From a virus: DNA of 59,921 bases. Position numbers and translations under genes: made by a program. Each line of letters starts with the position of its first letter. Position 1 is the first letter of the stretch. The notes beneath the pieces are model-generated. The model saw only the letters and a program-made list of their open reading frames with translations. It had not been told where the DNA came from and did not search any database. Shown here one piece after another: positions 1 through 59,921 of the stretch. The stretch is taken from the IMG/VR virus record IMGVR_UViG_3300028800_002273, positions 1 to 59,921 of that record; one strand, written 5' to 3'.

Positions 1-5
1 ACCAT

Positions 6-43
6 TGCGTGAGATTCACACTTTCATGCGTGGTTCTCACGCA
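6..43 (-). terminator. Imperfect terminator-like hairpin next to the tRNA fragment
   Basis: A perfect 9-bp inverted repeat (tgcgtgaga at 6-14, tctcacgca at 35-43) encloses a 20-nt spacer. It lies just downstream of the tRNA 3' end on the minus strand, where a tRNA terminator would sit. No T-run follows on that strand, so termination is uncertain; it may only be a palindrome at the chromosomal side of an integration site. Confidence 0.3.
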
Positions 44-73
44 TTCCGCGTTTGGAACGATAGAACCAGGAAG

Positions 74-125
74 TGGTGCCAGAGGCAGGAATTGAACCTG
101 CGACCAAAGGCTTATGAGTCCTTTC
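74..125 (-). other. 3' half of a tRNA (anticodon CAT); probable attachment site
   Basis: Read on the minus strand, this gives an anticodon arm with loop CTCATAA (anticodon CAT, complement at 114-116), a perfect T arm (GCAGG, loop TTCAATT, CCTGC), the acceptor 3' strand CTCTGGC, discriminator A and an encoded CCA at 76-74. The D arm and 5' acceptor strand that should lie at about 126-150 are absent, so this is a truncated tRNA-Met or tRNA-Ile2. Temperate phages commonly integrate into tRNA 3' ends and leave such a fragment at one prophage boundary, or carry it as attP. No integrase is visible in the window, so the att role is inferred. Confidence 0.7.
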
Positions 126-336
126 ACGGCCTTTTTCACTAGAATCGCATGGGGACAAAAGGCCATTTTTAAACGGTTTTGTGGATTGTCACCTTTTGCG
201 CGACGATTGGGGTACTGGACTCTTTTGTGGACTCTTTGGTATAAACTGCTGGTTTAAAAATTGGTGTGTTTTTCGGATTTGGTTGAAACGATGTGCTTTC
301 AACCTATTACGAAATCACTGCGGAATTTTTAACCAC
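126..336. other. Non-coding junction region beside the tRNA fragment
   Basis: No convincing gene was found. The sequence is richer in A and T than its flanks and holds a direct repeat of tggactcttt (216-225 and 228-237, 12-nt period). Short direct repeats beside an attachment core can be integrase arm sites, but nothing here proves that. Open frames on the plus strand crossing this region run antisense to the small gene at 337-528 and look random. Confidence 0.35.
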
Positions 337-528
337 TCAATCCGGGCGCGGCTGGTGATCGGCGGGTGCGGGTGCGGGCTTCGTGGCGGCGGCGTGGAAT
401 GTGTCCGGCGTGAAGTTTACATGCGGCATGATCTGGTTCTTGATGACGCTGTGATAATGTTTTTCCACCTGTTGTCTGGTCATCATGCGGCGCGAGCTGG
501 CGGGCGTATAATGGCGCTTGCGTGGCAT
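337..528 (-). CDS. Small basic hypothetical protein
   Basis: A 63-residue protein starting MPRKRHYTPASSRRMM, with a very basic N-terminus and a Pro/Ala-rich C-terminus. The frame is open further upstream, but the start at 528 is preferred because the stop of the 42-codon gene upstream lies one base before it (TGAGATG), which suggests translational coupling. Third codon positions are G/C-rich as in the neighbours. The family is not recognised; the basic charge allows nucleic-acid binding, but there is no motif to support it. Confidence 0.5.
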   Translation of the reverse strand: MPRKRHYTPASSRRMMTRQQVEKHYHSVIKNQIMPHVNFTPDTFHAAATKPAPAPADHQPRPD

Positions 529-529
529 C

Positions 530-658
530 TCATTTGCGTTTGAAATGTTCACCAATTTCGGCCAGGCAATATCCGGCGCACCAGAGGCAATAGGCTGTGG
601 CAAAAATTATGGCCAGGGCACCAAGATTGCTAAAAAGTTTGTAGATGAACCCAATCAT
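530..658 (-). CDS. Tiny single-pass membrane protein
   Basis: A 42-residue frame begins MIGFIYKLFSNLGALAIIFA and is followed by a Trp/Cys-containing hydrophobic stretch and a charged tail ending EHFKRK. It fits one transmembrane helix with a cytoplasmic basic C-terminus. Its stop is one base from the next start, and its own ATG overlaps the stop of an 8-codon frame (MKTITSLQ) upstream. No family is recognised; small phage membrane proteins of this kind can be holin accessories or superinfection-exclusion proteins. Confidence 0.45.
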   Translation of the reverse strand: MIGFIYKLFSNLGALAIIFATAYCLWCAGYCLAEIGEHFKRK

Positions 659-709
659 TGGAGGCTGGTGATCGTTTTCATGGTTCCGTTAAACGGAGAG
701 AATCAACTT

Positions 710-738
710 AGGTTTACCGGTTTCAAACCGGTAAACCT
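710..738 (-). terminator. Strong hairpin at the end of the exported-protein operon
   Basis: A perfect palindrome (aggtttaccggttt at 710-723, one base, then its complement at 725-738) touches the stop codon of the GH9 gene. As RNA it forms about 12 bp with a 5-nt loop. It closes the coupled operon that starts at 6442. No T-run follows on the minus strand, so it could act in RNA 3'-end stabilisation rather than intrinsic termination. Confidence 0.55.
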
Positions 739-3700
739 CATGGGATCTGACGCACGATGATCTCATCCACCCAGCCATTGAAGTTGCCGATTTCCAACGT
801 GGCGGTTCCGCCGGCAGGCCAGTTCTTCAGATCGCTCGTGGGTGCATTGAACACTTCCACACCATTCACGCGGCCGGTGTAGTTGGTGGATGTTAGCGCG
901 AAACGCACATCCACCCATTGTCCGGTGGGCAAGGTGATGGGCGCGAGGCGTTGTGTGCCGGTGTAAAGGAACGGCGCAGCGGTCCACATATCGGCTTCAA
1001 GACCGAGCTGCGCGTTCCAGGAGCGAGAGAGTGCGAAGAGGTTCGCATTGCCATGTGAGTAGAATGTGTAGGCATTCACGTATATCATCGCCTCGATGGC
1101 TATGCCTTTGCCGGTAACGGGAATCGGCACGGTGAGTTTATCGCCCAGATCAAAGACGCGCACGCAAGCGCCGTTGGTTCGGTTTGACCAGGTGAAGGTT
1201 GTGCGATCGATGGCGGCCTTGCCAGAAGCGGTTATTCCAGAATTGGTTATGACTGGATTGGCATTTTGTGTGTTAAATATTCCAAAAAATATTCCATCCA
1301 ATGTATACCAGGCGATCAGATTGGTATCGGTGGCGATTGGGCGCGTCTGATATTGCTCGATGGTGTTCGTGACCAGCAGCGTGGCCGCAAAGTTCGTCAC
1401 GGCAAAAACGCGGCGGCCATCGGGCAGGAGCGCTTCCATCTCCACCCATTGCGCGCCGGCGTCTTTGGGCGAAATATTATAGACCGGTCCTATCCCCGCG
1501 TCTTGTTCGAAGGCTTCCCATGTGATGCGCGCTTTGCTCAAATCCAGACCGGGTGCAGACGCCGACAGTGTTACTGTGCTGCCCACCGGCGCCGTGACAG
1601 GAACGCCCATGACGCTCGCTGTGCCGCTGCGCCAGGACTGCGAGCGCACGGAACTGGACGCCATCAACATCGCCGCGGCACCGAGCGATTTCGCCTGCTG
1701 ATAGGTGCAGAATTCAGTGGTCGTATTGAACGTGTCGCTCCAGCGATCGTAATAGGGATACGGCGCCGTGTTCGTTGAATCAGACGGTGAACTGATGGCG
1801 CTCAATTCATTTCCATACTGCGGAGTTGCATACAATTGCAGCCAATCGAATCCCGCCTGGATGTTGCCCAGCGGTATGCCATCCGGCGGCAACGATCGGT
1901 TATCGTTGTTCGCGTACTGGTCCACAATTTCATGTTGGCGATTCCATCCAAGGCCCGTGACGTAGGACATATTCACCGGATTGCACCCGAGTTCGTAATT
2001 GTAATTCTTGAGGATGACGTCCAGATAATCCGCCTTAGGCTCGAGCGCGTAGGCGGCGACAAGATCAAAGGTTTGTTCGCCGGAGAAATACCAGCCGGCA
2101 TTGCGCTGGCTCTTGTTCTCATCAGAGAAACTGGAGCCGTAAGCCATCTTCGCGGAATAGTTCATCATGTTCGTGGCAGCGAAACGAATCTCACCCTCAC
2201 AGGCTGCGAGATAAGCCGCGTTCAATTTGGAAACTGGCAGGCGTCCGGATCTCGCTGCGAAAGCGTAATCGCGAAAGGCACAACCATAACCGGCGTACAT
2301 GCTCCACCAGGTCCACTGGCGGTATTGCTGGTCGTTCGGGTTCGGCGTGTGCGCGCGCAGGTCGTTATCGTAGTTCGTGTCGCCAGTTGCCGCGAAGAGC
2401 GCGGCCGCTGCCCACGCCAGTTCATCGTTGTGCCCAAAGGTGTCACCGTAAAACGTGATTTTCTGATAGGCCTTGTCACGCCCGTATTTATTGAATGCGT
2501 TCGTGAGGAATTGCCAGCCGTGGATGGCGGATGCGAGGTAATTGGATGCTGTTTGCGGGTAGGCGGCTTTGAACGCCGGCGAGGAAGCCATTTCCGCGAG
2601 CGCGGCAGTGGCGGCGGCGGTCGACACCGTGTTCTTTGGAAATACCACCTGCGGATCGCCATGATCGGGCGTTACGTTCAGTTCGTAGGGACGGTTGCGC
2701 GGATATACGAGGAAATAAAAACCACCATCCGCATCCTGCATCTTCAGCAGGAAATCAGATTCCCATTTCGCTTCCTGCAGCACATCGCTGATGCCATCGC
2801 CGCTTTCTGGTATGCCCAGATTGTCCAGCGCGTTGACGCCGGGCACATCATCCACCGCGAACCCGAGATAATGAATCAGGTATGCGACGTCCACCGTGTA
2901 TTTGCTGTAATCGCCTGCATCGAAATGGCCGCCGCTGACGTCCACCGTGCCCTGGTTCACAAACGGGAAATAACTGGCAGACACATTGCTCATCTGGCCG
3001 CCGGAATCCTGGCTCAATGTATAATCCACAAACGCATTGGTCACCGGTATCTGTGCCGGCGCAACATGGTCTACGCCGCGTGTGAAGCGCGTGAAGGGCA
3101 AGACATTGTTCGTTCCGGAGCGTTGATGATACAAACCGAGCGCGTAGGTCCGTGCAATCGTAGCGGCCACGCCATCATCGATGAGGAAAGGCAATGACCA
3201 GCCCATGCCGGGTACGACCATGCGATATTCCCCGGCGTTCGTGAGTGCGCTGAAATCCGCCTCGTACACCTGCTGGTAGGGTGCGGGTTGATAACTGTAT
3301 CCCACGTCCGGGCGCAGCGTGAGTGTGCCGGCATAGACCACGGCGCCATTATCTGTGCGCACGACCTGGAACACGTTCGTTGGTATCGGCAATTCACCGA
3401 GGCTGCCAAGATAATAACCCACCATCGCTTTCTTGGGCAGTGTGGGCATGTAACCCACCTGGTTCACATGGATGGCGGGATTCAGTCCGGGCGAGAAAAG
3501 GTTGGTGCTCAATGGCTCATAATACGAAGTTTTTACGCGTAAATCTCGATGTGATAAGGGCGCGTACAATACGCGGCGTTTGAAACCGGCATTGGTCAAT
3601 GTCCATGATGGCGATATGGGCGCACCTGGTTGCTTCACCTGCGTAAAATTCAATTCCACGATGGCCGGAGTCAGCATCACCGCGCTGATATCTCCATCAT

Positions 3701-3908
3701 TCGGTATGCCCAGCGAATAATACAATGGGCTCAGGTATTGCAGGTTGGTGACCAGTGGCGCCGGCGGCGCGGCATTGGTGAGATTGATGACCAGCACCAC
3801 CTGGTCAACGCCGGATGGGATATTGACCGTATTGGTGATCGTGTTCGCCGGCGCGCGGCATCCGGACACGAGCAGGCAGAGTGCTGCCACGAGCGGTGAA
3901 AATTTCAT
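738..3908 (-). CDS. GH9-family glycoside hydrolase lipoprotein (cellulase-like) with C-terminal LamG-like domain
   Basis: A 1056-residue predicted lipoprotein with signal peptide and lipobox (LVSGC, Cys17). Residues about 145-245 match the Ig-like domain that precedes GH9 catalytic domains (NQVGYMPTLPKKAM). The GH9 catalytic domain spans about 250-750: GGHFDAGDYSKY carries the paired aspartates (Asp330, Asp333) typical of nucleophile activation, NYELGCNPVNMSYVTGLG is the conserved C-terminal block, and Glu732 in FNTTTEFCTYQQA is the likely acid. Residues about 860-1056 resemble a concanavalin-A/LamG fold. GH9 enzymes hydrolyse beta-1,4-glucans; the natural substrate here is unknown. It ends the coupled operon of exported proteins and is probably lysogenic-conversion cargo rather than a virion part, although a depolymerase role is possible. 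Confidence 0.85.
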   Translation of the reverse strand: MKFSPLVAALCLLVSGCRAPANTITNTVNIPSGVDQVVLVINLTNAAPPAPLVTNLQYLSPLYYSLGIPNDGDISAVMLTPAIVELNFTQVKQPGAPISPSWTLTNAGFKRRVLYAPLSHRDLRVKTSYYEPLSTNLFSPGLNPAIHVNQVGYMPTLPKKAMVGYYLGSLGELPIPTNVFQVVRTDNGAVVYAGTLTLRPDVGYSYQPAPYQQVYEADFSALTNAGEYRMVVPGMGWSLPFLIDDGVAATIARTYALGLYHQRSGTNNVLPFTRFTRGVDHVAPAQIPVTNAFVDYTLSQDSGGQMSNVSASYFPFVNQGTVDVSGGHFDAGDYSKYTVDVAYLIHYLGFAVDDVPGVNALDNLGIPESGDGISDVLQEAKWESDFLLKMQDADGGFYFLVYPRNRPYELNVTPDHGDPQVVFPKNTVSTAAATAALAEMASSPAFKAAYPQTASNYLASAIHGWQFLTNAFNKYGRDKAYQKITFYGDTFGHNDELAWAAAALFAATGDTNYDNDLRAHTPNPNDQQYRQWTWWSMYAGYGCAFRDYAFAARSGRLPVSKLNAAYLAACEGEIRFAATNMMNYSAKMAYGSSFSDENKSQRNAGWYFSGEQTFDLVAAYALEPKADYLDVILKNYNYELGCNPVNMSYVTGLGWNRQHEIVDQYANNDNRSLPPDGIPLGNIQAGFDWLQLYATPQYGNELSAISSPSDSTNTAPYPYYDRWSDTFNTTTEFCTYQQAKSLGAAAMLMASSSVRSQSWRSGTASVMGVPVTAPVGSTVTLSASAPGLDLSKARITWEAFEQDAGIGPVYNISPKDAGAQWVEMEALLPDGRRVFAVTNFAATLLVTNTIEQYQTRPIATDTNLIAWYTLDGIFFGIFNTQNANPVITNSGITASGKAAIDRTTFTWSNRTNGACVRVFDLGDKLTVPIPVTGKGIAIEAMIYVNAYTFYSHGNANLFALSRSWNAQLGLEADMWTAAPFLYTGTQRLAPITLPTGQWVDVRFALTSTNYTGRVNGVEVFNAPTSDLKNWPAGGTATLEIGNFNGWVDEIIVRQIP

Positions 3909-3914
3909 AAACTG

Positions 3915-4259
3915 TCAGTGCGGTTTGGATGGCGGATACGTCTTGAAGGTGTTGGTGTTGACGGGCGGATGACGCGGACCGTCCAATGGATCGATCAACA
4001 TGCCGTCAACTGTGCGCCAATCACTTGGAAAAGTGCAACCGGCGAGGATGACGACGATGAATAAGGCGGCGAGGGTTGCAAATGGATGTCCCTTACCGCC
4101 GCTCTGCCGACGAATCAATCCAGCCGCCAATAATTCGTTGAGCGCTGGCTTTACCGCCTCATCATTTGGCCGGCCGATTCCACGAGCTATATTCCACCAA
4201 GCCCGGCGTTTCGCTACGGGTGGGTTAGTCGCCAGGTATTCGAGGATTTGGGTTTTCAT
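3915..4259 (-). CDS. Winged-helix-like protein with internal hydrophobic segment and lipobox
   Basis: A 114-residue protein whose first 60 residues look like a small winged helix (EYLATNPPVAKRRAWW ... ELLAAGLIRRQ). A hydrophobic stretch ending VILAGC, which resembles a lipobox, follows at about residues 63-77, then a Pro-rich tail. A lipobox that far from the N-terminus is odd: either the protein is anchored with its helix domain in the cytoplasm, or two reading units have fused. The start is set by an ATGA overlap with the gene upstream. It sits in the exported-protein operon before GH9. No family is recognised. Confidence 0.6.
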   Translation of the reverse strand: MKTQILEYLATNPPVAKRRAWWNIARGIGRPNDEAVKPALNELLAAGLIRRQSGGKGHPFATLAALFIVVILAGCTFPSDWRTVDGMLIDPLDGPRHPPVNTNTFKTYPPSKPH

Positions 4260-4654
4260 TTTAGGCGATTGGTTCGGCTATCCATGTAAGCGTGGTACTC
4301 TGCTGGTCTTTCGAGCAACCATAGGCGATCTTCATCGGCGATGAATCGGTCAAATGAGGCGTTGAAAAGAAGTTGGTTGGTTTCCATGTTTTCGGTAGCC
4401 AAGTAGCCCCAGCACTGAACGTACTCGAAGTCGGCCAAATCACGCTGCATCTGCCACCACGCCAATTCATGCTCCGCGCGATTCATCCTCGCCTGATATT
4501 TGGAAACATCCCGGGCGTGAACCATCTTGGCCTGTGCCTCAGTTTCGTAGTGACGGGCGCAGCCGGTACAGCAAATGAAGACGATGGCGGAAATCAAGAA
4601 GCACAACAGCAGCAGCCCGGCACTGATGAATGGCCATGGTAAACGGTTTTTCAT
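4256..4654 (-). CDS. Small lipoprotein with coiled-coil, spanin-like architecture
   Basis: A 132-residue protein with a long hydrophobic N-terminus followed by a lipobox-like CCTGC, then a charged helical region (about residues 38-75, rich in Ala, Glu, Arg and Gln) that could form a coiled coil. Anchored lipoproteins with periplasmic helices include phage outer spanins, but size and sequence do not allow that assignment. It overlaps both neighbours by ATGA, so it is co-translated with the secreted nuclease upstream and the winged-helix protein downstream. Confidence 0.6.
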   Translation of the reverse strand: MKNRLPWPFISAGLLLLCFLISAIVFICCTGCARHYETEAQAKMVHARDVSKYQARMNRAEHELAWWQMQRDLADFEYVQCWGYLATENMETNQLLFNASFDRFIADEDRLWLLERPAEYHAYMDSRTNRLK

Positions 4655-5178
4655 TCAACGTGCGGTGGATTTATCGTCAACACTTTTGGCCAGCCGAGAT
4701 GCGTCACATAACAGTTCGTCCAGTTCTTCGAAATCTCACTCTGATAATGGGACAACTTTGCTTTGGCGGCATCGGAGCCGTGCGCGGCCAGTTCCTTGCG
4801 GATGTCCGCCGCCAAAAAATTCTCAAGCCGATCTTTGGTATGCGCGTTCCACACCGGCGAATTGTAGGGTTGCGGCCAAAGGTTGCTGACGCTCTGGCTT
4901 CCGTTTAATTCGCAGGAAATCAGATGGTCGATCTCGTATTGGCCCGGGTTGGCGGGCACCTTGCCGAAATAACGGATGAACACCGCTTTCTTCTCGCTCT
5001 CCGGCACATTGCGGACCGTGGCCGCAAAACCATGAGCGCAAATCTGTTCGATGCTGAATCCATTAGTCGCCACCTCACCGGGAGTTTTGGTCGCATCAGG
5101 CAATACCGTGTCGTTACCAACCGCGTTATTGTTAAATACACTCCAGGCAAGAATAGCGACTAATGGCAAAAATTTCAT
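4651..5178 (-). CDS. Secreted HNH-family nuclease
   Basis: A 175-residue protein with an N-terminal signal peptide (MKFLPLVAILAWSV, mature from about residue 22). The core YEIDHLISCELNG (Asp84, His85), SNLWPQPYNSP and WNAHTKDRLEN matches the HNH/beta-beta-alpha-metal family found in secreted endonucleases. The longer frame up to 5358 is rejected because the ATGA overlap with the phosphatase gene and the signal peptide place the start at 5178. Predicted to cut DNA in the periplasm or outside the cell; possible roles are host DNA scavenging, exclusion of competing DNA or nutrient release. Confidence 0.75.
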   Translation of the reverse strand: MKFLPLVAILAWSVFNNNAVGNDTVLPDATKTPGEVATNGFSIEQICAHGFAATVRNVPESEKKAVFIRYFGKVPANPGQYEIDHLISCELNGSQSVSNLWPQPYNSPVWNAHTKDRLENFLAADIRKELAAHGSDAAKAKLSHYQSEISKNWTNCYVTHLGWPKVLTINPPHVE

Positions 5179-5678
5179 GGCACTTTCTCCCGATAATACC
5201 AATCGAGTCCTAATTCCGCCGGATGAAAGCCGAGGGCCAGCATTTCCTTGCGTGCCGCATCTTTCGTCCAGCCCTGTACCTGGTGACGATACATGGCCAC
5301 GATGAGACCGGTGCGGTCCTCGCCGTGCGAGCAGTGGACAAACACCTTCTCCCCACACTCAGCCGCTTCCCATACCGCGATTTGAGTGCGGTATGGCGGC
5401 CCAAATATCTGTTGCAGAAACGTGATAGGATATTTGTCCACCGTCATACCGCATTGCCTGGCGTAATCATCCGAGCCCTCCGCGTCCGTGTTCAGCTTGA
5501 TGACGATTTTAAACCCCTGGCTTTGCAGGTATTCCCAGCCTTCCTTGTTCGGCTCGCCGCCGCGGGCCAAATTCGTGGCCACCAGCGAATAGTTTGGTAT
5601 GCCATGCGTGCGCAGCGGTGTGGCGCACCCGCACAAGGCGAGCAGCGCAACACCGACGATCATTTCGCGGATTTTCAC
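5175..5678 (-). CDS. Lipoprotein tyrosine/dual-specificity phosphatase
   Basis: A 167-residue protein with a signal peptide and lipobox (LCGC, Cys18). HCSHGEDRTGL contains the CX5R signature of protein tyrosine phosphatases (Cys116 nucleophile, Arg122 phosphate binder), followed by a helix as in dual-specificity enzymes. An Asp in the loop before it (around Asp65-Asp71) could be the general acid. Being exported, it cannot act on cytoplasmic phosphotyrosine; inositol phosphates, surface phosphoproteins or phospho-glycans are more likely substrates. It is coupled by ATGA to the nuclease gene downstream. Confidence 0.8.
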   Translation of the reverse strand: MKIREMIVGVALLALCGCATPLRTHGIPNYSLVATNLARGGEPNKEGWEYLQSQGFKIVIKLNTDAEGSDDYARQCGMTVDKYPITFLQQIFGPPYRTQIAVWEAAECGEKVFVHCSHGEDRTGLIVAMYRHQVQGWTKDAARKEMLALGFHPAELGLDWYYREKVP

Positions 5679-5698
5679 GAGTCAGGGTGCAGATTGCG

Positions 5699-6442
5699 CT
5701 AAAACGCGTAATCGAGGCCACCGGCGATGGCCAATCCCTTGTCCGAGGATGCGCCGGGCTCAAAGGCGTAGATCAATTTTACGAATTCGCCGATGTGATT
5801 GCTTTGGCGATGTTCCACACCGACTTCTACGCCGGCTAATATCTGGCTGGACCATTCGTCGTAGCCAAAAATCAAACCACCTTCCGCGGCTACGTCGCCA
5901 ATCACTTTGCGATAGACGGCTTTGCCGTAAAAACCAGCAGTGCCGATGGAGGTGCCGTTATTACCCTGCAACACACCTGCGCCCACGCCGAGCCATTGCC
6001 AGCCGAACAAGCCATACTTTGTCACGGAAATGAAGGCTACGGTCTGTCCGCTGTTCTGTAGGTATGCCGCACCCAGCTCTGCCACGATCTCGTTGGTGCC
6101 GTAATAACCGCTATTGGCCGGGTTATTGGCGTTGATCCATGCGCTCGCTACTTCGAAAGCCTGCTGTGGCGTGGTGGGCACCACAATGGCGTTGGTTCCC
6201 TGCACGCCAAATGTGGAAACCACATAGCTTCCGTCAGCGTTGGTGCTGATCAAAAAGCTTTGGCCTTTGTAGGTGATAACTTGGCCCACGAGGTTTGGGA
6301 TGAGGGCGTTGATGTTGATACCGGCGATCGTGGGCGCGGCCGGTGGCTGGGTGATGGGCTGCGCCTGGCTGTTCACAACAAAGGAACAAAGGAACAAACC
6401 GGCAGTGATGAGAGATGCGAGTAGTAGTCTGGTGGTTTTCAT
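5699..6442 (-). CDS. Exported barrel-like outer-membrane protein candidate
   Basis: A 247-residue protein with an N-terminal signal peptide (MKTTRLLLASLITAGLFLCS). Residues 35-125 are an ordinary soluble domain (ATYKGQSFLIST-like region). Residues about 130-247 have alternating hydrophobic/Gly-rich strands (GKAVYRKVIGDVAAEGGLIF) and end in an aromatic (GGLDYAF), as outer-membrane barrels do. It opens the exported-protein operon after the hairpin at 6488-6511. A phage-coded outer-membrane protein could change receptor exposure, but that is inference. Confidence 0.6.
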   Translation of the reverse strand: MKTTRLLLASLITAGLFLCSFVVNSQAQPITQPPAAPTIAGININALIPNLVGQVITYKGQSFLISTNADGSYVVSTFGVQGTNAIVVPTTPQQAFEVASAWINANNPANSGYYGTNEIVAELGAAYLQNSGQTVAFISVTKYGLFGWQWLGVGAGVLQGNNGTSIGTAGFYGKAVYRKVIGDVAAEGGLIFGYDEWSSQILAGVEVGVEHRQSNHIGEFVKLIYAFEPGASSDKGLAIAGGLDYAF

Positions 6443-6487
6443 AAGTCGGATATTTTTTGTTTTTTGGTTTCTATGGGTGAAAAGGTC

Positions 6488-6511
6488 ACGCGCCGGGTTT
6501 GCCCGGCGCGT
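6488..6511 (-). terminator. GC-rich hairpin terminator between membrane-gene and export operons
   Basis: A perfect 10-bp stem (acgcgccggg at 6488-6497, cccggcgcgt at 6502-6511) with a 4-nt loop lies just after the stop at 6520. On the minus strand a short T-run (CCTTTT) follows. It probably ends the upstream transcript or lowers read-through into the export operon. Confidence 0.6.
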
Positions 6512-6519
6512 GGTTGGAA

Positions 6520-6783
6520 TTATTGGCCGGCGACAGTCGGTGCGGCCGTAGTGTTCGCGACCAGAGCGGCGGCGAGGGCATCGGCTTTTGCCTGGAGGCT
6601 CACGCCCAGTTGCGAGACGGGGGCGATTTCCTCTTCCGTCGCACCATTGGCGATCGCGGCGGCTGCGGCGGAGGCGATCAAGGCCGGGACGCCGTTGGCG
6701 AAGGCGGTGGCGCCATCGATCACCGTCTCGGCATTGTTGATCACCGTGGTTAAATCTGCCAATTGCTGTTCTGCTGCATTCAT
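6520..6783 (-). CDS. Small Ala-rich helical phage protein
   Basis: An 87-residue, Ala-rich protein beginning MNAAEQQLADLTTVI, almost wholly helical with heptad-like hydrophobics. It resembles small coiled-coil phage proteins found near lysis or tail genes, with no conserved motif I can name. It lies between a tiny membrane protein and the hairpin at 6488-6511. Function unknown; an oligomeric scaffold or lysis accessory is possible. Confidence 0.6.
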   Translation of the reverse strand: MNAAEQQLADLTTVINNAETVIDGATAFANGVPALIASAAAAAIANGATEEEIAPVSQLGVSLQAKADALAAALVANTTAAPTVAGQ

Positions 6784-6804
6784 ATTTTGTCTTTCGTTTG
6801 TGGT

Positions 6805-6963
6805 TTATCTTTTTGCCCGATCCAAAGCCGCGGCAAGTTTGCTGCGGTGTTCGTCCAGGTCATTTGCCAGTCGAACCAATTTGGCCGTATTCGCCCCGAG
6901 GCCGCATCGGTAACCGATGAAATAGGCACACGGAATGGCAACGACTAAAAACGTGACGAGCAT
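6805..6963 (-). CDS. Tiny membrane-anchored coiled-coil protein
   Basis: A 52-residue frame starts MLVTFLVVAIPCAYFIGYRC and continues with an amphipathic helix (KLVRLANDLDEHRSKLAAAL) ending in a basic tail. One N-terminal transmembrane helix plus a short periplasmic or cytoplasmic coil is the layout of many i-spanin or holin-accessory proteins. It fills an otherwise empty gap between two small genes on the same strand, which supports it being real. No Shine-Dalgarno sequence is obvious. Confidence 0.5.
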   Translation of the reverse strand: MLVTFLVVAIPCAYFIGYRCGLGANTAKLVRLANDLDEHRSKLAAALDRAKR

Positions 6964-6993
6964 CTGCAAACGCAAAGAAGTCAAAACCGAGTA

Positions 6994-7191
6994 TCAACGG
7001 AGTTGGGGCACTTTTACATCATTGGCATGGCCGATCAGGCCAAAGGCACACAACAGCCAAAGGATGACGCAGATGATGACGACGATGTTAAGGATGTTCT
7101 TAATCTTGCCATCCATGGGGATGTAGGTGTTGACGAGCCATAGCAGGACGCCGATGATGGCCAGGGTGATGATTAACGAAATTAAGCTCAT
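6994..7191 (-). CDS. Small two-helix membrane protein (Thivi_2564-like)
   Basis: A 65-residue protein with two transmembrane helices (SLISLIITLAIIGVLLWLVN and NIVVIICVILWLLCAFG) separated by YIPMDGKIKN. This helix-loop pattern matches the Thivi_2564 family of small bacterial membrane proteins, from memory. It overlaps the next gene upstream by ATGA. A holin or anti-holin role is plausible from its place after the tail genes, but the family has no known function. Confidence 0.7.
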   Translation of the reverse strand: MSLISLIITLAIIGVLLWLVNTYIPMDGKIKNILNIVVIICVILWLLCAFGLIGHANDVKVPQLR

Positions 7192-7484
7192 GGTTTTATT
7201 TCAGTTTCACTTGGTGTTGGTTTGGCGGGCGCGAGTGGTGGTGCGCTAGGATCTGGACCAGCCTGGTTGATCTGGTCAATGGCGACGGCATTCTTTTCGG
7301 AGTGCGAGGCATCGCCGGCGAAGATCAATCCGCCCCCGCCCAAGATTGTGCCAAGGGTGATCGTCCAGGTATTCTCATCAGCCGTATGGCCTTTGATGGC
7401 AAATATGAGGTGGATGATTGAGCCAAGTATCATGCCCAAACCAGCCGAAGTCGTTTTCCAGTTGGATTTTATCCGTTGAAACAT
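7188..7484 (-). CDS. Two-TM holin-like phage membrane protein
   Basis: A 98-residue protein: short basic N-terminus (MFQRIKSNWKTTSAG), a hydrophobic helix, a polar turn (KGHTADENT), a second hydrophobic Gly-rich segment, then a Pro-rich soluble tail. Two helices with a charged end fit class II holins or the small membrane proteins often paired with them. Coupled by ATGA to the Thivi_2564-like gene. No signature motif, so the holin call rests on topology and location. Confidence 0.6.
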   Translation of the reverse strand: MFQRIKSNWKTTSAGLGMILGSIIHLIFAIKGHTADENTWTITLGTILGGGGLIFAGDASHSEKNAVAIDQINQAGPDPSAPPLAPAKPTPSETEIKP

Positions 7485-7555
7485 TCCACCAATAGAATCC
7501 AGTCAATCCAACAGATAACATGGGCGAATGCGCGTTCTTTTTAAAACCAGAGAAA

Positions 7556-7861
7556 TCAGTGTTTGCTACCACCGCCAGTGATCCAATCAATCAACAATTT
7601 TCCAATCAGAGCTATTACGCCGCCAACGACACCGAACGCTGTATTCCAACCACGTTTCTCGCCAGATTCTCGGGCCTGCTTCTCTTCGATCCGTCGCACG
7701 CGGGCGCGGAGACTCTGATATGGTTCGGTGGGGTTATATACTTCATCCATCAACATTTCGATGGTATGAAGGGCACCCTTCTTACCGTCAAGATTTCCGA
7801 CGAGTGAAGACTTTATGAGTGCCACGTCGTCCAATAGTTGTTTTTCTCGCTCAGCGTCCAT
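7556..7861 (-). CDS. Coiled-coil protein with C-terminal membrane anchor (XhlA-like layout)
   Basis: A 101-residue protein with a long charged N-terminal helix (residues 1-65), then a hydrophobic C-terminal helix (AFGVVGGVIALIGKLLIDWI) and a short polar tail. This is the architecture of haemolysin XhlA/holin-associated proteins. It overlaps the response-regulator gene by 11 nt. It may join the lysis complex or anchor a phage factor at the membrane; sequence alone does not decide. Confidence 0.6.
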   Translation of the reverse strand: MDAEREKQLLDDVALIKSSLVGNLDGKKGALHTIEMLMDEVYNPTEPYQSLRARVRRIEEKQARESGEKRGWNTAFGVVGGVIALIGKLLIDWITGGGSKH

Positions 7862-8291
7862 TTATCCCTCCGAATATCTTGCGCAAATCATCTTCCTTGA
7901 CTGGCTTGGTTATGACCTGGATGGCGCCCAGCTTTACCGCCTCGGCGATGAGCGGCGTATTGGTGCTGTAACCAGTGACGATGACTACAACGTTTTTAAT
8001 ATTGATGCTCCGCAGGAAATCAAGCGGATCGAACCCGGGTATTACCAGATCGAGAAAGACGGCATCGAAAGGATTCGCCTTGAACATATTCAACCCTTCG
8101 ACCGGTGACGGACAGGCCGAAGTATCGCAGCGGATGACATTGAGTATGGCCTTGATGAGCAGTTCAACGTCTAGCGGAGCATCGTCGATTATTAACACGC
8201 GTGGCGTGCGGATAAGACGTGCAATGCTCTCGCGCAGATCGGAGAGTCCCTTGCTCGCCTCGGCGCATTTGATGCGGTCATCGGAGTTCAT
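7851..8291 (-). CDS. Stand-alone response-regulator receiver protein
   Basis: A 146-residue CheY-like receiver domain with no output domain. Key sites are present: acidic pair Asp36-Asp37 (VLIIDDAP), phospho-acceptor Asp81 (AVFLDLVIPG), Thr106 (VIVTGYS) and Lys129 (ITKPVKEDDL). An unusual 30-residue N-terminal helix precedes the domain. It is embedded among membrane/holin-like genes and coupled by ATGA to 8288-8548, so it belongs to the phage operon. It probably intercepts or feeds a host phosphorelay; no cognate kinase is in the window. Confidence 0.85.
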   Translation of the reverse strand: MNSDDRIKCAEASKGLSDLRESIARLIRTPRVLIIDDAPLDVELLIKAILNVIRCDTSACPSPVEGLNMFKANPFDAVFLDLVIPGFDPLDFLRSINIKNVVVIVTGYSTNTPLIAEAVKLGAIQVITKPVKEDDLRKIFGGINGR

Positions 8292-8548
8292 TTATACAAA
8301 ACGCAAAGCAACGTGATAACGATGAGGGCGGCGGCGATGACGGTGAGGATGTATGAATGATGATAACGCCCGCGCGCGCCATCGTGCCGGCCATGCAGTT
8401 CAATCCAGCCAAGCCCCAGGCAGAATGCCGGGAAGAGAAACGGCTTCAAATGCCAGGTGCCGAGGTTCAGGCCGCCGTATTTCACGGTGTCAACGAAAGC
8501 CAACACGCCGACCAGGAGACAAAATATTCCGATGATTTTTGTTTTCAT
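8288..8548 (-). CDS. Small multi-pass membrane protein
   Basis: An 86-residue protein with hydrophobic segments at residues 4-20, 35-50 and 65-84, and a basic loop (HGRHDGARGRYHH) between the last two. It starts one base after the stop of the tail-fibre gene at 8549 and is followed by the response regulator through ATGA. No family is recognised; a holin or membrane partner of the response regulator are both possible. Confidence 0.6.
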   Translation of the reverse strand: MKTKIIGIFCLLVGVLAFVDTVKYGGLNLGTWHLKPFLFPAFCLGLGWIELHGRHDGARGRYHHSYILTVIAAALIVITLLCVLYK

Positions 8549-11500
8549 TCAATGGATGGTGCGCAGGATGGTTATGCCGGTAACCGAGGCGGAACCGGTT
8601 GATTTATCGTAGAATCCCACTACGTCATTCGGGCTGGTATCCGGAATGGAGAATGGAACAATGGCACCGGCCGCTAAAACGAAAGTATTGGCATTGGTAA
8701 TGACGATTCCGGCCGTAAAATTTGAGAATACCAAGAACGGTGCTCCGGTGACTGCGCTGTCATTCAGGATACAATTTGCCACATATGATGCGCGCCAATT
8801 TCCATTCGTGGTCGAAGCATTCAACGCGACGGCATTCAACAAGTTATTGACCGGAGCAGTGTTCGTTGGAATGTTGACCTGGCCACTGACTGTAATCCTT
8901 CCGGCGGAATCCACCGCCATCACATTGGTCGTGATAGTTATCGCTGCGGGTTGAAGACTCAATAGGCTATTCGTCATCAGATAGGCGTATGTGTTCAGCG
9001 CCGCGACCAGAGTGTATGCGTCTGAATTGTTCATGCCGCCACCTGCTCCGAACGCGAGACACTTCGCCGTAGTCGGCTGGAACACCCCGCCGCTGTTGAG
9101 GGCGAGAATACCGATGCTGCCATCCTGGGTTCCGGTCGAGAACGTGTTCGTCAAGAGCTGTGGGATTCGATTGTTCCAAAAAAACGACTTCTCGTTCCCG
9201 TCCACCCTTGTCATGAGGGCAACGCCTCGGAAGTCTGTAAGTCCAGCTATTCCCAAAGAGCCACCACCGTTATCATTAAGCCGTGTGGCAAGCAGAGAAG
9301 AAGATGAGTCGCACTGCATCCAAAGAGAACTATTTGCAGCGTCTGCTCCGCAGAGCGAGCTTATGCTGTTCGGAGCGGCGGCATTCCCGCTCAAGAAAAA
9401 CATCGACGCCCAGTTCGTACGCATCGGTCCCGTCGTGTTTGAGCGCGGGATGAATCCCGTGTCACCCCATCCCGCCACGCCGTCACCACTCACGCCGAAC
9501 TTGTCTTGATTTGCACCGCTCTTCCAAACGACAGGGAACGTGTTAGTATTGATGAGATTTATGCGATTCGCGTTCGTCCCGCCAAACATCGTGTAGAGGA
9601 TGTTCATGTTCGTCCAAACGGCTCCACGCTTCAATTCCTTCACCAAATAATCAACGATGCCCCGCTGGATGATGTTCGTCGTGTTCGCCGCCACGATGTA
9701 TTGCAAGGCGTTCGTATCCAAATAGAAGCCTTTGATTGGGTCAGATGAGAACGACATGACCTGCTTGTTCGTCTCGCCAAAGCCGGAGCTTTTTAAAACG
9801 ACGGTCAATACTGTGTTTGACGGGATGATGGTTGGAAGTGTGAGACCGTGCGCCGTCCAGCCTGACGGCCAATAAACCGCGCAATCCACATAGGCGGACG
9901 GCAGGATGAATGTTTGCTGCTGAAAATTCGTGCTCAGGCCGTTCTCGTTGGTGCTGTAGATGAACGCCTGATAGGTGAACAGCGGAATCTCGACCGTGTT
10001 CTCCCCGCTCATGTAGTCGAACGCGACGTTAGTGCAGGAATTCGGCTGTCGCGCTATACCGGTGAGAATCTTTCCGCGAAAGTTCCAGCCTTTCTGCGAC
10101 TCGTTAGTCGTGATAATCATACCGCCCGCCCAGTTGAGTTTCGCCATGTTGTCGCTTTTAGTTCGAATGTCTCCGACGATCGCGCCGGCCACGGTCGCGT
10201 CCACTCCGAAGTTGTAAAAACTCAAATACGATTCTGTGGTGCTTCTCGTTTCGGCCCTTATGCCTGAGTCCATCCCGTGAGTAATAGAGCCGTCATACCA
10301 ATCTACAGCCCACATGGCAGCGTAAGACCATGAAAGCAAGTTTCCGTTTGGAGACACTAATGGGTCATGGTCGAAATTGAACTCCATACTCACACGCCTG
10401 TCGCGCCCGCTGCCAACTTGGACGACGCGATAAGCGGCCCAGTCCGAACCGGGTACTCCGCTGAATCCCGGTCCGAGCATGATGCTCCCCGCCGTGATTT
10501 GAACCTCGAAATCTTTCGCCGTGGGGCCGTGTGAGAAGTTGCAAAAAATCTCCGCCTGACGCCCGTCATGATGGTTCCAATGTATGGGAGAATTGTTATC
10601 ATCGTTTATGTCCTCGCTGATGCCGCCCGAAGTGTTTGTGCTGAAAATGATCGCGCCCTGCGGGAAGCCGACGTTCGTGAAGTTCAGGGTGAACATGTTC
10701 CCTTTGGCCATCCCATTCGTGGCGCCTATAACCCAATTCGTCGTACTCGCCGGGACGCTACTTAAATAACTCCCCGCCGCCTGATACCGCGTGTTATCGA
10801 CATTCGTTGAAACAACTACATTCGTGAACGAAGTGAAATCTCCTTTGGCAGTCAGGCTGTTTGTCAAATCACCAAGCGTCATCGATCCGTTCGTGGTGGG
10901 ATTTCCAGTGGTGTCCAGCAAAAGAATCGGCTTCGTCGCCGCTGTATTGTTGATGAGGACTGCACTGGAAAAGTTAGCTGAACCTGCCGCCCCGGCAGTG
11001 GTCGCGAACGTGGCCATGCCATTGAGATTTCCATTGAATGTCACCGCCGTGATATTGGTGGTATTAGGGTCGTAGAACACAACGCCATTGGTCTGCGGGG
11101 AGTCGGTGATCGTCAAGGCGATGCCAGAAACAGTATTCGTGGTTGCCGTGACGGTTATGTGATTTGCGCCTGTCGCACTGGTAACCACATTGGTTGAAAA
11201 AGGGCTGAACCGGTTCGTGCCACTCGCCGGCAGAATGGAGATGAAATAAGGACTTAACAGCGTCACCAGGAAATTGGTTTCCGCCTCGTTGAAATATTGA
11301 TAGGCCCAATTCACCGCCACACCGAACTGCACATTCAGGTATGGCGTTTTGTACCGCACCAGGTTGAACGGGCCGGTCAGATTCGTGAGCGACATCGGCA
11401 AATATACATTCGTGCGGAACACGCTGTACCCGCCAAATTCAATGGAATATGAAAAACCCACCTGAAGATTCGTGCTCACACTGCCATTGGTCATGCCGGG

Positions 11501-11725
11501 CGTATTCGCGCGCGTGAAAATGATCGGGTCGGGGATATTGAAAGCGCTGCCGTTATCCGCGCCTGGCACACCAGGCGTGATGGTGATGCGCGTGATGCTA
11601 TTGCCTGCCGTGCCAACAAAATTTGTGAAGGGAATATAGACCGCGACTGTCTGCGCCTTTGAGGAAAAGACCAGACAGAGTGAAGCCAAAAACAGAACCT
11701 TGGCGAGAAATCGGAGTTTTCGCAT
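8549..11725 (-). CDS. Large tail-fibre-like protein with N-terminal signal peptide
   Basis: A 1058-residue protein starting MRKLRFLAKVLFLASLCLVF with a clear Sec signal peptide and AKA-like cleavage region near residue 25. Around residues 255-280 it carries the alternating motif seen in phage fibre shafts (GNLNGMATFATTAGAAGSA). The rest is beta-rich and Thr/Asn-rich; the C-terminal 300 residues look like a lectin-type sandwich. The frame extends 60 codons upstream, but those overlap the previous gene and lack signal-peptide logic. It lies in the tail-fibre block. Export of a tail fibre is unexpected; it could instead be a surface adhesin carried by the phage. Confidence 0.7.
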   Translation of the reverse strand: MRKLRFLAKVLFLASLCLVFSSKAQTVAVYIPFTNFVGTAGNSITRITITPGVPGADNGSAFNIPDPIIFTRANTPGMTNGSVSTNLQVGFSYSIEFGGYSVFRTNVYLPMSLTNLTGPFNLVRYKTPYLNVQFGVAVNWAYQYFNEAETNFLVTLLSPYFISILPASGTNRFSPFSTNVVTSATGANHITVTATTNTVSGIALTITDSPQTNGVVFYDPNTTNITAVTFNGNLNGMATFATTAGAAGSANFSSAVLINNTAATKPILLLDTTGNPTTNGSMTLGDLTNSLTAKGDFTSFTNVVVSTNVDNTRYQAAGSYLSSVPASTTNWVIGATNGMAKGNMFTLNFTNVGFPQGAIIFSTNTSGGISEDINDDNNSPIHWNHHDGRQAEIFCNFSHGPTAKDFEVQITAGSIMLGPGFSGVPGSDWAAYRVVQVGSGRDRRVSMEFNFDHDPLVSPNGNLLSWSYAAMWAVDWYDGSITHGMDSGIRAETRSTTESYLSFYNFGVDATVAGAIVGDIRTKSDNMAKLNWAGGMIITTNESQKGWNFRGKILTGIARQPNSCTNVAFDYMSGENTVEIPLFTYQAFIYSTNENGLSTNFQQQTFILPSAYVDCAVYWPSGWTAHGLTLPTIIPSNTVLTVVLKSSGFGETNKQVMSFSSDPIKGFYLDTNALQYIVAANTTNIIQRGIVDYLVKELKRGAVWTNMNILYTMFGGTNANRINLINTNTFPVVWKSGANQDKFGVSGDGVAGWGDTGFIPRSNTTGPMRTNWASMFFLSGNAAAPNSISSLCGADAANSSLWMQCDSSSSLLATRLNDNGGGSLGIAGLTDFRGVALMTRVDGNEKSFFWNNRIPQLLTNTFSTGTQDGSIGILALNSGGVFQPTTAKCLAFGAGGGMNNSDAYTLVAALNTYAYLMTNSLLSLQPAAITITTNVMAVDSAGRITVSGQVNIPTNTAPVNNLLNAVALNASTTNGNWRASYVANCILNDSAVTGAPFLVFSNFTAGIVITNANTFVLAAGAIVPFSIPDTSPNDVVGFYDKSTGSASVTGITILRTIH

Positions 11726-11745
11726 CGAAAACGCCGTTGAGTCAA

Positions 11746-12831
11746 TTATGGACGGTCTACATGTAGGGCGATGGTGTATTCCGAGCTTGATGAGAGTGCC
11801 GTCACACCAACTGTGATAATGAATGAATTGCTCGGGCTGTTTGGATTCGGTTGCATGGACAGGCGCGCGGATGTGAGTGCCGTGCTGTTCGTCAGTGGCG
11901 GCCACCAGGCCATTGAATAGGTTGGTACAACAAAATTGGTTGATACGGTCCTGCTCAATGTGAAGGTGAACAGATTCGTGGTCACCGGTTGCGCCGGCGA
12001 TGCGGTGGTGGTGAATGAAAAGAGCATGGCGCCATCAAACGCCTGCCCAATGAACTGCGCCGCAGATATTAGCGTAGGCGCATTGGTCACAAAGGTTGGT
12101 GTCCCGCCGAGCAGGTTCGCCGTCGTCATTACAATTGCCCCATTTGCAGTCAAGTTTAGGTTGGTATCCACGCTTATCAGGTTGGTTGGCACGACAACGC
12201 CGGTGAACAGGAACAACGTCGGCGTGGGGTTAGCCGCAAGTACCACGTCATTCCCGTTGTAAGTTCCAGACATCGCGAATGGCGTCCCGGCGGCTGGGAA
12301 TTGCGTCTGGTTAACGTAGTCGAATGGGAATCCGCTCGAATAATACATGAGCCGGTTCGGCGTCGAGTGTGTAGAACTCGTTAACAACATCGGGTTTCCT
12401 TGATATTTCGTCGGACTGTTCGTCTGATTGAAGATCACCACATAAAGCCCGTTCGTGTTGTTGAACTGCAAGAACCCACCGGTGAATCCTGCGTTCGTAT
12501 ATTTCCCGATCGTCGCCGCCGTTCCAGCATTCGAAACGACCAAATACGAACTCGATGAAGCCAGTGCGGTGGACACAATCAAGAGTCCGTTTGTGGTCGT
12601 TATCAAGTAACCCTTCAACGAGACGTTCGTTCGGAGGAGCGAGACTGTGTTGCTCATCACGCTGAAGTCCTTCGAAGAAAACTTTGGTATGATTGGCTGG
12701 CCATTCGCCGTTACCGTGTTCCTGTTCATAACTCCAATGACGGCCTGCGGGTTGTTCGTGACGATGATATATGACTGAGACTCAGCGGTCAGTGTGAGCA
12801 ATAGAAACGAGAAAATGAGGATTGTTTTCAC
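11746..12831 (-). CDS. Exported Thr/Asn-rich beta protein in the tail-fibre block
   Basis: A 361-residue protein with a signal peptide (MKTILIFSFLLLTLTAESQS). The mature part is predicted beta-sheet, with many Thr-Asn dipeptides and no Cys. Tight spacing (6 nt from the gene upstream, 20 nt to the fibre gene downstream) places it in the same transcription unit as the tail fibres. No catalytic motif is visible. It may be a fibre or collar component, or a secreted adhesin. Confidence 0.65.
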   Translation of the reverse strand: MKTILIFSFLLLTLTAESQSYIIVTNNPQAVIGVMNRNTVTANGQPIIPKFSSKDFSVMSNTVSLLRTNVSLKGYLITTTNGLLIVSTALASSSSYLVVSNAGTAATIGKYTNAGFTGGFLQFNNTNGLYVVIFNQTNSPTKYQGNPMLLTSSTHSTPNRLMYYSSGFPFDYVNQTQFPAAGTPFAMSGTYNGNDVVLAANPTPTLFLFTGVVVPTNLISVDTNLNLTANGAIVMTTANLLGGTPTFVTNAPTLISAAQFIGQAFDGAMLFSFTTTASPAQPVTTNLFTFTLSRTVSTNFVVPTYSMAWWPPLTNSTALTSARLSMQPNPNSPSNSFIITVGVTALSSSSEYTIALHVDRP

Positions 12832-12837
12832 GTGATA

Positions 12838-14799
12838 TTAAGGAAGCACGATGGGTTTCGGGTAAAATCCGTATCCTCCTTGCGCCGAGCATGTCGGTGC
12901 AGGTGTGACCAAACCGCTCCATCCATGGTCTGGCCATGTGGCGACTACATCCGTAATGAGCGCCCGCCCGGCCTGCGTGACAGACCAATAGGTGTATTTA
13001 ACCGTCCCGAAACCGTCTATACTGAACCCTGGTCCTGGCCCATATTGCTGCGCCTGAAACGTGGAGTTGTCTTGCATGCCCTTCGCGTCCGCCAACTTTC
13101 TACAGTCGCAGCCAACGATGAAATAAACGTCCGAAGAACTACACGATGGATCATTCGTCGTCACGATGCACGGCGGCGAATTAGTTGGTGAACCCGGCGG
13201 ACCGGTCGGCGGATCCCATGTGAGAAGTATCGCGCCCTCATTGTTGAAAATGTTCCCGCCGATCTTCCCGCCACTACCGCACACATACCAGAGGTTTGAG
13301 TTGATCGCCGTGGTGAACGTGACCTTCTGTCCGCCGCTTCCAATATACGCGGTGTTCGTGTCGGGTATCAGGAACAGCGTGCTCATGTTCGTGAGGTAGA
13401 ATTCCTCGAACGGTCCAGTGCCCGTGATGTTTATCTCAGGAGAGCCGGGCCCAGGCGGAATGAACTGCGCATTCGTCGCCCAATAGAACTTCACGTCCGA
13501 GTTGCCGATGTATTGCGACCACGCCATGACCGTCTCGACGTTGGTGGTATAGTTCGTCAGAACTGGCTGAACGAAATAGGTTCCGGACGGCGCCGGCGCG
13601 GCTCCGGTACCGAATGTCAACGTCCACGACGCGTTCGTAGGCTCAGAGGCGGTATAGGCAGTATAATCTGGAACACCGTTCGAGCCCATTGTCCACACCG
13701 AACCAGTGTGAAATATCCTCATGTTGTCGAAGGTGGCGTTCGTCCAAACGTCCAACCCGTCGAAATAATTCTCCTGAGAGTTCGTCGCAGTGGGTTGTCT
13801 ATAAAACTGCCTGTAGGTTCCATTAAGGTTCGGCGTCCCAGCACCCGAAATGGTTATGACGATGTTCGAGGCAATCCAATTCACATATGCATTCGTCGAG
13901 TTTACGATTCTGTTCGTGAACACCTGCCCGAAGGCGTCCCACTTGTGATAAAGGCCGTTGATCTTGAAATCGTTCGTCACGAACATCGTGTCCGCCGTGT
14001 AGACGTCACCGTTCGTGCAGAGGAGTTGAACCGTCGCCGTGATTCCACAGGCGTTCGAATATATAATCACGTCGTCACTGTTCGTGTAGAACGGGTAATA
14101 TGGCCCGCTATGGTCCGGGCAAGGCCGGCTCCCGGTTATGGTGAAAAGGCAAGCGTTCGTGTAGGTGTTCGCGGGCAGATCGCCGTCGAGCAAATACGGC
14201 CCAGCCGGGTCGTCGCAGGTGAACGAATTCGTGAGTCTTTTGAAATTGCAGGCGTTCGTGTAGACCTTCGTCCCGTTCGGCAGCGTTGAATTGAGCGAAT
14301 ATGGGCCGGCCCAGTTCGTGCAGAAATAAAGTCCAGTATCAATTATCATTTTCCCGTTGCAGTTGGACAAGACTCCTGCGCTCGGTTGCGGTCCGGACAG
14401 CCAGATGTAACCGCAGCCTGGCGGCGTGAGTCCATCGGTTATGTCCTGCGCGTTCGTGAACAATATTCCACCGATATATCTATACGCGTGATCATCGATG
14501 AGGTTTAAGCGGTTCGTGCTCGTCTGGTTCGATGAACCACCAGAATAAATTAGCACCTTGGTTGCATCACTCCCGCCACCGCCAATACTGCTCGGAAATT
14601 GATTCGTCAGAAACCGGTAAGCCGCGCCGCTCACCCACCAATTGCTGATGGTAATCCAATTGGTGGCATTATCCTGCCAATGAAAAAGATTTGGGTTGCC
14701 CGGCGGATCCACCCTGAAATTCGTCTGACCGGCCGAGCGAAACACGGAGACGCAAAGGAGCAAAGACGCAAGGTAGCCCGTAAATCGGCGGCGATTCAT
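12838..14799 (-). CDS. Exported Cys-containing tail-fibre-block protein with internal repeats
   Basis: A 653-residue protein. The N-terminus MNRRRFTGYLASLLLCVSVF has a signal peptide with an RRRF pair that slightly resembles a Tat motif. Residues about 165-265 hold three related units of the form AGPY ... YTNAC with extra Cys (CTNWAGPY, CDDPAGPY, CPDHSGPY), suggesting disulphide-stabilised repeats folded outside the cytoplasm. The C-terminal third is Gly/Pro/Cys-rich (CIVTTNDPSCSSSDVY). The hydrophobic signal core is encoded by a spacer-type repeat (see 14742-14773). Function unknown; placement argues for a tail-associated or phage-carried surface protein. Confidence 0.65.
   Translation of the reverse strand: MNRRRFTGYLASLLLCVSVFRSAGQTNFRVDPPGNPNLFHWQDNATNWITISNWWVSGAAYRFLTNQFPSSIGGGGSDATKVLIYSGGSSNQTSTNRLNLIDDHAYRYIGGILFTNAQDITDGLTPPGCGYIWLSGPQPSAGVLSNCNGKMIIDTGLYFCTNWAGPYSLNSTLPNGTKVYTNACNFKRLTNSFTCDDPAGPYLLDGDLPANTYTNACLFTITGSRPCPDHSGPYYPFYTNSDDVIIYSNACGITATVQLLCTNGDVYTADTMFVTNDFKINGLYHKWDAFGQVFTNRIVNSTNAYVNWIASNIVITISGAGTPNLNGTYRQFYRQPTATNSQENYFDGLDVWTNATFDNMRIFHTGSVWTMGSNGVPDYTAYTASEPTNASWTLTFGTGAAPAPSGTYFVQPVLTNYTTNVETVMAWSQYIGNSDVKFYWATNAQFIPPGPGSPEINITGTGPFEEFYLTNMSTLFLIPDTNTAYIGSGGQKVTFTTAINSNLWYVCGSGGKIGGNIFNNEGAILLTWDPPTGPPGSPTNSPPCIVTTNDPSCSSSDVYFIVGCDCRKLADAKGMQDNSTFQAQQYGPGPGFSIDGFGTVKYTYWSVTQAGRALITDVVATWPDHGWSGLVTPAPTCSAQGGYGFYPKPIVLP
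14742..14773 (-). repeat. GCAAAG-type spacer repeat inside a signal-peptide coding region
   Basis: The plus-strand text acggagacgcaaaggagcaa continued by agacgcaagg has the triplet-like GACGCAAAG pattern that I remember as a dispersed spacer repeat in Verrucomicrobia. On the minus strand it encodes the hydrophobic core of the signal peptide at 12838-14799. A related stretch (ctctgtgtgctctgtgcctc) sits in the 48-nt gap before that gene. Confidence 0.45.
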
Positions 14800-14847
14800 T
14801 CAGAAAACCGGGCAAGTCAAAAACTCTGTGTGCTCTGTGCCTCTATG

Positions 14848-17800
14848 CTAAAGCAGATTCAGGAGCGCCACAAAATCATTCACCGGCTGTGCGCTCAACG
14901 GAAACTGCGTGTAACTGGCCACGCCACCAAAGCCGCCCGGGTCGCCTTCGAAGTAATTCGGGAAGCGAAAGAAATTAACCATCGCCAAACCCGCATAATC
15001 CAGATCGTTGATATATTCACCGCTGTTATATTGGATCATCGCACCGGAATACTGCCGGTTATGGAAAATCGGCTGGAAACACGCCACCACCTCGCACCGC
15101 ACCGCGTCCGTTGCCTGGTATGCGATGGGCACACCGTGCAACACTGGCCACGCCACTGTGGCGCGCGCCTCGAGCGCGCCGTGCGGTATGGTCACCGTGG
15201 TCAACGCCGTGAAGACGCCCGGGTTGATCGTCTCAAAGCTCGTATGCACTGCGCCCACGTTAAATCCTATCGCCACCACCAGCTCCTGCAGGTCCGCATC
15301 CGCCGTGGGCGGCAGGTAGATGGATGGATTCCGCCCGGCCGCTTTCACAGTGAGTTTCGGCAAACGGCGCACGAGAATTTGCGTGATCATGAAGCCGCGC
15401 TGCGGAATCAGTTGCTCATACTGCACCGCCGGCGGGATGATGGGCGCCTCGGTGTTCTCAAAAATGTCATTCGAGAAACATTCGCCCGGTCCTTGCGTCT
15501 GGTTCGTCGGGTCCAGTTCCACACCGATGCTCGGCACCACCAGTGGGTATTGCTGAAACCGCCACAGATAATTTGCCGCGCTGATATTGCCGTAATTCTC
15601 AAAACGCGCACTGATCGTCGTGCTGTGGCTCGCGCCGGTGGCGTTGTACACCGTCAGATGCAATGTCGCGGTCACCAAGGCCGCCGCGCCGTATTGCGCC
15701 ACCAGGTCTGCCCACGTCAATGTGCCGCCTGCTTTTAATATCTGAAACGTGGAACCATCCAGCGGATTCGGCGTGCCGGTGTTGCTCACCAGAATCGTCA
15801 AGGTTGGCACATCCACGCTATACGAAAAATTCTTAACGCCTGTATTGAAAAAAAACGCCGTATTGTCCTGTGCTGTATTCGCCAAAGTCACTGTGCGTTG
15901 TGACAGGCTCCGATATGCATCAATCCCGCTGAACCATGGATACGCGTCCGTATCGCGCATCACCGGCCATTGCGCTGCCTGCGCCATCAAACCCGGTTCC
16001 ACCGGCCGTATCGTTACCGGCGTGTATTGCTGCCACAAGATCGCCAGCACCGGTATATCCGCGCCCGAATCGTTCACGATTACGAAAAACAACTTTTTTC
16101 CGCCCGCTGTCTTCGCCACCGTGCTGCCATCGTAAAACGCCTGCACATCCGCAAAATTCACCTGCCCGTTCGTCGTCTTGAAACCGTAGGTGGTGGGATC
16201 TGCGATATCCACCGTTTGCTTCAAAGAAACATAGATCGAGATGGCCGCGCTGACGGAAACAATCGGATCATCGCCCGCCGTCGCACCGGGCCCGTAATAT
16301 TTCGCCAGCGTCACATCATCCGGATAATTCACCGTTGCGATATATTTCGCATTCTTGGCCAAAGGCGGGTTCACATTGCCGTAAGTCACCTCCTGACGCA
16401 CCAGCGTGGGGCTCGGCTGGCGCATCGCCGTGCGCGGGTTCACCACCGTTCCGCTGTTCGCGCCGCCTTGCAGAAACGTTTCGTCCAACGCAGTCGCCAC
16501 AATCCGCCGCGGCACAGTGTTGAACTCCAGTTGCGCCAGCTTCTGCACATGCGGCGCGATGTCCGTATCCAGGAACGTATTGATCGCCGGTATCGGCAAC
16601 GTATCCGCCTGCCACACACCGCGCATCGGCGTCAGGTTAATCGCCACAAATGGCCATTTATCGTCCGCGGGCCAATCCACAGTCGTGTTCGTGAATGAAA
16701 ACCCGCGCAACACATTGTTATCCGCCAAAGCCGTCAACGTCAGCTTTTGCCCGTCATTCGCCGGATGGATGATCTGCGTCCCCGCGCGCGCAGTCGTGGC
16801 CGGAAAGAAAAATTCACACCGCGCCGTCGAAGTGGGCGGCACCGCATAATCTCCCGTCGCCGTGAAATTATAGGTGCCGTGCGCACCAGCCGCCACGTCC
16901 ATCAAAATATACTTCACATCCACACCGCCCAGGCGCAAGGGTATCTCGATCCGCGCAAAAAACTGGCAATCCACCGGCGCTTTGAAACCAAACGTCTCGC
17001 TCACCGTCACATTCGGCGTGCTCCCGCTGCCAACGCCCACCTGCTTCAACGGCGCCATCACACCCCACAACAGGTCCGCTGCATCAGAAGTGGCGTTTAG
17101 ATATGGTATGTCCGCCGTGTAATCGATGTTCGCATTGGAAAAATCCTCATCACCGCCCGAGAACAGGAAACGGATATTTTTGAACAGCAGAAAATCCTTG
17201 CTCGGCACACCCGATGCCGTCCAATACGCCGAACCGCCCGCCGGCACCTGGTTAACGCTATTCGCCGTCGCTGTCCACAGCGAGCCCGCATACGCCACCT
17301 TATCCCCGATCAGGTAAAGCGTCCCCGGATCCCATTGCGCCGGCACACCGCCGTTTTTCACAGGAAACGGTGTCAGGAACAATTTGCCGTTATGCGCCAC
17401 TGCCGGACATGGATTGATCCCCACACACTGGTCCGTCGAGAGTTTATAGGCATCCGGGAAATACTCCGTGCCCGGCGCATAATGCAGCACGTTCGTCCAC
17501 ATGTCGTCGCGCATGCGCTGCAATTCACGCAACCTGCTCAATGGACTCCGCGTATTCACCGCACCCACCAAAGAGCCCAGCTCTTCCGTCTGCCACCCGC
17601 CCACATCCGCCCAGGCATCATTCGCCAGCGCGTAGAAATCCACGTCATCCGTGAACGACGTTCCCGCCACGATGCGAAAAATCTTGTTCACCGCCAGAAA
17701 TTGGTCACCCAGAATCGATTCACTCGATAACCCGAACTCCACCGCCTGCACGTGATATTTCGCCGCGCCCGCCACCGCCGTCCACGACCAGGTGATCTTG

Positions 17801-18075
17801 TATGGTCGCCCCGAATTATCCGGCGTCACCGTCCCGCCCATGAATTGTGTTCCCCAGCCCGAGCCATCATGCGACGAAACCCGCACCGATACCGGCACAC
17901 CATCCGCCAAACGATTCCCCGTTCCGTAAGCAATCGTCCCCGTCACCTTGCGCGGCGCCACCACATCGGAGAAAGACGCAAACGCATAGTTCAGCGCCGG
18001 CGCCATTTTGGTGTTACCCAACGTCGCCAACCCCTGCACATCCGCATCATCAATGGTAGCCCCGACCGCAATCAC
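14848..18075 (-). CDS. Large baseplate/tail-tip protein with carbohydrate-binding module
   Basis: A 1075-residue protein without a signal peptide. Residues about 247-287 match a CBM5/12-type chitin-binding fold (QWDPGTLYLIGDKVAY, then GSLWTATAN and a terminal YWTA). The rest is beta-rich and repetitive, typical of tail-tip or receptor-binding proteins. Start: an in-frame stop directly precedes the GTG at 18075; the next candidate is Met24. No Shine-Dalgarno sequence is evident for either. It follows the CATG-rich region and heads the fibre block. It is the most likely true virion adhesin of the four large proteins. Confidence 0.7.
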   Translation of the reverse strand: MIAVGATIDDADVQGLATLGNTKMAPALNYAFASFSDVVAPRKVTGTIAYGTGNRLADGVPVSVRVSSHDGSGWGTQFMGGTVTPDNSGRPYKITWSWTAVAGAAKYHVQAVEFGLSSESILGDQFLAVNKIFRIVAGTSFTDDVDFYALANDAWADVGGWQTEELGSLVGAVNTRSPLSRLRELQRMRDDMWTNVLHYAPGTEYFPDAYKLSTDQCVGINPCPAVAHNGKLFLTPFPVKNGGVPAQWDPGTLYLIGDKVAYAGSLWTATANSVNQVPAGGSAYWTASGVPSKDFLLFKNIRFLFSGGDEDFSNANIDYTADIPYLNATSDAADLLWGVMAPLKQVGVGSGSTPNVTVSETFGFKAPVDCQFFARIEIPLRLGGVDVKYILMDVAAGAHGTYNFTATGDYAVPPTSTARCEFFFPATTARAGTQIIHPANDGQKLTLTALADNNVLRGFSFTNTTVDWPADDKWPFVAINLTPMRGVWQADTLPIPAINTFLDTDIAPHVQKLAQLEFNTVPRRIVATALDETFLQGGANSGTVVNPRTAMRQPSPTLVRQEVTYGNVNPPLAKNAKYIATVNYPDDVTLAKYYGPGATAGDDPIVSVSAAISIYVSLKQTVDIADPTTYGFKTTNGQVNFADVQAFYDGSTVAKTAGGKKLFFVIVNDSGADIPVLAILWQQYTPVTIRPVEPGLMAQAAQWPVMRDTDAYPWFSGIDAYRSLSQRTVTLANTAQDNTAFFFNTGVKNFSYSVDVPTLTILVSNTGTPNPLDGSTFQILKAGGTLTWADLVAQYGAAALVTATLHLTVYNATGASHSTTISARFENYGNISAANYLWRFQQYPLVVPSIGVELDPTNQTQGPGECFSNDIFENTEAPIIPPAVQYEQLIPQRGFMITQILVRRLPKLTVKAAGRNPSIYLPPTADADLQELVVAIGFNVGAVHTSFETINPGVFTALTTVTIPHGALEARATVAWPVLHGVPIAYQATDAVRCEVVACFQPIFHNRQYSGAMIQYNSGEYINDLDYAGLAMVNFFRFPNYFEGDPGGFGGVASYTQFPLSAQPVNDFVALLNLL

Positions 18076-18505
18076 TCACAAAACGAACGCGGTCAAATTG
18101 GAATTTGGACTTTGAAGTTTGAGATTTCCACTGTCCTCCATGTCCGGACATGTATTTTTAGGGAATTAAAATACAATTACATGAAAAACATGTTCAAAGC
18201 GCGCGTATTGGGCGTGGACTTCCACGGCGCATGAGCATGATTTTGCATGAAAACGACATGAATAAAAACCAAGCATGACAAGGCTTTTATGCGCTTTGGC
18301 CATGTGCCAAAACTACCGAACATGAGCGACATGAGGTTCGTGTCAAAAACCACAAAAATGTGTCTTTTTACACCAACCACCCTCCATTTACAAAATCAGA
18401 GAAGTTCAGTCAACCCCTAAAATCGAAGCCCACACGTCCCAGAAGATATCACAAACCCATCATCCAAACCACAGCATCTCATAATGGGCGGCGGCACCTT
18501 GCCGC
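18076..18505. other. 430-bp intergenic region between tail and fibre genes
   Basis: The largest gap in the late region. It holds the CATG array (18139-18333), an AT-rich stretch on each side and a small hairpin at 18491-18505 (gcggca, cct, tgccgc) that overlaps the region of the next stop. Short frames exist on both strands (for example a 67-codon minus frame), but their composition follows the CATG repeats and none looks coding. A promoter for the fibre block probably lies here, though no clear -35/-10 pair is visible. Confidence 0.5.
18139..18333. promoter_or_regulatory. CATG-rich array with a 14-bp palindrome
   Basis: Twelve CATG sites start at 18139, 18149, 18180, 18189, 18230, 18236, 18246, 18257, 18274, 18301, 18321 and 18330; fewer than one is expected in 195 random bases. 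Eight continue as CATGA, and many neighbours are 9-11 nt apart, about one helical turn. The first two form a perfect palindrome (catgtccggacatg, 18139-18152). The array lies in an AT-richer 430-bp gap upstream of the fibre block on the minus strand. It may be an operator cluster, an iteron set or a methylation target; no function is shown. Confidence 0.55.
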
Positions 18506-18844
18506 TCACTGCCACCTCGAATTCGAACCTGGCGAAGTCTGAATCCAAAACCCACCACCCAACCACGGCGCATTCCCGGCCGATGGCGTAGGGAAAACGT
18601 AGGTATAAGAACCCGCATTCACGCCACTGGCCACCACCACCTCATCATCCGTGGCATAAACCACCGTTGGACTATATTCCCCACGCATGTGCCCATTCGC
18701 CACGCCACCTCCACCCGTGGACGCACCGGATGTAGGCATGGGCCTGCGCACCGGATGCAACTTATCATGCGTGTTGATGAACCGCCGCGCCTCGTTGTTC
18801 GATCCGCTGGGCGATCTTGGAATGTCATTCCGGTCCACACTCAT
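18506..18844 (-). CDS. Small tail-module protein
   Basis: A 112-residue protein: a charged N-terminal half (MSVDRNDIPRSPSGSNNEAR), a Gly-rich linker (STGGGGVANG) and a small C-terminal beta part (SYTYVFPTPSAG). It begins 5 nt after the stop of the gene at 18850-19653 and is the last gene before the intergenic array. No family is recognised; position suggests a minor tail or baseplate component. Confidence 0.55.
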   Translation of the reverse strand: MSVDRNDIPRSPSGSNNEARRFINTHDKLHPVRRPMPTSGASTGGGGVANGHMRGEYSPTVVYATDDEVVVASGVNAGSYTYVFPTPSAGNAPWLGGGFWIQTSPGSNSRWQ

Positions 18845-18849
18845 TTATT

Positions 18850-19653
18850 TCAGGCGTGCCCGATTTGCGTTTGCTCCCATTGCTCCAGCCAATATTCCGT
18901 GGTGATGTTCGTCCGGCAATTCGCAGCATCCGTGCGCGTTGCGCTCCGCTTCAACCATCCCCACAGATAACCCGCCTGCGTGGCCGGCGCCGGGATGTTC
19001 TGTATGAAATATTGGTAACTACCCGGCATAGGAAATATCCACAGGCTGGAATTCAACACCTCCGAGAGCAATTGCCCGGTCGTGTAAACGCAATCCACGT
19101 TCACATCCGCGATGTTCGACGTGTAATTGTTCCCCACGTTCGTGGTGTGACGCAAAACGTACTGGCTGAACGGATAAACATCCGACCCGCGCAAAATCAG
19201 GTTGTAGACGTTCTTCACATACGTCAGGTCAGCGCCGGCGATGCTCGGATCCAATGTCGATACAAAATCCGACCACTTCACCTTGTTCTCGATCGCGTTC
19301 TTGATGAGCTGTATCTGGTCACCGTAAAAATCCGTGCCATCTCCATAATTCAAGATGCGCAACAGGTTCGGCGCATCGTAACGCGATTTGCTTACCTCAT
19401 TCGCGATGATCTGCCAGGTATCAATCCCGGGGAAATTCGAATCCGACACGATCACCGTCGCAATGCCATGCACCAGCCTGTATTTCGTCGGCACACGGTT
19501 CGCGATATTCAGGTTCGCCAGTGCCACCGCCTGTGCCTCGCTGAACGTTCCGAACGTGAACGTGCGCCGCCCGCCGGTAGTCGGGTCGTATTCATACTCA
19601 TAACCCTCTTCCTGTGGCACCAGCGTGCCGCGAAATTCGATTGGTCCAGCCAT
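18850..19653 (-). CDS. Tail protein after the tape measure (distal-tail candidate)
   Basis: A 267-residue protein beginning MAGPIEFRGTLVPQEEGYEY. The first 60 residues are beta-strand rich, the middle is helical, and the C-terminal part returns to beta with Trp and Tyr. It lies directly downstream of the tape measure gene with a 1-nt gap, the usual place of the distal tail protein in siphoviruses. No motif confirms that assignment. Confidence 0.55.
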   Translation of the reverse strand: MAGPIEFRGTLVPQEEGYEYEYDPTTGGRRTFTFGTFSEAQAVALANLNIANRVPTKYRLVHGIATVIVSDSNFPGIDTWQIIANEVSKSRYDAPNLLRILNYGDGTDFYGDQIQLIKNAIENKVKWSDFVSTLDPSIAGADLTYVKNVYNLILRGSDVYPFSQYVLRHTTNVGNNYTSNIADVNVDCVYTTGQLLSEVLNSSLWIFPMPGSYQYFIQNIPAPATQAGYLWGWLKRSATRTDAANCRTNITTEYWLEQWEQTQIGHA

Positions 19654-19654
19654 A

Positions 19655-21319
19655 TCAGTGTCTCACCCCTCCCTGTTCGTTCGCTGCCACCGCGGCCACC
19701 AGCTTTTGATGCGCCTCAATCGCTTTCAACGTCGCCAAGGCCTGCGCCGCCGTCTGGTTCGCTGTCTTGCCCAATTCCACCAGCGGATTACCGCCTTGCG
19801 CCGTGAACGCGCCCAAACGCTGCATCTGGTTCAATCCATCCGGTCCCTTGCGTTGCCCCAGCTCGTCAATCTTCGTCTGCTTATCCACATTGCCGACGTC
19901 AGCGGCCACCTGGTTCTTGTAATTCTTTTCGTACACCGAAGATTCCATGGAAGCTTTGTTGGAATTATCCTTCAGCGAATCCGCAGCCGATTTCGATTCA
20001 CCCGCCTTGCGCAATGCATCCGCCAATGCCTGCTCATCCGGCTTCATGTTCGCCTTCAAATTTTTGATCTCGTCATCCGCCAGATTCGCAAAACCACTGT
20101 GTAGTTGCACCGCGGAATCCTGCCGTTTCCATTCTTTGGAACCGGGCGTGGCTTTGGCACGCGCATCCTCCGCCTCATCCGCTTCCCGGAGGTTATTTTT
20201 TTTGATCTTCTCCAGTTGCGCCAGGCGCTGTGCGTTCGCGATGCCCTCCGGGCTGTTGTTCACCTTATCGCTCGCTACCTGCGCCGCTGCCTGGTCTTCC
20301 TTGGCCTTCTTCGCTGCCGTTTGCGAATCGTCATACGCACGTTGCGCAATGTCAGACAACGAATCTGATTTCGCCTTGGCCTTGTCGCGGATGTCCTGTT
20401 TCTCCACTTCGCCGCGTTGCCGGATCGCCTCCGTTTTGCTGATCTTGCCGGTTTTTTCAGCGAGTTCTATCTCGAGCAACTTGCCTTTCTTCTTCGCTTC
20501 AGCGAGATTGGCCTGCGCATCCGCTTCCGCCTTCATCGCCTCGATCAATACGCGTGAACGTTCCACCGAACGGTCCTTCTCCTCGTTCAACTTCGCCAAG
20601 GCATCCCGCGTCTTTTCCGTTGCGTCATACAAACGGTCCATCGCCTGCGCCACTTCCTCATGGCTCAATTTCACTTTCAACGCCGCCTGCGCCGCCTGCG
20701 TCTGCATATCCCGGTAATATTGCCAGGCCTTGATGCCCAGCCATACCACTGCTACCAACGCCACCAGCGCCAGTGCCACAATGCTAGTGACCGATATTGA
20801 TGCCTTCGTGGCCGCTGCCGCCTGCAGTTCCGCAATCGCCTTTGCGCGCAACGCAATCGCGTCCTCTTCCGCAAACGTCGCCTCTGCCTGCAATGACAAA
20901 CAGGACTCCATCTGTGATGCGGTCGCAAAATTAGACGCCTCCATCGCCTCGAGTTCCGCACGCGCCTTCTGACGCATCGTTTCCGCCGCCACCATAGCCA
21001 TGTCCGCTTCCACTGCTGTGGCCTCCGACAAACGCAGTGCTTCCGTGGCATTGTCCTTCATTAGAATCTTCACGATGCCCAGACGTTGCGCCAAAATCGT
21101 CAGCGAGCCCGGCAACCTGGTGAAATTCCCGCGTGACAACTCGCGCATGAGCACCACCGACTCCGTGATCACCCCGCCGCGCATGTGGCCGCCGCCTGCA
21201 CCACCGGCCAGCGCGCCATTGATGCGCAACGCCGATTGACGCGCCTGCGCCTCGCTCTTCGCCAGCATGCGCTCATACGGCCCGGAATTGCCGCCCAGTG
21301 TGACGATTAAGCCGGGCAT
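19655..21319 (-). CDS. Tape measure protein
   Basis: A 554-residue protein dominated by long Ala/Lys/Glu coiled coil (residues about 70-180 and 210-480), with one strongly hydrophobic helix near residues 180-200 (SIVALALVALVAVVWLGIKA). This mix of extended helix and a single membrane-like segment is characteristic of tail tape measures. At about 1.5 angstrom per residue it would predict a tail near 80 nm, a general rule for the family. The start overlaps the gene upstream by 13 nt. The N-terminus (MPGLIVTLGGNSGPYERMLA) resembles other phage tape measures that begin with a short beta part. Confidence 0.8.
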   Translation of the reverse strand: MPGLIVTLGGNSGPYERMLAKSEAQARQSALRINGALAGGAGGGHMRGGVITESVVLMRELSRGNFTRLPGSLTILAQRLGIVKILMKDNATEALRLSEATAVEADMAMVAAETMRQKARAELEAMEASNFATASQMESCLSLQAEATFAEEDAIALRAKAIAELQAAAATKASISVTSIVALALVALVAVVWLGIKAWQYYRDMQTQAAQAALKVKLSHEEVAQAMDRLYDATEKTRDALAKLNEEKDRSVERSRVLIEAMKAEADAQANLAEAKKKGKLLEIELAEKTGKISKTEAIRQRGEVEKQDIRDKAKAKSDSLSDIAQRAYDDSQTAAKKAKEDQAAAQVASDKVNNSPEGIANAQRLAQLEKIKKNNLREADEAEDARAKATPGSKEWKRQDSAVQLHSGFANLADDEIKNLKANMKPDEQALADALRKAGESKSAADSLKDNSNKASMESSVYEKNYKNQVAADVGNVDKQTKIDELGQRKGPDGLNQMQRLGAFTAQGGNPLVELGKTANQTAAQALATLKAIEAHQKLVAAVAANEQGGVRH

Positions 21320-22065
21320 GGTGCTCCTTTCGCCTCAAATGCGCGCACCTCATCCTCCGTCGCCGCAAATTCACGCAACTTCGGAAATTTCTTCAACGCC
21401 GCTGCGCGGTCCGCGTCCGTTTTCGCGTTCTTCCACGCCGCGCACGTATCGTTGTATTCGTTCTTTACCTTGTCCGTCTCGATACGCGTTTTCTCTTCGT
21501 CCTCATTCTCGATCTGCACTGCGCCGATGGATTCCATCTGCACAAAATATCTCCAGATCGCCAATCCAAACGGATAATCCCAGGCCGCGTCTAACATCGC
21601 CTGTGGTTTGGAAATTTTCTGTATCTCCGGCAACGTCATCACGAACTGATGCACTTGTGCCAGCAGCGGCGCTCCAAACGTCCGTCCCGGCTGTTCACCG
21701 GCCGCCAGACGCCGGCGCGAAAGACGCGGCGCGCACCTGCTCATGTTCAGATAATGAAAAAACGACATCGCCTCGCGCGCATAATCCTCCGCACCATATT
21801 TTTTCCGTGAAGATTGCAGAAACCACCCGCGCACACGCGAAAACCGTTTCCGGTGGAAGTTAGAACAGATGCTGGTCGCACGGTCCAACGCATCAATGCG
21901 CTTCCACAGCGGCAACAATTTGAAACCCAATGGAGATTCCGTCAGGAAAGCGTTGCGTTCCGCCAGCAACAAGGCCTCGTGTCGCAGTGCATACGTCTGC
22001 AACCACAATCCATAGACGCACACCGGGCTTTGCCGCAGCGCGTCGGCATAGGCGGTGTCCTGCAT
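21307..22065 (-). CDS. Protein upstream of the tape measure (tail assembly region)
   Basis: A 252-residue, mainly helical protein, Arg-rich in the middle (SRRRLAAGEQPGRTFGAP). It overlaps the tape measure start, in the place where siphoviruses usually encode tail assembly chaperones, sometimes by a frameshift. I see no slippery sequence joining it to the gene upstream. Assignment as a chaperone is positional only. Confidence 0.5.
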   Translation of the reverse strand: MQDTAYADALRQSPVCVYGLWLQTYALRHEALLLAERNAFLTESPLGFKLLPLWKRIDALDRATSICSNFHRKRFSRVRGWFLQSSRKKYGAEDYAREAMSFFHYLNMSRCAPRLSRRRLAAGEQPGRTFGAPLLAQVHQFVMTLPEIQKISKPQAMLDAAWDYPFGLAIWRYFVQMESIGAVQIENEDEEKTRIETDKVKNEYNDTCAAWKNAKTDADRAAALKKFPKLREFAATEDEVRAFEAKGAPCPA

Positions 22066-22073
22066 AAAGTGTT

Positions 22074-22328
22074 TTATCCGGGCGAATTGGCAGCGGGCTC
22101 CGCAGATTCAGGCTTGGCAGGCACTACCTGGTTGAAATTCTTCGCGTGCAGGTCGCCGATCAAACGCTGATTCTGGCTCACCGCGATATCCGGCGCATCC
22201 GCGTTCAAACCTTTGCCATCATGGCTGTGTATCATCACCAGCATGCCCTTGACCGGCTGTCCTTTGCCGTCCACACCCTCAACGATGTGTCCAGTCTCCG
22301 CCTTCGCACCATTTTTGTAAGTAGCCAT
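22074..22328 (-). CDS. Small protein between tail tube and assembly genes
   Basis: An 84-residue protein (MATYKNGAKAETGHIVEG) with a compact beta-like N-terminal 60 residues and a Pro/Ala-rich tail. It is 4 nt after the tail-tube stop and 8 nt before the next gene. It may be the first tail assembly chaperone or a tube-capping protein; the sequence shows no known motif. Confidence 0.5.
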   Translation of the reverse strand: MATYKNGAKAETGHIVEGVDGKGQPVKGMLVMIHSHDGKGLNADAPDIAVSQNQRLIGDLHAKNFNQVVPAKPESAEPAANSPG

Positions 22329-22332
22329 AAAA

Positions 22333-22776
22333 TCAAGTAGGGATGCTGGTCATCAGCGTGTTTTGCGTGGCGTCCGCATAAGCCTTCAGCGAGAGTTTGA
22401 ATTTGGCGACATCATCATTCTTCATCGCGATGTTCGAACCGCTCTGCACCGTCCAAGTCGTGTTCGCCACCGCCAGATCACTGCCAGCAATCACGATGTT
22501 CGACAACTTCGGCAGAAACCCGCCATTCGTCACCGAATTGATCTTCGCCGCGTTCACCTTCGTGTCACCGAGCAATTCAAATTCAATGTCGCCTTTGTAC
22601 TTCTCATTCTGCGCGCGCTCCGAGCAATCATTCCCCGTCCGGTCCAGTTTGATATCGTCCTGGAATTCCTGCGTGATATTGAAAGTCTGCGGCTCCGCAT
22701 ATCCAATCACGTCAAACGTGGCCGAACCAAAACCAGAATTGATCTGCGCCTTGCCGCGAAAAGTGATGAGTGGCAT
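22333..22776 (-). CDS. Major tail tube protein candidate
   Basis: A 147-residue beta-rich protein (MPLITFRGKAQINSGFGSAT) with size and strand pattern like siphoviral tube proteins. Its position before two small genes and the tape measure fits. It lacks the signal peptide of the two genes upstream, as expected for a cytoplasmically assembled tube. Specific family not recognised. Confidence 0.6.
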   Translation of the reverse strand: MPLITFRGKAQINSGFGSATFDVIGYAEPQTFNITQEFQDDIKLDRTGNDCSERAQNEKYKGDIEFELLGDTKVNAAKINSVTNGGFLPKLSNIVIAGSDLAVANTTWTVQSGSNIAMKNDDVAKFKLSLKAYADATQNTLMTSIPT

Positions 22777-22782
22777 AAATTT

Positions 22783-23193
22783 TTAAGGAGAGGTATAATT
22801 TCCGCCGATGGATACATCGCCCGTGTTCCATGAGTTTGTTTCCGCGCCAACCACAAAATAAACCGGCACAGTGACCGATTGCGGCTGTATCGTTTCCGTG
22901 GTCGTGTTTGTGCCCGCCGGACGGTACACCGGCCCGATCTTCACAAAATTTGTTTTATCCAACGAAAACTTGAGATACCCATTGAAAGCGTTCGTTATGC
23001 TCAAATCGCTGTAAGTGATCGTTATTTTTCCCACCGACACCGGTGTAGAATTCGTTTGTAAAACCGCGCTATTCGTTCCACCCGGCGTCTTCATCAGGCT
23101 CAAAGAAGTGAAAAGATTTCCATCCGCGCGCGCCGTGAACGAAAGGCAAATCGCAAATATAAAAACCAGCAAGGCAAGAAATAGCTTCTTCAT
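22783..23193 (-). CDS. Small exported beta protein in the tail operon (paralogue of the next upstream gene)
   Basis: A 136-residue protein with a textbook signal peptide (MKKLFLALLVFIFAICLSFT, cleaved near ARA-D). The mature 110 residues look like one beta-sandwich. It shares length, a GTN-(S/P)-(A/S)-V stretch and overall strand layout with the protein at 23258-23656, so the two are probably tandem paralogues separated by a REP-like palindrome. It lies 6 nt from the tail tube gene. Why a protein in this place would be exported is unclear. Confidence 0.65.
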   Translation of the reverse strand: MKKLFLALLVFIFAICLSFTARADGNLFTSLSLMKTPGGTNSAVLQTNSTPVSVGKITITYSDLSITNAFNGYLKFSLDKTNFVKIGPVYRPAGTNTTTETIQPQSVTVPVYFVVGAETNSWNTGDVSIGGNYTSP

Positions 23194-23225
23194 CTCGAAA
23201 ATTCGGATAAGTCAACCCCCGCAAG

Positions 23226-23258
23226 GCTTGGAGTCCCGCCTTCAGGCGGCGCGCCACC
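23226..23258. repeat. REP-like palindrome
   Basis: The text cccgccttcaggcggcgc holds ccgcc (23236-23240) and ggcgg (23245-23249) around ttca, flanked by ggcttggagt and cgccacc. The flank-plus-stem phrase resembles dispersed palindromes I remember from Verrucomicrobia genomes. It fills the gap between two paralogous exported-protein genes. Confidence 0.5.
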
Positions 23259-23656
23259 TAATTGTGAAGAATCGAAGTCGAAGAAGGCGTTGCCGGATTC
23301 GTGGATACCACATCCACTTCCAAAAACACCGGCAGACCGCTCAGGTTTAACGGCACATTGTATTGCGCCGCGTTCGTCGCCGGCGGCACCCAATTCGTCA
23401 GCACCAGCCAGGAATTTGTGTTCCCTATCGCCAGCCGGGCCCGATACGTCAGCGTATTCGTCGTCGGCAAACCGCCATTTTGGAATTGATACACCAATTG
23501 TCCCAGATTCAAGCTGCCTGGCGCCTGATAGATCACGCTCGGATTCGTCCCCACTGGCAGCGAAAAATTCAACATCAGGTTCGTGGAAAACACCTGCGCA
23601 CGCGCACCTATGCACACCAGCAACGCCAACAGGAAAATAAAAAGTTTCGTCTTCAC
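23258..23656 (-). CDS. Small exported beta protein in the tail operon
   Basis: A 132-residue protein starting at GTG (VKTKLFIFLLALLVCIGARA is the signal peptide). The start is fixed by a GTGA overlap with the gene upstream; the longer frame to 23731 lies inside that gene. The mature part is beta-rich with several Thr-Asn pairs and aligns loosely with its neighbour at 22783-23193. Possibly a surface or envelope protein made together with the tail, or a virion protein folded in the periplasm. Confidence 0.65.
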   Translation of the reverse strand: MKTKLFIFLLALLVCIGARAQVFSTNLMLNFSLPVGTNPSVIYQAPGSLNLGQLVYQFQNGGLPTTNTLTYRARLAIGNTNSWLVLTNWVPPATNAAQYNVPLNLSGLPVFLEVDVVSTNPATPSSTSILHN

Positions 23657-23988
23657 AGCTTCACGCTCCAGGTAAAATTGAAATCGTAAGTCTCCGTCGC
23701 CTTCTTTCCGCCCGGCACATCGCCCATGCACACATGCGCATCAATCGTCACATGATTGAACTTCGCGTCCGCCCCATTGACCCGCTCGATCATCGCGTTT
23801 CGCCAGCACGCCGGTATGTCCAGACGCTTCTTGATCTCCGTCAGCACGCCTTCGCGCGAACCGTCAAAGTCATGCCCCGGCACACTCCACCATCCCGCCG
23901 GCCGCTTCTCCGCCTTCGTGCCCGCTACCGCCGGCGGCAAATCGCCCTCAGCCACCGGCGCAATCAAAGTTTCCGTTTCACCGTTCAT
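23653..23988 (-). CDS. Hypothetical tail-module protein
   Basis: A 111-residue protein (MNGETETLIAPVAEGDLPPA) with a disordered first 30 residues and a compact alpha/beta rest containing WWSVPGHDFDG and Cys62. It sits between the tail-terminator candidate and the exported pair, joined to the latter by GTGA. Not recognised. Confidence 0.5.
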   Translation of the reverse strand: MNGETETLIAPVAEGDLPPAVAGTKAEKRPAGWWSVPGHDFDGSREGVLTEIKKRLDIPACWRNAMIERVNGADAKFNHVTIDAHVCMGDVPGGKKATETYDFNFTWSVKL

Positions 23989-24006
23989 AAAATTATTAAA
24001 AAACGC

Positions 24007-24597
24007 TTAATCCGCATTACATGGCACCGCGTGTATCTCGAAATTCCGCGTCTCAAAAAAATAAAGTCCGCCATCCGCACCCTTCCCCGCCCGTACCGAA
24101 CCCAAAAACCGCACACGCTGGCAGGTGAAATTCACCATATCCGCATTATCCTTCGCGCGTTTTACCGCGATCGGGTCCGCACCGTTCGTTTCATCCACCG
24201 CCAAAGCGCGCCCGAACTGCGTTATCAGATCCGCTGTTGCGCGAAAATCCCGGTCCCCCACGTCATACCGCTGCGACATCGCCGCCATCACGTTCCCGAT
24301 CCAGTCATTCACCTGCTTCCAGTTCCACGCCTGGTCTGCCTGTTCCGGCTGCACAATCGCCGGAAAAATACTTTGTATCCGCGTCTGATAGACCTCAATC
24401 CGGCTATCCATCACTCCTTCAATGGATTGATGCGCCAAAATGTCATTACACGGCGCATCCCGATCCGTGTTGTCATTCGTCACGTGATTGTTCGTCACAT
24501 CCCCCACCCCACACTTCACAAAATAATTCGCCACCGCACGCTCGATCTGCGAACCCGTATTCGGCAATGGTTGAAATTGGGGAACGTCCAAAGGCAT
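24007..24597 (-). CDS. Tail terminator/head-tail joining candidate
   Basis: A 196-residue protein (MPLDVPQFQPLPNTGSQIER) with a helix-then-sheet layout. It follows the gp10-like gene by 23 nt, the normal place of the tail terminator in HK97-type gene order. The assignment is by order only. Confidence 0.5.
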   Translation of the reverse strand: MPLDVPQFQPLPNTGSQIERAVANYFVKCGVGDVTNNHVTNDNTDRDAPCNDILAHQSIEGVMDSRIEVYQTRIQSIFPAIVQPEQADQAWNWKQVNDWIGNVMAAMSQRYDVGDRDFRATADLITQFGRALAVDETNGADPIAVKRAKDNADMVNFTCQRVRFLGSVRAGKGADGGLYFFETRNFEIHAVPCNAD

Positions 24598-24620
24598 TCA
24601 GAAAAGCATCAAAGTCAAAA

Positions 24621-25475
24621 TCACTCCAATAGCTTCTGCACCGGCACCAGGTTATCCGACATCCGCATGCCAAACTCCCCACGCGCATCCAGGTTCGCCG
24701 TCTCCTGGTCAATCGCCGTCTGTAGATGTGGTCCTGATTTTTCAATCAACGCCCGGCGCCTGTTCTCATCCTCCACCGAATTTCCGCTCGATTCCCCCAC
24801 ATTATTTTCCGCCGTGATCGAAATTGTCCCGCTCCCCGATCCAGAAACATCCAGCAAACCCAGTTTGTCCGGACTCACCGTCGTCAAAGAATTCGTCGCC
24901 TCCCTCATCGCACTCGCCGCGGACCGATATTTCTTGCTGTGTTGAAAAAACGGGCTGGCGAAACAATCCTTGATCGCCTTCGAATAGCCCGCCTTCAGGA
25001 AAGCGCTCGCCGAATGACGCGCCTTCACCATCTGCGTAGCCTTTTGCGCCACCCAATCCCAAAACGCCTGCACACCACTCGTGCCAGGCAAACCCAGCGC
25101 CCACCTGTTCCCCGTCAACAGATTGAAATTCGCCCGGCCCGTCGCTTGGCTGATACCAGGATTATGCAATCGAGACACCACAACCATCTCCGCGCCTGTC
25201 TTCGCCGTTGTCGCCACATCCAGCTTTCCTGATTTCAAAGGCAAACCCTTGCGCGCGCCACGCGTGGATAAAACCGGCGTCGAAACGACCGCCAGCTCAG
25301 AATCCATATCCGGTATCTCCACCTTGGGCGTCTCCCTCTGCGCATTCACCATGATCCAGCCCATGCTCGTCACACACTGTTCCTCCAACGAACGACGCCC
25401 ACAAGCCACCGCCGCCGGCAACGCCTTCGACAATCCAGACGTATCCATTTTCGCCTCTAAAACCAAATCGCTCAT
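24621..25475 (-). CDS. HK97 gp10-like minor tail/head-completion protein
   Basis: A 284-residue protein. Residues 1-190 have the pattern of HK97 gp10-type proteins: an N-terminal helix that contains a hydrophobic face, an Arg-rich segment (STRGARKGLPLKSGK) and a helix-rich middle (HSASAFLKAGYSKAIKD). The Ser/Gly-rich 200-230 region is a linker. It is the first gene of the minus-strand tail operon after the plus-strand cassette, so its promoter should lie in 25476-25750. Confidence 0.55.
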   Translation of the reverse strand: MSDLVLEAKMDTSGLSKALPAAVACGRRSLEEQCVTSMGWIMVNAQRETPKVEIPDMDSELAVVSTPVLSTRGARKGLPLKSGKLDVATTAKTGAEMVVVSRLHNPGISQATGRANFNLLTGNRWALGLPGTSGVQAFWDWVAQKATQMVKARHSASAFLKAGYSKAIKDCFASPFFQHSKKYRSAASAMREATNSLTTVSPDKLGLLDVSGSGSGTISITAENNVGESSGNSVEDENRRRALIEKSGPHLQTAIDQETANLDARGEFGMRMSDNLVPVQKLLE

Positions 25476-25750
25476 TCAACAAATCCATTCAGTCAAAACT
25501 CACAAACCCGTTGATTCCATTGGTCGAAATACATTCCACAAAATGAAAAACATGCGCCACATACAACGCAACTCATTGATATTGCACCAATTACACCGCA
25601 TAAAAATTACGAATAAGTATTAATGACTTTCCAAACCTCATTCACAGGAGATCAAAAGAGTTCGGTAACTAGGATACGGCAACTTTTGCCGGTAAGAATC
25701 CTTAGGCAATAGTTGCCTATTGACGGGGCTGGTCCAGTTGCTACGGTCAA
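25476..25750. promoter_or_regulatory. Divergent intergenic region between tail operon and plus-strand cassette
   Basis: This AT-richer gap separates two operons that run apart, so it must hold promoters for both. Near the cassette side are two small hairpins: cggcaa-ctt-ttgccg and ggcaa-tag-ttgcc, at about 25678-25722, followed by attgacgg, a possible plus-strand -35. They look like operator half-sites, but no -10 pairing is certain. No tRNA, gene or longer repeat is visible. Confidence 0.4.
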
Positions 25751-26089
25751 ATGATGAGCAGGCAATCGGAGTCTATTACAAAGATTAGAGCAGAGCGCAG
25801 AGCTGCTGGGCAGTGCGTGCAATGCGCCAAGCCGAGCAAGACTTATCGTTGTGATGATTGCCAGCCACGCGCCTCCAAACGCGCCGTGAGCAAGGCTAGA
25901 CGCCATGCGCAGGCCATTGGATTGCAAGTGAGACGGGCTGCTAAAAAATCGAACGACTGCGTCGTCCTTAAGCCAAAGAAAAGTTCCGCTAAAAGAAAGG
26001 TAGGGACGATTTACAAACAGGTGTTGACAGTCCTGCGGTGCGGGGTATTCTCAACACGTAATCAATTACTGGTTACAACGGTAAGGTGA
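25751..26089 (+). CDS. Small basic zinc-ribbon-like protein
   Basis: A 112-residue, very basic protein. CVQCAKPSKTYRCDDCQ (residues 22-38) gives two CxxC knuckles, a likely zinc site; the remainder is Arg/Lys-rich. It starts at ATGATG with no clear Shine-Dalgarno sequence. Its last 20 codons overlap the promoter at 26024-26051. It may be a nucleic-acid-binding regulator of the cassette. The Cys motifs favour a real gene, but the weak start keeps confidence moderate. Confidence 0.5.
   Translation: MMSRQSESITKIRAERRAAGQCVQCAKPSKTYRCDDCQPRASKRAVSKARRHAQAIGLQVRRAAKKSNDCVVLKPKKSSAKRKVGTIYKQVLTVLRCGVFSTRNQLLVTTVR
26024..26051 (+). promoter_or_regulatory. Sigma70-type promoter
   Basis: TTGACA (26024-26029) and TATTCT (26046-26051) are separated by 16 nt. 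The transcript would begin near 26058 and run into the gene at 26131, whose leader has AGAAAGG 9 nt before the ATG. This is the best promoter match in the window. Confidence 0.6.
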
Positions 26090-26130
26090 ACCGGAACCGA
26101 ATTCACCAGATAGAAGAAAGGTAAAACATC

Positions 26131-26601
26131 ATGGGATTAGATATGTATCTAACTGCCCGAAAACTCATTGGCGGCACTACAAGCGTCGATGCATCAGAGC
26201 GCAAGGAATTCCAACGCATACTACGTGCCGTTGGTGCGGGTGGATTAAAGCTGGAGTCGAAAGCGGTTTCCGTTTCGCTCTGCTTGATATATTGGCGCAA
26301 GGCCAATCAAATCCATCGCTTCTTTGTCCAAGAGGTGCAAGGCGGCGACTCTGAATGCCGCCAAAAAGGCGCAACACGCGACCAACTGTTCAAACTGTTG
26401 GAACTCTGCCGCGAAGTGCAGAACGATAAAACCAAGGCGGCGACTTTGTTGCCGACTCAAACGGGCTTCTTTTTCGGAAGCACTCTTTACGATGACCACT
26501 ATTTTTTGGACATCGCGCACACCATCATTCAATTAGAAATCGTTCTCGCCGACGATATTCTAAAAGATGGATGGCGTTTTATTTACCAGTCATCTTGGTA
26601 A
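26131..26601 (+). CDS. Conserved phage protein of the MGLDMYL type
   Basis: A 156-residue protein that begins MGLDMYLTARK and ends FIYQSSW, with IYWRKANQIHRFFVQEVQGG and LLPTQTGFFFGST between. I recognise this combination (MGLDMYL start, YWRK.N.IH.FFV, PTQTGFFFGS, YQSSW end) as a widespread phage and prophage family without a proven function. It is driven by the promoter at 26024-26051 and has an AGAAAGG leader. A perfect hairpin with GNRA loop follows its stop. Confidence 0.75.
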   Translation: MGLDMYLTARKLIGGTTSVDASERKEFQRILRAVGAGGLKLESKAVSVSLCLIYWRKANQIHRFFVQEVQGGDSECRQKGATRDQLFKLLELCREVQNDKTKAATLLPTQTGFFFGSTLYDDHYFLDIAHTIIQLEIVLADDILKDGWRFIYQSSW

Positions 26602-26613
26602 TGGATTGAACAC

Positions 26614-26639
26614 GGCGGACTGGCGCAAGCCAGTCCGCC
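26614..26639 (+). terminator. Perfect 11-bp hairpin with GCAA tetraloop
   Basis: ggcggactggc (26614-26624), loop gcaa and the complement (26629-26639) form a very stable hairpin between two plus-strand genes, ending 8 nt before the ligase ATG. A GNRA loop makes it unusually stable. With only tctt after it, it could attenuate read-through or protect the upstream mRNA. The stem is also of the REP-like type seen elsewhere in the window (compare 48124-48143). Confidence 0.55.
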
Positions 26640-26647
26640 TCTTAAAA

Positions 26648-27298
26648 ATGAACCTAGAAATTTTTAAACCGCGAAAGACTGTGGTGCCGCTCGCAGCAGG
26701 CCGAGTGTGGCGCGTGGAACCTGGTGTGCGTTTTGAGGAAAAGATGGATGGACGTTTTGCGCTCGCTACGTTTTCTCCACGTGGTGCGGGCGCGGTGGAA
26801 TCCATCGTGGCCGGTGAACAGATGCTGGATGGCGTGTTCTTCGCCTTTGATGTGGTGCAATACGATGGTCAGGATGTGCGTGCGTGGCCATTGCGCGAAC
26901 GTTTGCCGGTACTGGATGCGATTTGCCAGCACGCAGGTTATCGGCGTCCGGAGAGCATGGCGCATGGCGGTGAATTGCTCCAGCGCGTGCTGGCGCGCGG
27001 TGGCGAGGGTGTGGTGTGCAAGTCATTGGACGCGCCTTACGGTGAAATGCTCGCGTGCAAGCGCGTGGAGACGTTTCAATGCGTCGTCACGCGTACAGGG
27101 AATACGCAGAGCGTGGAGATTGCAGACGCCTGCACACTGGCGCCACGTGGCCACGTGGCGTTGCGCGGTGGTAAGTGTGATCGCGTGCGCGTGGGCTCAA
27201 TCATCAAAGTGGAAGGCATGGGCATCACAGCGGCCGGGTGCATACGCGAATCGCGTCCGTGCAAAGACACGCCCACGAGCTGGCTGATACAATTTTAA
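26648..27298 (+). CDS. Minimal ATP-dependent DNA ligase-like nucleotidyltransferase
   Basis: A 216-residue protein from the ATG at 26648. Motif I is EEKMDGRFA (Lys32 would carry the AMP), motif III VFFAFDVVQYDG, motif IV EGVVCKSLDAPYG (Glu120) and motif V ACKRVE (Lys138). The last 60 residues (CDRVRVGSIIKVEGMGITA) fit a reduced OB fold. Motif I reads KxDGR rather than the usual KxDGxR, a small but real departure. Lacking the DNA-binding domain of larger ligases, it resembles the smallest phage ligases; nick sealing in replication or repair is likely, RNA ligation is less likely. The frame extends upstream to 26567, but that part contains the hairpin. Confidence 0.75.
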   Translation: MNLEIFKPRKTVVPLAAGRVWRVEPGVRFEEKMDGRFALATFSPRGAGAVESIVAGEQMLDGVFFAFDVVQYDGQDVRAWPLRERLPVLDAICQHAGYRRPESMAHGGELLQRVLARGGEGVVCKSLDAPYGEMLACKRVETFQCVVTRTGNTQSVEIADACTLAPRGHVALRGGKCDRVRVGSIIKVEGMGITAAGCIRESRPCKDTPTSWLIQF

Positions 27299-27314
27299 CC
27301 GGCAAGTTGCCGGT
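27298..27314 (+). repeat. REP-like hairpin at a stop codon
   Basis: accggc-aagtt-gccggt begins with the last base of the ligase stop codon. The phrase ccggcaagttgccggtgcc is of the dispersed verrucomicrobial type and recurs in altered form at 28160-28172 and 38422-38436, again at gene ends. Confidence 0.5.
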
Positions 27315-27339
27315 GCCAAAAACAGAAAGACAAAAAGTT

Positions 27340-27699
27340 ATGAAACAACCAATGACGGAAAAACAGTATGAATACGATGGACAGGTTTACGATGAAAGCG
27401 CATTACACGTGGGTGACGGTGTCACTGCACAGGATGTCGAGCAGATACGCGCGCTGGCGGTGGGAGAATCTTATGAGCTGGAAGGTTCCGGCGGCGCGGC
27501 CGGTAGTTTGATCGTAAAGCGTCTGCCGGATGTTCCGGATGCCAAACAGCATGACGGCGAACCTGTGGACATCGGCGAACACACGCCAGCCCGCAATACC
27601 GTCACCACGCGCCCTGGCACTACTGAACAGAAACAATGGCACACCGGCCTCGAGGATCATCCCTTGGCCAAACGTGGAAAACAGCAACGCCCGGACTAA
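27340..27699 (+). CDS. Acidic hypothetical protein
   Basis: A 119-residue acidic protein (MKQPMTEKQYEYDGQVYDES). Residues 1-70 form a small alpha/beta unit, and the C-terminal 50 are Pro/Thr/His-rich and probably disordered. The start at 27340 has AGAAAG upstream; the longer frame to 27238 lies in the ligase gene. It follows the ligase in the cassette. Not recognised. Confidence 0.55.
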   Translation: MKQPMTEKQYEYDGQVYDESALHVGDGVTAQDVEQIRALAVGESYELEGSGGAAGSLIVKRLPDVPDAKQHDGEPVDIGEHTPARNTVTTRPGTTEQKQWHTGLEDHPLAKRGKQQRPD

Positions 27700-27701
27700 A
27701 A

Positions 27702-27715
27702 CAGCGTGACGCTGG
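27702..27715 (+). repeat. Palindrome at the ribosome-binding position of the zinc-ribbon gene
   Basis: cagcgt-g-acgctg (27702-27714) is followed by 8 nt (actcaatt) and ATG at 27724. The same palindrome with the same 8-nt spacing precedes the DUF4326 gene on the other strand (47132-47146). It replaces a normal Shine-Dalgarno region. Confidence 0.55.
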
Positions 27716-27723
27716 ACTCAATT

Positions 27724-28158
27724 ATGAACACACGAAAACCCATCACACCCGGCGAGACAGTGCGCTTTACTGCAGAGGAATTAGCCGCATCTGCCACACA
27801 ACCGCCTGCGGGTGCTACCCGCCTCGGTACACACCTGTACGTCTGCACCAATTGCAAACATGAGGAATGGAAAAAGTATCCGCGCGAAGATGCCACCGCC
27901 AAAGAGCAAGTGCGGCTCGCACCGTGTGAGCATTGCGGGCATGAGTTGCAGGAACGCTTCCCGCAACGCGTGGACCTTACCGCAGAGGACCAGGGATTGA
28001 TGCGCTGGCTCGCCACCGAACTGCGCGTGCCGGTGTCAGACGTGCTCATGGCCGGTCTTTTACCGCTCGCGCGTGATGTAGCGGCCAAGAAAGCCGCACG
28101 CGGTAAAACCGTGCCACAATGGCTGGCCGATCGTTTGCAGAAGAAACCAGGTATCTAA
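27724..28158 (+). CDS. Zinc-ribbon hypothetical protein
   Basis: A 144-residue protein. CTNCKHEEWKKYP and CEHCGHELQERFP give a four-Cys zinc site (residues about 37-76). The C-terminal part is helical and basic (ARDVAAKKAARGKTVPQWL). The ATG at 27724 is preferred; a GTG inside the palindrome (27706) would add MTLDSI. It is the last cassette gene, before the bidirectional hairpin at 28193. DNA binding is plausible but unproven. Confidence 0.6.
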   Translation: MNTRKPITPGETVRFTAEELAASATQPPAGATRLGTHLYVCTNCKHEEWKKYPREDATAKEQVRLAPCEHCGHELQERFPQRVDLTAEDQGLMRWLATELRVPVSDVLMAGLLPLARDVAAKKAARGKTVPQWLADRLQKKPGI

Positions 28159-28159
28159 C

Positions 28160-28172
28160 CGGCAAGCTGCCG
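28160..28172 (+). repeat. Short REP-like hairpin after a stop codon
   Basis: cggc-aagct-gccg follows the stop at 28158. It is a diverged copy of the element at 27298-27314. Confidence 0.4.
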
Positions 28173-28192
28173 ATGGCCATTGGAAAGACAAA

Positions 28193-28221
28193 CCGCCGTT
28201 GCGGACAATTCGCAACGGCGG
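28193..28221. terminator. Bidirectional terminator-like hairpin between converging operons
   Basis: A perfect 11-bp stem (ccgccgttgcg at 28193-28203, complement at 28211-28221) with a 7-nt loop lies between the plus-strand cassette and the minus-strand head operon, exactly where a two-way terminator is needed. No strong T-run is present on either side. Confidence 0.65.
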
Positions 28222-28296
28222 TCATATGAGGAACCCTAAACAAACACTGCAACTCCGAACACTAAATCTCAGGTCTGCGGGGGTATGACTATTTGA

Positions 28297-28749
28297 TCAA
28301 GCCTTTTCAGCTTTTTCGGCCTTTTCAGCTTTTTCGGCTTTTTCGGCTTTTTCGGCCTTGGGGCTTAGCCCGAGGGCTTTCACGGTGGCGGCCACGACGG
28401 TGGCGATCAAGTCAGCTTGGTTTCCACTATCCGGTGTGCTCTTGCCGGAATATTTCAGATCGTGGGCCTGGCGCATTTCATCGGCTTTCACTTCGGCTTC
28501 GACGGTGGCCACATTGGCTTCATCGGCGGGCAAGACGGAGCGCGATACCATCAATTGCGAGACGAGCACCTTGTCTTGCGCGCCGAGTTGTTCGAACTTG
28601 GCGGCGGTGCCGATGTTGAAGGTGGCACCCTTGTGGATGTGGTTCTTCAATTCATTGCCGGAGGAATCGGTCAAATGTTTCTGTCCCTTGTCGAGCGTGA
28701 TGCCGTTGCCGGGAATGTTTGCAAAATCTTTGGTGGCGATCAATTTCAT
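28297..28749 (-). CDS. Head-module protein with (Lys-Ala-Glu)n tail
   Basis: A 150-residue protein (MKLIATKDFANIPGNGITLD). The first 60 residues are beta-rich and include GITLDKGQKHLTDSSG, the middle is a charged helix, and the last 20 residues are repeats of Ala-Glu-Lys encoded by a 9-bp tandem array (28297-28358) that may vary in length without frameshift. The leader has ACAGGAACT before the start. It lies between the decoration-position gene and the plus-strand cassette; a head-tail connector or minor head protein is possible. Confidence 0.6.
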   Translation of the reverse strand: MKLIATKDFANIPGNGITLDKGQKHLTDSSGNELKNHIHKGATFNIGTAAKFEQLGAQDKVLVSQLMVSRSVLPADEANVATVEAEVKADEMRQAHDLKYSGKSTPDSGNQADLIATVVAATVKALGLSPKAEKAEKAEKAEKAEKAEKA

Positions 28750-28804
28750 AAATGTTTTTTTAGTTCCTGTGTTTTTTCAAGTATCCGGTTGCCGATGTGG
28801 CTGA

Positions 28805-29428
28805 CTAAGGGCCACCGCCGCGTGAGCCGATGAAGACGGCACCCACGGTAATGTTGGTGGCGGTACTGGCGGCGGCGCAGGTCCAAATGATGTGCGTATA
28901 ACGTTTCACACTATCCACGTTGTAGGCGATATTGTAATAGCCTTTGCTGATGGTTAGCGCGCCGGTATTGGTGAACTGCCCATAATTGATATAGGGGGTC
29001 GCCCAACCCGAGGTGTTCGCGGTAGGAGTCACAATGGATCCGGGAAATAGGAAACTTTGAGTAATGATGGTGTTGGTGCCGCCACCGAGCTGAGAATTGG
29101 TGAAACTGAGCGAGGTAGTGGTGGCCAGCGCGTAGTTCGGGAACGTGCTCCAATTGGTGCTGTCATCGGATTGTTCCAGGAGGGCGGTCTGGGCTACGCC
29201 GGCGGCGTTGGTGAGCGCAAAAATCTGGATGCGCGCTATGCCGCTAAACATGGCGGTATCGATTGCACCGTTGGTCACAGTGGCGGTGCCTACGGTGGAG
29301 AGCGTGGCGGGCGCGGCGAGAATAACTTCGCGGGGCACGCGGTAGAAATCGGCGATTTGACCGCTGACCGTGCCCGCCAGCATGACCACGGTGGCCACGA
29401 TTCCGACCGTCAATTTGGAGAATTTCAT
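28805..29428 (-). CDS. Decoration-position head protein with N-terminal signal peptide
   Basis: A 207-residue protein directly downstream of the capsid gene. The mature part is a beta-sandwich with TALLEQSDDSTNWSTFPNYA and YTHIIWTCAAASTATNITVG, a pattern common in capsid decoration or spike proteins. Yet the N-terminus (MKFSKLTVGIVATVVMLAGT, then VSG-Q) is a standard signal peptide. Either the protein is a membrane- or surface-delivered phage protein, or decoration happens after export. The start has no good alternative that removes the signal peptide. Confidence 0.7.
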   Translation of the reverse strand: MKFSKLTVGIVATVVMLAGTVSGQIADFYRVPREVILAAPATLSTVGTATVTNGAIDTAMFSGIARIQIFALTNAAGVAQTALLEQSDDSTNWSTFPNYALATTTSLSFTNSQLGGGTNTIITQSFLFPGSIVTPTANTSGWATPYINYGQFTNTGALTISKGYYNIAYNVDSVKRYTHIIWTCAAASTATNITVGAVFIGSRGGGP

Positions 29429-29464
29429 AAGTTTAATTTCGATTTAAAATTTGAGCCGGTTAAA

Positions 29465-31591
29465 TTATTGGTTGGCTGAATCGGCGCTGCGGGTGAACGC
29501 CTGGGCGTGCCGCACGGCTGAATCCATGTACGTGTTGGTGGTGATAGCCACTTCATCGCGGTCGGCCCGCGTGAAATTGTCGATCACGACATTGATGCCG
29601 CCCCATTGGGCGATGAGTAGATTGCTGAACACACCGGCCAAGAGGATGTTTCCGGGGATCTGCTGGCTGGAGATGGCCTGGGCGCCGATCAATGAGCCAT
29701 TATCTTCATCGCCGATCCACAAGGCGCCGTTCACACCGCTGACGAGGGTGGCACCGACCAGGCCGGCGGGCAAGACGGACAAACGGCCTTGGCCAACGCT
29801 GGTAGTGGCGAAACCGATGGGTCCGTTCACATTGAAGGAACGGATGGCGGTGCGGAAAGCAACGATCTGCGCATAAGTGGGGGTGCCACCAAAAATAACT
29901 TGGTTGATGCCGGGTTGATTGAGCACGCCCAGCGGTTGATCGGCGGCGCCGGAACCGTTCAATGCCATCAAATCCATGTAGAGCGCGATCACCTGCATGT
30001 GGTCGTTCAACACGAACGCCTCAAAATCGAGCGAGGATTGCAGGACGGCCAGGCGCGAATAATATTGGCGGCTGCCGATGCGGTGGGGCGACATGCGGAT
30101 CTGGCCGAGCACCTGGTCGTAGGGAGCAAGTTGCGCGCCTTCCGGCAGGCTTTGCGCCACGGTGGCGGCTTCCTGGCGGGGGAAAACCACATCGCCGATT
30201 AAGCCGCCCAAAAAGGTGGCACCCAAACGGGCGCAAACAAGCTGGTTGCGGAGCAATTCGATCATGGGCCGGAAATCCGGCACAATCGTGGCTCCGGCCG
30301 TTGAAAAATCACTGGCCAGGGAATCACGCTGCTGGCGATCGCGGCGGCTTTGGTTGCGCACGGGCGCCGGTGTGCCGGAAGGGAGAAAAAATCCGCCCTG
30401 CTCCAAAATACGTGTGCCGCCCGGAAAATCGGGAAGACGATGGACGATCTCGTTGTGCGCATCCAATTCCGCAGATTCAGCCGGAAGCAAAGCGGTGGAT
30501 TTTACGCCTTTGGAATTTTCCAAAGCGGAGCGCACGGCGCCCATGAAGGAACAACGCTTGGCCAGTTCCGCCGGCAGGTTCGCCGCCTCTTCCTGGTTCT
30601 TGGGCGGGCGCGAATCGCGCACCAACTCCCCACATTTGGTCTTGAAATCTGTGCGCACTTCGGAATCTGAATGGTCCGCCGGCGCATTGTAGGCTTCCTG
30701 TTCAAAAGCGCGGATGCGTTCACCCACCACCACCACCTCGCCGCGTTTGCCCGCCCATTTGAGCCCGTGATCTTTCACGAAGGCATCGGCCAATGCCTTG
30801 ATCTCTTTGTTGCGCGCGTTGACCTTTTCAGTGCGGACGCGAAATTCACCCTCCACCGTTGTCCGGGTGGCTTGCGCCACTTCCGAGCGGAGCTTCGGTT
30901 CGTCAATAACCAGCGCGGGCGCGCCACCACCACCGGCGGCAGGTGTGGGATCCAGTAAAATTCTCATGCGTTTTTTTTGTTCAATGGTTAAACTGTCGGC
31001 AATCTGCTCAACATTCGTAAATTTCGATAAGTCAACCGGCGGGATTTGTTCAGCGGGTTTTTCGCGGCCCACACCCACACTGGTATCAGCGGGCACGGGG
31101 ACGATGGCGATGTGCGAAGGCATCCAGCGATAGCGCGTGGTGACCATGTTGTCCGCCGCTTTTTTGGAGGAAACCACGCCGGTACGATCGTAACCAACGG
31201 AAACCAGTTCGCGGATGCCGTCCACGACGTCCTGAAAAATTTCCGTGGCCAAGGCGCTGTTGCCGAAGCGGACCACGGCGCGACCGATCTTGTCGCCGTC
31301 CACGCGGGCGGATTCGATCACGCCGATCTGGCTCTTGGGATCATATTCATCATGACCTAGCAGGAGAGGATGGCTGTCATTCAGGCGGGAAAAATCGTAA
31401 TCACCCTTGTCATGGCTGAGGACTTCGTTTTCACCCCAACGCTCCACGGGTGCCTCAGAGGAAAAGGCCACCTCCAAAGTGCGTTTGGCCGCATCGATCT
31501 TATCCCGGCTGATCTTCAATGAGCGGGCCAAACCAGTTTGCGGCGAGGCCGCGCGTTTTTCGTCTGCCATACGAAAAACCACCTCAGTCAA
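29465..31591 (-). CDS. Prohead protease-major capsid protein fusion (HK97 fold)
   Basis: A 708-residue protein. Residues about 35-175 match the S78-type prohead protease: PLLLGHDEYDP holds the catalytic His80, GIRELVSVGYDR the Ser131, and the SHIAIVPVPAD block closes the domain. Residues 180-420 are a linker/scaffold-like charged region (Gly-rich, then coiled coil), and residues 425-708 are the HK97-like shell (TAGATIVPDFRPMIELLRNQ ... LVNGALWIGDEDNG type). Protease, scaffold and shell in one chain imply autocleavage. Location after the portal and before the decoration-position gene fits. Function certain as a capsid gene; cleavage sites are not visible. Confidence 0.85.
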   Translation of the reverse strand: MTEVVFRMADEKRAASPQTGLARSLKISRDKIDAAKRTLEVAFSSEAPVERWGENEVLSHDKGDYDFSRLNDSHPLLLGHDEYDPKSQIGVIESARVDGDKIGRAVVRFGNSALATEIFQDVVDGIRELVSVGYDRTGVVSSKKAADNMVTTRYRWMPSHIAIVPVPADTSVGVGREKPAEQIPPVDLSKFTNVEQIADSLTIEQKKRMRILLDPTPAAGGGGAPALVIDEPKLRSEVAQATRTTVEGEFRVRTEKVNARNKEIKALADAFVKDHGLKWAGKRGEVVVVGERIRAFEQEAYNAPADHSDSEVRTDFKTKCGELVRDSRPPKNQEEAANLPAELAKRCSFMGAVRSALENSKGVKSTALLPAESAELDAHNEIVHRLPDFPGGTRILEQGGFFLPSGTPAPVRNQSRRDRQQRDSLASDFSTAGATIVPDFRPMIELLRNQLVCARLGATFLGGLIGDVVFPRQEAATVAQSLPEGAQLAPYDQVLGQIRMSPHRIGSRQYYSRLAVLQSSLDFEAFVLNDHMQVIALYMDLMALNGSGAADQPLGVLNQPGINQVIFGGTPTYAQIVAFRTAIRSFNVNGPIGFATTSVGQGRLSVLPAGLVGATLVSGVNGALWIGDEDNGSLIGAQAISSQQIPGNILLAGVFSNLLIAQWGGINVVIDNFTRADRDEVAITTNTYMDSAVRHAQAFTRSADSANQ

Positions 31592-31604
31592 CTAAATAGT
31601 TGAA

Positions 31605-31691
31605 TTAGCGCGTCAATTTAACCGGGCGCCCCTTGCTATCCACGGGACGTTTGGGTTTTTTTTCAGTATTTTTTTTCTTGGCCATGTTCAT
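31605..31691 (-). CDS. Tiny Lys-rich peptide
   Basis: A 28-codon frame (MNMAKKKNTEKKPKRPVDSK, then GRPVKLTR) occupies the short gap before the capsid gene. Composition is extremely basic, like small nucleic-acid-binding or scaffold-associated peptides. The frame is open further upstream, without support. Reported with low confidence. Confidence 0.35.
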   Translation of the reverse strand: MNMAKKKNTEKKPKRPVDSKGRPVKLTR

Positions 31692-31774
31692 TTTAAAAGG
31701 CGGCGGGCGCGCAGCTTGTGATCGACAATGCCATTGATTGCCCATCGGGCTGCCACGCGCCCCACGCCAGAGCG

Positions 31775-32173
31775 TTAAATCTTGTAATTTTTGTCCACCA
31801 ACATAAAGCGATAGACTGCGCCACCTGGCAACAAGCCGCCCACCCACAACTGCATGTGATATACCGCACCGCCCGGCACAGGAGTCAGATCACAAAAAAC
31901 ACCCTTGGCAATTTTTGGTTGCGATTCCACCGGCACGTCCGCGACCAGAAATTCACATTGCGCAATCGCGGTGGTGGAATTTTTACCCGCATCCAAAAAG
32001 AAATTCGTTAAAATCTCACTGTGCGTGCATGGAATATTTTGTTTGAACAGGCACAACATGGCGCCGCCAGTGGGTGCACCACCGCCCAAAAACTGCTGGT
32101 TCTGTCCCGTCAACATTGCGTGCGCCTGCGCAGGATTCAGGAATGGAGGTGCAGGTTGCATTTCAGTGCACAC
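31775..32173 (-). CDS. Small head-module protein
   Basis: A 132-residue protein (MCTEMQPAPPFLNPAQAHAM), helical at the start and beta-rich later (FCDLTPVPGGAVYHMQLWVG). It overlaps the portal stop by 11 nt. Not recognised; between portal and capsid, where some phages place head-assembly or minor capsid proteins. Confidence 0.55.
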   Translation of the reverse strand: MCTEMQPAPPFLNPAQAHAMLTGQNQQFLGGGAPTGGAMLCLFKQNIPCTHSEILTNFFLDAGKNSTTAIAQCEFLVADVPVESQPKIAKGVFCDLTPVPGGAVYHMQLWVGGLLPGGAVYRFMLVDKNYKI

Positions 32174-34118
32174 CGTTCAACGATTCTCCAAGCAATTGCC
32201 GGGTCAAAGAATCGCGCGCGGCCAGGCGCGTGCCGTGCTGGCCTGCACGTGACTTCTGCATTTGGGCGGTCACGCTGCCCTTCTTTTTTCCGGGTGTACC
32301 GGCGGCGGCTGGCTGTTCGGCGCCATCGCCGGCGACCGGGGGTTCGCCCGGATCCGTTTCGTTATCAGTGACTGTGGTGGGGGCATCGCTGGTGGGCAGA
32401 TCATAGCTTTCAAGCAATTGCTTATATTCGGAGCGTTGCGCCACCAGTTCAGCGATATCAATGCCATCGGGCATCAGGTCCTGCGCCTGTTGCATGGAGA
32501 TGATGCCGCCATCAAGTTTAAGCACGAGCGCCTGCACCTCGCGCAATTCGTCGGTGAACGGAAAACGTTTGCCGCGGAACCGGGCGGCGCGCAGCAATTC
32601 ATCCATCCGTGCCAATGGAAAATCAAGCGCGCCGAACAAAATGGATGAACGAACCCATTCGCCGAAGATTCGTTTCCAGGCGGTGCCGATCAAATGCTCC
32701 TGGAACACCATGGCATCATCACGGCTCGGGCGCTGGCTCATCTGGGCGGCGATGTAACCGAGCGATTGAAAATCGCCCGTGAGGTCGGAATAGGAAACGC
32801 TCGCCGCTGAAGCGATTTCTTTGCTGTTATCAATCTGAAATTCATGCGCTGCCTCAATCGGGAATTTTGGGTCTGTCTGCATCAACTCCAAACCATATTC
32901 CAATTCCACCGTGCTGCCCGGCGTCTCCGTGCTCGTGCGTTGTTGCAGGCCCTGCTGGCGTTGCGTTTCTTCACCGGCCGCGCCAGCCATTGCCGATGGC
33001 AGACCAGCGCCTTTGGCGAACCCGTCAACCATCTTCGCAAAATCCTCCACGGAATAACTCATGCCCGTGGGATAATTCTTCTTGATCCAGAACGGTTTCA
33101 TGCACGAGCTGATACTCGCGTAGGTCAACGCCTTCTGGTATTGGAACAAACGCCAGATCGCCTGGATGCACGCATCCAGTTCGGTGAAACCGATATCCTG
33201 CTCCGCCCGGTCCCGCAGGTTGTTGAAATGGATTATGTTTTCCGCCGGCACGCGTTCGCGCATGACTTCGCCGCCCTTGCCGCCAGGATAATTCCGCTGG
33301 CCCACAAATTCGCCCGGATGCCGCGTCAGTATCCAATACGCTACCGGATAATTCCATTGGGGATCATATTCAATGCTACCGCGGATGGGATTGCCGCTGC
33401 CCGGCGCGCGGCCTTGATAATTAAGTTGCAACCGGTCGCTCTCCAGCAGATCCACCGCGAAGCCGTACTTGTTTGGCGCACCGCGCCACAACCGGATGAG
33501 AACGGATCCGATGGTTTTGGCGCCGATAACCATCTGATTGGCCGCCTCCATGGCGGAGATCGTGCGCCGTACTGTGAAATTCTCCGGCTGGCAAAAATCC
33601 GCCCATTCCTGTTCCACCTGCAGGTTCGCGTCCTCATCCGCTTCGAACACCTTTACCTCCGCGCCCGTCTTGGGATGCGGCTTGGTAACACGCTTGCCCA
33701 GGCGCATCGTGAGCGAGAAAGGATTGTGTCCCACGATGTTGTTGCGGTGCGTCCGCATGATGGCTTTCCCCTGCGGCGTGTCCTTGGCGATCGTGCGGGC
33801 GCGGGCCCAAATGGTGTAAAAATGCGAAAAAATCTCTGTGTTCGCCGTACCGTAGGTGCCCTTGAAATCCGTGTTGAATTTCGTCGTCGCGCCCGCGTCA
33901 TAAGAACGCTTCAGCGCCGCGTGCGACTCCATCAACTCACTCACCTGCTCGCGCAACTTTCCAAACGTGCGGATCTGCTCATTCACGCGCAATATCTGCG
34001 CCGTGGTGAGGTCCGCACGCAGTGCCGATTCCCCATTCCCCACTGGATGTTGGATGTTCCCAACCTGCCCCGGTTTGGAACGCGTGAACACTTCTACATT
34101 GGTGAAAGGGATTTTCAT
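32163..34118 (-). CDS. Portal protein (lambda family)
   Basis: A 651-residue protein of the lambda/GpB-like portal family. Family features include a long helical N-terminal part (ADLTTAQILRVNEQIRTFGK), HRNNIVGHNPFSLTMRLGKR, DRLQLNYQGRAPGSG, AENIIHFNNLRDRAEQDIGF and the C-terminal Gly/Pro/Ala-rich end. It forms the dodecameric ring for DNA packaging. The ATG at 34118 has GGGGTGG upstream; the GTG at 34136 would overlap the previous gene. It lies between terminase and capsid genes. Confidence 0.9.
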   Translation of the reverse strand: MKIPFTNVEVFTRSKPGQVGNIQHPVGNGESALRADLTTAQILRVNEQIRTFGKLREQVSELMESHAALKRSYDAGATTKFNTDFKGTYGTANTEIFSHFYTIWARARTIAKDTPQGKAIMRTHRNNIVGHNPFSLTMRLGKRVTKPHPKTGAEVKVFEADEDANLQVEQEWADFCQPENFTVRRTISAMEAANQMVIGAKTIGSVLIRLWRGAPNKYGFAVDLLESDRLQLNYQGRAPGSGNPIRGSIEYDPQWNYPVAYWILTRHPGEFVGQRNYPGGKGGEVMRERVPAENIIHFNNLRDRAEQDIGFTELDACIQAIWRLFQYQKALTYASISSCMKPFWIKKNYPTGMSYSVEDFAKMVDGFAKGAGLPSAMAGAAGEETQRQQGLQQRTSTETPGSTVELEYGLELMQTDPKFPIEAAHEFQIDNSKEIASAASVSYSDLTGDFQSLGYIAAQMSQRPSRDDAMVFQEHLIGTAWKRIFGEWVRSSILFGALDFPLARMDELLRAARFRGKRFPFTDELREVQALVLKLDGGIISMQQAQDLMPDGIDIAELVAQRSEYKQLLESYDLPTSDAPTTVTDNETDPGEPPVAGDGAEQPAAAGTPGKKKGSVTAQMQKSRAGQHGTRLAARDSLTRQLLGESLNGVH

Positions 34119-34122
34119 AAAT

Positions 34123-34743
34123 TCACCACCCCGCACCTACATTCATCGTGATTGTGTTCTGGTTTTGCCCGGTGTTCCGCTGGCGTTCCCTCTTCAATTC
34201 ATAATTCCGAAACTCCAGCCAGTACCGATACCGGTCATACGCCTTGTTCCGTTCCTCAATCACATACTTGCTGCGCGAAACATCCGTTTCACCCAGTTCA
34301 TACGATTCCAGGCGTTTTATCTTCGCCTGTAGGATGGGTATCATCTGCTGCGCAAACGTCTCTATCGGCGCGCTGGCCGTACCCGCCGCAAGGTCTGGAT
34401 CAAGAGTCAACTCCGCGTAATACACCGTGTGCTTCTCACCTGCTGCGATGCCTGCGCCCGCATTCCCAGCCGCATTGATGACTTGCGCGGACAGCACATA
34501 ATCACCTGCATCCAGTGCCGCTGCGAAATTGGGTATGTTGATGCTATGACAAGTTGGGTCGGATGCCAGCGGCGCGCTATCGAACTCTGCCAACTTGTTC
34601 GCGCCATTCGGCTGCGATTGTGAAAGCACATAATGCAGCGCCCAGCCATCCGCCGGCAGGTAATCCGGCAAAAACCGTTGGAACAAAAGCGTATCGCCCG
34701 AGGAAAACACCTCGGGCTCTCTACACTGTATCTCAGCAGCCAT
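34123..34743 (-). CDS. Pre-portal virion protein
   Basis: A 206-residue protein. Residues 1-120 are a beta-domain with DTLLFQRFLPDYLPADGWAL, and residues 130-190 a charged helix (DRYRYWLEFRNYELKRER). This beta-plus-helix gene in front of the portal is familiar from many prophages, though unnamed. Often the helical part is gpW-like head-joining; that is a guess. Confidence 0.6.
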   Translation of the reverse strand: MAAEIQCREPEVFSSGDTLLFQRFLPDYLPADGWALHYVLSQSQPNGANKLAEFDSAPLASDPTCHSINIPNFAAALDAGDYVLSAQVINAAGNAGAGIAAGEKHTVYYAELTLDPDLAAGTASAPIETFAQQMIPILQAKIKRLESYELGETDVSRSKYVIEERNKAYDRYRYWLEFRNYELKRERQRNTGQNQNTITMNVGAGW

Positions 34744-34755
34744 TCACGAATGGCA

Positions 34756-34965
34756 TTAGGTCAACCATGCAAGGAGATATGCGGCGGAAAACCAGAGCAC
34801 AACGAACACTAGCCGTAAAACCCAGACTTCCTTCAAAAACTCGCGCCGATGCTTCAGTGCAGCGGTCGGATCTGCGTGGCAGACCGGGCACAATTCCGTT
34901 TCAACATCACATTCGTGGCTGGTTCGGTCACAAATACCACATGGCATGATATATTTAACACTCAT
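34756..34965 (-). CDS. Zinc-ribbon protein with C-terminal membrane helix
   Basis: A 69-residue protein with C-x2-C pairs (CGICDRTSHEC and CPVCHADP) and a C-terminal hydrophobic helix (RLVFVVLWFSAAYLLAWLT). It is coupled by ATGA to the C39-like gene upstream. A tail-anchored zinc protein in a packaging operon is unusual. Not recognised. Confidence 0.6.
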   Translation of the reverse strand: MSVKYIMPCGICDRTSHECDVETELCPVCHADPTAALKHRREFLKEVWVLRLVFVVLWFSAAYLLAWLT

Positions 34966-35408
34966 TTAATAAGCAAGGGTGGTTTATATTTTTTTAATTT
35001 CTGCACGAAGAAAATTGCTACCTCAGCAGTTGTAAGAACACTCTCCCCTATTCCCAACGGGTCGTGTAGACAGACGAATTCCAAATGACTGGTTGGAGAA
35101 ATCCGAGTTTCGGCCACAACAACATGCGGAAGGCCGTTAATGGATTGTCCTTTCAAAACACAAATTGAACCATCAGGCGGCGCAACAAATGGCCACTCTT
35201 TCAATGAACCATCGGTGTCTCTAACTGCTTTTATTTCAAGATTCCATAGATCATATCGGCGAAGAAAGGCTCTCGTTTGCTCCCACCAATCCTCATGATT
35301 ACACGCGCAGGGTTCAACTTCTTCAATAGGCACTTCAAATATTGATGCCAGACAAGCGGACCAGCAGTTGCCGTCTTTTCCAGTTCTGGTTTGATTGATT
35401 TGATTCAT
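34962..35408 (-). CDS. Papain-like/C39-type cysteine peptidase domain protein
   Basis: A 148-residue protein. GKDGNCWSACLASIFEVPIE (Cys15 region) matches the nucleophile segment of phage C39/papain-like proteins; GLPHVVVAE offers the His and CLHDPLG an Asp/Asn partner. It has no signal peptide. In phages such proteins are mostly uncharacterised; ubiquitin-like, peptidoglycan or scaffold processing have been suggested. Here it lies between terminase and portal. Confidence 0.65.
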   Translation of the reverse strand: MNQINQTRTGKDGNCWSACLASIFEVPIEEVEPCACNHEDWWEQTRAFLRRYDLWNLEIKAVRDTDGSLKEWPFVAPPDGSICVLKGQSINGLPHVVVAETRISPTSHLEFVCLHDPLGIGESVLTTAEVAIFFVQKLKKYKPPLLIK

Positions 35409-35430
35409 TAGTTACTTGGCATTTCAGGTT

Positions 35431-37605
35431 TCACGCGGCGACCGCTTCGCCCGCCGTAAACACCGCGCTCTGTCCCAGCAACCCATCCATGCCCACGCGC
35501 ACGAGCAAGGCCTGTTCGCACCAGTAATAATGGTCATCCGGCCTTAGCTCTGTGTATTTGTTCTTCGCCAGGTCATAGACCTGCGCGCTCATCTGGTTCT
35601 CATAACTCAACAGGCTCGGCACCACTTTGCCTTTCTCGAGCTTCGTTTCCATGCCCAGCGTCACTTCATCCACCTTGCCATCCAGCGCCTTCAGATGGTC
35701 ACGCGATAAAAATTCAAACTTCGGCATGCCCGGCGCACCGCTGTACAACGAATCCACCTGCTGCTGTATCGGCGTCTTGTTGAACAATATCCGCGCCAAC
35801 GGTATGCGCCGCACGCGCCCAGTTTCATCGATCATATTCCCGTACACCGCCGATTCCGGGCTCCAGGGGCGTATGATGCCATCCTTGTGCCCCTTGAAAT
35901 TCTGTTTGCCTGGGCTCGCCGCCAGCAGCTTCCACGTCACCACATCCTCCATCGTCTTGAAGATCGGGTGCGGCCGGTCCCGTTTCACCATCTGCCTGTA
36001 TTCCACCGCCTTGTTCATCACCTGCTCGCTCCATTGCACGATATCGATGATCACACGGTCATTCGGCACACCCCAAAACGCCTGCACCGCGCGCCACGTG
36101 TCCCAACTCTTGCAATATCCACGCGCCAATTGCTTGGAATTGCCGAACTTGTCATACACGCGCACCACGTACCAGAACCAGCCGGTGATGCTCTTCTCCG
36201 TTTTCGCCTTATGGTCCGCGTCCTCCTGACAATCCACCGCCATGTTCACCGAATGGAAATGCTCGCCGTACAACGCCTTCGCCTTGGCCGGGTCATAACT
36301 GCCCGCAGAAATGGTCGTGGACCGCACCTCCATGCGGTTCGCGTCGTAAAAAACCGCACGCTCAGACAGGAACCAATCACGCAATTTCACCGCATTCCCG
36401 GCGGCCTTGGCCGCTTTCGCCGCCAGAAAATTCCCCACCGTTTTCTCAAAACGATTATCCCACGCCGCCTCGAATGGCAGCGTGAAACAGACCTGCCGCG
36501 GCGTGCGCCAAAAGCCATTCTCATAGATCCGGTATTCCTGCTGATACGTCGCGCAGACCTCCATGCGTTCCGATTTCGTATCCTGTATGTGATGCCCACA
36601 CCAGATGCACTCCCAATAGGCACCACGCGCACGCTGCTCAATCGTCGCGCCGTCCGTATCCTCATCCATCACCGCTTTAGTGCCAAACCGCATACCCGCA
36701 TAACTACCAGGTGTGGGAACATCACTATTGATCAACGCAATCTGTCCCCCGATCGACACAGTCGAAATGGCCCGTGGCGGCCTCGCCACAAAATCATCTG
36801 CACGACGATGGTTCCAATGCTGCCATTCCCACGTCTGCTCACCGTCACACGCCGGGCAACGCCACACCAACGGTACCGCGTGCGCCGCCGCTACCTTGCT
36901 GTGCAGGTCGCTGCCTGCCACTGCAGCCTGCGATTCATTCAGAATCTTGCACGTCTCCGCGAAGCGATCCGCGCGCTTGAACGCTTTCTCCAACAAACCA
37001 TCCACACCGTGCTGCCAGGCTTCCGATATCCAGATCAATGGCCATGACAACGTGGACACATTGCCTTCGTTCAAGCCCGCCACCAGCAATTCCACGCCCG
37101 CTATCTTCAACCAGGTGCCCGTGATGTTGTGCCGGCTTTCCTTTTTGGATTCCGCGATCAACTTCGCTATCTCCGGATGCCCGCGCACCGTATCCATCAA
37201 GCGCATGCCGCAATACAAGTCCGCCTTGTCGTCATCCTCGAACAGCACCAGCATCGGCAACAAGATATGCTCCATGCAATACACCACCCACGCATCGCCG
37301 CACACCGACTTCAACACCTGCGTTGCGCCGATGATATTCACCACACGCACCAGGTCATCTATCAGCGCCGCCATGGGCCCGGCCAATTGCCGCGCCGTCT
37401 CGATGCAGAAATGCCCGTCCTGTTCCGGCGGCATGGATTTGTATCCACCACCGATGAACTTGAACCGCGCGCAATTCTCCACCATCCCGCCCCGGAACGG
37501 CGATTTGATCTGCGCCCGCAACCGCTGCGCCTGCGCACGATAAAATTCCTCCATCCCCGGCATGCTGGTCGACGTGTGCCCAGTGTCTGTGATTACTGGC
37601 GACAT
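35431..37605 (-). CDS. Terminase large subunit (GpA-like)
   Basis: A 724-residue protein of the lambda GpA family. The ATPase part (residues about 80-300) contains IIGATQVLKS, a diverged Walker A of the adenine-motif type, and WISEAW in the Walker B place. Two CxxC pairs (CPACDGEQTWEW and CIWCGHH) form the zinc element typical of GpA. The nuclease part (about 430-700) includes VNMAVDCQEDADH and IDIVQW. The start at 37605 is preferred because the small gene upstream ends 4 nt before it (TGAAACTATG). It cuts and translocates phage DNA with the portal. Confidence 0.9.
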   Translation of the reverse strand: MSPVITDTGHTSTSMPGMEEFYRAQAQRLRAQIKSPFRGGMVENCARFKFIGGGYKSMPPEQDGHFCIETARQLAGPMAALIDDLVRVVNIIGATQVLKSVCGDAWVVYCMEHILLPMLVLFEDDDKADLYCGMRLMDTVRGHPEIAKLIAESKKESRHNITGTWLKIAGVELLVAGLNEGNVSTLSWPLIWISEAWQHGVDGLLEKAFKRADRFAETCKILNESQAAVAGSDLHSKVAAAHAVPLVWRCPACDGEQTWEWQHWNHRRADDFVARPPRAISTVSIGGQIALINSDVPTPGSYAGMRFGTKAVMDEDTDGATIEQRARGAYWECIWCGHHIQDTKSERMEVCATYQQEYRIYENGFWRTPRQVCFTLPFEAAWDNRFEKTVGNFLAAKAAKAAGNAVKLRDWFLSERAVFYDANRMEVRSTTISAGSYDPAKAKALYGEHFHSVNMAVDCQEDADHKAKTEKSITGWFWYVVRVYDKFGNSKQLARGYCKSWDTWRAVQAFWGVPNDRVIIDIVQWSEQVMNKAVEYRQMVKRDRPHPIFKTMEDVVTWKLLAASPGKQNFKGHKDGIIRPWSPESAVYGNMIDETGRVRRIPLARILFNKTPIQQQVDSLYSGAPGMPKFEFLSRDHLKALDGKVDEVTLGMETKLEKGKVVPSLLSYENQMSAQVYDLAKNKYTELRPDDHYYWCEQALLVRVGMDGLLGQSAVFTAGEAVAA

Positions 37606-37609
37606 AGTT

Positions 37610-37753
37610 TCATTCCGCAAAGGCCAGCAATAAGTTAGAGAGGGAATAACACAACCAAACGCCTGCCATTTTCCAATTGTGCCGATATGCGCATTCCCCT
37701 GCCGCGCACAATTCCAGCACAAACACCATCAATGCGAATTTCGAGTATTTCAT
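37610..37753 (-). CDS. Tiny two-helix membrane protein upstream of terminase
   Basis: A 47-residue frame (MKYSKFALMVFVLELCAAGE, then a HNWKMAG turn and WLCYSLSNLLLAFAE). Two hydrophobic helices and coupling to the terminase start support a real gene that automated callers would miss. The HNWKMAGVWLCYS stretch resembles small phage membrane proteins that I have seen but cannot name. Confidence 0.6.
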   Translation of the reverse strand: MKYSKFALMVFVLELCAAGECAYRHNWKMAGVWLCYSLSNLLLAFAE

Positions 37754-37770
37754 TTTGCGTGGTTCGCGGT

Positions 37771-38382
37771 TCAAAAATTGTGCCGGAAAATCACAAAGCC
37801 AGGTGTTCTCGGATCGCCCTCACACAAAACGTTCGTGGCCACGTTTGTTCGGCTTAATATCGCCAGCACCACGTCCGCCAAATCCACCACCACTCCCACA
37901 TAATTCGTTTGCTGCACCGGAGCATTCGTCATTATGGGTGTAATCGTCTCCGGTTCGATCTCCAGTTCGAACCAGTTTGTCCGCGCCCCGGCATAAAACC
38001 ACGTCACCTCAAAATTCGTGTCCTGCGCGTCACAAAAATTCGTGAACTTATAACCGTCCTGGCACAAAATCATCGTCTTGCACCCGTTCGTCCACCAATC
38101 CTCCCGGCCAAAGCTCGTCATCATCGTCATCTTCATCACCGGCGGATTCGTATCCTCATGCCAACTCACCGCGAATACACTGCCGCCCGAATTCGTCCAC
38201 AACTCGGAACCCTCAATAAAATCACCGAGCTTATTCGTCTTCGGCGGCGACATATAATCAGTCGCGTTCGTATAAACATTCGCATCCAACGGCTGTGACG
38301 GCTTCAGATGCACCGGCAAAAAGAAATGCGCAATAAACGCGGCAAGCGCACCCAGCAAAACCGTGATCACAATTCGTTTCAT
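37771..38382 (-). CDS. Membrane-anchored or exported Thr/Asn-rich protein
   Basis: A 203-residue protein with an N-terminal signal or anchor helix (MKRIVITVLLGALAAFIAHF). The rest is a beta-rich domain with several Trp and Thr-Asn pairs (TNFEVTWFYAGARTNWFELE). It begins after a leader (38384-38403) duplicated upstream of another gene. It is the only exported protein in the packaging segment. Function unknown. Confidence 0.6.
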   Translation of the reverse strand: MKRIVITVLLGALAAFIAHFFLPVHLKPSQPLDANVYTNATDYMSPPKTNKLGDFIEGSELWTNSGGSVFAVSWHEDTNPPVMKMTMMTSFGREDWWTNGCKTMILCQDGYKFTNFCDAQDTNFEVTWFYAGARTNWFELEIEPETITPIMTNAPVQQTNYVGVVVDLADVVLAILSRTNVATNVLCEGDPRTPGFVIFRHNF

Positions 38383-38383
38383 A

Positions 38384-38403
38384 AATTCCTGTCTTCCTGG
38401 TTT
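38384..38403 (-). promoter_or_regulatory. Duplicated translation leader (copy 1)
   Basis: The minus-strand text AAACCAGGAAGACAGGAATT lies just before the ATG at 38382 and contains two AGGA cores. The same 20 bases occur at 44374-44393, and in both cases the preceding gene ends TGAATAA. This looks like a reused ribosome-loading cassette. Confidence 0.5.
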
Positions 38404-38409
38404 TCTTAT

Positions 38410-39030
38410 TCACAATGGCTTGCCGGTGCCACCGGCGATTTCCCGCAAGATGGCTGACTGCCGTTCCTGCGGCGCCGCTTCCAATTCCGCCCACCGATCG
38501 ATGATTGGTGGCCATAGTGTGGAATAATATTTCTTCGCCACTTCGCCCAGACGCGCGCGCCATTCAGGAAACAGATCCAGCAACCGCTTGCACCGGCCAA
38601 AATCATCTGCGTCCCGTGGCGTTGATGCTTCACCAACGTCCTCTGCGCTGCGGCGCCATTGGTCCTCACAGAAAACCGCGAACACGGCCGCAGAAGATTT
38701 CCCCACGTCCAACCCTTTCCACCAACGTTCCTGCGCTGGCATGTGCTTGATGGCTTTCTCGATCTCCGCATACCACTTTTTGGCATCTGCTTCCAACGCC
38801 ACGCAGATCACTGTCTTATATCGGCCCATCTCGCGCAGGTGATGCACAATGCCAGAATAGATTCCGGCTTTCTTGGGAAACAGATTGGTACATTCGTTCA
38901 GTGCATCCGTCGGTATCCCTGGCACGCCGTTGGCGCCACACAGCACCCAGCCATGTGGCCAGCGCTCGATCACATACCTCGGCCCCATCCCCGCGATCTG
39001 CATCGCAATATCGTTTTTAGTCGGGTTCAT
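38410..39030 (-). CDS. Hypothetical helical protein in the packaging/recombination segment
   Basis: A 206-residue protein (MNPTKNDIAMQIAGMGPRYV). N-terminal 60 residues are mixed alpha/beta (WPHGWVLCGANG); the rest is a long helical region with Trp pairs (ERWWKGLD). The last codons (AGGTGKPL) are encoded by a REP-like hairpin at 38422-38436. No known family; a small-terminase role is possible but unsupported. Confidence 0.5.
   Translation of the reverse strand: MNPTKNDIAMQIAGMGPRYVIERWPHGWVLCGANGVPGIPTDALNECTNLFPKKAGIYSGIVHHLREMGRYKTVICVALEADAKKWYAEIEKAIKHMPAQERWWKGLDVGKSSAAVFAVFCEDQWRRSAEDVGEASTPRDADDFGRCKRLLDLFPEWRARLGEVAKKYYSTLWPPIIDRWAELEAAPQERQSAILREIAGGTGKPL
38422..38436. repeat. REP-like hairpin at a gene 3' end
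   Basis: gccggt-gcc-accggc encodes the last residues of the gene at 38410-39030. It belongs to the same palindrome group as 27298-27314. Confidence 0.45.
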
Positions 39031-39034
39031 AAAT

Positions 39035-39247
39035 TTAGTTCGATTCCTGTATCATTCGTTGTATCTCACCCTCAAACGCATCACACCCGGCTTCCGTGAT
39101 CTCCAGGCCTGTGCATTTGTAGAGATACTTCCCGGTGGCATCCCGGCCGATCGCCGGGCCATAATCCGGACATTGCCAACACCCCGGCCATTTCGGTGAC
39201 TCCACCATCTGCTTGCCACATTTCGGACAAAGGTGATTTACAATCAC
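39035..39247 (-). CDS. Small zinc-ribbon protein
   Basis: A 70-residue protein starting at GTG, read as MIVNHLCPKCGKQMVES. CPKCGKQM and CWQCPDYG give two CxxC pairs; the rest is small alpha/beta. The start is fixed by GGAGG 5-9 nt upstream and by overlap with the helicase stop (ATGTGA). The much longer frame to 39553 lies inside the helicase gene. Possibly a DNA-end or helicase cofactor. Confidence 0.65.
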   Translation of the reverse strand: MIVNHLCPKCGKQMVESPKWPGCWQCPDYGPAIGRDATGKYLYKCTGLEITEAGCDAFEGEIQRMIQESN

Positions 39248-40938
39248 ATATCCTCCACATTTTGAAGTTGCCCATACTTTGATTTCTTCCGCAGATATTG
39301 CTCCGCCAGCAGCTTCACGCGTGAGCCCGCATCCGCCTGCGCCTCTAAACCATTCGCGCCGGGTTCGATGATGCCTTTGAGTTGCGATTTCTTGAGCCCA
39401 AGCACATCGGACACGACCGGATCGCTTCCGCCATCCGATATCAGGTAATATTCCATCACACCCCGCTGCTGCCCGTCTCGGAACAAGCGCCCGCGGCATT
39501 GCTCGTGCACACCCGGTGACCAATCCAATTCCCCGTGCACAATCGTGCTGCACACCTCCTGCAGACCATCGAGGCCTGCGCCCGCGCGCAAGGACATCAC
39601 GAACACATTGGTTTCACCGTTAAGGAACGCCTCCGTCTCCGCTTGTTTCTGCGTTGACGATTCTGTGCCAGTGAACATGGATATGGGAAATCCGATGCGC
39701 GCGCGCCAAACGTCGTACACCGCACGATGCCAGCCTGTGAGCACCACCTTTTCACCGCTCTCCACCAGCATCCGCACGAACGCGGCCACGAACGGTGCCT
39801 TGGCTATGCCGGTGGCCTGGCGCATCTTCATATCGAACTCGCGGGCCGCTTCCCCCTTCTGATGGAAATTGCTTTGCGCGCTCAATATCCTGTGTGCCAA
39901 TTCCGTGGCCACGTCATCCAGGTCATCCAATACCTTCCGATCATGCTCGATGGTTTCCACGAACGTCTGTACCGCTGGCAGTTCACGCCCCACTTCCTTG
40001 CGCGTGCGCCGTATCATCAGGAATTGGTCACGCAGGTAAGTGCCAAACGCTGATGAATCCTTCAGCTTGTAATGGTTGTTCCCAATGTATTCACACCATT
40101 CCCGGTTGAATTCGTTCTGCGTGCCGATCGCACCGGGCGCGATGATCTCCATCGTGTTGAAAATCTCCCCGCCGTAATTGTAGATGGGCGTGGCAGAGAG
40201 GCCCATACAGTACGCCGCCGCGCCGCGTATATGCTGTGCCGCATTGTATTTTCCCGTCCCTTGATGGCGCAACTCCTGCACCTCATCAAAGATCACGCAC
40301 CGGATGAACTTGGAAAGCAACTCCGCCCAGCCAGCCAATTTGTGATAGGTAGTGATGTAGATATCCGCCGACGGCAAATCGTATGGCGTTCCCTTCTTGA
40401 TGATATGCACATTCGCCAGCGGCATGAACTTGGCCACATATCTCGCCCATTGCTTCGTCAGGAATGGATGCACCACGATCAACGCCGGTTTGGTTCGTGG
40501 ATCCGTGAGCGCGGCCAAAGCCGTGATGGATTTTCCCACGCCCAATTCATCCGCCAGCAGCAAGGCGCCACGTTGCAAAAACACCTCCGCCGATTTCGCC
40601 TGGTAATCACGCGCTGGTACCGCCAGCGGAAACGACAATCCCTGATAACCCGGCAAATAGATTTTCTCCAATCGCGCCAGCGTATTCCGATAACCATCCG
40701 CGCCGGCGGTCAGTTCCTTTGGGTTTTTGTTTTCCAAAGGATAACGCGCGATGAACCATTCCAGGTCGCGGCACACCTCATCCGAGTTTTTGATATAGAC
40801 CGTGCCGAACTGATTCGTATTGATACGCGCAATCACCGCCTTCAAACGGATCATCACGTGCGGCTCCGCCGTGATTTTCCATGATGGCTCTTCCTTCCAC
40901 CCAAAAACCGAAAGCTCCATTGTGCCGTAAGTCCTCAC
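39244..40938 (-). CDS. SNF2-family helicase
   Basis: A 564-residue helicase. Motif I is LLADELGVGKS (residues about 126-136), motif II FDEVQELRHQG, motif III LSATPIYNYGG, motif V-VI VFVMSLRAGAGLDGL and EQCRGRLFRDGQQRG. Residues 1-100 form an extra N-terminal domain. It starts at GTG 40938 with GGGAGGT upstream and GTGA overlap; the ATG at 40920 is an alternative. Such stand-alone SNF2 proteins are common in phage replication/recombination modules. It is coupled to the PD-(D/E)XK nuclease gene, so the two probably act together. Confidence 0.85.
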   Translation of the reverse strand: MRTYGTMELSVFGWKEEPSWKITAEPHVMIRLKAVIARINTNQFGTVYIKNSDEVCRDLEWFIARYPLENKNPKELTAGADGYRNTLARLEKIYLPGYQGLSFPLAVPARDYQAKSAEVFLQRGALLLADELGVGKSITALAALTDPRTKPALIVVHPFLTKQWARYVAKFMPLANVHIIKKGTPYDLPSADIYITTYHKLAGWAELLSKFIRCVIFDEVQELRHQGTGKYNAAQHIRGAAAYCMGLSATPIYNYGGEIFNTMEIIAPGAIGTQNEFNREWCEYIGNNHYKLKDSSAFGTYLRDQFLMIRRTRKEVGRELPAVQTFVETIEHDRKVLDDLDDVATELAHRILSAQSNFHQKGEAAREFDMKMRQATGIAKAPFVAAFVRMLVESGEKVVLTGWHRAVYDVWRARIGFPISMFTGTESSTQKQAETEAFLNGETNVFVMSLRAGAGLDGLQEVCSTIVHGELDWSPGVHEQCRGRLFRDGQQRGVMEYYLISDGGSDPVVSDVLGLKKSQLKGIIEPGANGLEAQADAGSRVKLLAEQYLRKKSKYGQLQNVEDM

Positions 40939-41294
40939 AGGCGATTACCTCCCACGTTGATGGATGCGATGGGTTTTCCGGCCAAAGTTTCAGGCATCAT
41001 TTGTCCGAAAGGTTTTGTGCAGATGAGTATTGTGCCTGCGACCGTGGCATGTCGGTTATACCGCTGCATCTGTCGCAGGTGCGAATTGATGGACCCGCCC
41101 ACCTTCACCTCGAGTGCGATGGTCTGCACAAGGAAATCCGGACGGTCCTCTGGCGATAAGACATGTTCGCGCTGATGCGCAATGCCCGCGCGCGTCAATA
41201 TCTCCGCGATCTGGTTCTGTAATTCCAGTTCGCTGCCAAACGTCATGCGATATTTGGAAAACTCTGTTTTGAGTTGTGAAAGCAGTTCTGTCAT
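40935..41294 (-). CDS. PD-(D/E)XK-type nuclease (VRR-NUC-like)
   Basis: A 119-residue protein. The core REHVLSPEDRPDFLVQTI, then ALEVKVGG, carries the D...E-x-K catalytic pattern; an upstream Glu in LELQNQIAEILTRAG may complete it. The start at 41294 comes from ATGA overlap with the UDG-like gene. It shares a transcription unit with the SNF2 helicase downstream, as in many phage replication or repair modules. Confidence 0.75.
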   Translation of the reverse strand: MTELLSQLKTEFSKYRMTFGSELELQNQIAEILTRAGIAHQREHVLSPEDRPDFLVQTIALEVKVGGSINSHLRQMQRYNRHATVAGTILICTKPFGQMMPETLAGKPIASINVGGNRL

Positions 41295-41731
41295 GTGGAC
41301 AATAAAGCGCGCAACTGTGTCGCCGCGTTTTGCAGTTGTGCTGTGCCATCCGTCAGGCGTGCGCACGGATGTGGTGCAGCGATCAATACACCGTCCCAAA
41401 GTGGCCGTAATGCATCCGCTGCAATGCGTCCAAAGGTGAGAACCACACGCGGCTTATGGTCCGCCAACACCTGCCGAATGTGGTCCCGTTGCGGTGGAAA
41501 TATCTTGTGCGGATTACCCCCTATCTCTCGCGTCGTTTCCTCCCAGAGTATTTGTTCAATCAACTCATCACCAAAGGTCCGGCGCAACCGCCGTCCCGTC
41601 ATGCAGCCCGCGAACAGCACATGCGCCATGAACCGCAGACGATATGGATCGCCATGCCTCTCAATCTGTTTACGCACGCGCTCTGGATCGCGCACCCACA
41701 TGTTCTGTAAAAATGCGACTGCTGGTTTCAT
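41291..41731 (-). CDS. Uracil-DNA-glycosylase-fold protein (phage type)
   Basis: A 146-residue protein. MKPAVAFLQNMWVRDPERVR, HVLFAGCMTGRRLR, PPQRDHIRQVLADHKPRVVL and APHPCAR form a pattern I associate with phage proteins of the uracil-DNA-glycosylase fold. The canonical GQDPYH water-activating motif is not visible, so catalysis on uracil is doubtful. Starts and stops overlap both neighbours by ATGA. It may recognise a modified base rather than uracil. Confidence 0.6.
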   Translation of the reverse strand: MKPAVAFLQNMWVRDPERVRKQIERHGDPYRLRFMAHVLFAGCMTGRRLRRTFGDELIEQILWEETTREIGGNPHKIFPPQRDHIRQVLADHKPRVVLTFGRIAADALRPLWDGVLIAAPHPCARLTDGTAQLQNAATQLRALLST

Positions 41732-42894
41732 CGGAATATTTCCTCCATGATCGGTTGCACGCTTCCGTCCGGGTTCACGTTCGCAAACGGCAGGCTGGCC
41801 AGTGGCTCTGTGCCGTCCCAACGCTCCGGCCAGGTGTTCGCGGCAACCAATTCCTCGATGCGCACCTGTTCCTCCGCGTTGATAAGGTCCACGCCTGCAC
41901 GCGCCTGTATATCCAAAATACGTTCCAAACCGTACCGGCGCGCATCCAGCGTCAACGGGCCCATGCGACATGGATTGGATACCAGCGAGCCATCCTTGCG
42001 CGTTTCCGTGCCGTCTTTGCGCAAACGGTTCTCCGGCTTCTTCAGTTCCGCGTATAATGGGCGCAGCTCCATCAACGGCCGGTATTGTGTCCATTGCGGA
42101 CGTTCGATGATTTGTTCCAATGCGAAATCGCGGCTCGCCAGGTTGCAACCCACGCAACCTGTGCGAGCGTGCGTCTCGAGGTTCTCATCCTGCCCGTAGA
42201 CCGCAGCGATGAAGCTCGTGGAAAATCCATGGTCGGATTGAAAGATGGTGAGCCAATCCCACACATGGCACAGACGCCAGTGCAACAATGGCGCCAGCGT
42301 GTCCGCCACCGCCTCCGGCGTTGCTTCCTGGAACCAGCCCTGTCCGCATTCAGAATTGTTTTTTCCACAGGACATCGCTATGCGCTGGTCACGCACCGCG
42401 CTCTCTCCTATGCGCACGCCTGTCAGCATCAGGAACTTTTGCCCGTATTCATCGCGCAACGATTTCAGCGCCGCTATCATCGGCTCGATCTTCAACTGTG
42501 CTGTACACCAGCGGAAGGTATTAGAGGGCGGCGGCACACCACGCCCGAGCATATAGACGAAGAACCGGTCATCCATCACCGGCATGACGATGCGTGTTTC
42601 GAAACCCTTCGCGCGCACCTCTTCCAAGATCTTCATCGCCGTGATGAACAACGGCGGCAATTCCATACGCGTATCGCTCATCAGGATCGTGAGCGATTTA
42701 GGCCGTTCCACGCGCCCGGTCAGAATCAGGTGAACCACTGCCGCTACCACTGCGGAAGAATCCTTGCCACCGCTGAAAGCGATCGCCCAATGCTCATATT
42801 GCGAACCATAGACCAGCAGGCTCTGCGCGGTCATTTCCAGCGCATCCTCCATTGTCATGCGCCCTGCATCAAAAAGTGTTGGTTGTTTGTTCAT
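41728..42894 (-). CDS. PP-loop ATPase of the PAPS reductase/DndC-like family
   Basis: A 388-residue protein. AFSGGKDSS (residues 40-47) is the PP-loop; GRGVPPPSNTFRWCTAQLKI (Cys130), LTGVRIGESAVRD and TGCVGCNLASRD (Cys247, Cys250) match the layout of DndC and related enzymes, in which Cys residues hold an Fe-S cluster. DndC works with DndA/B/D/E in DNA phosphorothioation, none of which are seen here, so this may be a phage relative with another substrate. The start at 42894 is from an ATGA overlap. Neighbours are DNA-acting genes. Confidence 0.75.
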   Translation of the reverse strand: MNKQPTLFDAGRMTMEDALEMTAQSLLVYGSQYEHWAIAFSGGKDSSAVVAAVVHLILTGRVERPKSLTILMSDTRMELPPLFITAMKILEEVRAKGFETRIVMPVMDDRFFVYMLGRGVPPPSNTFRWCTAQLKIEPMIAALKSLRDEYGQKFLMLTGVRIGESAVRDQRIAMSCGKNNSECGQGWFQEATPEAVADTLAPLLHWRLCHVWDWLTIFQSDHGFSTSFIAAVYGQDENLETHARTGCVGCNLASRDFALEQIIERPQWTQYRPLMELRPLYAELKKPENRLRKDGTETRKDGSLVSNPCRMGPLTLDARRYGLERILDIQARAGVDLINAEEQVRIEELVAANTWPERWDGTEPLASLPFANVNPDGSVQPIMEEIFR

Positions 42895-44018
42895 AATGGC
42901 CCGCCAGCGCTGCTGGCCGTGGGTTCTACTTTCCCGCCAGTGAGCGCTTCGCCAATCGCATTGCGCAATGCATCCGCAGAGGCGCGGCATACTTCGCGGA
43001 ATGCCGCCTCTATTTGTGGCAGGAAATTTTCAAGATTACCGATTGGTACGATACCTTTCAGGCGTTCGATCAATTGTTTCTCTGGATTCTTCTCCATGTG
43101 CGCCGTCAAAGACTGGTTGATCGCCAGCCCCAGCCGGTCCGTGACCTGGTTGAACAACGCTACCGATTTAAATTGTCCATCCGCGATATCCCGTTCGCGT
43201 TGCATCTTCCACAGCTCGTGCTCTTCCTTCGCTGACGTAAAATCTATTCCACCCATACCGGGCAGATCACTTTTACCATCCTTCAAACCCTTAGCCGGGA
43301 TGATCCACCGTTCCACCCATTCGATACATTCGTGCGTATCCCAATAGTTCCCGGCCGCCGTCTTTTCAGGAAACTTGGGCGGCTTCACCCATTTCAATCC
43401 AGTCCCATCCAAGTCGATAAATAACGGTTCCAGCCTCAATCGATGACGCCACTGGTCCAAAGTAGTGGCATCAATCTTCATGGCCAGCCGTCCACGAAAA
43501 TATTCATGCAAAAACGACGCCAAATCCGATTGCCGCGCAATGCGATCAGGGATCATCATGGTGGGGCGAGCGTCCTCGCGAGCCGCTTCCGCCGCCGCAG
43601 GCGAATCGGGTCCAGCGTCACGCTGGCCAAAGAGTTTCGGGCGGTACTTCTCCAGCTTTTTCAACTGCCATTGTTGTATGGGTGATTTTAGCCATTTTTC
43701 AGGATGGTTTAATTTTTCCTCCCATTGATCCAAAGTGCGTTCCCAACCCTCCGCATCCGACTCAAAAAAATCACCCTCCGCAGGCTTATCAGTGGCAGGC
43801 AGATCACTCGCGCCATTCTTCGCCTGTGCAACCCGCCACTTGCGCACCTCTTCCAACTTATAACCGTGCCGCGTCTTCTTCGGAAAAGTAGGGTCCGCCA
43901 TCCATTGTTTTACCAATTCCAGGCTCGCACGCTTTTTCTTTCCACGCGTCATCGGCAAACCCATCAAGCGCGCCAAGCGCTCTGGATTCTTCGCCCAAGT
44001 TGTGGGTTTCTGTGCCAT
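42891..44018 (-). CDS. DNA-binding packaging-type protein (Nu1-like terminase small subunit candidate)
   Basis: A 375-residue protein. Residues 15-65 look like a winged helix (NPERLARLMGLPMTRGKKKR, then SLELVKQW). Residues about 265-340 (EEHELWKMQRERDIADGQFK then SVALFNQVTDRLGLAINQSL) match the helical second half of Nu1-like small terminases. A REP-like repeat encodes residues about 130-155 in frame (DAGPDSPAAAEAAREDARP). The large subunit lies 5 kb away. The ATG at 44018 is preferred over an upstream frame that overlaps the previous gene. Confidence 0.6.
   Translation of the reverse strand: MAQKPTTWAKNPERLARLMGLPMTRGKKKRASLELVKQWMADPTFPKKTRHGYKLEEVRKWRVAQAKNGASDLPATDKPAEGDFFESDAEGWERTLDQWEEKLNHPEKWLKSPIQQWQLKKLEKYRPKLFGQRDAGPDSPAAAEAAREDARPTMMIPDRIARQSDLASFLHEYFRGRLAMKIDATTLDQWRHRLRLEPLFIDLDGTGLKWVKPPKFPEKTAAGNYWDTHECIEWVERWIIPAKGLKDGKSDLPGMGGIDFTSAKEEHELWKMQRERDIADGQFKSVALFNQVTDRLGLAINQSLTAHMEKNPEKQLIERLKGIVPIGNLENFLPQIEAAFREVCRASADALRNAIGEALTGGKVEPTASSAGGPL
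43561..43628. repeat. REP-like element inserted in frame in a coding sequence
   Basis: It combines gcgag-cgtc-ctcgc (43566-43579) and the palindrome ccagcgt-c-acgctgg (43612-43626). The palindrome recurs at 27702 and 47132. The whole 68 bp reads in frame as part of the protein at 42891-44018. Confidence 0.55.
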
Positions 44019-44023
44019 CAGCG

Positions 44024-44371
44024 TTAATCCAGTTCCGCCGGTGTCAGCGGATTTTCCAATGGCATCCACCAGCCGCCGAACACGTCACAATCGATGGCCT
44101 CTTCAATCCCATATTGCCCACGTGCCACAAACGCCTTATCGGAACCACCAGACCACATCACTGAGAGCGGATTGGGCCCGCAATCCGGGTCGCCATTCCA
44201 ATGCCAATACAGTCCCGATTCCTTTGGTGTAGCCTGCGTCCAAGCGCACACCTGCACAATCATGTCCGCTGCTTGTTTGAAAATGTCCGTTCCATCGATG
44301 ATTTGTGCATCCATAGCCAAAAGTTCCGCTACCATTTCGGCTCGGCTGTATATTTTTTTTCGCGTGCTCAT
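44024..44371 (-). CDS. Hypothetical protein
   Basis: A 115-residue protein (MSTRKKIYSRAEMVAELLAM). N-terminal third helical, then a Trp-rich beta part (WHWNGDPDCGPNPLSVMWSG). It is preceded by the duplicated leader (44374-44393). Not recognised. Confidence 0.55.
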   Translation of the reverse strand: MSTRKKIYSRAEMVAELLAMDAQIIDGTDIFKQAADMIVQVCAWTQATPKESGLYWHWNGDPDCGPNPLSVMWSGGSDKAFVARGQYGIEEAIDCDVFGGWWMPLENPLTPAELD

Positions 44372-44373
44372 TT

Positions 44374-44393
44374 AATTCCTGTCTTCCTGGTTT
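44374..44393 (-). promoter_or_regulatory. Duplicated translation leader (copy 2)
   Basis: The 20 bases are identical to 38384-38403 and sit 2 nt from the start at 44371. The shared region continues to the previous gene's stop (TGAATAA). See copy 1. Confidence 0.5.
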
Positions 44394-44399
44394 CTTTAT

Positions 44400-44768
44400 T
44401 CAGACATGCATTGTTCTTGGCGGCCTTGGGAATCCCAACAACATCCACGCCGGATTCCCATGCCGGCGGCTGGCCCGCAGAAGCAACCGGCATCTGCCCA
44501 TTATCCATGATCGACAATCCCGGATGCCTTCCAACGATTCCTCCCGGCCCCACCGGTCGCACGATTCATCTCCTGGCTCGCATTTCTTCCTGAAGTCCTG
44601 CAATGGCGCCAGTTTCCCGCATTCGATCACCAGGTTCGTTTCCGCCGGCTGTATCACCACTATCACGGCGACCACACAAACCTTGCTCTCTTCGATGCCG
44701 CGCTGTATCTCCCGCATCATCGCGTGGTGCGCCGCGAAATGGTGTGCTATGAGAATTCCGGGCATCAT
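44400..44768 (-). CDS. Hypothetical protein
   Basis: A 122-residue protein (MMPGILIAHHFAAHHAMMRE). The first 70 residues include a hydrophobic strand-helix (ESKVCVVAVIVVIQPAETNL); the C-terminal end is Arg-rich and low in structure. The start is uncertain: upstream in-frame Met codons overlap the previous gene. An alternative short frame 44368-44508 ends in the next start by ATGA. Not recognised. Confidence 0.4.
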   Translation of the reverse strand: MMPGILIAHHFAAHHAMMREIQRGIEESKVCVVAVIVVIQPAETNLVIECGKLAPLQDFRKKCEPGDESCDRWGREESLEGIRDCRSWIMGRCRLLLRASRRHGNPAWMLLGFPRPPRTMHV

Positions 44769-44775
44769 AATCGCG

Positions 44776-45045
44776 TCAGGCAGCCCACCAATTACGCGGC
44801 TCATGCGCGTCCATGTATTCCCGCACCGCTTCAATCAACGATTTCTCAAACGCATCATTGCGTGAAATCCCCTCTTCGCGCGCGCGCCTGTCCACCAGTC
44901 TTTGCGCCGATACATCCATGACGATCCCCACCACGTTCACATCATCCACATTCATTTTTCCGTGGCCCGATATCGCGATGACTATGCCCGGCCTCCCCGC
45001 ATTGCTGCTCAAGGCCTGCTGAACTGGTATTTGCAACGCATTCAT
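44776..45045 (-). CDS. Small hypothetical protein
   Basis: An 89-residue protein (MNALQIPVQQALSSNAGRPG). Mixed alpha/beta with an acidic helix at the end (DAFEKSLIEAVREYMDAHEP). The start at 45045 comes from an ATGA overlap with the upstream stop. Not recognised. Confidence 0.5.
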   Translation of the reverse strand: MNALQIPVQQALSSNAGRPGIVIAISGHGKMNVDDVNVVGIVMDVSAQRLVDRRAREEGISRNDAFEKSLIEAVREYMDAHEPRNWWAA

Positions 45046-45260
45046 ACTTTCGCCAGCCGCTTCCGTAATGATGCGAGATGATTCGCCATGCGCAGACATG
45101 TAGCCCGTGCCGGCGGTGTCAGCCCATCCCAGCCTTCCCGCATTTCAACGCTAAAAGCATCGATCTCCGCCACCGTCACTTGCGCATCCGCCTGCGACAA
45201 GATCACCCTGTCCGCCAAAGGCACATAAACACCGCCTGCATTATGATTGCGCCCGTTCAT
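45042..45260 (-). CDS. Small hypothetical protein
   Basis: A 72-residue protein (MNGRNHNAGGVYVPLADRVI) with a strand-rich start and a C-terminal helix (PARATCLRMANHLASLRKRL). The start shares bases with the RNase H stop (TGATG), which sets the N-terminus. Not recognised. Confidence 0.5.
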   Translation of the reverse strand: MNGRNHNAGGVYVPLADRVILSQADAQVTVAEIDAFSVEMREGWDGLTPPARATCLRMANHLASLRKRLAKV

Positions 45261-45673
45261 CAGTGTCCAAACCTCGCTACGTTCTCCACCCGACTCCGCC
45301 AATGGATGCTCCAAAATCCCCATTTGCTCAGGTTGTTCCGCACCATCGCGCAAAACTCCTTCAGATGCTGCTGATGCGTTTTGTGCCGGCCCGTTACCTG
45401 ATGCTGCACCAGCGTGCTATCGGTATAGATCATCAACCGTTTCGCCTTTTTCTCCTTCACCTGTTGCAACCATACCAACGCATTCAAGAGCGAGAGATAT
45501 TCCGCCGAATTGCTGCTTTCCACCCGCACCCCATCGAAACGGAATTTTAATTCCTTCCGGTCCACGCCCGAGCCCACGACCTCCCACGACCCATAACAGC
45601 GCAACGTGGGATTAAATCCGCCATCGAAATAAACCTCGATCACCGGCAACTTCAATTTTTCATCCAGGCTCAC
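45260..45673 (-). CDS. RNase H-like nuclease
   Basis: A 137-residue RNase HI-type protein. VYFDGGFNP (first Asp), SSNSAEYLSLLNAL (Glu), LMIYTDSTLV (second Asp) and RVENVARFGH (final residues near the last Asp/His place) follow the family order. The N-terminus begins at GTG in a GTGA overlap with the radical SAM stop. Removes RNA from RNA/DNA hybrids, probably primers. The last acidic ligand is replaced by Asn in ENVARFGH, so activity should be tested. Confidence 0.75.
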   Translation of the reverse strand: MSLDEKLKLPVIEVYFDGGFNPTLRCYGSWEVVGSGVDRKELKFRFDGVRVESSNSAEYLSLLNALVWLQQVKEKKAKRLMIYTDSTLVQHQVTGRHKTHQQHLKEFCAMVRNNLSKWGFWSIHWRSRVENVARFGH

Positions 45674-46758
45674 AGCACCACTGCCCCTTTCTCCCGCCGC
45701 GACTCCCACCAATCCCGCGTGCCTTTGGTCACGTATTGCATGAAGCGCAGTTTCGTCTGCTCCGTGACCATCGCATCTATCATAATGGGGTTTGCAGAGC
45801 CTAAATGGATGACAGCTATTCCAGAAATTGGCTTGGGTGCGTAAACGGCGGCATGTGCCTCAAACGTGGCGCGCGCATATGCCTCCCAGACCGTCTTATC
45901 GTTTGAAACGTGGTGCAGACGCCTGCAATCATCCTGGAACCCGGACTTGGCCAGCGCCTTCAACGTCCGGTCAAAACTCTCGCCCCGCAGGTTGATCACC
46001 TCCGCCCAAACATGCTCGCAGCGGTCCACGCGGATCGCCGCCGCCATCTCTTTGGCGAATTTTGAATAATCGTCCTGTGGAAGAGACGGGCAGATCATCC
46101 CGAACGTCCGGTACCCGTTGTCCTGTAACCAATGCAGCGATTGGATACGCTTCGATACCAGCGGCGTGCCCTCTTCGAACGCGGAAGCCAGTTTGTCATC
46201 CAATGTGCCAGTGGAGACGCCGTAGATGATACGGCGATGTGGTTCAGATTCGCGGGGCAGTTCGCATTTGTTGGCCCATAAATCGTCTAATTCTTGCGCG
46301 ATCTTCGGCAACAGATTCGACTTCGATAACAACCGTATGTCCCAGTTCGTCAGCTCGAGAATCGTCTTGCAGATTTCCACCGTCTCGCGCACCAGGTCCA
46401 TATTCCCCGCCACGTCCACCTTGGGGCTCGAATAAATCACCTTGCGCGCCTGCCGTTCCGTCTCCGGCACACCGAGTAACTGCTTGCGCAAGATATCTAC
46501 TGGCTTTTCGTACCGTATCACGACGCCCAGATGCCCATCCGCCGGGTATTGCACACCATGCGCACGCATCCAGGGCCCACGCTTGCGCTCCATATCCGGC
46601 ACATAGCAGAACGCGCATCGATACACACAACCGCTCCCCGTCGTGAACGTCATCCCATCGCACAACAATTTCTTGTCGAAGTGACTTTCAAAGTTGATGA
46701 CCGTCTTGGCCGGCACGGTAAACACCAGCTTGCCATTCATGATTGGGCGTTCGCTCAT
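45670..46758 (-). CDS. Radical SAM enzyme (SPL-like)
   Basis: A 362-residue protein. GSGCVYRCAFCYVPD (residues about 48-62) gives the Cx3Cx2C cluster motif of the radical SAM family. SSPKVDVAG, WDIRLLSKSNL and IIYGVSTGTLDD follow as in spore-photoproduct-lyase-like members. The start at 46758 is set by ATGA overlap. It may act on nucleic acids, as spore photoproduct lyase does, and its neighbours fit that; the exact reaction is unknown. Confidence 0.75.
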   Translation of the reverse strand: MSERPIMNGKLVFTVPAKTVINFESHFDKKLLCDGMTFTTGSGCVYRCAFCYVPDMERKRGPWMRAHGVQYPADGHLGVVIRYEKPVDILRKQLLGVPETERQARKVIYSSPKVDVAGNMDLVRETVEICKTILELTNWDIRLLSKSNLLPKIAQELDDLWANKCELPRESEPHRRIIYGVSTGTLDDKLASAFEEGTPLVSKRIQSLHWLQDNGYRTFGMICPSLPQDDYSKFAKEMAAAIRVDRCEHVWAEVINLRGESFDRTLKALAKSGFQDDCRRLHHVSNDKTVWEAYARATFEAHAAVYAPKPISGIAVIHLGSANPIMIDAMVTEQTKLRFMQYVTKGTRDWWESRREKGAVVL

Positions 46759-47123
46759 AAGAACTTCCTCCCGTTCGCCACGCGCAAGAGCACATCGCAA
46801 TGGCATGGCTCTGACAGTGGACACCAACACGCCAGATTTTTGCCGCGCAATTCCCGGCGAATCTCCATTTGAAATGAAATCCGCGTCGAGAGATAATCGA
46901 TGAACCGGCCCACGGCGGCTTCGCGGCTGAAACAAACTCCATGAATCGGATCCATCATATCCGTTGGATCACCCGCTGGCTTGTGAACCTTAAACGGATT
47001 TCCCCACCTGCTCGGGCGCGAACAGTTCACCGCCGCCAGGCCATTGAACCCCAACGATACACGTTGAAGATTAAAGTGTTTTTGCCGCGATAACTGTATC
47101 CGGGATGGCTTTGCTTTTTTCAT
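46755..47123 (-). CDS. DUF4326-family protein
   Basis: A 122-residue protein. NCSRPSRWGNPFKV, LRGKNLACWCPLSEPCHCDV and LLRVANGRKF match DUF4326 (RPSRWGNPF ... LACWC ... CH.DVLL.AN). Its Cys/His set suggests metal binding; the biochemical role is unknown. A palindrome (47132-47146) occupies the ribosome-binding position. The GTG at 47141 is an alternative start. It is directly upstream of the radical SAM gene, an association I recall from other phages. Confidence 0.8.
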   Translation of the reverse strand: MKKAKPSRIQLSRQKHFNLQRVSLGFNGLAAVNCSRPSRWGNPFKVHKPAGDPTDMMDPIHGVCFSREAAVGRFIDYLSTRISFQMEIRRELRGKNLACWCPLSEPCHCDVLLRVANGRKFL

Positions 47124-47131
47124 AATCGGAT

Positions 47132-47146
47132 CCAGCGTCACGCTGG
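47132..47146 (-). repeat. Palindrome at the ribosome-binding position of the DUF4326 gene
   Basis: ccagcgt-c-acgctgg is followed on the minus strand by 8 nt (atccgatt) and ATG at 47123. The match to the element at 27702-27715, including spacing, is close. Confidence 0.55.
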
Positions 47147-47785
47147 TATGCCAGCGGTAGCTTTCCTCAATCTCTCCGCCTCCAAAATCTTGTCTTTCAC
47201 CGGTTGCGCCTCCGTCAAAAATTCATCCAGCTTTTCCACCGGCCACCGGTCCATGGATTCCTCCGCCTCGAGTTCTTTCATCGTCACCGTCACGGCGGCG
47301 AATTTGCTCACGATATCGCTGAACCAATTACGCGCCTGCGGACTCTGCAGCGCACGGCGTTTTGGCGCATCCGCCAGGCCCATCATCTGGAAAGCCAATT
47401 GCAATTCCGGCTTCACCGCCTTCATCTCTTCCCGCGTCTGGATCGCCGCCGGCAGGTGATTCGCGATCGTCACGCAACCGCGGATATGCTCTATCGTCAT
47501 TTCCTTGGGCAAAAACGGCATCAACTCCTTGCGGCAAAACTCCAGGCCTTCCACGGAGAAAACCAACTGCTCGCGTCCACAGGCGATGTTCAACTGGTCA
47601 CCGGCCGCGCGCAGATTATTCAGCACCATGATCTCCAATTCGCCGATGTTCATGGCGCCGTGCTGTGCCTTGGTGAAAAACGTGAACGCGCGCTCCGCAC
47701 AGGCCCGTCGCTCATTCTTCGTCATCGCATGTGCGCGCTCGTTGTATGTTAGGTCGGTCTTTTGTTCCGCGATTTCTGTGCTCAT
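47138..47785 (-). CDS. Hypothetical helical protein
   Basis: A 215-residue helical protein (MSTEIAEQKTDLTYNERAHA). It has Lys/Glu-rich ends and a compact centre (EHIRGCVTIANHLPAAIQTR). Overlaps the helix-turn-helix gene upstream by ATGA. Not recognised; may be a regulator or DNA-pairing accessory. Confidence 0.55.
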   Translation of the reverse strand: MSTEIAEQKTDLTYNERAHAMTKNERRACAERAFTFFTKAQHGAMNIGELEIMVLNNLRAAGDQLNIACGREQLVFSVEGLEFCRKELMPFLPKEMTIEHIRGCVTIANHLPAAIQTREEMKAVKPELQLAFQMMGLADAPKRRALQSPQARNWFSDIVSKFAAVTVTMKELEAEESMDRWPVEKLDEFLTEAQPVKDKILEAERLRKATAGIPA

Positions 47786-48315
47786 AATTGTTTCTTAAGT
47801 TGTTTGTTTCTGGCGTCAGTCATATTTTTCCGGGCCTGCTCATTCCGTTGTCCCTGGTCGATCGGCAGGTCCATCTTCTTGCGGAAATGGTCCGCGCATT
47901 TGCCCACCGTCTGTTTTTTGAATCCCGTCTTGCGCCCCAGCTCCGCCACATTGTTCGCACCTGCCGCCGTCCGGATGCCCAGCACCAGGCAGATTGCCTT
48001 CGTGCTCATCAACGCCTGCTCCAACGTTTTCTGGTTTTCCTGGTACGCCACCAACAAATGAAATGCCTTGCGATACTTCGCATCTAACTGACGTAGCGAA
48101 TCCAGGCCTGCAGGGACCGCTCCAGCGGACTGGCCCGCCGCTGATGGACACGGTGAAAACGCCTCCACGATCTCATCGATCAATTCCAACACCTCCACTT
48201 TCGGAAGCTCCAACCGTGCGCGTAACATCTCGATCACTGCCTCAGTGGATTCCTCCGGTGCCTCTTCGCTTTGTGCACCACCAAATTTCCTTTCCTCTGT
48301 TTCGATTGATTCCAT
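47782..48315 (-). CDS. Helix-turn-helix protein
   Basis: A 177-residue protein. Residues about 125-160 (NNVAELGRKTGFKKQTVGKC) have a helix-turn-helix look. An N-terminal acidic helix follows the start (MESIETEERKF). Residues 60-80 (PSAAGQSAGAVPAGLDS) are encoded by REP-like DNA at 48124-48143. The start at 48315 is 8 nt from the methyltransferase stop. May regulate the operon. Confidence 0.55.
   Translation of the reverse strand: MESIETEERKFGGAQSEEAPEESTEAVIEMLRARLELPKVEVLELIDEIVEAFSPCPSAAGQSAGAVPAGLDSLRQLDAKYRKAFHLLVAYQENQKTLEQALMSTKAICLVLGIRTAAGANNVAELGRKTGFKKQTVGKCADHFRKKMDLPIDQGQRNEQARKNMTDARNKQLKKQL
48124..48143. repeat. REP-like palindrome in coding DNA
   Basis: cagcgg (48124-48129) and ccgctg (48138-48143) enclose actggccc-like DNA. 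The stem core ggactggc is also the stem of the hairpin at 26614-26639. Confidence 0.4.
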
Positions 48316-48323
48316 GGGTGGTT

Positions 48324-51113
48324 TTAGGCAGCCAGTTCGTATTGCCGCGTTCGTAAATTTGGATGCACAATCAGATGCGGACAGTTCGCCGCCACGATCG
48401 CAGCAGCCACTTGCGGACAAACAGAATTACCGCACATGCGGATCTGCTGTGTCTTGTTCAGTTTTATCTCGTCAATGCCGCGGGTCTGGGGATTGAACAC
48501 GTAAGCGCGGTCGATCACGTAATCATCCGGGAAACCCTGGCAACGGTACAATTCACGCGGCGCAAGCATGCGCATGCCGATATCCACGATCACCAGGCCG
48601 CTTTTCGTGGTCGCGAACTCGCCCTCGAACTCGATGCCCTGCGCGCGCAGGAATGCCGCCACGCGATGCGCCATCGCGATATGTTCCTCGCACATCGGCG
48701 GTATGATAATTTCTGATTCGATGTGCGCGAACCGTTCCTTGGTGGTGACCGTTCCGCTTGGCCCGCTCACGGGATGCCCTTCTTCCTCGTTCCCGTAATA
48801 TTTGATATGATTCGCGCCTATCAATTTTGAACTGACTAGAGATTGATTGGATCCAGAGCTGGTGAGCGTGCTAACCGGCCTCGTCACCGGATGGTGCGGT
48901 GTGCGGTTAAAACCGTCATTGTTCTGCAGCATGAATGGCGCGCCCAATTCTGGTTGCTCGGACGGCACCGGCGGCGCCATGACTTCCGAAACCGCAATGC
49001 CATGATGCGTGCCATCCGCAGAAATGGTGTGTATCGGTTCGCCGGCGGCATGCCCAGGCGCGTGCGTCTCCGCATCACCGCGCATCTTGACCACGTTTGC
49101 GGCAACCACCGCTTGCTTTCCAGTACCCACAATGGTTCCGCTGGGTTTTTGTATGTCCAAAGCCCGGGGAGCTTGACCGGGCGCTTCGCCATAACCGGTT
49201 TGGACCAGGGTCGTGGCCACCACATTATGTTCCGCACGACTCACTTGTGAACGCATCGGCTCATCCAGGCCTTTCACCATGTCGCTGTTGGATTTCAGGT
49301 GACCCTTCTGCAACATGTGCCCGCTGACAACCTGGCTTTGAATAACCGCATGATGACCACCCGTGGGAACCGTTGGTGCAGGTGCGGCAGCGTCGCCACC
49401 GGAATGACCGGTGGTATTCACCATCAAGTTCACCGCAGCCAGAGCCATATCCGGCGTGCCGAGTACCGCTGGCGATGATTCAGTCAGGTCGTGCGCACTG
49501 CGTCCTCGTTTTTTGCCGCTCTTGTCCACCTCACCATGCGCCATGTGCACCACCGTGCCCGAGATCAACGCCGTTTTTCCCTGTCCATCCGGCATCACGG
49601 TGGGCGCTGGTTTCTGGATGTCCTGCCCCACACTCTCGCCAAATTCACGGCAGAGATGCGCCGTGGCCAAATGCTTGTCGCTTTTGAGAAGAATGGTATC
49701 CATCGGCTTTGTGACTGGCCTCGGCTCGCCAGCTCGCGCCGGTCCGCCCGCACCAACCAACGTGCCCGTTACCACCGAGAAGCTATCGCGCGTGCTGGCT
49801 GCGCCCATCGGTTCGGTGGCGGGTTTGGGCTCATCTTTGGGATGTTTCGAAAGCACATGCGCACCCACTACCGTGAAATGTCCGCCCTTCACTTCGGCAC
49901 ATTGCGTGTGACCGGGTTCATCCACTGCATGATTGTGCTGCACCTGCGGACGGGATTGATCGGAGACAAACGGCGCCACATTCTCGGTATTTACCAGCGC
50001 CTTTTCCCCACGTTGCGCGCCGGTCACGGTCATGGCCGGATCCATTATGGATTCAACCCGATCATCGTCGCCCTGGTGTGTGAGGCTGATGAGAAATGGA
50101 TGGTCCGCCATCATCACATAACGGTGCACACCTTTGGCGATCCGCCGCAGCGAGGAACCCGCCAGCGGACGTTTGCAATTGATTTTCAACCGCTTCGCCT
50201 CCGTCTTGGTGAGAAAGATGGAATGCACCGGCAATGTCCAATCGATGCATTCCGCTACCGTGCGCCACGGGCGCGGCCCGATGCCATGTGAACCCGCCGC
50301 CCGCCAGGCCTTCCGCGCGTCCGTCAGTTTCGCCGGCGCAAAATGCGTTGGTTTCGGCCATAAGATCGGCAGACCATCACAGCGCGCGATCATGTAAAGC
50401 CGTTTACGGATCGTCGGACTGCCAAAATCACAGGCGCGCAATTCTCGCAATTCCACGTCGTACCCGAACCCGCGCACCAGGTCATCTTCCGTCACTTGCG
50501 TCAAAGGCTCGATCATCCTGGCCGCCTGCTCGCTGAAGATCGGCGCGTTCAATTTCTTCAATAACTCCGGAACGTCCGGATGGTTGCGCACGATGCCGCC
50601 CTTCAAGGCATCGATGAAACATTGGAACGTGCGGCCTTTATGTTCCTCGATGGGTTTGCCGCACGGCGCACCGCACATGCAATCCTCCGGGTGCTCCGGA
50701 TTGTAGTGAAGCGGTCCCCATGTCTTCATTTCCTCCACGTTCTCCATGAAGAGCACCGGCGTGCGCACCTTGGCCCAACGCCATTGTACCGATGCCAGTC
50801 CACGGATCTTCTTGCTCAAAGGCTTGCCGCCTTTGGCTTTGGAGAAATGTTTGCAGTCCGGCGAAAACCACGCCATGGCCCAGCGGCGCCGTGCGTCCAT
50901 CAAGGCCGGGTCAGAAAAGAAAATGTCCTCTTCATGATGCACGGTCGTGGCGTGATTGATGCGATGCATCCCTAGCGCGAACTTGTCGTGGTTGGTGGCA
51001 TGATTCGGCCCTCGCCCCAAACCCATCTCGATGCCGGTCGAAGCGCCTCCGCCGCCGGCAAAGCCATCCATGATCAATTCATCAAAAACATCCAATACGT
51101 AATTCGAGGACAT
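48324..51113 (-). CDS. C5 cytosine DNA methyltransferase with expanded tandem-repeat region
   Basis: A 929-residue enzyme. Motif I DGFAGGGGASTGIE (residues 16-29), motif IV SPDCKHFSKAKGG (catalytic Cys87), motif VI MENVEEM (Glu124), motif VIII TIRKRLYMIARC, motif IX-X LAPRELYRCQGFP and CGNSVCP (about 850-900). Between residues about 357 and 800 the target-recognition region is expanded to roughly 12 units of a P-x-x-T-(I/V) ... H-A-(L/V) pattern, each 35-45 residues (for example EPIHTISADGTHHGI, KPSGTIVGTGKQAVV). Typical family members carry far fewer. Predicted to methylate phage DNA against restriction, perhaps at several sites. Confidence 0.9.
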   Translation of the reverse strand: MSSNYVLDVFDELIMDGFAGGGGASTGIEMGLGRGPNHATNHDKFALGMHRINHATTVHHEEDIFFSDPALMDARRRWAMAWFSPDCKHFSKAKGGKPLSKKIRGLASVQWRWAKVRTPVLFMENVEEMKTWGPLHYNPEHPEDCMCGAPCGKPIEEHKGRTFQCFIDALKGGIVRNHPDVPELLKKLNAPIFSEQAARMIEPLTQVTEDDLVRGFGYDVELRELRACDFGSPTIRKRLYMIARCDGLPILWPKPTHFAPAKLTDARKAWRAAGSHGIGPRPWRTVAECIDWTLPVHSIFLTKTEAKRLKINCKRPLAGSSLRRIAKGVHRYVMMADHPFLISLTHQGDDDRVESIMDPAMTVTGAQRGEKALVNTENVAPFVSDQSRPQVQHNHAVDEPGHTQCAEVKGGHFTVVGAHVLSKHPKDEPKPATEPMGAASTRDSFSVVTGTLVGAGGPARAGEPRPVTKPMDTILLKSDKHLATAHLCREFGESVGQDIQKPAPTVMPDGQGKTALISGTVVHMAHGEVDKSGKKRGRSAHDLTESSPAVLGTPDMALAAVNLMVNTTGHSGGDAAAPAPTVPTGGHHAVIQSQVVSGHMLQKGHLKSNSDMVKGLDEPMRSQVSRAEHNVVATTLVQTGYGEAPGQAPRALDIQKPSGTIVGTGKQAVVAANVVKMRGDAETHAPGHAAGEPIHTISADGTHHGIAVSEVMAPPVPSEQPELGAPFMLQNNDGFNRTPHHPVTRPVSTLTSSGSNQSLVSSKLIGANHIKYYGNEEEGHPVSGPSGTVTTKERFAHIESEIIIPPMCEEHIAMAHRVAAFLRAQGIEFEGEFATTKSGLVIVDIGMRMLAPRELYRCQGFPDDYVIDRAYVFNPQTRGIDEIKLNKTQQIRMCGNSVCPQVAAAIVAANCPHLIVHPNLRTRQYELAA

Positions 51114-51117
51114 AAAT

Positions 51118-51933
51118 TTAGTGTTTTGCGTTCTCTGCGGTTAAAGTTTTTGCCACGGCTGAAGAAATCCGCTTGTGCTTGCCCGCACCCACCGACCGCA
51201 GGTAAAGGTCATTCAACATCCCGGCCGGGTTGTTCACGTGATTGATTTGCACCTGCACCTCCCGCACCACACCATTCACCTTCAGCGCACTCTCGAGCGT
51301 GATGCGTTGATACCAGATGATCAGATTTTCATCCGTCAACGTCGGTGCCATGCGCAGGATATTGTCCAATATCTCCGCCGTGGTACGCCTGGCCAATTCC
51401 TCCACCTCATGCGCCAGCCGCAGTTTTTCCTCCGTGAACTTCCCCGCTAAACACAGCGCGCGCAGGCGGATGGAAAAGTTATCAGGCAAGCATGAATTCA
51501 TGGTCATGTCATGTCGGGCAGGCTTGGGCGGTGGCGGGTCTGGTGGCTTGGGCAGTGAGTACGGAGTTCCGGCTTTAGCCGGTTCGCCACCTTCTGCCTT
51601 CTTCCTTCTTCCTTCTTCCTTCAGGTGCGCCGCTGCCTGGCACCGCGACAAGTGCGCCATCACCTCATCCAGCGGTCGTTGCTGCGTGAACAACTCCGCC
51701 GTCATCCCGTATTGGTTCAATACCTGCCACGCCGGCATGGCCAGCACGCGCAGTGTGCCACCGTAAGGATCAAACGTGATGATGTTCGCCAGGCGCAGCT
51801 TATCAATGGCCGCATTCAGCGTAATCGGGCGGCTGAATAATTTCCCCAGCCGCGCCACGTGCACCGGCTCACCCGTTGGTGCTGCCAGCAACGCCGCGCA
51901 CAACACCGTCAATTCATTTTTGCTATAGTTCAT
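51118..51933 (-). CDS. Winged-helix protein, replication or regulatory candidate
   Basis: A 271-residue protein. Residues 1-75 fit a winged helix (NAAIDKLRLANIITFDPYGG). The middle (residues about 105-140) is low-complexity and encoded by REP-like and AAGGAAGAAG-type DNA (KKAEGGEPAKAGTPYSLPKP). Residues 150-260 form a helical domain. Its place before the methyltransferases and its wHTH suggest an initiator or regulator, without a decisive motif. The last codons (TLTAENAKH) come from a spacer repeat. Confidence 0.55.
   Translation of the reverse strand: MNYSKNELTVLCAALLAAPTGEPVHVARLGKLFSRPITLNAAIDKLRLANIITFDPYGGTLRVLAMPAWQVLNQYGMTAELFTQQRPLDEVMAHLSRCQAAAHLKEEGRRKKAEGGEPAKAGTPYSLPKPPDPPPPKPARHDMTMNSCLPDNFSIRLRALCLAGKFTEEKLRLAHEVEELARRTTAEILDNILRMAPTLTDENLIIWYQRITLESALKVNGVVREVQVQINHVNNPAGMLNDLYLRSVGAGKHKRISSAVAKTLTAENAKH
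51121..51144. repeat. Spacer-type repeat at a gene 3' end
   Basis: On the minus strand it reads TTAACCGCAGAGAACGCAAA. A second copy, TTAACCGCAAAGAACGCAAG, lies at 55631-55660. The GCAAAGAACGC theme is one I recall from intergenic DNA of this phylum. Confidence 0.45.
51569..51582. repeat. REP-like palindrome translated in frame
   Basis: ccggct-tt-agccgg with flanking ggagtt and ttcgcc encodes GEPAKAGTPYS within the winged-helix protein. The translated phrase AKAGTP is itself a recurring product of this palindrome type, from memory. Confidence 0.5.
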
Positions 51934-51974
51934 CGGTTAATCGCGCCAGCGATCGTTTCAAATTTGTTTTTTGG

Positions 51975-54626
51975 TTAATTCACAGCTTCAGCAGGATCGG
52001 TTTGTTCGTCTTCCGCGCCGACAGGCGCAGTGCCCAGCGGCAGGTTGCCGCAGTCGAAAAGTGTGGGTGTGTTCAGGTCGCGCTCTGCGATCTCGCAATA
52101 CGTGGCGCCGTCCGCGAAATAACCGGTGGAAAGTTCTATTCCAACACCACGTCGCCCGTGCTTCACCGCAGTCATCGGCACGGTGGCGATGCCGCAAAAC
52201 ATGTCCAACACCACGTCGCCCGGATTCGATAGCTGCTTGATCACGCGCTCCGCGATATCGAGCTGCATCGGGCACAAGTGCATCTGCTGTCCTTTTTGCA
52301 CCTGCCGCGAGTTCAACGTGCGCATGCGCGTGATATCGGTCCACACATCAGGATGCGTGCTCTGCGGTGGCAGCAGCATGAAGGTGGTGGGCAACTTCTT
52401 CGCCTTGGCCAAGGCCTCGCCCACGCGCACGTGATTCTCAAAGTCGTAAACGTTGTTCAGCGAGTAATCCCGGTACAACTTGTAGATGACGTCATGCGGG
52501 AGTGCGGCCACTTCTTCTGATGCGAGCAAACGATTCCCGCTGCTGCGCGTGAAGGCGTGCGCATCCACCTGCCAACGTGCGAGTGAGTAATCCGCTTTCG
52601 TTTTGACCACCGGCACATCCGCATAACTTCTGGACGTGTCCGTCTGTGGTTTGCGGAAATACAGCAGATATTCCGGCATGCCCACACCCATCTTGGTGCC
52701 GTCTGTGCATTGCTCGGTCCACGAAAGGCGGTAGGTCTGGTTATTCTCGCGTACCACGTCCGTGGCGACCGTCTTCATGCCCATGTACGCGAAACCGTGT
52801 TTCGTGTAATGCTCGATGCATTTGGCGTGGAACGGATATACGACCTGGAAGCCAAGGCCGGTCATGCCGCCCGGTACCACACGGTCCTTGACGTGCACCA
52901 CGAACAGCCGTCCGGGCATCATCACGCGATAGATGTTTGGCGTGAGATAATCATTCTGCGCGAAGAATTCCTCGTTGCCATCGCTGAACCCAAAGTCCGC
53001 GCAATTCGGTGAATATTCGTACTGCGTGGAGAACGGTATGGAGGTGAGCCCAAGTCCCACACTGTTGTCCGGGTGGCGCACCGTATCCATCAGCTCGATC
53101 ACCGAGTCATTGTTGATGAGCCAGAAGTTTTCGCCTTTGATCTCCATGCGGTCCACGCCCATCTTGCGTGTGAGCGATTGCGCCATGGCCACGTGCGCCA
53201 AACCAAACTCGCGTATGATCGCGGACATTTGCGCCACCATCTCTTTGTGCTGTGCCCATTTGCGCTTCAATTCCTTCACCACACCGCGTTCCGCTTCCGT
53301 GTGGATGATGTCCACGCGCACCTTGTGTGTTTGCAGGAAACGCAGGATACGATGCAGTGCCTGGATGAAATCGTTGAACTTGAAACCCACGCCCAGATAT
53401 ACCGCCCACCAACAATGCCTCTGCCAGTTCACACCACTGCCCAGCATGCACGGCTTGCCGGCTATCTCCGCGAACTCGCCGTTCGCAAAACCCATGATGG
53501 ATTTTTCCTTGTGCTCGTCATCATCTGAGCCGCACACAGTCACGCAACTCGGTATCGCAGACTCAATCGCCTTGCGCTCCGCCTCCAGGTCATGCCAGAT
53601 GACACGGTGTGCGGTAGGATCAATCGCGCGTATCTCCATCAATTTGTCGATGCGGGGGGATAACGAATTCCTTTTCTCTGCTGCTGCGTCCTGCACGCCC
53701 ATGCTGGAATCGCGGAACATCTTGTGTTGCCCATCACGATCCAACCCGGCCTTGCTGTGGTCGGTGGGCACCTCGTGCCAGTGCGCTTCCAGTTCCGGTA
53801 ATTCGTAACCCTCATCCGGGAAACCCATGTCGGACGGCCGTTGCACGAACAAAGCCCAGGAAGCCAGCCACAACCAGAACTCGCGTTCTTTGTGCGGATG
53901 CAACGTGAGATTGTCCGCCTGCGTGGAATCCCGTTTGAAGAAACGCGTTTTGGCCGCGCTCACATCCATGATGCCGAGGAATTCCGCGTAGGCCAGCAGC
54001 TCGATATATTCGTTCGGTGAAGGCGTGGCCGTCGCCACGAACCGATATTTCACCGTCTTGCCATCCGTGCGATGCCGTTGTGTGGGCCCACCATCGCCCG
54101 TGTACAGACGCATGCACTCACGGAAAGTCTTCGTGCCACCGAACCCGCGCAAGATGCTCGCCTCATCCAGACTCGATGCCTGGAATTCCGCCGGATCCAA
54201 TTTCCCATCCCGCACCGTCTCGTAATTCGTGATGTAGATGCCCGTTTCGCCAGCCTCTTCGATCGTGCGGATGAACTTGGGCGGTTCCGTCCAACCAAGT
54301 ATCTCGATCGCATCGCGCACCAGGTCAAAGCGCACACCGAGCGGCGCCACCAGCAAGGCGCGTCCACCCGTGAACTTCAGGATGATGCGCAGCACTTCCA
54401 GTTGTATCACCGTCTTGCCCAGACCGAACGCCATGAAGCACGCGCGCCGTCCACCAGCCACCATCCATTTCACCGCCGCGCGCTGGTGCGGATACAAACG
54501 CTGATTGATATCTTCATCATCGATCTCAAACCCATGCTGTTCAGCCATCTTGACCTTGCTCGCGAGAAATTCCTCGTAAGGCATGGCTGGCATACCCGGC
54601 GCCGCTTTTGGACGATGCGGATTCAA
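51975..54626 (-). CDS. SNF2-type helicase fused to a beta-class DNA methyltransferase
   Basis: An 883-residue protein. Helicase: motif I AFGLGKTVIQLE (residues about 66-77), II SSLDEASIL, III VATATPSPNEY, VI ALHRILRFLQ. Methyltransferase: motif IV-like TSIPFSTQYEYSP (about 528-540) precedes motif I VVLDMFCGIATVPM (about 805-820) and VGIELSTGY, the order of beta-class amino-methyltransferases. TTG 54626 is the start, supported by GGAGGT 7 nt upstream and a TTGA overlap. The C-terminal end (CGNLPLGTAP) is encoded by a REP-like hairpin. A translocating methylase would modify phage DNA processively; comparison with the P1 DarB type is reasonable but the domain order differs. Confidence 0.85.
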   Translation of the reverse strand: MNPHRPKAAPGMPAMPYEEFLASKVKMAEQHGFEIDDEDINQRLYPHQRAAVKWMVAGGRRACFMAFGLGKTVIQLEVLRIILKFTGGRALLVAPLGVRFDLVRDAIEILGWTEPPKFIRTIEEAGETGIYITNYETVRDGKLDPAEFQASSLDEASILRGFGGTKTFRECMRLYTGDGGPTQRHRTDGKTVKYRFVATATPSPNEYIELLAYAEFLGIMDVSAAKTRFFKRDSTQADNLTLHPHKEREFWLWLASWALFVQRPSDMGFPDEGYELPELEAHWHEVPTDHSKAGLDRDGQHKMFRDSSMGVQDAAAEKRNSLSPRIDKLMEIRAIDPTAHRVIWHDLEAERKAIESAIPSCVTVCGSDDDEHKEKSIMGFANGEFAEIAGKPCMLGSGVNWQRHCWWAVYLGVGFKFNDFIQALHRILRFLQTHKVRVDIIHTEAERGVVKELKRKWAQHKEMVAQMSAIIREFGLAHVAMAQSLTRKMGVDRMEIKGENFWLINNDSVIELMDTVRHPDNSVGLGLTSIPFSTQYEYSPNCADFGFSDGNEEFFAQNDYLTPNIYRVMMPGRLFVVHVKDRVVPGGMTGLGFQVVYPFHAKCIEHYTKHGFAYMGMKTVATDVVRENNQTYRLSWTEQCTDGTKMGVGMPEYLLYFRKPQTDTSRSYADVPVVKTKADYSLARWQVDAHAFTRSSGNRLLASEEVAALPHDVIYKLYRDYSLNNVYDFENHVRVGEALAKAKKLPTTFMLLPPQSTHPDVWTDITRMRTLNSRQVQKGQQMHLCPMQLDIAERVIKQLSNPGDVVLDMFCGIATVPMTAVKHGRRGVGIELSTGYFADGATYCEIAERDLNTPTLFDCGNLPLGTAPVGAEDEQTDPAEAVN
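52037..52051. repeat. REP-like hairpin near a gene end
   Basis: gcggca-ggt-tgccgc lies in the last codons of the helicase-methyltransferase gene. Confidence 0.4.
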
Positions 54627-54994
54627 CCCTGCACCTCCGATTGTTGGTTCGTACTTCCAACTTCCAGTCTTTCGCTATCAAGCGCGGTGGGATTGTCGCT
54701 ACAATCGCAATCCACAAAATCATCCGGATGCGCCGCTTGCCATTCCGGTGAGAACGGCAGATCACACCAGTACGTCACCCCTTCGATCAGATCATGCGAA
54801 TATACGCCCACCCATCGTCCCTGCTTGTCAAAACGCGCCAGTTGATGCTGCTCATTTTTCGGACGGTTCGGCGTGGACACACAGAACACGCGATTCTCCC
54901 GATAACCAGTGGGCGGTTTGCTCGCCGGTACCCATTCCACCATGAACTGCAGGCTTGTTTGCCCTTCGTCTGTATTTTTCGGTTTGGTTTCCAT
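54623..54994 (-). CDS. Hypothetical acidic protein
   Basis: A 123-residue acidic protein (METKPKNTDEGQTSLQFMVE). The centre holds a beta-like unit (RVFCVSTPNRPKNEQHQLAR then FDKQGRWVGVYS), and the C-terminus is Asp/Ser-rich. The start at 54994 removes an upstream frame that overlaps REP-like DNA. The stop overlaps the TTG start of the helicase-methyltransferase. Not recognised. Confidence 0.55.
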   Translation of the reverse strand: METKPKNTDEGQTSLQFMVEWVPASKPPTGYRENRVFCVSTPNRPKNEQHQLARFDKQGRWVGVYSHDLIEGVTYWCDLPFSPEWQAAHPDDFVDCDCSDNPTALDSERLEVGSTNQQSEVQG

Positions 54995-55017
54995 TTTGGT
55001 TTGGTTCGAAAATTGCC

Positions 55018-55067
55018 AGCGGGTGCTACCCGCTTTTCTTCTTATGGCCAGTCCGAGCTGCGGACTG
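55018..55067. repeat. Double REP-like element spanning a stop codon
   Basis: Two hairpins in tandem: agcgggt-gct-acccgct (55018-55034) and cagtccg-agctg-cggactg (55049-55067). The stop of the gene at 55026-55403 lies in the first loop, and the second encodes its QSAARTG. Paired inverted palindromes resemble REPIN units. Confidence 0.5.
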
Positions 55068-55403
55068 CCACCGCCCCTCGCGTATCGCCGCATCAATCTC
55101 TGTTTTCAGGAAGCGCGGCATGTTCTCGTCGCCGTACCGTTTGATCACACCTTCATCTGCCATCTGGTAGACAAAGCCTTCGCTGCTATAGGACCAGTCC
55201 GCGGCCGCTTGCGGGTCCAGCCACGGGCTGGCAAAACTCGACATGCCGCGCGAAACCGCCTCCATCATCTGCGCCATGAACATGCGCCCGGTGAGGAACT
55301 TCACGAATATCTGCAACATGTTCGCGCACTCACCCACCAACGAGGTATGCTTCTGCAAAGCCTCCTCAGTGGTTTCAGGTTCGTGATTTTGTGGCGCGCC
55401 CAT
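55026..55403 (-). CDS. Hypothetical protein with REP-derived C-terminus
   Basis: A 125-residue protein (MGAPQNHEPETTEEALQKHT), helical with many Met (FMAQMMEAVSRGMSS) and an alpha/beta C-terminal half. Its last 15 residues are encoded by the double palindrome at 55018-55067, so the natural end may have been earlier. Not recognised. Confidence 0.5.
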   Translation of the reverse strand: MGAPQNHEPETTEEALQKHTSLVGECANMLQIFVKFLTGRMFMAQMMEAVSRGMSSFASPWLDPQAAADWSYSSEGFVYQMADEGVIKRYGDENMPRFLKTEIDAAIREGRWQSAARTGHKKKSG

Positions 55404-55418
55404 GTGCTTATTTTCGAT

Positions 55419-55676
55419 TTACGATTTACGCGGCAGTTGTTTCATCGCTGCTTTGAGACATTTGCGAAAAGCCTCAATGACTCCTTTGCTCTTCCGGGTA
55501 ACAACAATCAGGTCATCTTCATCACTGGCAACAATCTCGACAGTTTCATATTTAGCCCCGGATTTTTTTACGATGGTATTGATCTCGGTCGCATAGAGCG
55601 CAATCCAGTCCAGCATTTGAGAATCAGTTGGCTTTGCGTTCCTTGCGTTCTTTGCGGTTAAAATTTTGGTTTTCAT
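55419..55676 (-). CDS. Small hypothetical protein with repeat-derived N-terminus
   Basis: An 85-residue protein. The first 18 residues (MKTKILTAKNARNAKPTD) are translated spacer repeat, so MLDWIALYATEINTIVKKSG at 55616 is an equally good start. The core (YETVEIVASDEDDLIVVTRK) is a small alpha/beta unit. Not recognised. Confidence 0.5.
   Translation of the reverse strand: MKTKILTAKNARNAKPTDSQMLDWIALYATEINTIVKKSGAKYETVEIVASDEDDLIVVTRKSKGVIEAFRKCLKAAMKQLPRKS
55631..55660. repeat. Spacer-type repeat at a gene 5' end
   Basis: Minus-strand TTAACCGCAAAGAACGCAAG followed by gaacgcaaag, compare 51121-51144. Here it lies in, or just before, the start region of a gene. Confidence 0.45.
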
Positions 55677-55693
55677 CAGCGTTAATCAGCGGT

Positions 55694-56086
55694 TTAAAAT
55701 CCTCGATCCGATGGCGGCAACTGGCTGTCTCCGTTACCTCCTGTTAAATTTGGTTCCGTGGCCGCACGCATCGCCGCAAACGCCAATTCCTGTGCCACCG
55801 GTACAATGAAGAGGTCTTCCCACCGCACCAACATCCCCTGCCCCTTCTCGCGTTTGTGCGCGAACAGTTCGCAACACACCCGGCTCCGGCCCGTGGGCAG
55901 GTTTTCCACGATCTCGCCCTTGAAGCGTTCCTTACTGCCCGGCTGCGAAAATTCCACCTGCGCACCCACCGGCGGCGCCTGAATGTCATTCATCTGCACC
56001 CACGCCATCTCTGCGGCGTGAAACGCTGCGATAGTTCCAAACGCAGACGGATTTGGGCGCGGTGGTGTTTGGGTAGCGGTGTTCAT
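55694..56086 (-). CDS. Hypothetical protein
   Basis: A 130-residue protein (MNTATQTPPRPNPSAFGTIA). N-terminal Pro-rich segment, then an SH3-like or PilZ-like beta unit (GAQVEFSQPGSKERFKGEIV then ENLPTGRSRVCCEL). Start by ATGA with the gene upstream. Not recognised. Confidence 0.5.
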   Translation of the reverse strand: MNTATQTPPRPNPSAFGTIAAFHAAEMAWVQMNDIQAPPVGAQVEFSQPGSKERFKGEIVENLPTGRSRVCCELFAHKREKGQGMLVRWEDLFIVPVAQELAFAAMRAATEPNLTGGNGDSQLPPSDRGF

Positions 56087-56529
56087 GCGATGGCCAAATC
56101 CTGTTCCACAAATTGTTCCTCCGTCTTTTGCGCAAAATTTTCCGCCGGCAAACGTGTCATCGCGCCATTTGCCGCCAGCCAGGTCTTGGCGGCAGACAGA
56201 GAGGTGAGTTTGTAGGCACACACCCATCGGCCTTTCGCGCCTTCGTTCTGGTTCTGCTTGCGCCCGGCCACGATGCCTTGCTTTTCATCCATGAACCGCA
56301 CAGGCAATTGCTCAATGAGTTCCAACGCCTTTAACGTGTTCCAGGCATTGCTCACCACACCCTGCCGATGCTCCGGCGCCACAATGTCTTCCGCGATATC
56401 TCCGGCGGAGACGTAGGGCTGCTTGAACGCCACTGCCAGGATCGCCTTCATCACCCGCACCATCAGCTCGCGTTTGTATTCGCTCACCGCGCGTTGCATG
56501 TCAGAAATGGGTGCGGGTAACGTTTTCAT
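56083..56529 (-). CDS. Winged-helix-type protein
   Basis: A 148-residue protein. Residues 22-95 show helix-turn-helix-wing order (VSAGDIAEDIVAPEHRQGVV then SNAWNTLKALELIEQLPVRF). Coupled by ATGA on both sides. Possibly a transcriptional regulator of this accessory operon. Confidence 0.55.
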   Translation of the reverse strand: MKTLPAPISDMQRAVSEYKRELMVRVMKAILAVAFKQPYVSAGDIAEDIVAPEHRQGVVSNAWNTLKALELIEQLPVRFMDEKQGIVAGRKQNQNEGAKGRWVCAYKLTSLSAAKTWLAANGAMTRLPAENFAQKTEEQFVEQDLAIA

Positions 56530-56774
56530 GCCAATTCGAAATCGGTTGCTTCCTTTTTTACGGTTTTCCCAGACTTAGAGTTTTTTACTTGCAGGTCGGT
56601 TGACCAATCGTAAGGCGCCGATTCAACTACAACTCCCTCCAGCCAATTCGAGCCATGCTGCCATTTCACCTTTGTGCCAACCGGAAATTCTTTGAGGATG
56701 ACAGCGCGCAATTCGTCTCTTCCTTTGCGGAATGCTTCACTTATTTCGTTATCTTTTTCTCGTGTTTTAGTCAT
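56526..56774 (-). CDS. Small SH3-like protein
   Basis: An 82-residue protein with a charged first helix and a small beta-barrel-like C-terminal half (GTKVKWQHGSNWLEGVVVES). Coupled by ATGA between a winged-helix gene and the HerA-like ATPase. Not recognised. Confidence 0.5.
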   Translation of the reverse strand: MTKTREKDNEISEAFRKGRDELRAVILKEFPVGTKVKWQHGSNWLEGVVVESAPYDWSTDLQVKNSKSGKTVKKEATDFELA

Positions 56775-58633
56775 TTCAGGAAAAGGATGTCAGTTGCCCG
56801 CATTGATTGTGTGTCGGGATAATCCACGAACCCGAGCGTGCGTAGGCGGGATACTGCCTTTACGAAACCTTCGGATTTCAGATTGGTATAATTAGCGGCA
56901 GCGGCCACAGTTTCTCGCGCCACGCTGTCCGGATAGGACTCCAGCAATGGCTTCAATATTTCGCTGGCTTTCCCGCCGATCAAACTGCAGACACGGGCTT
57001 GAATCTCCTCAGAACTGCGCGGTGCGCTGGGGTAAACGGCCACACCGCGCCCGGCTTCGGTGAAGGCAATGGAATCGGAATTCGGGTATTGAACATATCC
57101 AGCCGTGCGCAACTCGCTGACAGCTTTTACGAAACCCTCAGACTTTAGATTCGAATATCCAGCGAGCAACGCCACGATCTCACGATCCGTATTGTTCGAA
57201 CCCAATAACTCCATTTCAGCCAGTGCATTGAGAATCTTTTGTCCCACCCGAGAAATGTCACCGTTGGCGGCCGCTCCATGTCCGTTCTGACTTTGAATTG
57301 GTGGCACAGGGCGCGCCGGCGACACGCTGACCGGCGCGTTATGTTTCACGTCGAGATTGATTTCGACTTTCTCCTTCAGTGATTTTTCGAGCACATCAAT
57401 CCATTCCTGTGCGCGTTTTTTGAATTCCAATATCTCTTTGTTCTTTGCCTGAATCTTCGATTCGATTTGTGGAAGCGCCTTATCCAATGCGCTCTGCACA
57501 GCCGCCCTGATATCCTCCGGTTTGGCATCCGGCGAAAAATTGTGAGTGTTGATCTGGACAAGAAATTTCATGATTGCCTCCAATTGTTTCCGCAGGGTTT
57601 TGTTCTCCAATTTTAGAGGACCGATATCGATCGCCGTCGTGACCGGCTTGATTTCCTTCGGTTGGATGTTGGATGTTTGCTTTAGCTCCGTCCGCAACCT
57701 GGTCACTTCCGCCCGCAGTTCCGCCTCGGTGTTCAACGCATCCTCCGCCTGCTTGGGCAGGTCCGCCAGTTGCGGCAGCATGGCTTTGATCTTGGCGGTA
57801 GGCGGTGGCGCGTTCGGACCGTACTTCGCGTGTTCCGATTCGTGGCTCGTCTGCACCGGGCCCACCTTTAACAAAATCGTCTCCAGCGATATCGCCCGTC
57901 CGAACGCGAAGAAATTCCCCGCTTCCATCGTGCGCATCTCGTGCTTGAACTTGTCCATGCCTTCACGACCGATGCCCAGAATGGATGCCGCCACTTTCAA
58001 GTCATCGGGCTCGAACGTCATGCCGATCATCCGGTTCAACATTTCCGCCCGCGCATCCAGGGCGAGTTTGTGCAGGCGTTGCGTGGCGAAGATGGAAAGG
58101 AACCGGCGCTTGCGGCCTTTGGTGGGGAACGCGAGCACCGCCTGTTTCGCCTCGGATTGGCCCTTGCCGTTTTCCGGGCAAACCTCGTGCACCTCGTCAA
58201 AGATGAAAGCGGTGGGACGCCAAAACTCTTTGGGCGAATTGATGGCAGCCTCGCACGCCAGGCGCACGTACCGATGCTTATCGGCGGGTGTGAGTTCCGA
58301 GAGATCAATCACGGCGGATACGCGCAGTTCGAGCAGCTTCAAAATCACGATTTTGGCTGAACGGCAATCCGCCGGCGTCTCGCCGCCTTTGCCCACCAGC
58401 ACGAAATCGAACTTTTCGCGCAACGTTGCAAACTCCCCTTCCCAATCGAAGATGATGCAGGGCATGATGGGAAACAACAGTTCCGCGAGACGCCGGAGAA
58501 TCCACGATTTGCCACCACCACTGTTCGCACAGATGAGCAGGCGCGTAAGGATCAACTTCAATACATCGATCTGCACATCCTCGCGTCCTTTGGTGTCCAC
58601 GCGCTTACCGATAGTGATGAGGTTGTTAGTCAT
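56771..58633 (-). CDS. HerA/VirB4-like ATPase with coiled coil and two winged-helix repeats
   Basis: A 620-residue protein. Walker A LICANSGGGKSWILRR (residues about 31-46), IIFDWEGEFA and Walker B TAFIFDEVHEV show a HerA-type FtsK-like motor. Residues about 290-420 form a coiled coil (LPQLADLPKQAEDALNTEAE and more). The last 130 residues hold two repeats with NLKSEGFVKAVS followed by LRTAGYV or LRTLGFV (starting near 493 and 582), each a winged helix. The ATG at 58633 is chosen from the overlap with the upstream stop. DNA translocation or end processing is likely; a partner nuclease (NurA type) is not seen. Confidence 0.75.
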   Translation of the reverse strand: MTNNLITIGKRVDTKGREDVQIDVLKLILTRLLICANSGGGKSWILRRLAELLFPIMPCIIFDWEGEFATLREKFDFVLVGKGGETPADCRSAKIVILKLLELRVSAVIDLSELTPADKHRYVRLACEAAINSPKEFWRPTAFIFDEVHEVCPENGKGQSEAKQAVLAFPTKGRKRRFLSIFATQRLHKLALDARAEMLNRMIGMTFEPDDLKVAASILGIGREGMDKFKHEMRTMEAGNFFAFGRAISLETILLKVGPVQTSHESEHAKYGPNAPPPTAKIKAMLPQLADLPKQAEDALNTEAELRAEVTRLRTELKQTSNIQPKEIKPVTTAIDIGPLKLENKTLRKQLEAIMKFLVQINTHNFSPDAKPEDIRAAVQSALDKALPQIESKIQAKNKEILEFKKRAQEWIDVLEKSLKEKVEINLDVKHNAPVSVSPARPVPPIQSQNGHGAAANGDISRVGQKILNALAEMELLGSNNTDREIVALLAGYSNLKSEGFVKAVSELRTAGYVQYPNSDSIAFTEAGRGVAVYPSAPRSSEEIQARVCSLIGGKASEILKPLLESYPDSVARETVAAAANYTNLKSEGFVKAVSRLRTLGFVDYPDTQSMRATDILFLK

Positions 58634-58634
58634 T

Positions 58635-59000
58635 TTAGTTGGTGACCAAACGGAGTTCCATTTGCTTAACGCGCGGTTTTTTATTGCGCAGGTACCACGG
58701 CACGTATTCACAGACCTTGTAGGTATCTTCACCGGTATCGTTCTGGCCGGTGCACACGATGCGTTTCTCGCGCAACATGCTCTTGATGCAGTCCTCCACC
58801 TGAAATTCACCAGGTGTGAGGCCGGGATAGATGATGCCCAGCAAACGCTTCATCTTCTCGATGGTGAATTCGCCCGGGAAGGCATAGACCAATCGCCGCA
58901 CCGCACCCGATACCGCACCAAACCGGAAAACGAGTATCCTGATATAGCCTCGGAAATCATCGTCCTCAGAGTGTTCGGGTTTGGTGCGGTTGTTATTCAT
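58635..59000 (-). CDS. Winged-helix hypothetical protein
   Basis: A 121-residue protein. Charged N-terminus (MNNNRTKPEHSEDDDFRGYI), then a winged-helix-like domain (FTIEKMKRLLGIIYPGLTPG then EFQVEDCIKSMLREKRIVCT). One base separates its stop from the ATPase start. May partner the HerA-like motor. Confidence 0.55.
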   Translation of the reverse strand: MNNNRTKPEHSEDDDFRGYIRILVFRFGAVSGAVRRLVYAFPGEFTIEKMKRLLGIIYPGLTPGEFQVEDCIKSMLREKRIVCTGQNDTGEDTYKVCEYVPWYLRNKKPRVKQMELRLVTN

Positions 59001-59023
59001 GTTTGCGCGTGGCGGCTCGCCAC

Positions 59024-59921
59024 TCAGGTTTCGAGAACGGGTTCGTATTCTTCGCCGGTTAAACCCCACGTAGAGGCAACGGCATTGCGGGCGGTGAGTT
59101 CCTGTGGATTGCCCATCAAACGTCCGCCCGGGTCGCTATCGGTGCGCAATACAGGACGGCATTGCGGGTCCACACGGTGATAATAGTTTTTGGTGGTACC
59201 GTCCGGTTCGCGTGTGGAATTCGTCAGCTTCACCATGACCAGCGGTTCATCACCCGAGACTTCCGTGCGATAAAGGACGCCGTATTCATCCTCATGGATC
59301 TTCTCTGCATTGGAATCCAACAGGTAGTGCTCCTGACCGTAACGCTCAATCATGATGCGCTTGATCTCCGCGTTCCGTTCCCGTTCGATTTCCGCCAGTG
59401 TGATTGTCTCGGGTTCCGCGATCACATGCGCTGGCAATAGGATGCCATGCCAGAAATAGAGGTTTTCCACGGCACACTCGAAGGCAGCGGATTTCTCATT
59501 GTGAAGCTGGCGAGTGTTGGGCCTGGTATCCTTGTGCAAGGTAGGCTTTGCTACCCAATACAACGTGTCATCGGTCCAATAAAGCATCCACGCGCCGTTC
59601 TCGTAGGCTTCGAAGAGCGGCTTAGACCAGGCGATGACAGAAGTTTTCTCCAACTGCACCGCACCGATGTAGGTGGTCGCGAGCCATGACAAGTCCCAAT
59701 CCCAATATGACCACCACATGCCACGATAGATGCACCATTGCGTGAACCGTTTGAGTGCACCGTCACTGGCGTCACTGGCGTCACTGGCGTCACTGGCGGC
59801 ACTGGCGTCACTGGCGTCACTGGCGTCACTGGCGTCACTGGCGTCACTGGCGTCACTGGCGGCACTGGCGGCACTGGCGTCACTGGCGTCACTGGCGGCA
59901 CGGGCGGCACGGGCGGCCCGG
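59024..59921 (-). CDS. DUF6745-like protein, 5' truncated by the window edge, with (Ala-Ser-Asp)n region
   Basis: The frame is open from the stop at 59024 to the window end, about 298 codons, with no start seen. The best N-terminal Met in the window is at 59719 ([12 protein letters not shown]), but coding clearly continues upstream ([14 protein letters not shown]) into an Ala-Ser-Asp repeat. The C-terminal 120 residues ([53 protein letters not shown]) match a family I know as DUF6745, whose members often carry Ala-Ser-x repeats before the domain. Function unknown; possibly surface or stress related in free-living bacteria. Confidence 0.65.
59762..59921 (-). repeat. 9-bp minisatellite encoding Ala-Ser-Asp repeats
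   Basis: Seventeen full units of gtcactggc or close variants (ggcactggc, ggcacgggc), plus 7 further bases, run to the window edge. On the minus strand the unit is GCC AGT GAC (Ala-Ser-Asp), with some Ala-Ser-Ala and Ala-Arg-Ala units. The unit length is a multiple of three, so copy-number change keeps the frame. The array may also explain why the window or contig ends here. Confidence 0.8.

Follow-up and report, generated by a model that had tools for sequence, protein, structure and literature searches.

Signal peptides on accessory proteins of the structural gene cassette in a clade of uncultured tailed phages and their possible export

Introduction

Can fibre-like proteins of a tailed phage leave the cytoplasm and, if so, are they destined for the virion or for the surface of the host? 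Virion assembly in tailed phages is assumed to take place in the cytoplasm and, to our knowledge, tail fibres are made there without a signal peptide (SP). The question is raised by the virus record IMGVR_UViG_3300028800_002273, in which three consecutive proteins of the fibre block carry SPs; the first-pass annotation had left open whether these are host-surface adhesins or fibres which are exported and then attached. The window (the whole stretch of DNA analysed; 59,921 nt or 59.9 kb, linear) belongs to a member of an uncultured tailed-phage clade with a lambda-type portal and a protease-capsid fusion. Coat proteins which are synthesised with a Sec signal peptide are known from the virions of filamentous phages (pIII and pVIII of M13); however, those virions are extruded as they assemble in the membrane, whereas the present phage has a dsDNA genome, a tail, and genes for capsid, portal and terminase. 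In the open-licence literature we found no report of a tailed phage whose fibre or decoration proteins are exported by Sec.

Results

Signal peptides were called with a home-made rule, which requires a positive n-region, an uncharged hydrophobic core and either an AxA-type site or a lipobox. The rule was positive at 11 of the 44 real starts in the window, all 11 of them downstream of the capsid gene, and at four of 1104 internal pseudo-starts of the window genes (0.36%). No obvious Shine-Dalgarno sequence was found ahead of the starts of the SP genes. The structural genes are located on the minus strand in the following order: terminase, head–tail protein, portal, protease-capsid fusion, SP gene 28805, small gene 28297, 24621-25475, 24007-24597, 23653-23988, SP genes 23258 and 22783, putative tail tube, assembly genes, tape measure (assigned by position and size), two genes, a large tail protein and the SP trio. 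The features of the main genes are presented in Table 1. In this cassette, six accessory genes encode an SP versus none of the core genes. Based on sequence criteria, the features of a Sec and signal peptidase I substrate are present in the fibre trio and in three further cassette proteins.

Table 1. Genes of the window considered in this work and the signal peptides predicted for their products
Position	Strand	Product	Length (aa)	SP	Remarks
29465..31591	-	Protease-major capsid fusion		No	Identified by tblastn to annotated capsid proteins; 0/20 homologues with SP
28805..29428	-	Post-capsid protein	207	Yes	Directly after capsid gene; SP followed by predicted beta-sandwich
23258..23656	-	Pre-tube protein	132	Yes	GTG start overlaps previous stop
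22783..23193	-	Pre-tube protein	136	Yes	Directly before putative tail-tube gene
22333..22776	-	Putative tail-tube protein		No	Assigned by position and length only
14848..18075	-	Large tail protein	1075	No	Immediately upstream of SP trio
12838..14799	-	Fibre-block protein 1	653	MNRRRFTGYLASLLLCVSVFRSAG, then Q	Cys repeats
11746..12831	-	Fibre-block protein 2	361	MKTILIFSFLLLTLTAES, then Q	GTG start
8549..11725	-	Fibre-block protein 3	1058	MRKLRFLAKVLFLASLCLVFSSKA, then Q	Length from ATG 11725
5699..6442	-	Predicted exported OM-barrel-like protein		Yes	Ends in Phe

Concerning the trio, the Sec signal peptides which had been described as convincing on first inspection were recovered in all three proteins, against the rate of 0.36% at internal pseudo-starts. 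The first start codon of the 8549 reading frame, GTG 11905, was rejected in favour of ATG 11725 because it would give an overlap of 160 bases with the neighbouring gene. Two other features reported by the first-pass annotation fared less well. The Cys repeats of the 12838 protein are real (the pattern C...[TS]NAC has three matches, and six in the orthologue of contig G004), but Cys richness, taken there to suit an oxidising compartment, is not a mark of export, since a tail protein of contig G001 without SP (L011:2561-5899) has 26 Cys. The typical fibre-shaft repeats did not hold up in the window: the self-match score of the 8549 protein is 48 versus up to 55 in shuffled sequences (not significant) and that of the 11746 protein is 59 versus up to 56 (marginal); only the G001 orthologue of 8549 reaches significance (119 versus up to 58).

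The same three proteins are found in G004, in the same order and after the same tail protein, which likewise lacks an SP (L020:13949-16660, the orthologue of the 14848 protein; the latter has a weak CBM5/12 match, below the cut-off). The 12838 orthologue in G004 (L020:11611-13944, E 2e-10) has an SP and shares the Cys repeats, and the 11746 orthologue (L020:10392-11603, E 6e-9, N-terminal 119 residues only) also has an SP. N-terminal homologues of the 8549 protein with an SP are present in G001 (L011:6148-9705, E 2e-6), G004 (L020:8701-10365, E 4e-4) and G009 (L049:9754-12318, E 2e-4). The alignment of 8549 and 11746 to their relatives is confined to the N-terminal part, so the N-terminus is kept and the C-terminus varies; receptor-binding fibres usually have a conserved N-terminus and a changing C-terminus. 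The fibre block is located downstream of the tape measure and tail-tip genes in the window, G001, G004 and G006-G009. No meaningful fibre-family match was found for the trio in Pfam/PHROG, and we call the proteins fibre-like based on gene position and architecture. The best match of the model of a fibre N-terminal domain in a PDB fold search was the collar chain of phage DEV (E 0.018, not significant); the PDB searches of this model and of that of the post-capsid protein gave beta-sandwich matches only, none of them significant. A beta-helix-like stretch, read visually in the G001 spike, had no match among phage records or PDB sequences.

Related contigs were found in IMG/VR with terminase, capsid-alignment and portal-alignment queries, while single-protein IMG/VR scans with 12838, 14848 and 28805 found none. 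Counted as contigs, some of which are near-duplicates, and not as independent events, SP proteins are present in the pre-tube slot of 8/8 contigs covering it (10 proteins, with otherwise poorly conserved bodies) and in the fibre block of 7/7 contigs extending to it. The fibre-block SP proteins number three in the window and four in G004; G006 has about four (some of them called by eye), G008 and G009 have two each, G001 has one, and G007, where the contig ends, has at least one. A homologue of the 22783 protein with an SP is found in G006 (E 3e-16); the neighbouring putative tail-tube protein has no family match in Pfam/PHROGs, and these databases likewise gave no match to a known decoration family. 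No SP was found among the 152 proteins of twelve core families (capsid, portal, terminase, head–tail, tube, tape measure and six others), and the conserved SPs of the cassette are limited to the accessory slots. AxA-type cleavage sites are kept in nearly all of the sequences and most are followed by Gln.

The post-capsid slot is the most uniform. A homologue of the 28805 protein (29-44% identity to that of the window) is encoded by the next gene in every related contig which extends past the capsid gene, and 15/15 homologues from 14 contigs have an SP (13 called by the rule and two by eye: L028:14429 with a weaker core, and that of L044 with an insert in the n-region). Nine of the 15 match the phrog_5707 profile (best E 4.8e-6; window protein E 3.2e-5), whereas a direct profile-profile comparison with only two of the phrog_5707 proteins is weak. 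The AF2 model (pLDDT 68, moderate confidence) contains an N-terminal helix and a beta-sandwich, and its best match among viral models is V5YTA7 of PPpW-3 (E 4.5e-6, TM 0.76 by target length), which is probably ORF7 of that phage, judging from the same length (115 aa). PPpW-3 ORF7 falls in the tblastn family of Persinger gp7. In PPpW-3, Persinger, MQ-4, ECO1230-10, S-CBS1 and S-CBS3, a phrog_5707-type gene takes the first or second place behind the capsid gene, and in FoX1 its distance downstream is slightly greater; all seven relatives inspected in cultured phages lack an SP. The proteins of this type (Persinger gp7, MQ-4 gp7, PPpW-3 ORF7, and gp05 of S-CBS1 and S-CBS3) resemble the post-capsid protein in profile, fold and location beside or close behind the capsid gene, but differ in the lack of an SP and in length (115-126 aa versus about 180 aa for the mature post-capsid protein). 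Because the inspected relatives, encoded near the capsid gene, lack an SP, the simplest reading is that the post-capsid SP looks like a clade-specific gain by a protein of a virion gene module. Homologues without the signal, named by the first-pass annotation as evidence against its proposal, were found in this family only, where they point to such a gain and not to an artefact.

The first-pass annotation had overlooked the three further cassette SP genes (28805, 23258 and 22783), as well as SP and lipoprotein genes at 738-6442. This distal block contains two predicted exported lipoproteins (a GH9 protein and a phosphatase of the tyrosine/dual-specificity type), an SP protein with a sub-threshold nuclease match and the OM-barrel-like protein of Table 1. 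Similar Phe-ending SP proteins are found in four relatives, downstream of the fibre block.

Concerning the host, scans of a genome collection with the capsid and portal gave no match. The N/T-rich proteins, together with an insert of LTPALSPGRG type in the SP of L044, resemble what we take to be traits of Verrucomicrobiota. Most SPs fit the Q-rule (Gln directly after the signal peptidase I site), and such sites are a hint of Bacteroidota; the rule was described for Bacteroidetes, to which this host may or may not belong, in a paper which does not mention Verrucomicrobia (PMC5837995).

SPs of this kind are rarely found in cultured phages. None was reported among the 52 genes of the Verrucomicrobia phage P8625 (PMC4642752), rumen phages have zero to two per genome (PMC5723332), and the structural regions of MQ-4, CRP-811 and Persinger (44 genes) contain none. 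Several genes of the Porphyromonas gingivalis Nixviridae encode Sec signal peptides with Gln after the cleavage site; they are reported as genes of unknown function, the SP of the capsid is ascribed to the prohead protease, and the passage on these genes describes no set positions next to those for capsid, tube and fibre (PMC10367356).

Discussion

We favour the reading that the outer accessory virion proteins of this clade are Sec-exported, the core forming in the cytoplasm and the outer proteins in the periplasm until both meet at lysis; we put its probability at about 0.48, slightly below even. Capsid, portal, tail tube, tape measure and tail tip would be put together in the cytoplasm, while the fibre or spike proteins and the small proteins of the post-capsid and pre-tube slots would at the same time be exported, cleaved by signal peptidase I behind the A-x-A-type site (in most cases with Gln as the new N-terminus) and folded in the periplasm. 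Lysis would then open the inner membrane and bring the particles into contact with the periplasmic pool, from which they would be decorated. Export, cleavage, virion binding and the timing at lysis are the parts that we infer.

A destination in the virion is favoured for several reasons. The SPs are found on the six accessory genes of the cassette versus no core gene, and they are conserved in the post-capsid (15/15), pre-tube (8/8 contigs) and fibre-block (7/7) slots versus 0/152 in the core. By sequence and fold, the post-capsid protein has SP-less relatives adjoining the capsid gene of other phages; an SP protein directly precedes the putative tail-tube gene; and the fibre-block proteins keep the N-terminus and vary the C-terminus. 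The trio resembles tail fibres and spikes in its place after the tail-tip gene, its large size, this pattern of variation and the repeats in relatives, but differs in having SPs and no family match. Counting against the model, particles and exported proteins would not meet before lysis, which would require rapid attachment and strong binding. The wider proposal, that a tailed dsDNA phage lineage completes its virions outside the cytoplasm by adding head decoration, tube decoration and receptor-binding fibres, all made as Sec precursors and matured in the periplasm, to bare particles at lysis, is tentative and in our view somewhat less likely than not; the open-licence papers gave no account of such a route in tailed phages. 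As regards the initial choice between adhesins and attached fibres, the conserved export signals stand, and the balance tilts towards putative virion-destined proteins.

The main rival, in our view less probable, is that the exported proteins act on the host, where they could coat or alter the envelope, hide receptors, prevent superinfection or keep progeny from adhering to debris; late expression would then explain their position in the cassette. The same phages do encode conserved Phe-ending barrel-like exported proteins and lipoproteins, which are envelope-like, so export need not mean the virion. A precedent is Spackle (gp61.3) of T4, an exported protein with a cleaved SP which inhibits gp5 in the periplasm (PMC7650644), and the SP genes of the Porphyromonas phages are interpreted as outer-membrane modifiers (PMC10367356). 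A Sec SP is common to the present proteins and to exported exclusion proteins of the Spackle/Llp type, but the two sets are unlike in size, number and position: the inhibitor Spackle has 97 aa, whereas this clade has up to six SP proteins, some longer than 1000 aa, inside the structural cassette. Moreover, the position beside the capsid and putative tube genes is fixed in all relatives, the SP-less relatives of the post-capsid protein are located beside the capsid gene of other phages, and several large proteins of fibre architecture would be an unusual toolkit for exclusion.

An improbable alternative is that the hydrophobic N-termini are membrane anchors, uncleaved or slowly cleaved, which tether late assembly or maturation to the inner membrane, or that the proteins have a dual localisation and the cytoplasmic fraction is incorporated. 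Assembly at the membrane would bring the proteins near the particles without waiting for lysis, and some of the hydrophobic cores are long; a plain anchor, however, needs no AxA-type site, and these sites, most of them with Gln after, are conserved in nearly all sequences. Finally, chance or mis-called starts (artefacts of ORF prediction or parts of unrelated genes) might be suspected in a metagenomic contig with SP calls by a home-made rule and no obvious Shine-Dalgarno sequences, but such an origin is practically excluded by the comparative data, given the low chance rate per start and the recurrence of both SPs and gene order in contigs from many samples.

The presence of export signals on presumed outer proteins and their absence from the core suggest either a two-compartment finishing of the virus or a dressing of the infected cell. 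If the proteins are virion-destined, the receptor-binding and other outer parts would mature in another compartment and join the particle late. If they stay on the host, they would represent a novel strategy, based on several proteins, by which a phage reshapes the envelope of its infected host. Either outcome, virion or host surface, is directly testable by experiment.

Predicted exported and other proteins encoded near the fibre block

Two phage-encoded enzymes of the window bear a lipoprotein signal: a glycoside hydrolase family 9 (cellulase-type) protein (738-3908; Pfam GH9, E 1e-43) and a tyrosine/dual-specificity-type phosphatase (5175-5678). A gene at 7851-8291, after the fibre block and ahead of the distal genes for exported proteins, encodes what by eye looks like a stand-alone receiver protein of the response-regulator type.

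Five phages (the window and four uncultured relatives) encode, downstream of their fibre block, a Sec signal peptide (SP) protein that has a C-terminal Phe and resembles a small beta-barrel of the outer membrane; it could act in superinfection exclusion or envelope change.

Locations of the Phe-ending barrel-like SP protein
Phage	Coordinates	Strand
Window	5699-6442	
L011	10473-11099	
L046	8300-8950	
L048	2141-2773	minus
L020	7108-7590	minus

Post-capsid proteins and translation starts

The post-capsid protein of the related phage L044 has a signal peptide (12306-12400) that contains an insert reading LTPALSPGRGG, a likely interspersed repeat known from certain environmental bacteria, and keeps its hydrophobic core and cleavage site. 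Another relative, L028, has two SP-bearing copies of this protein (14429-15052 and 15596-16564), of which the latter contains a large internal insertion.

No Shine-Dalgarno-like sequence is found upstream of the window SP-gene starts at 14799, 12831, 11725, 29428, 23656 and 23193, and A-rich leaders precede several post-capsid genes of the relatives. Such features may aid host assignment.
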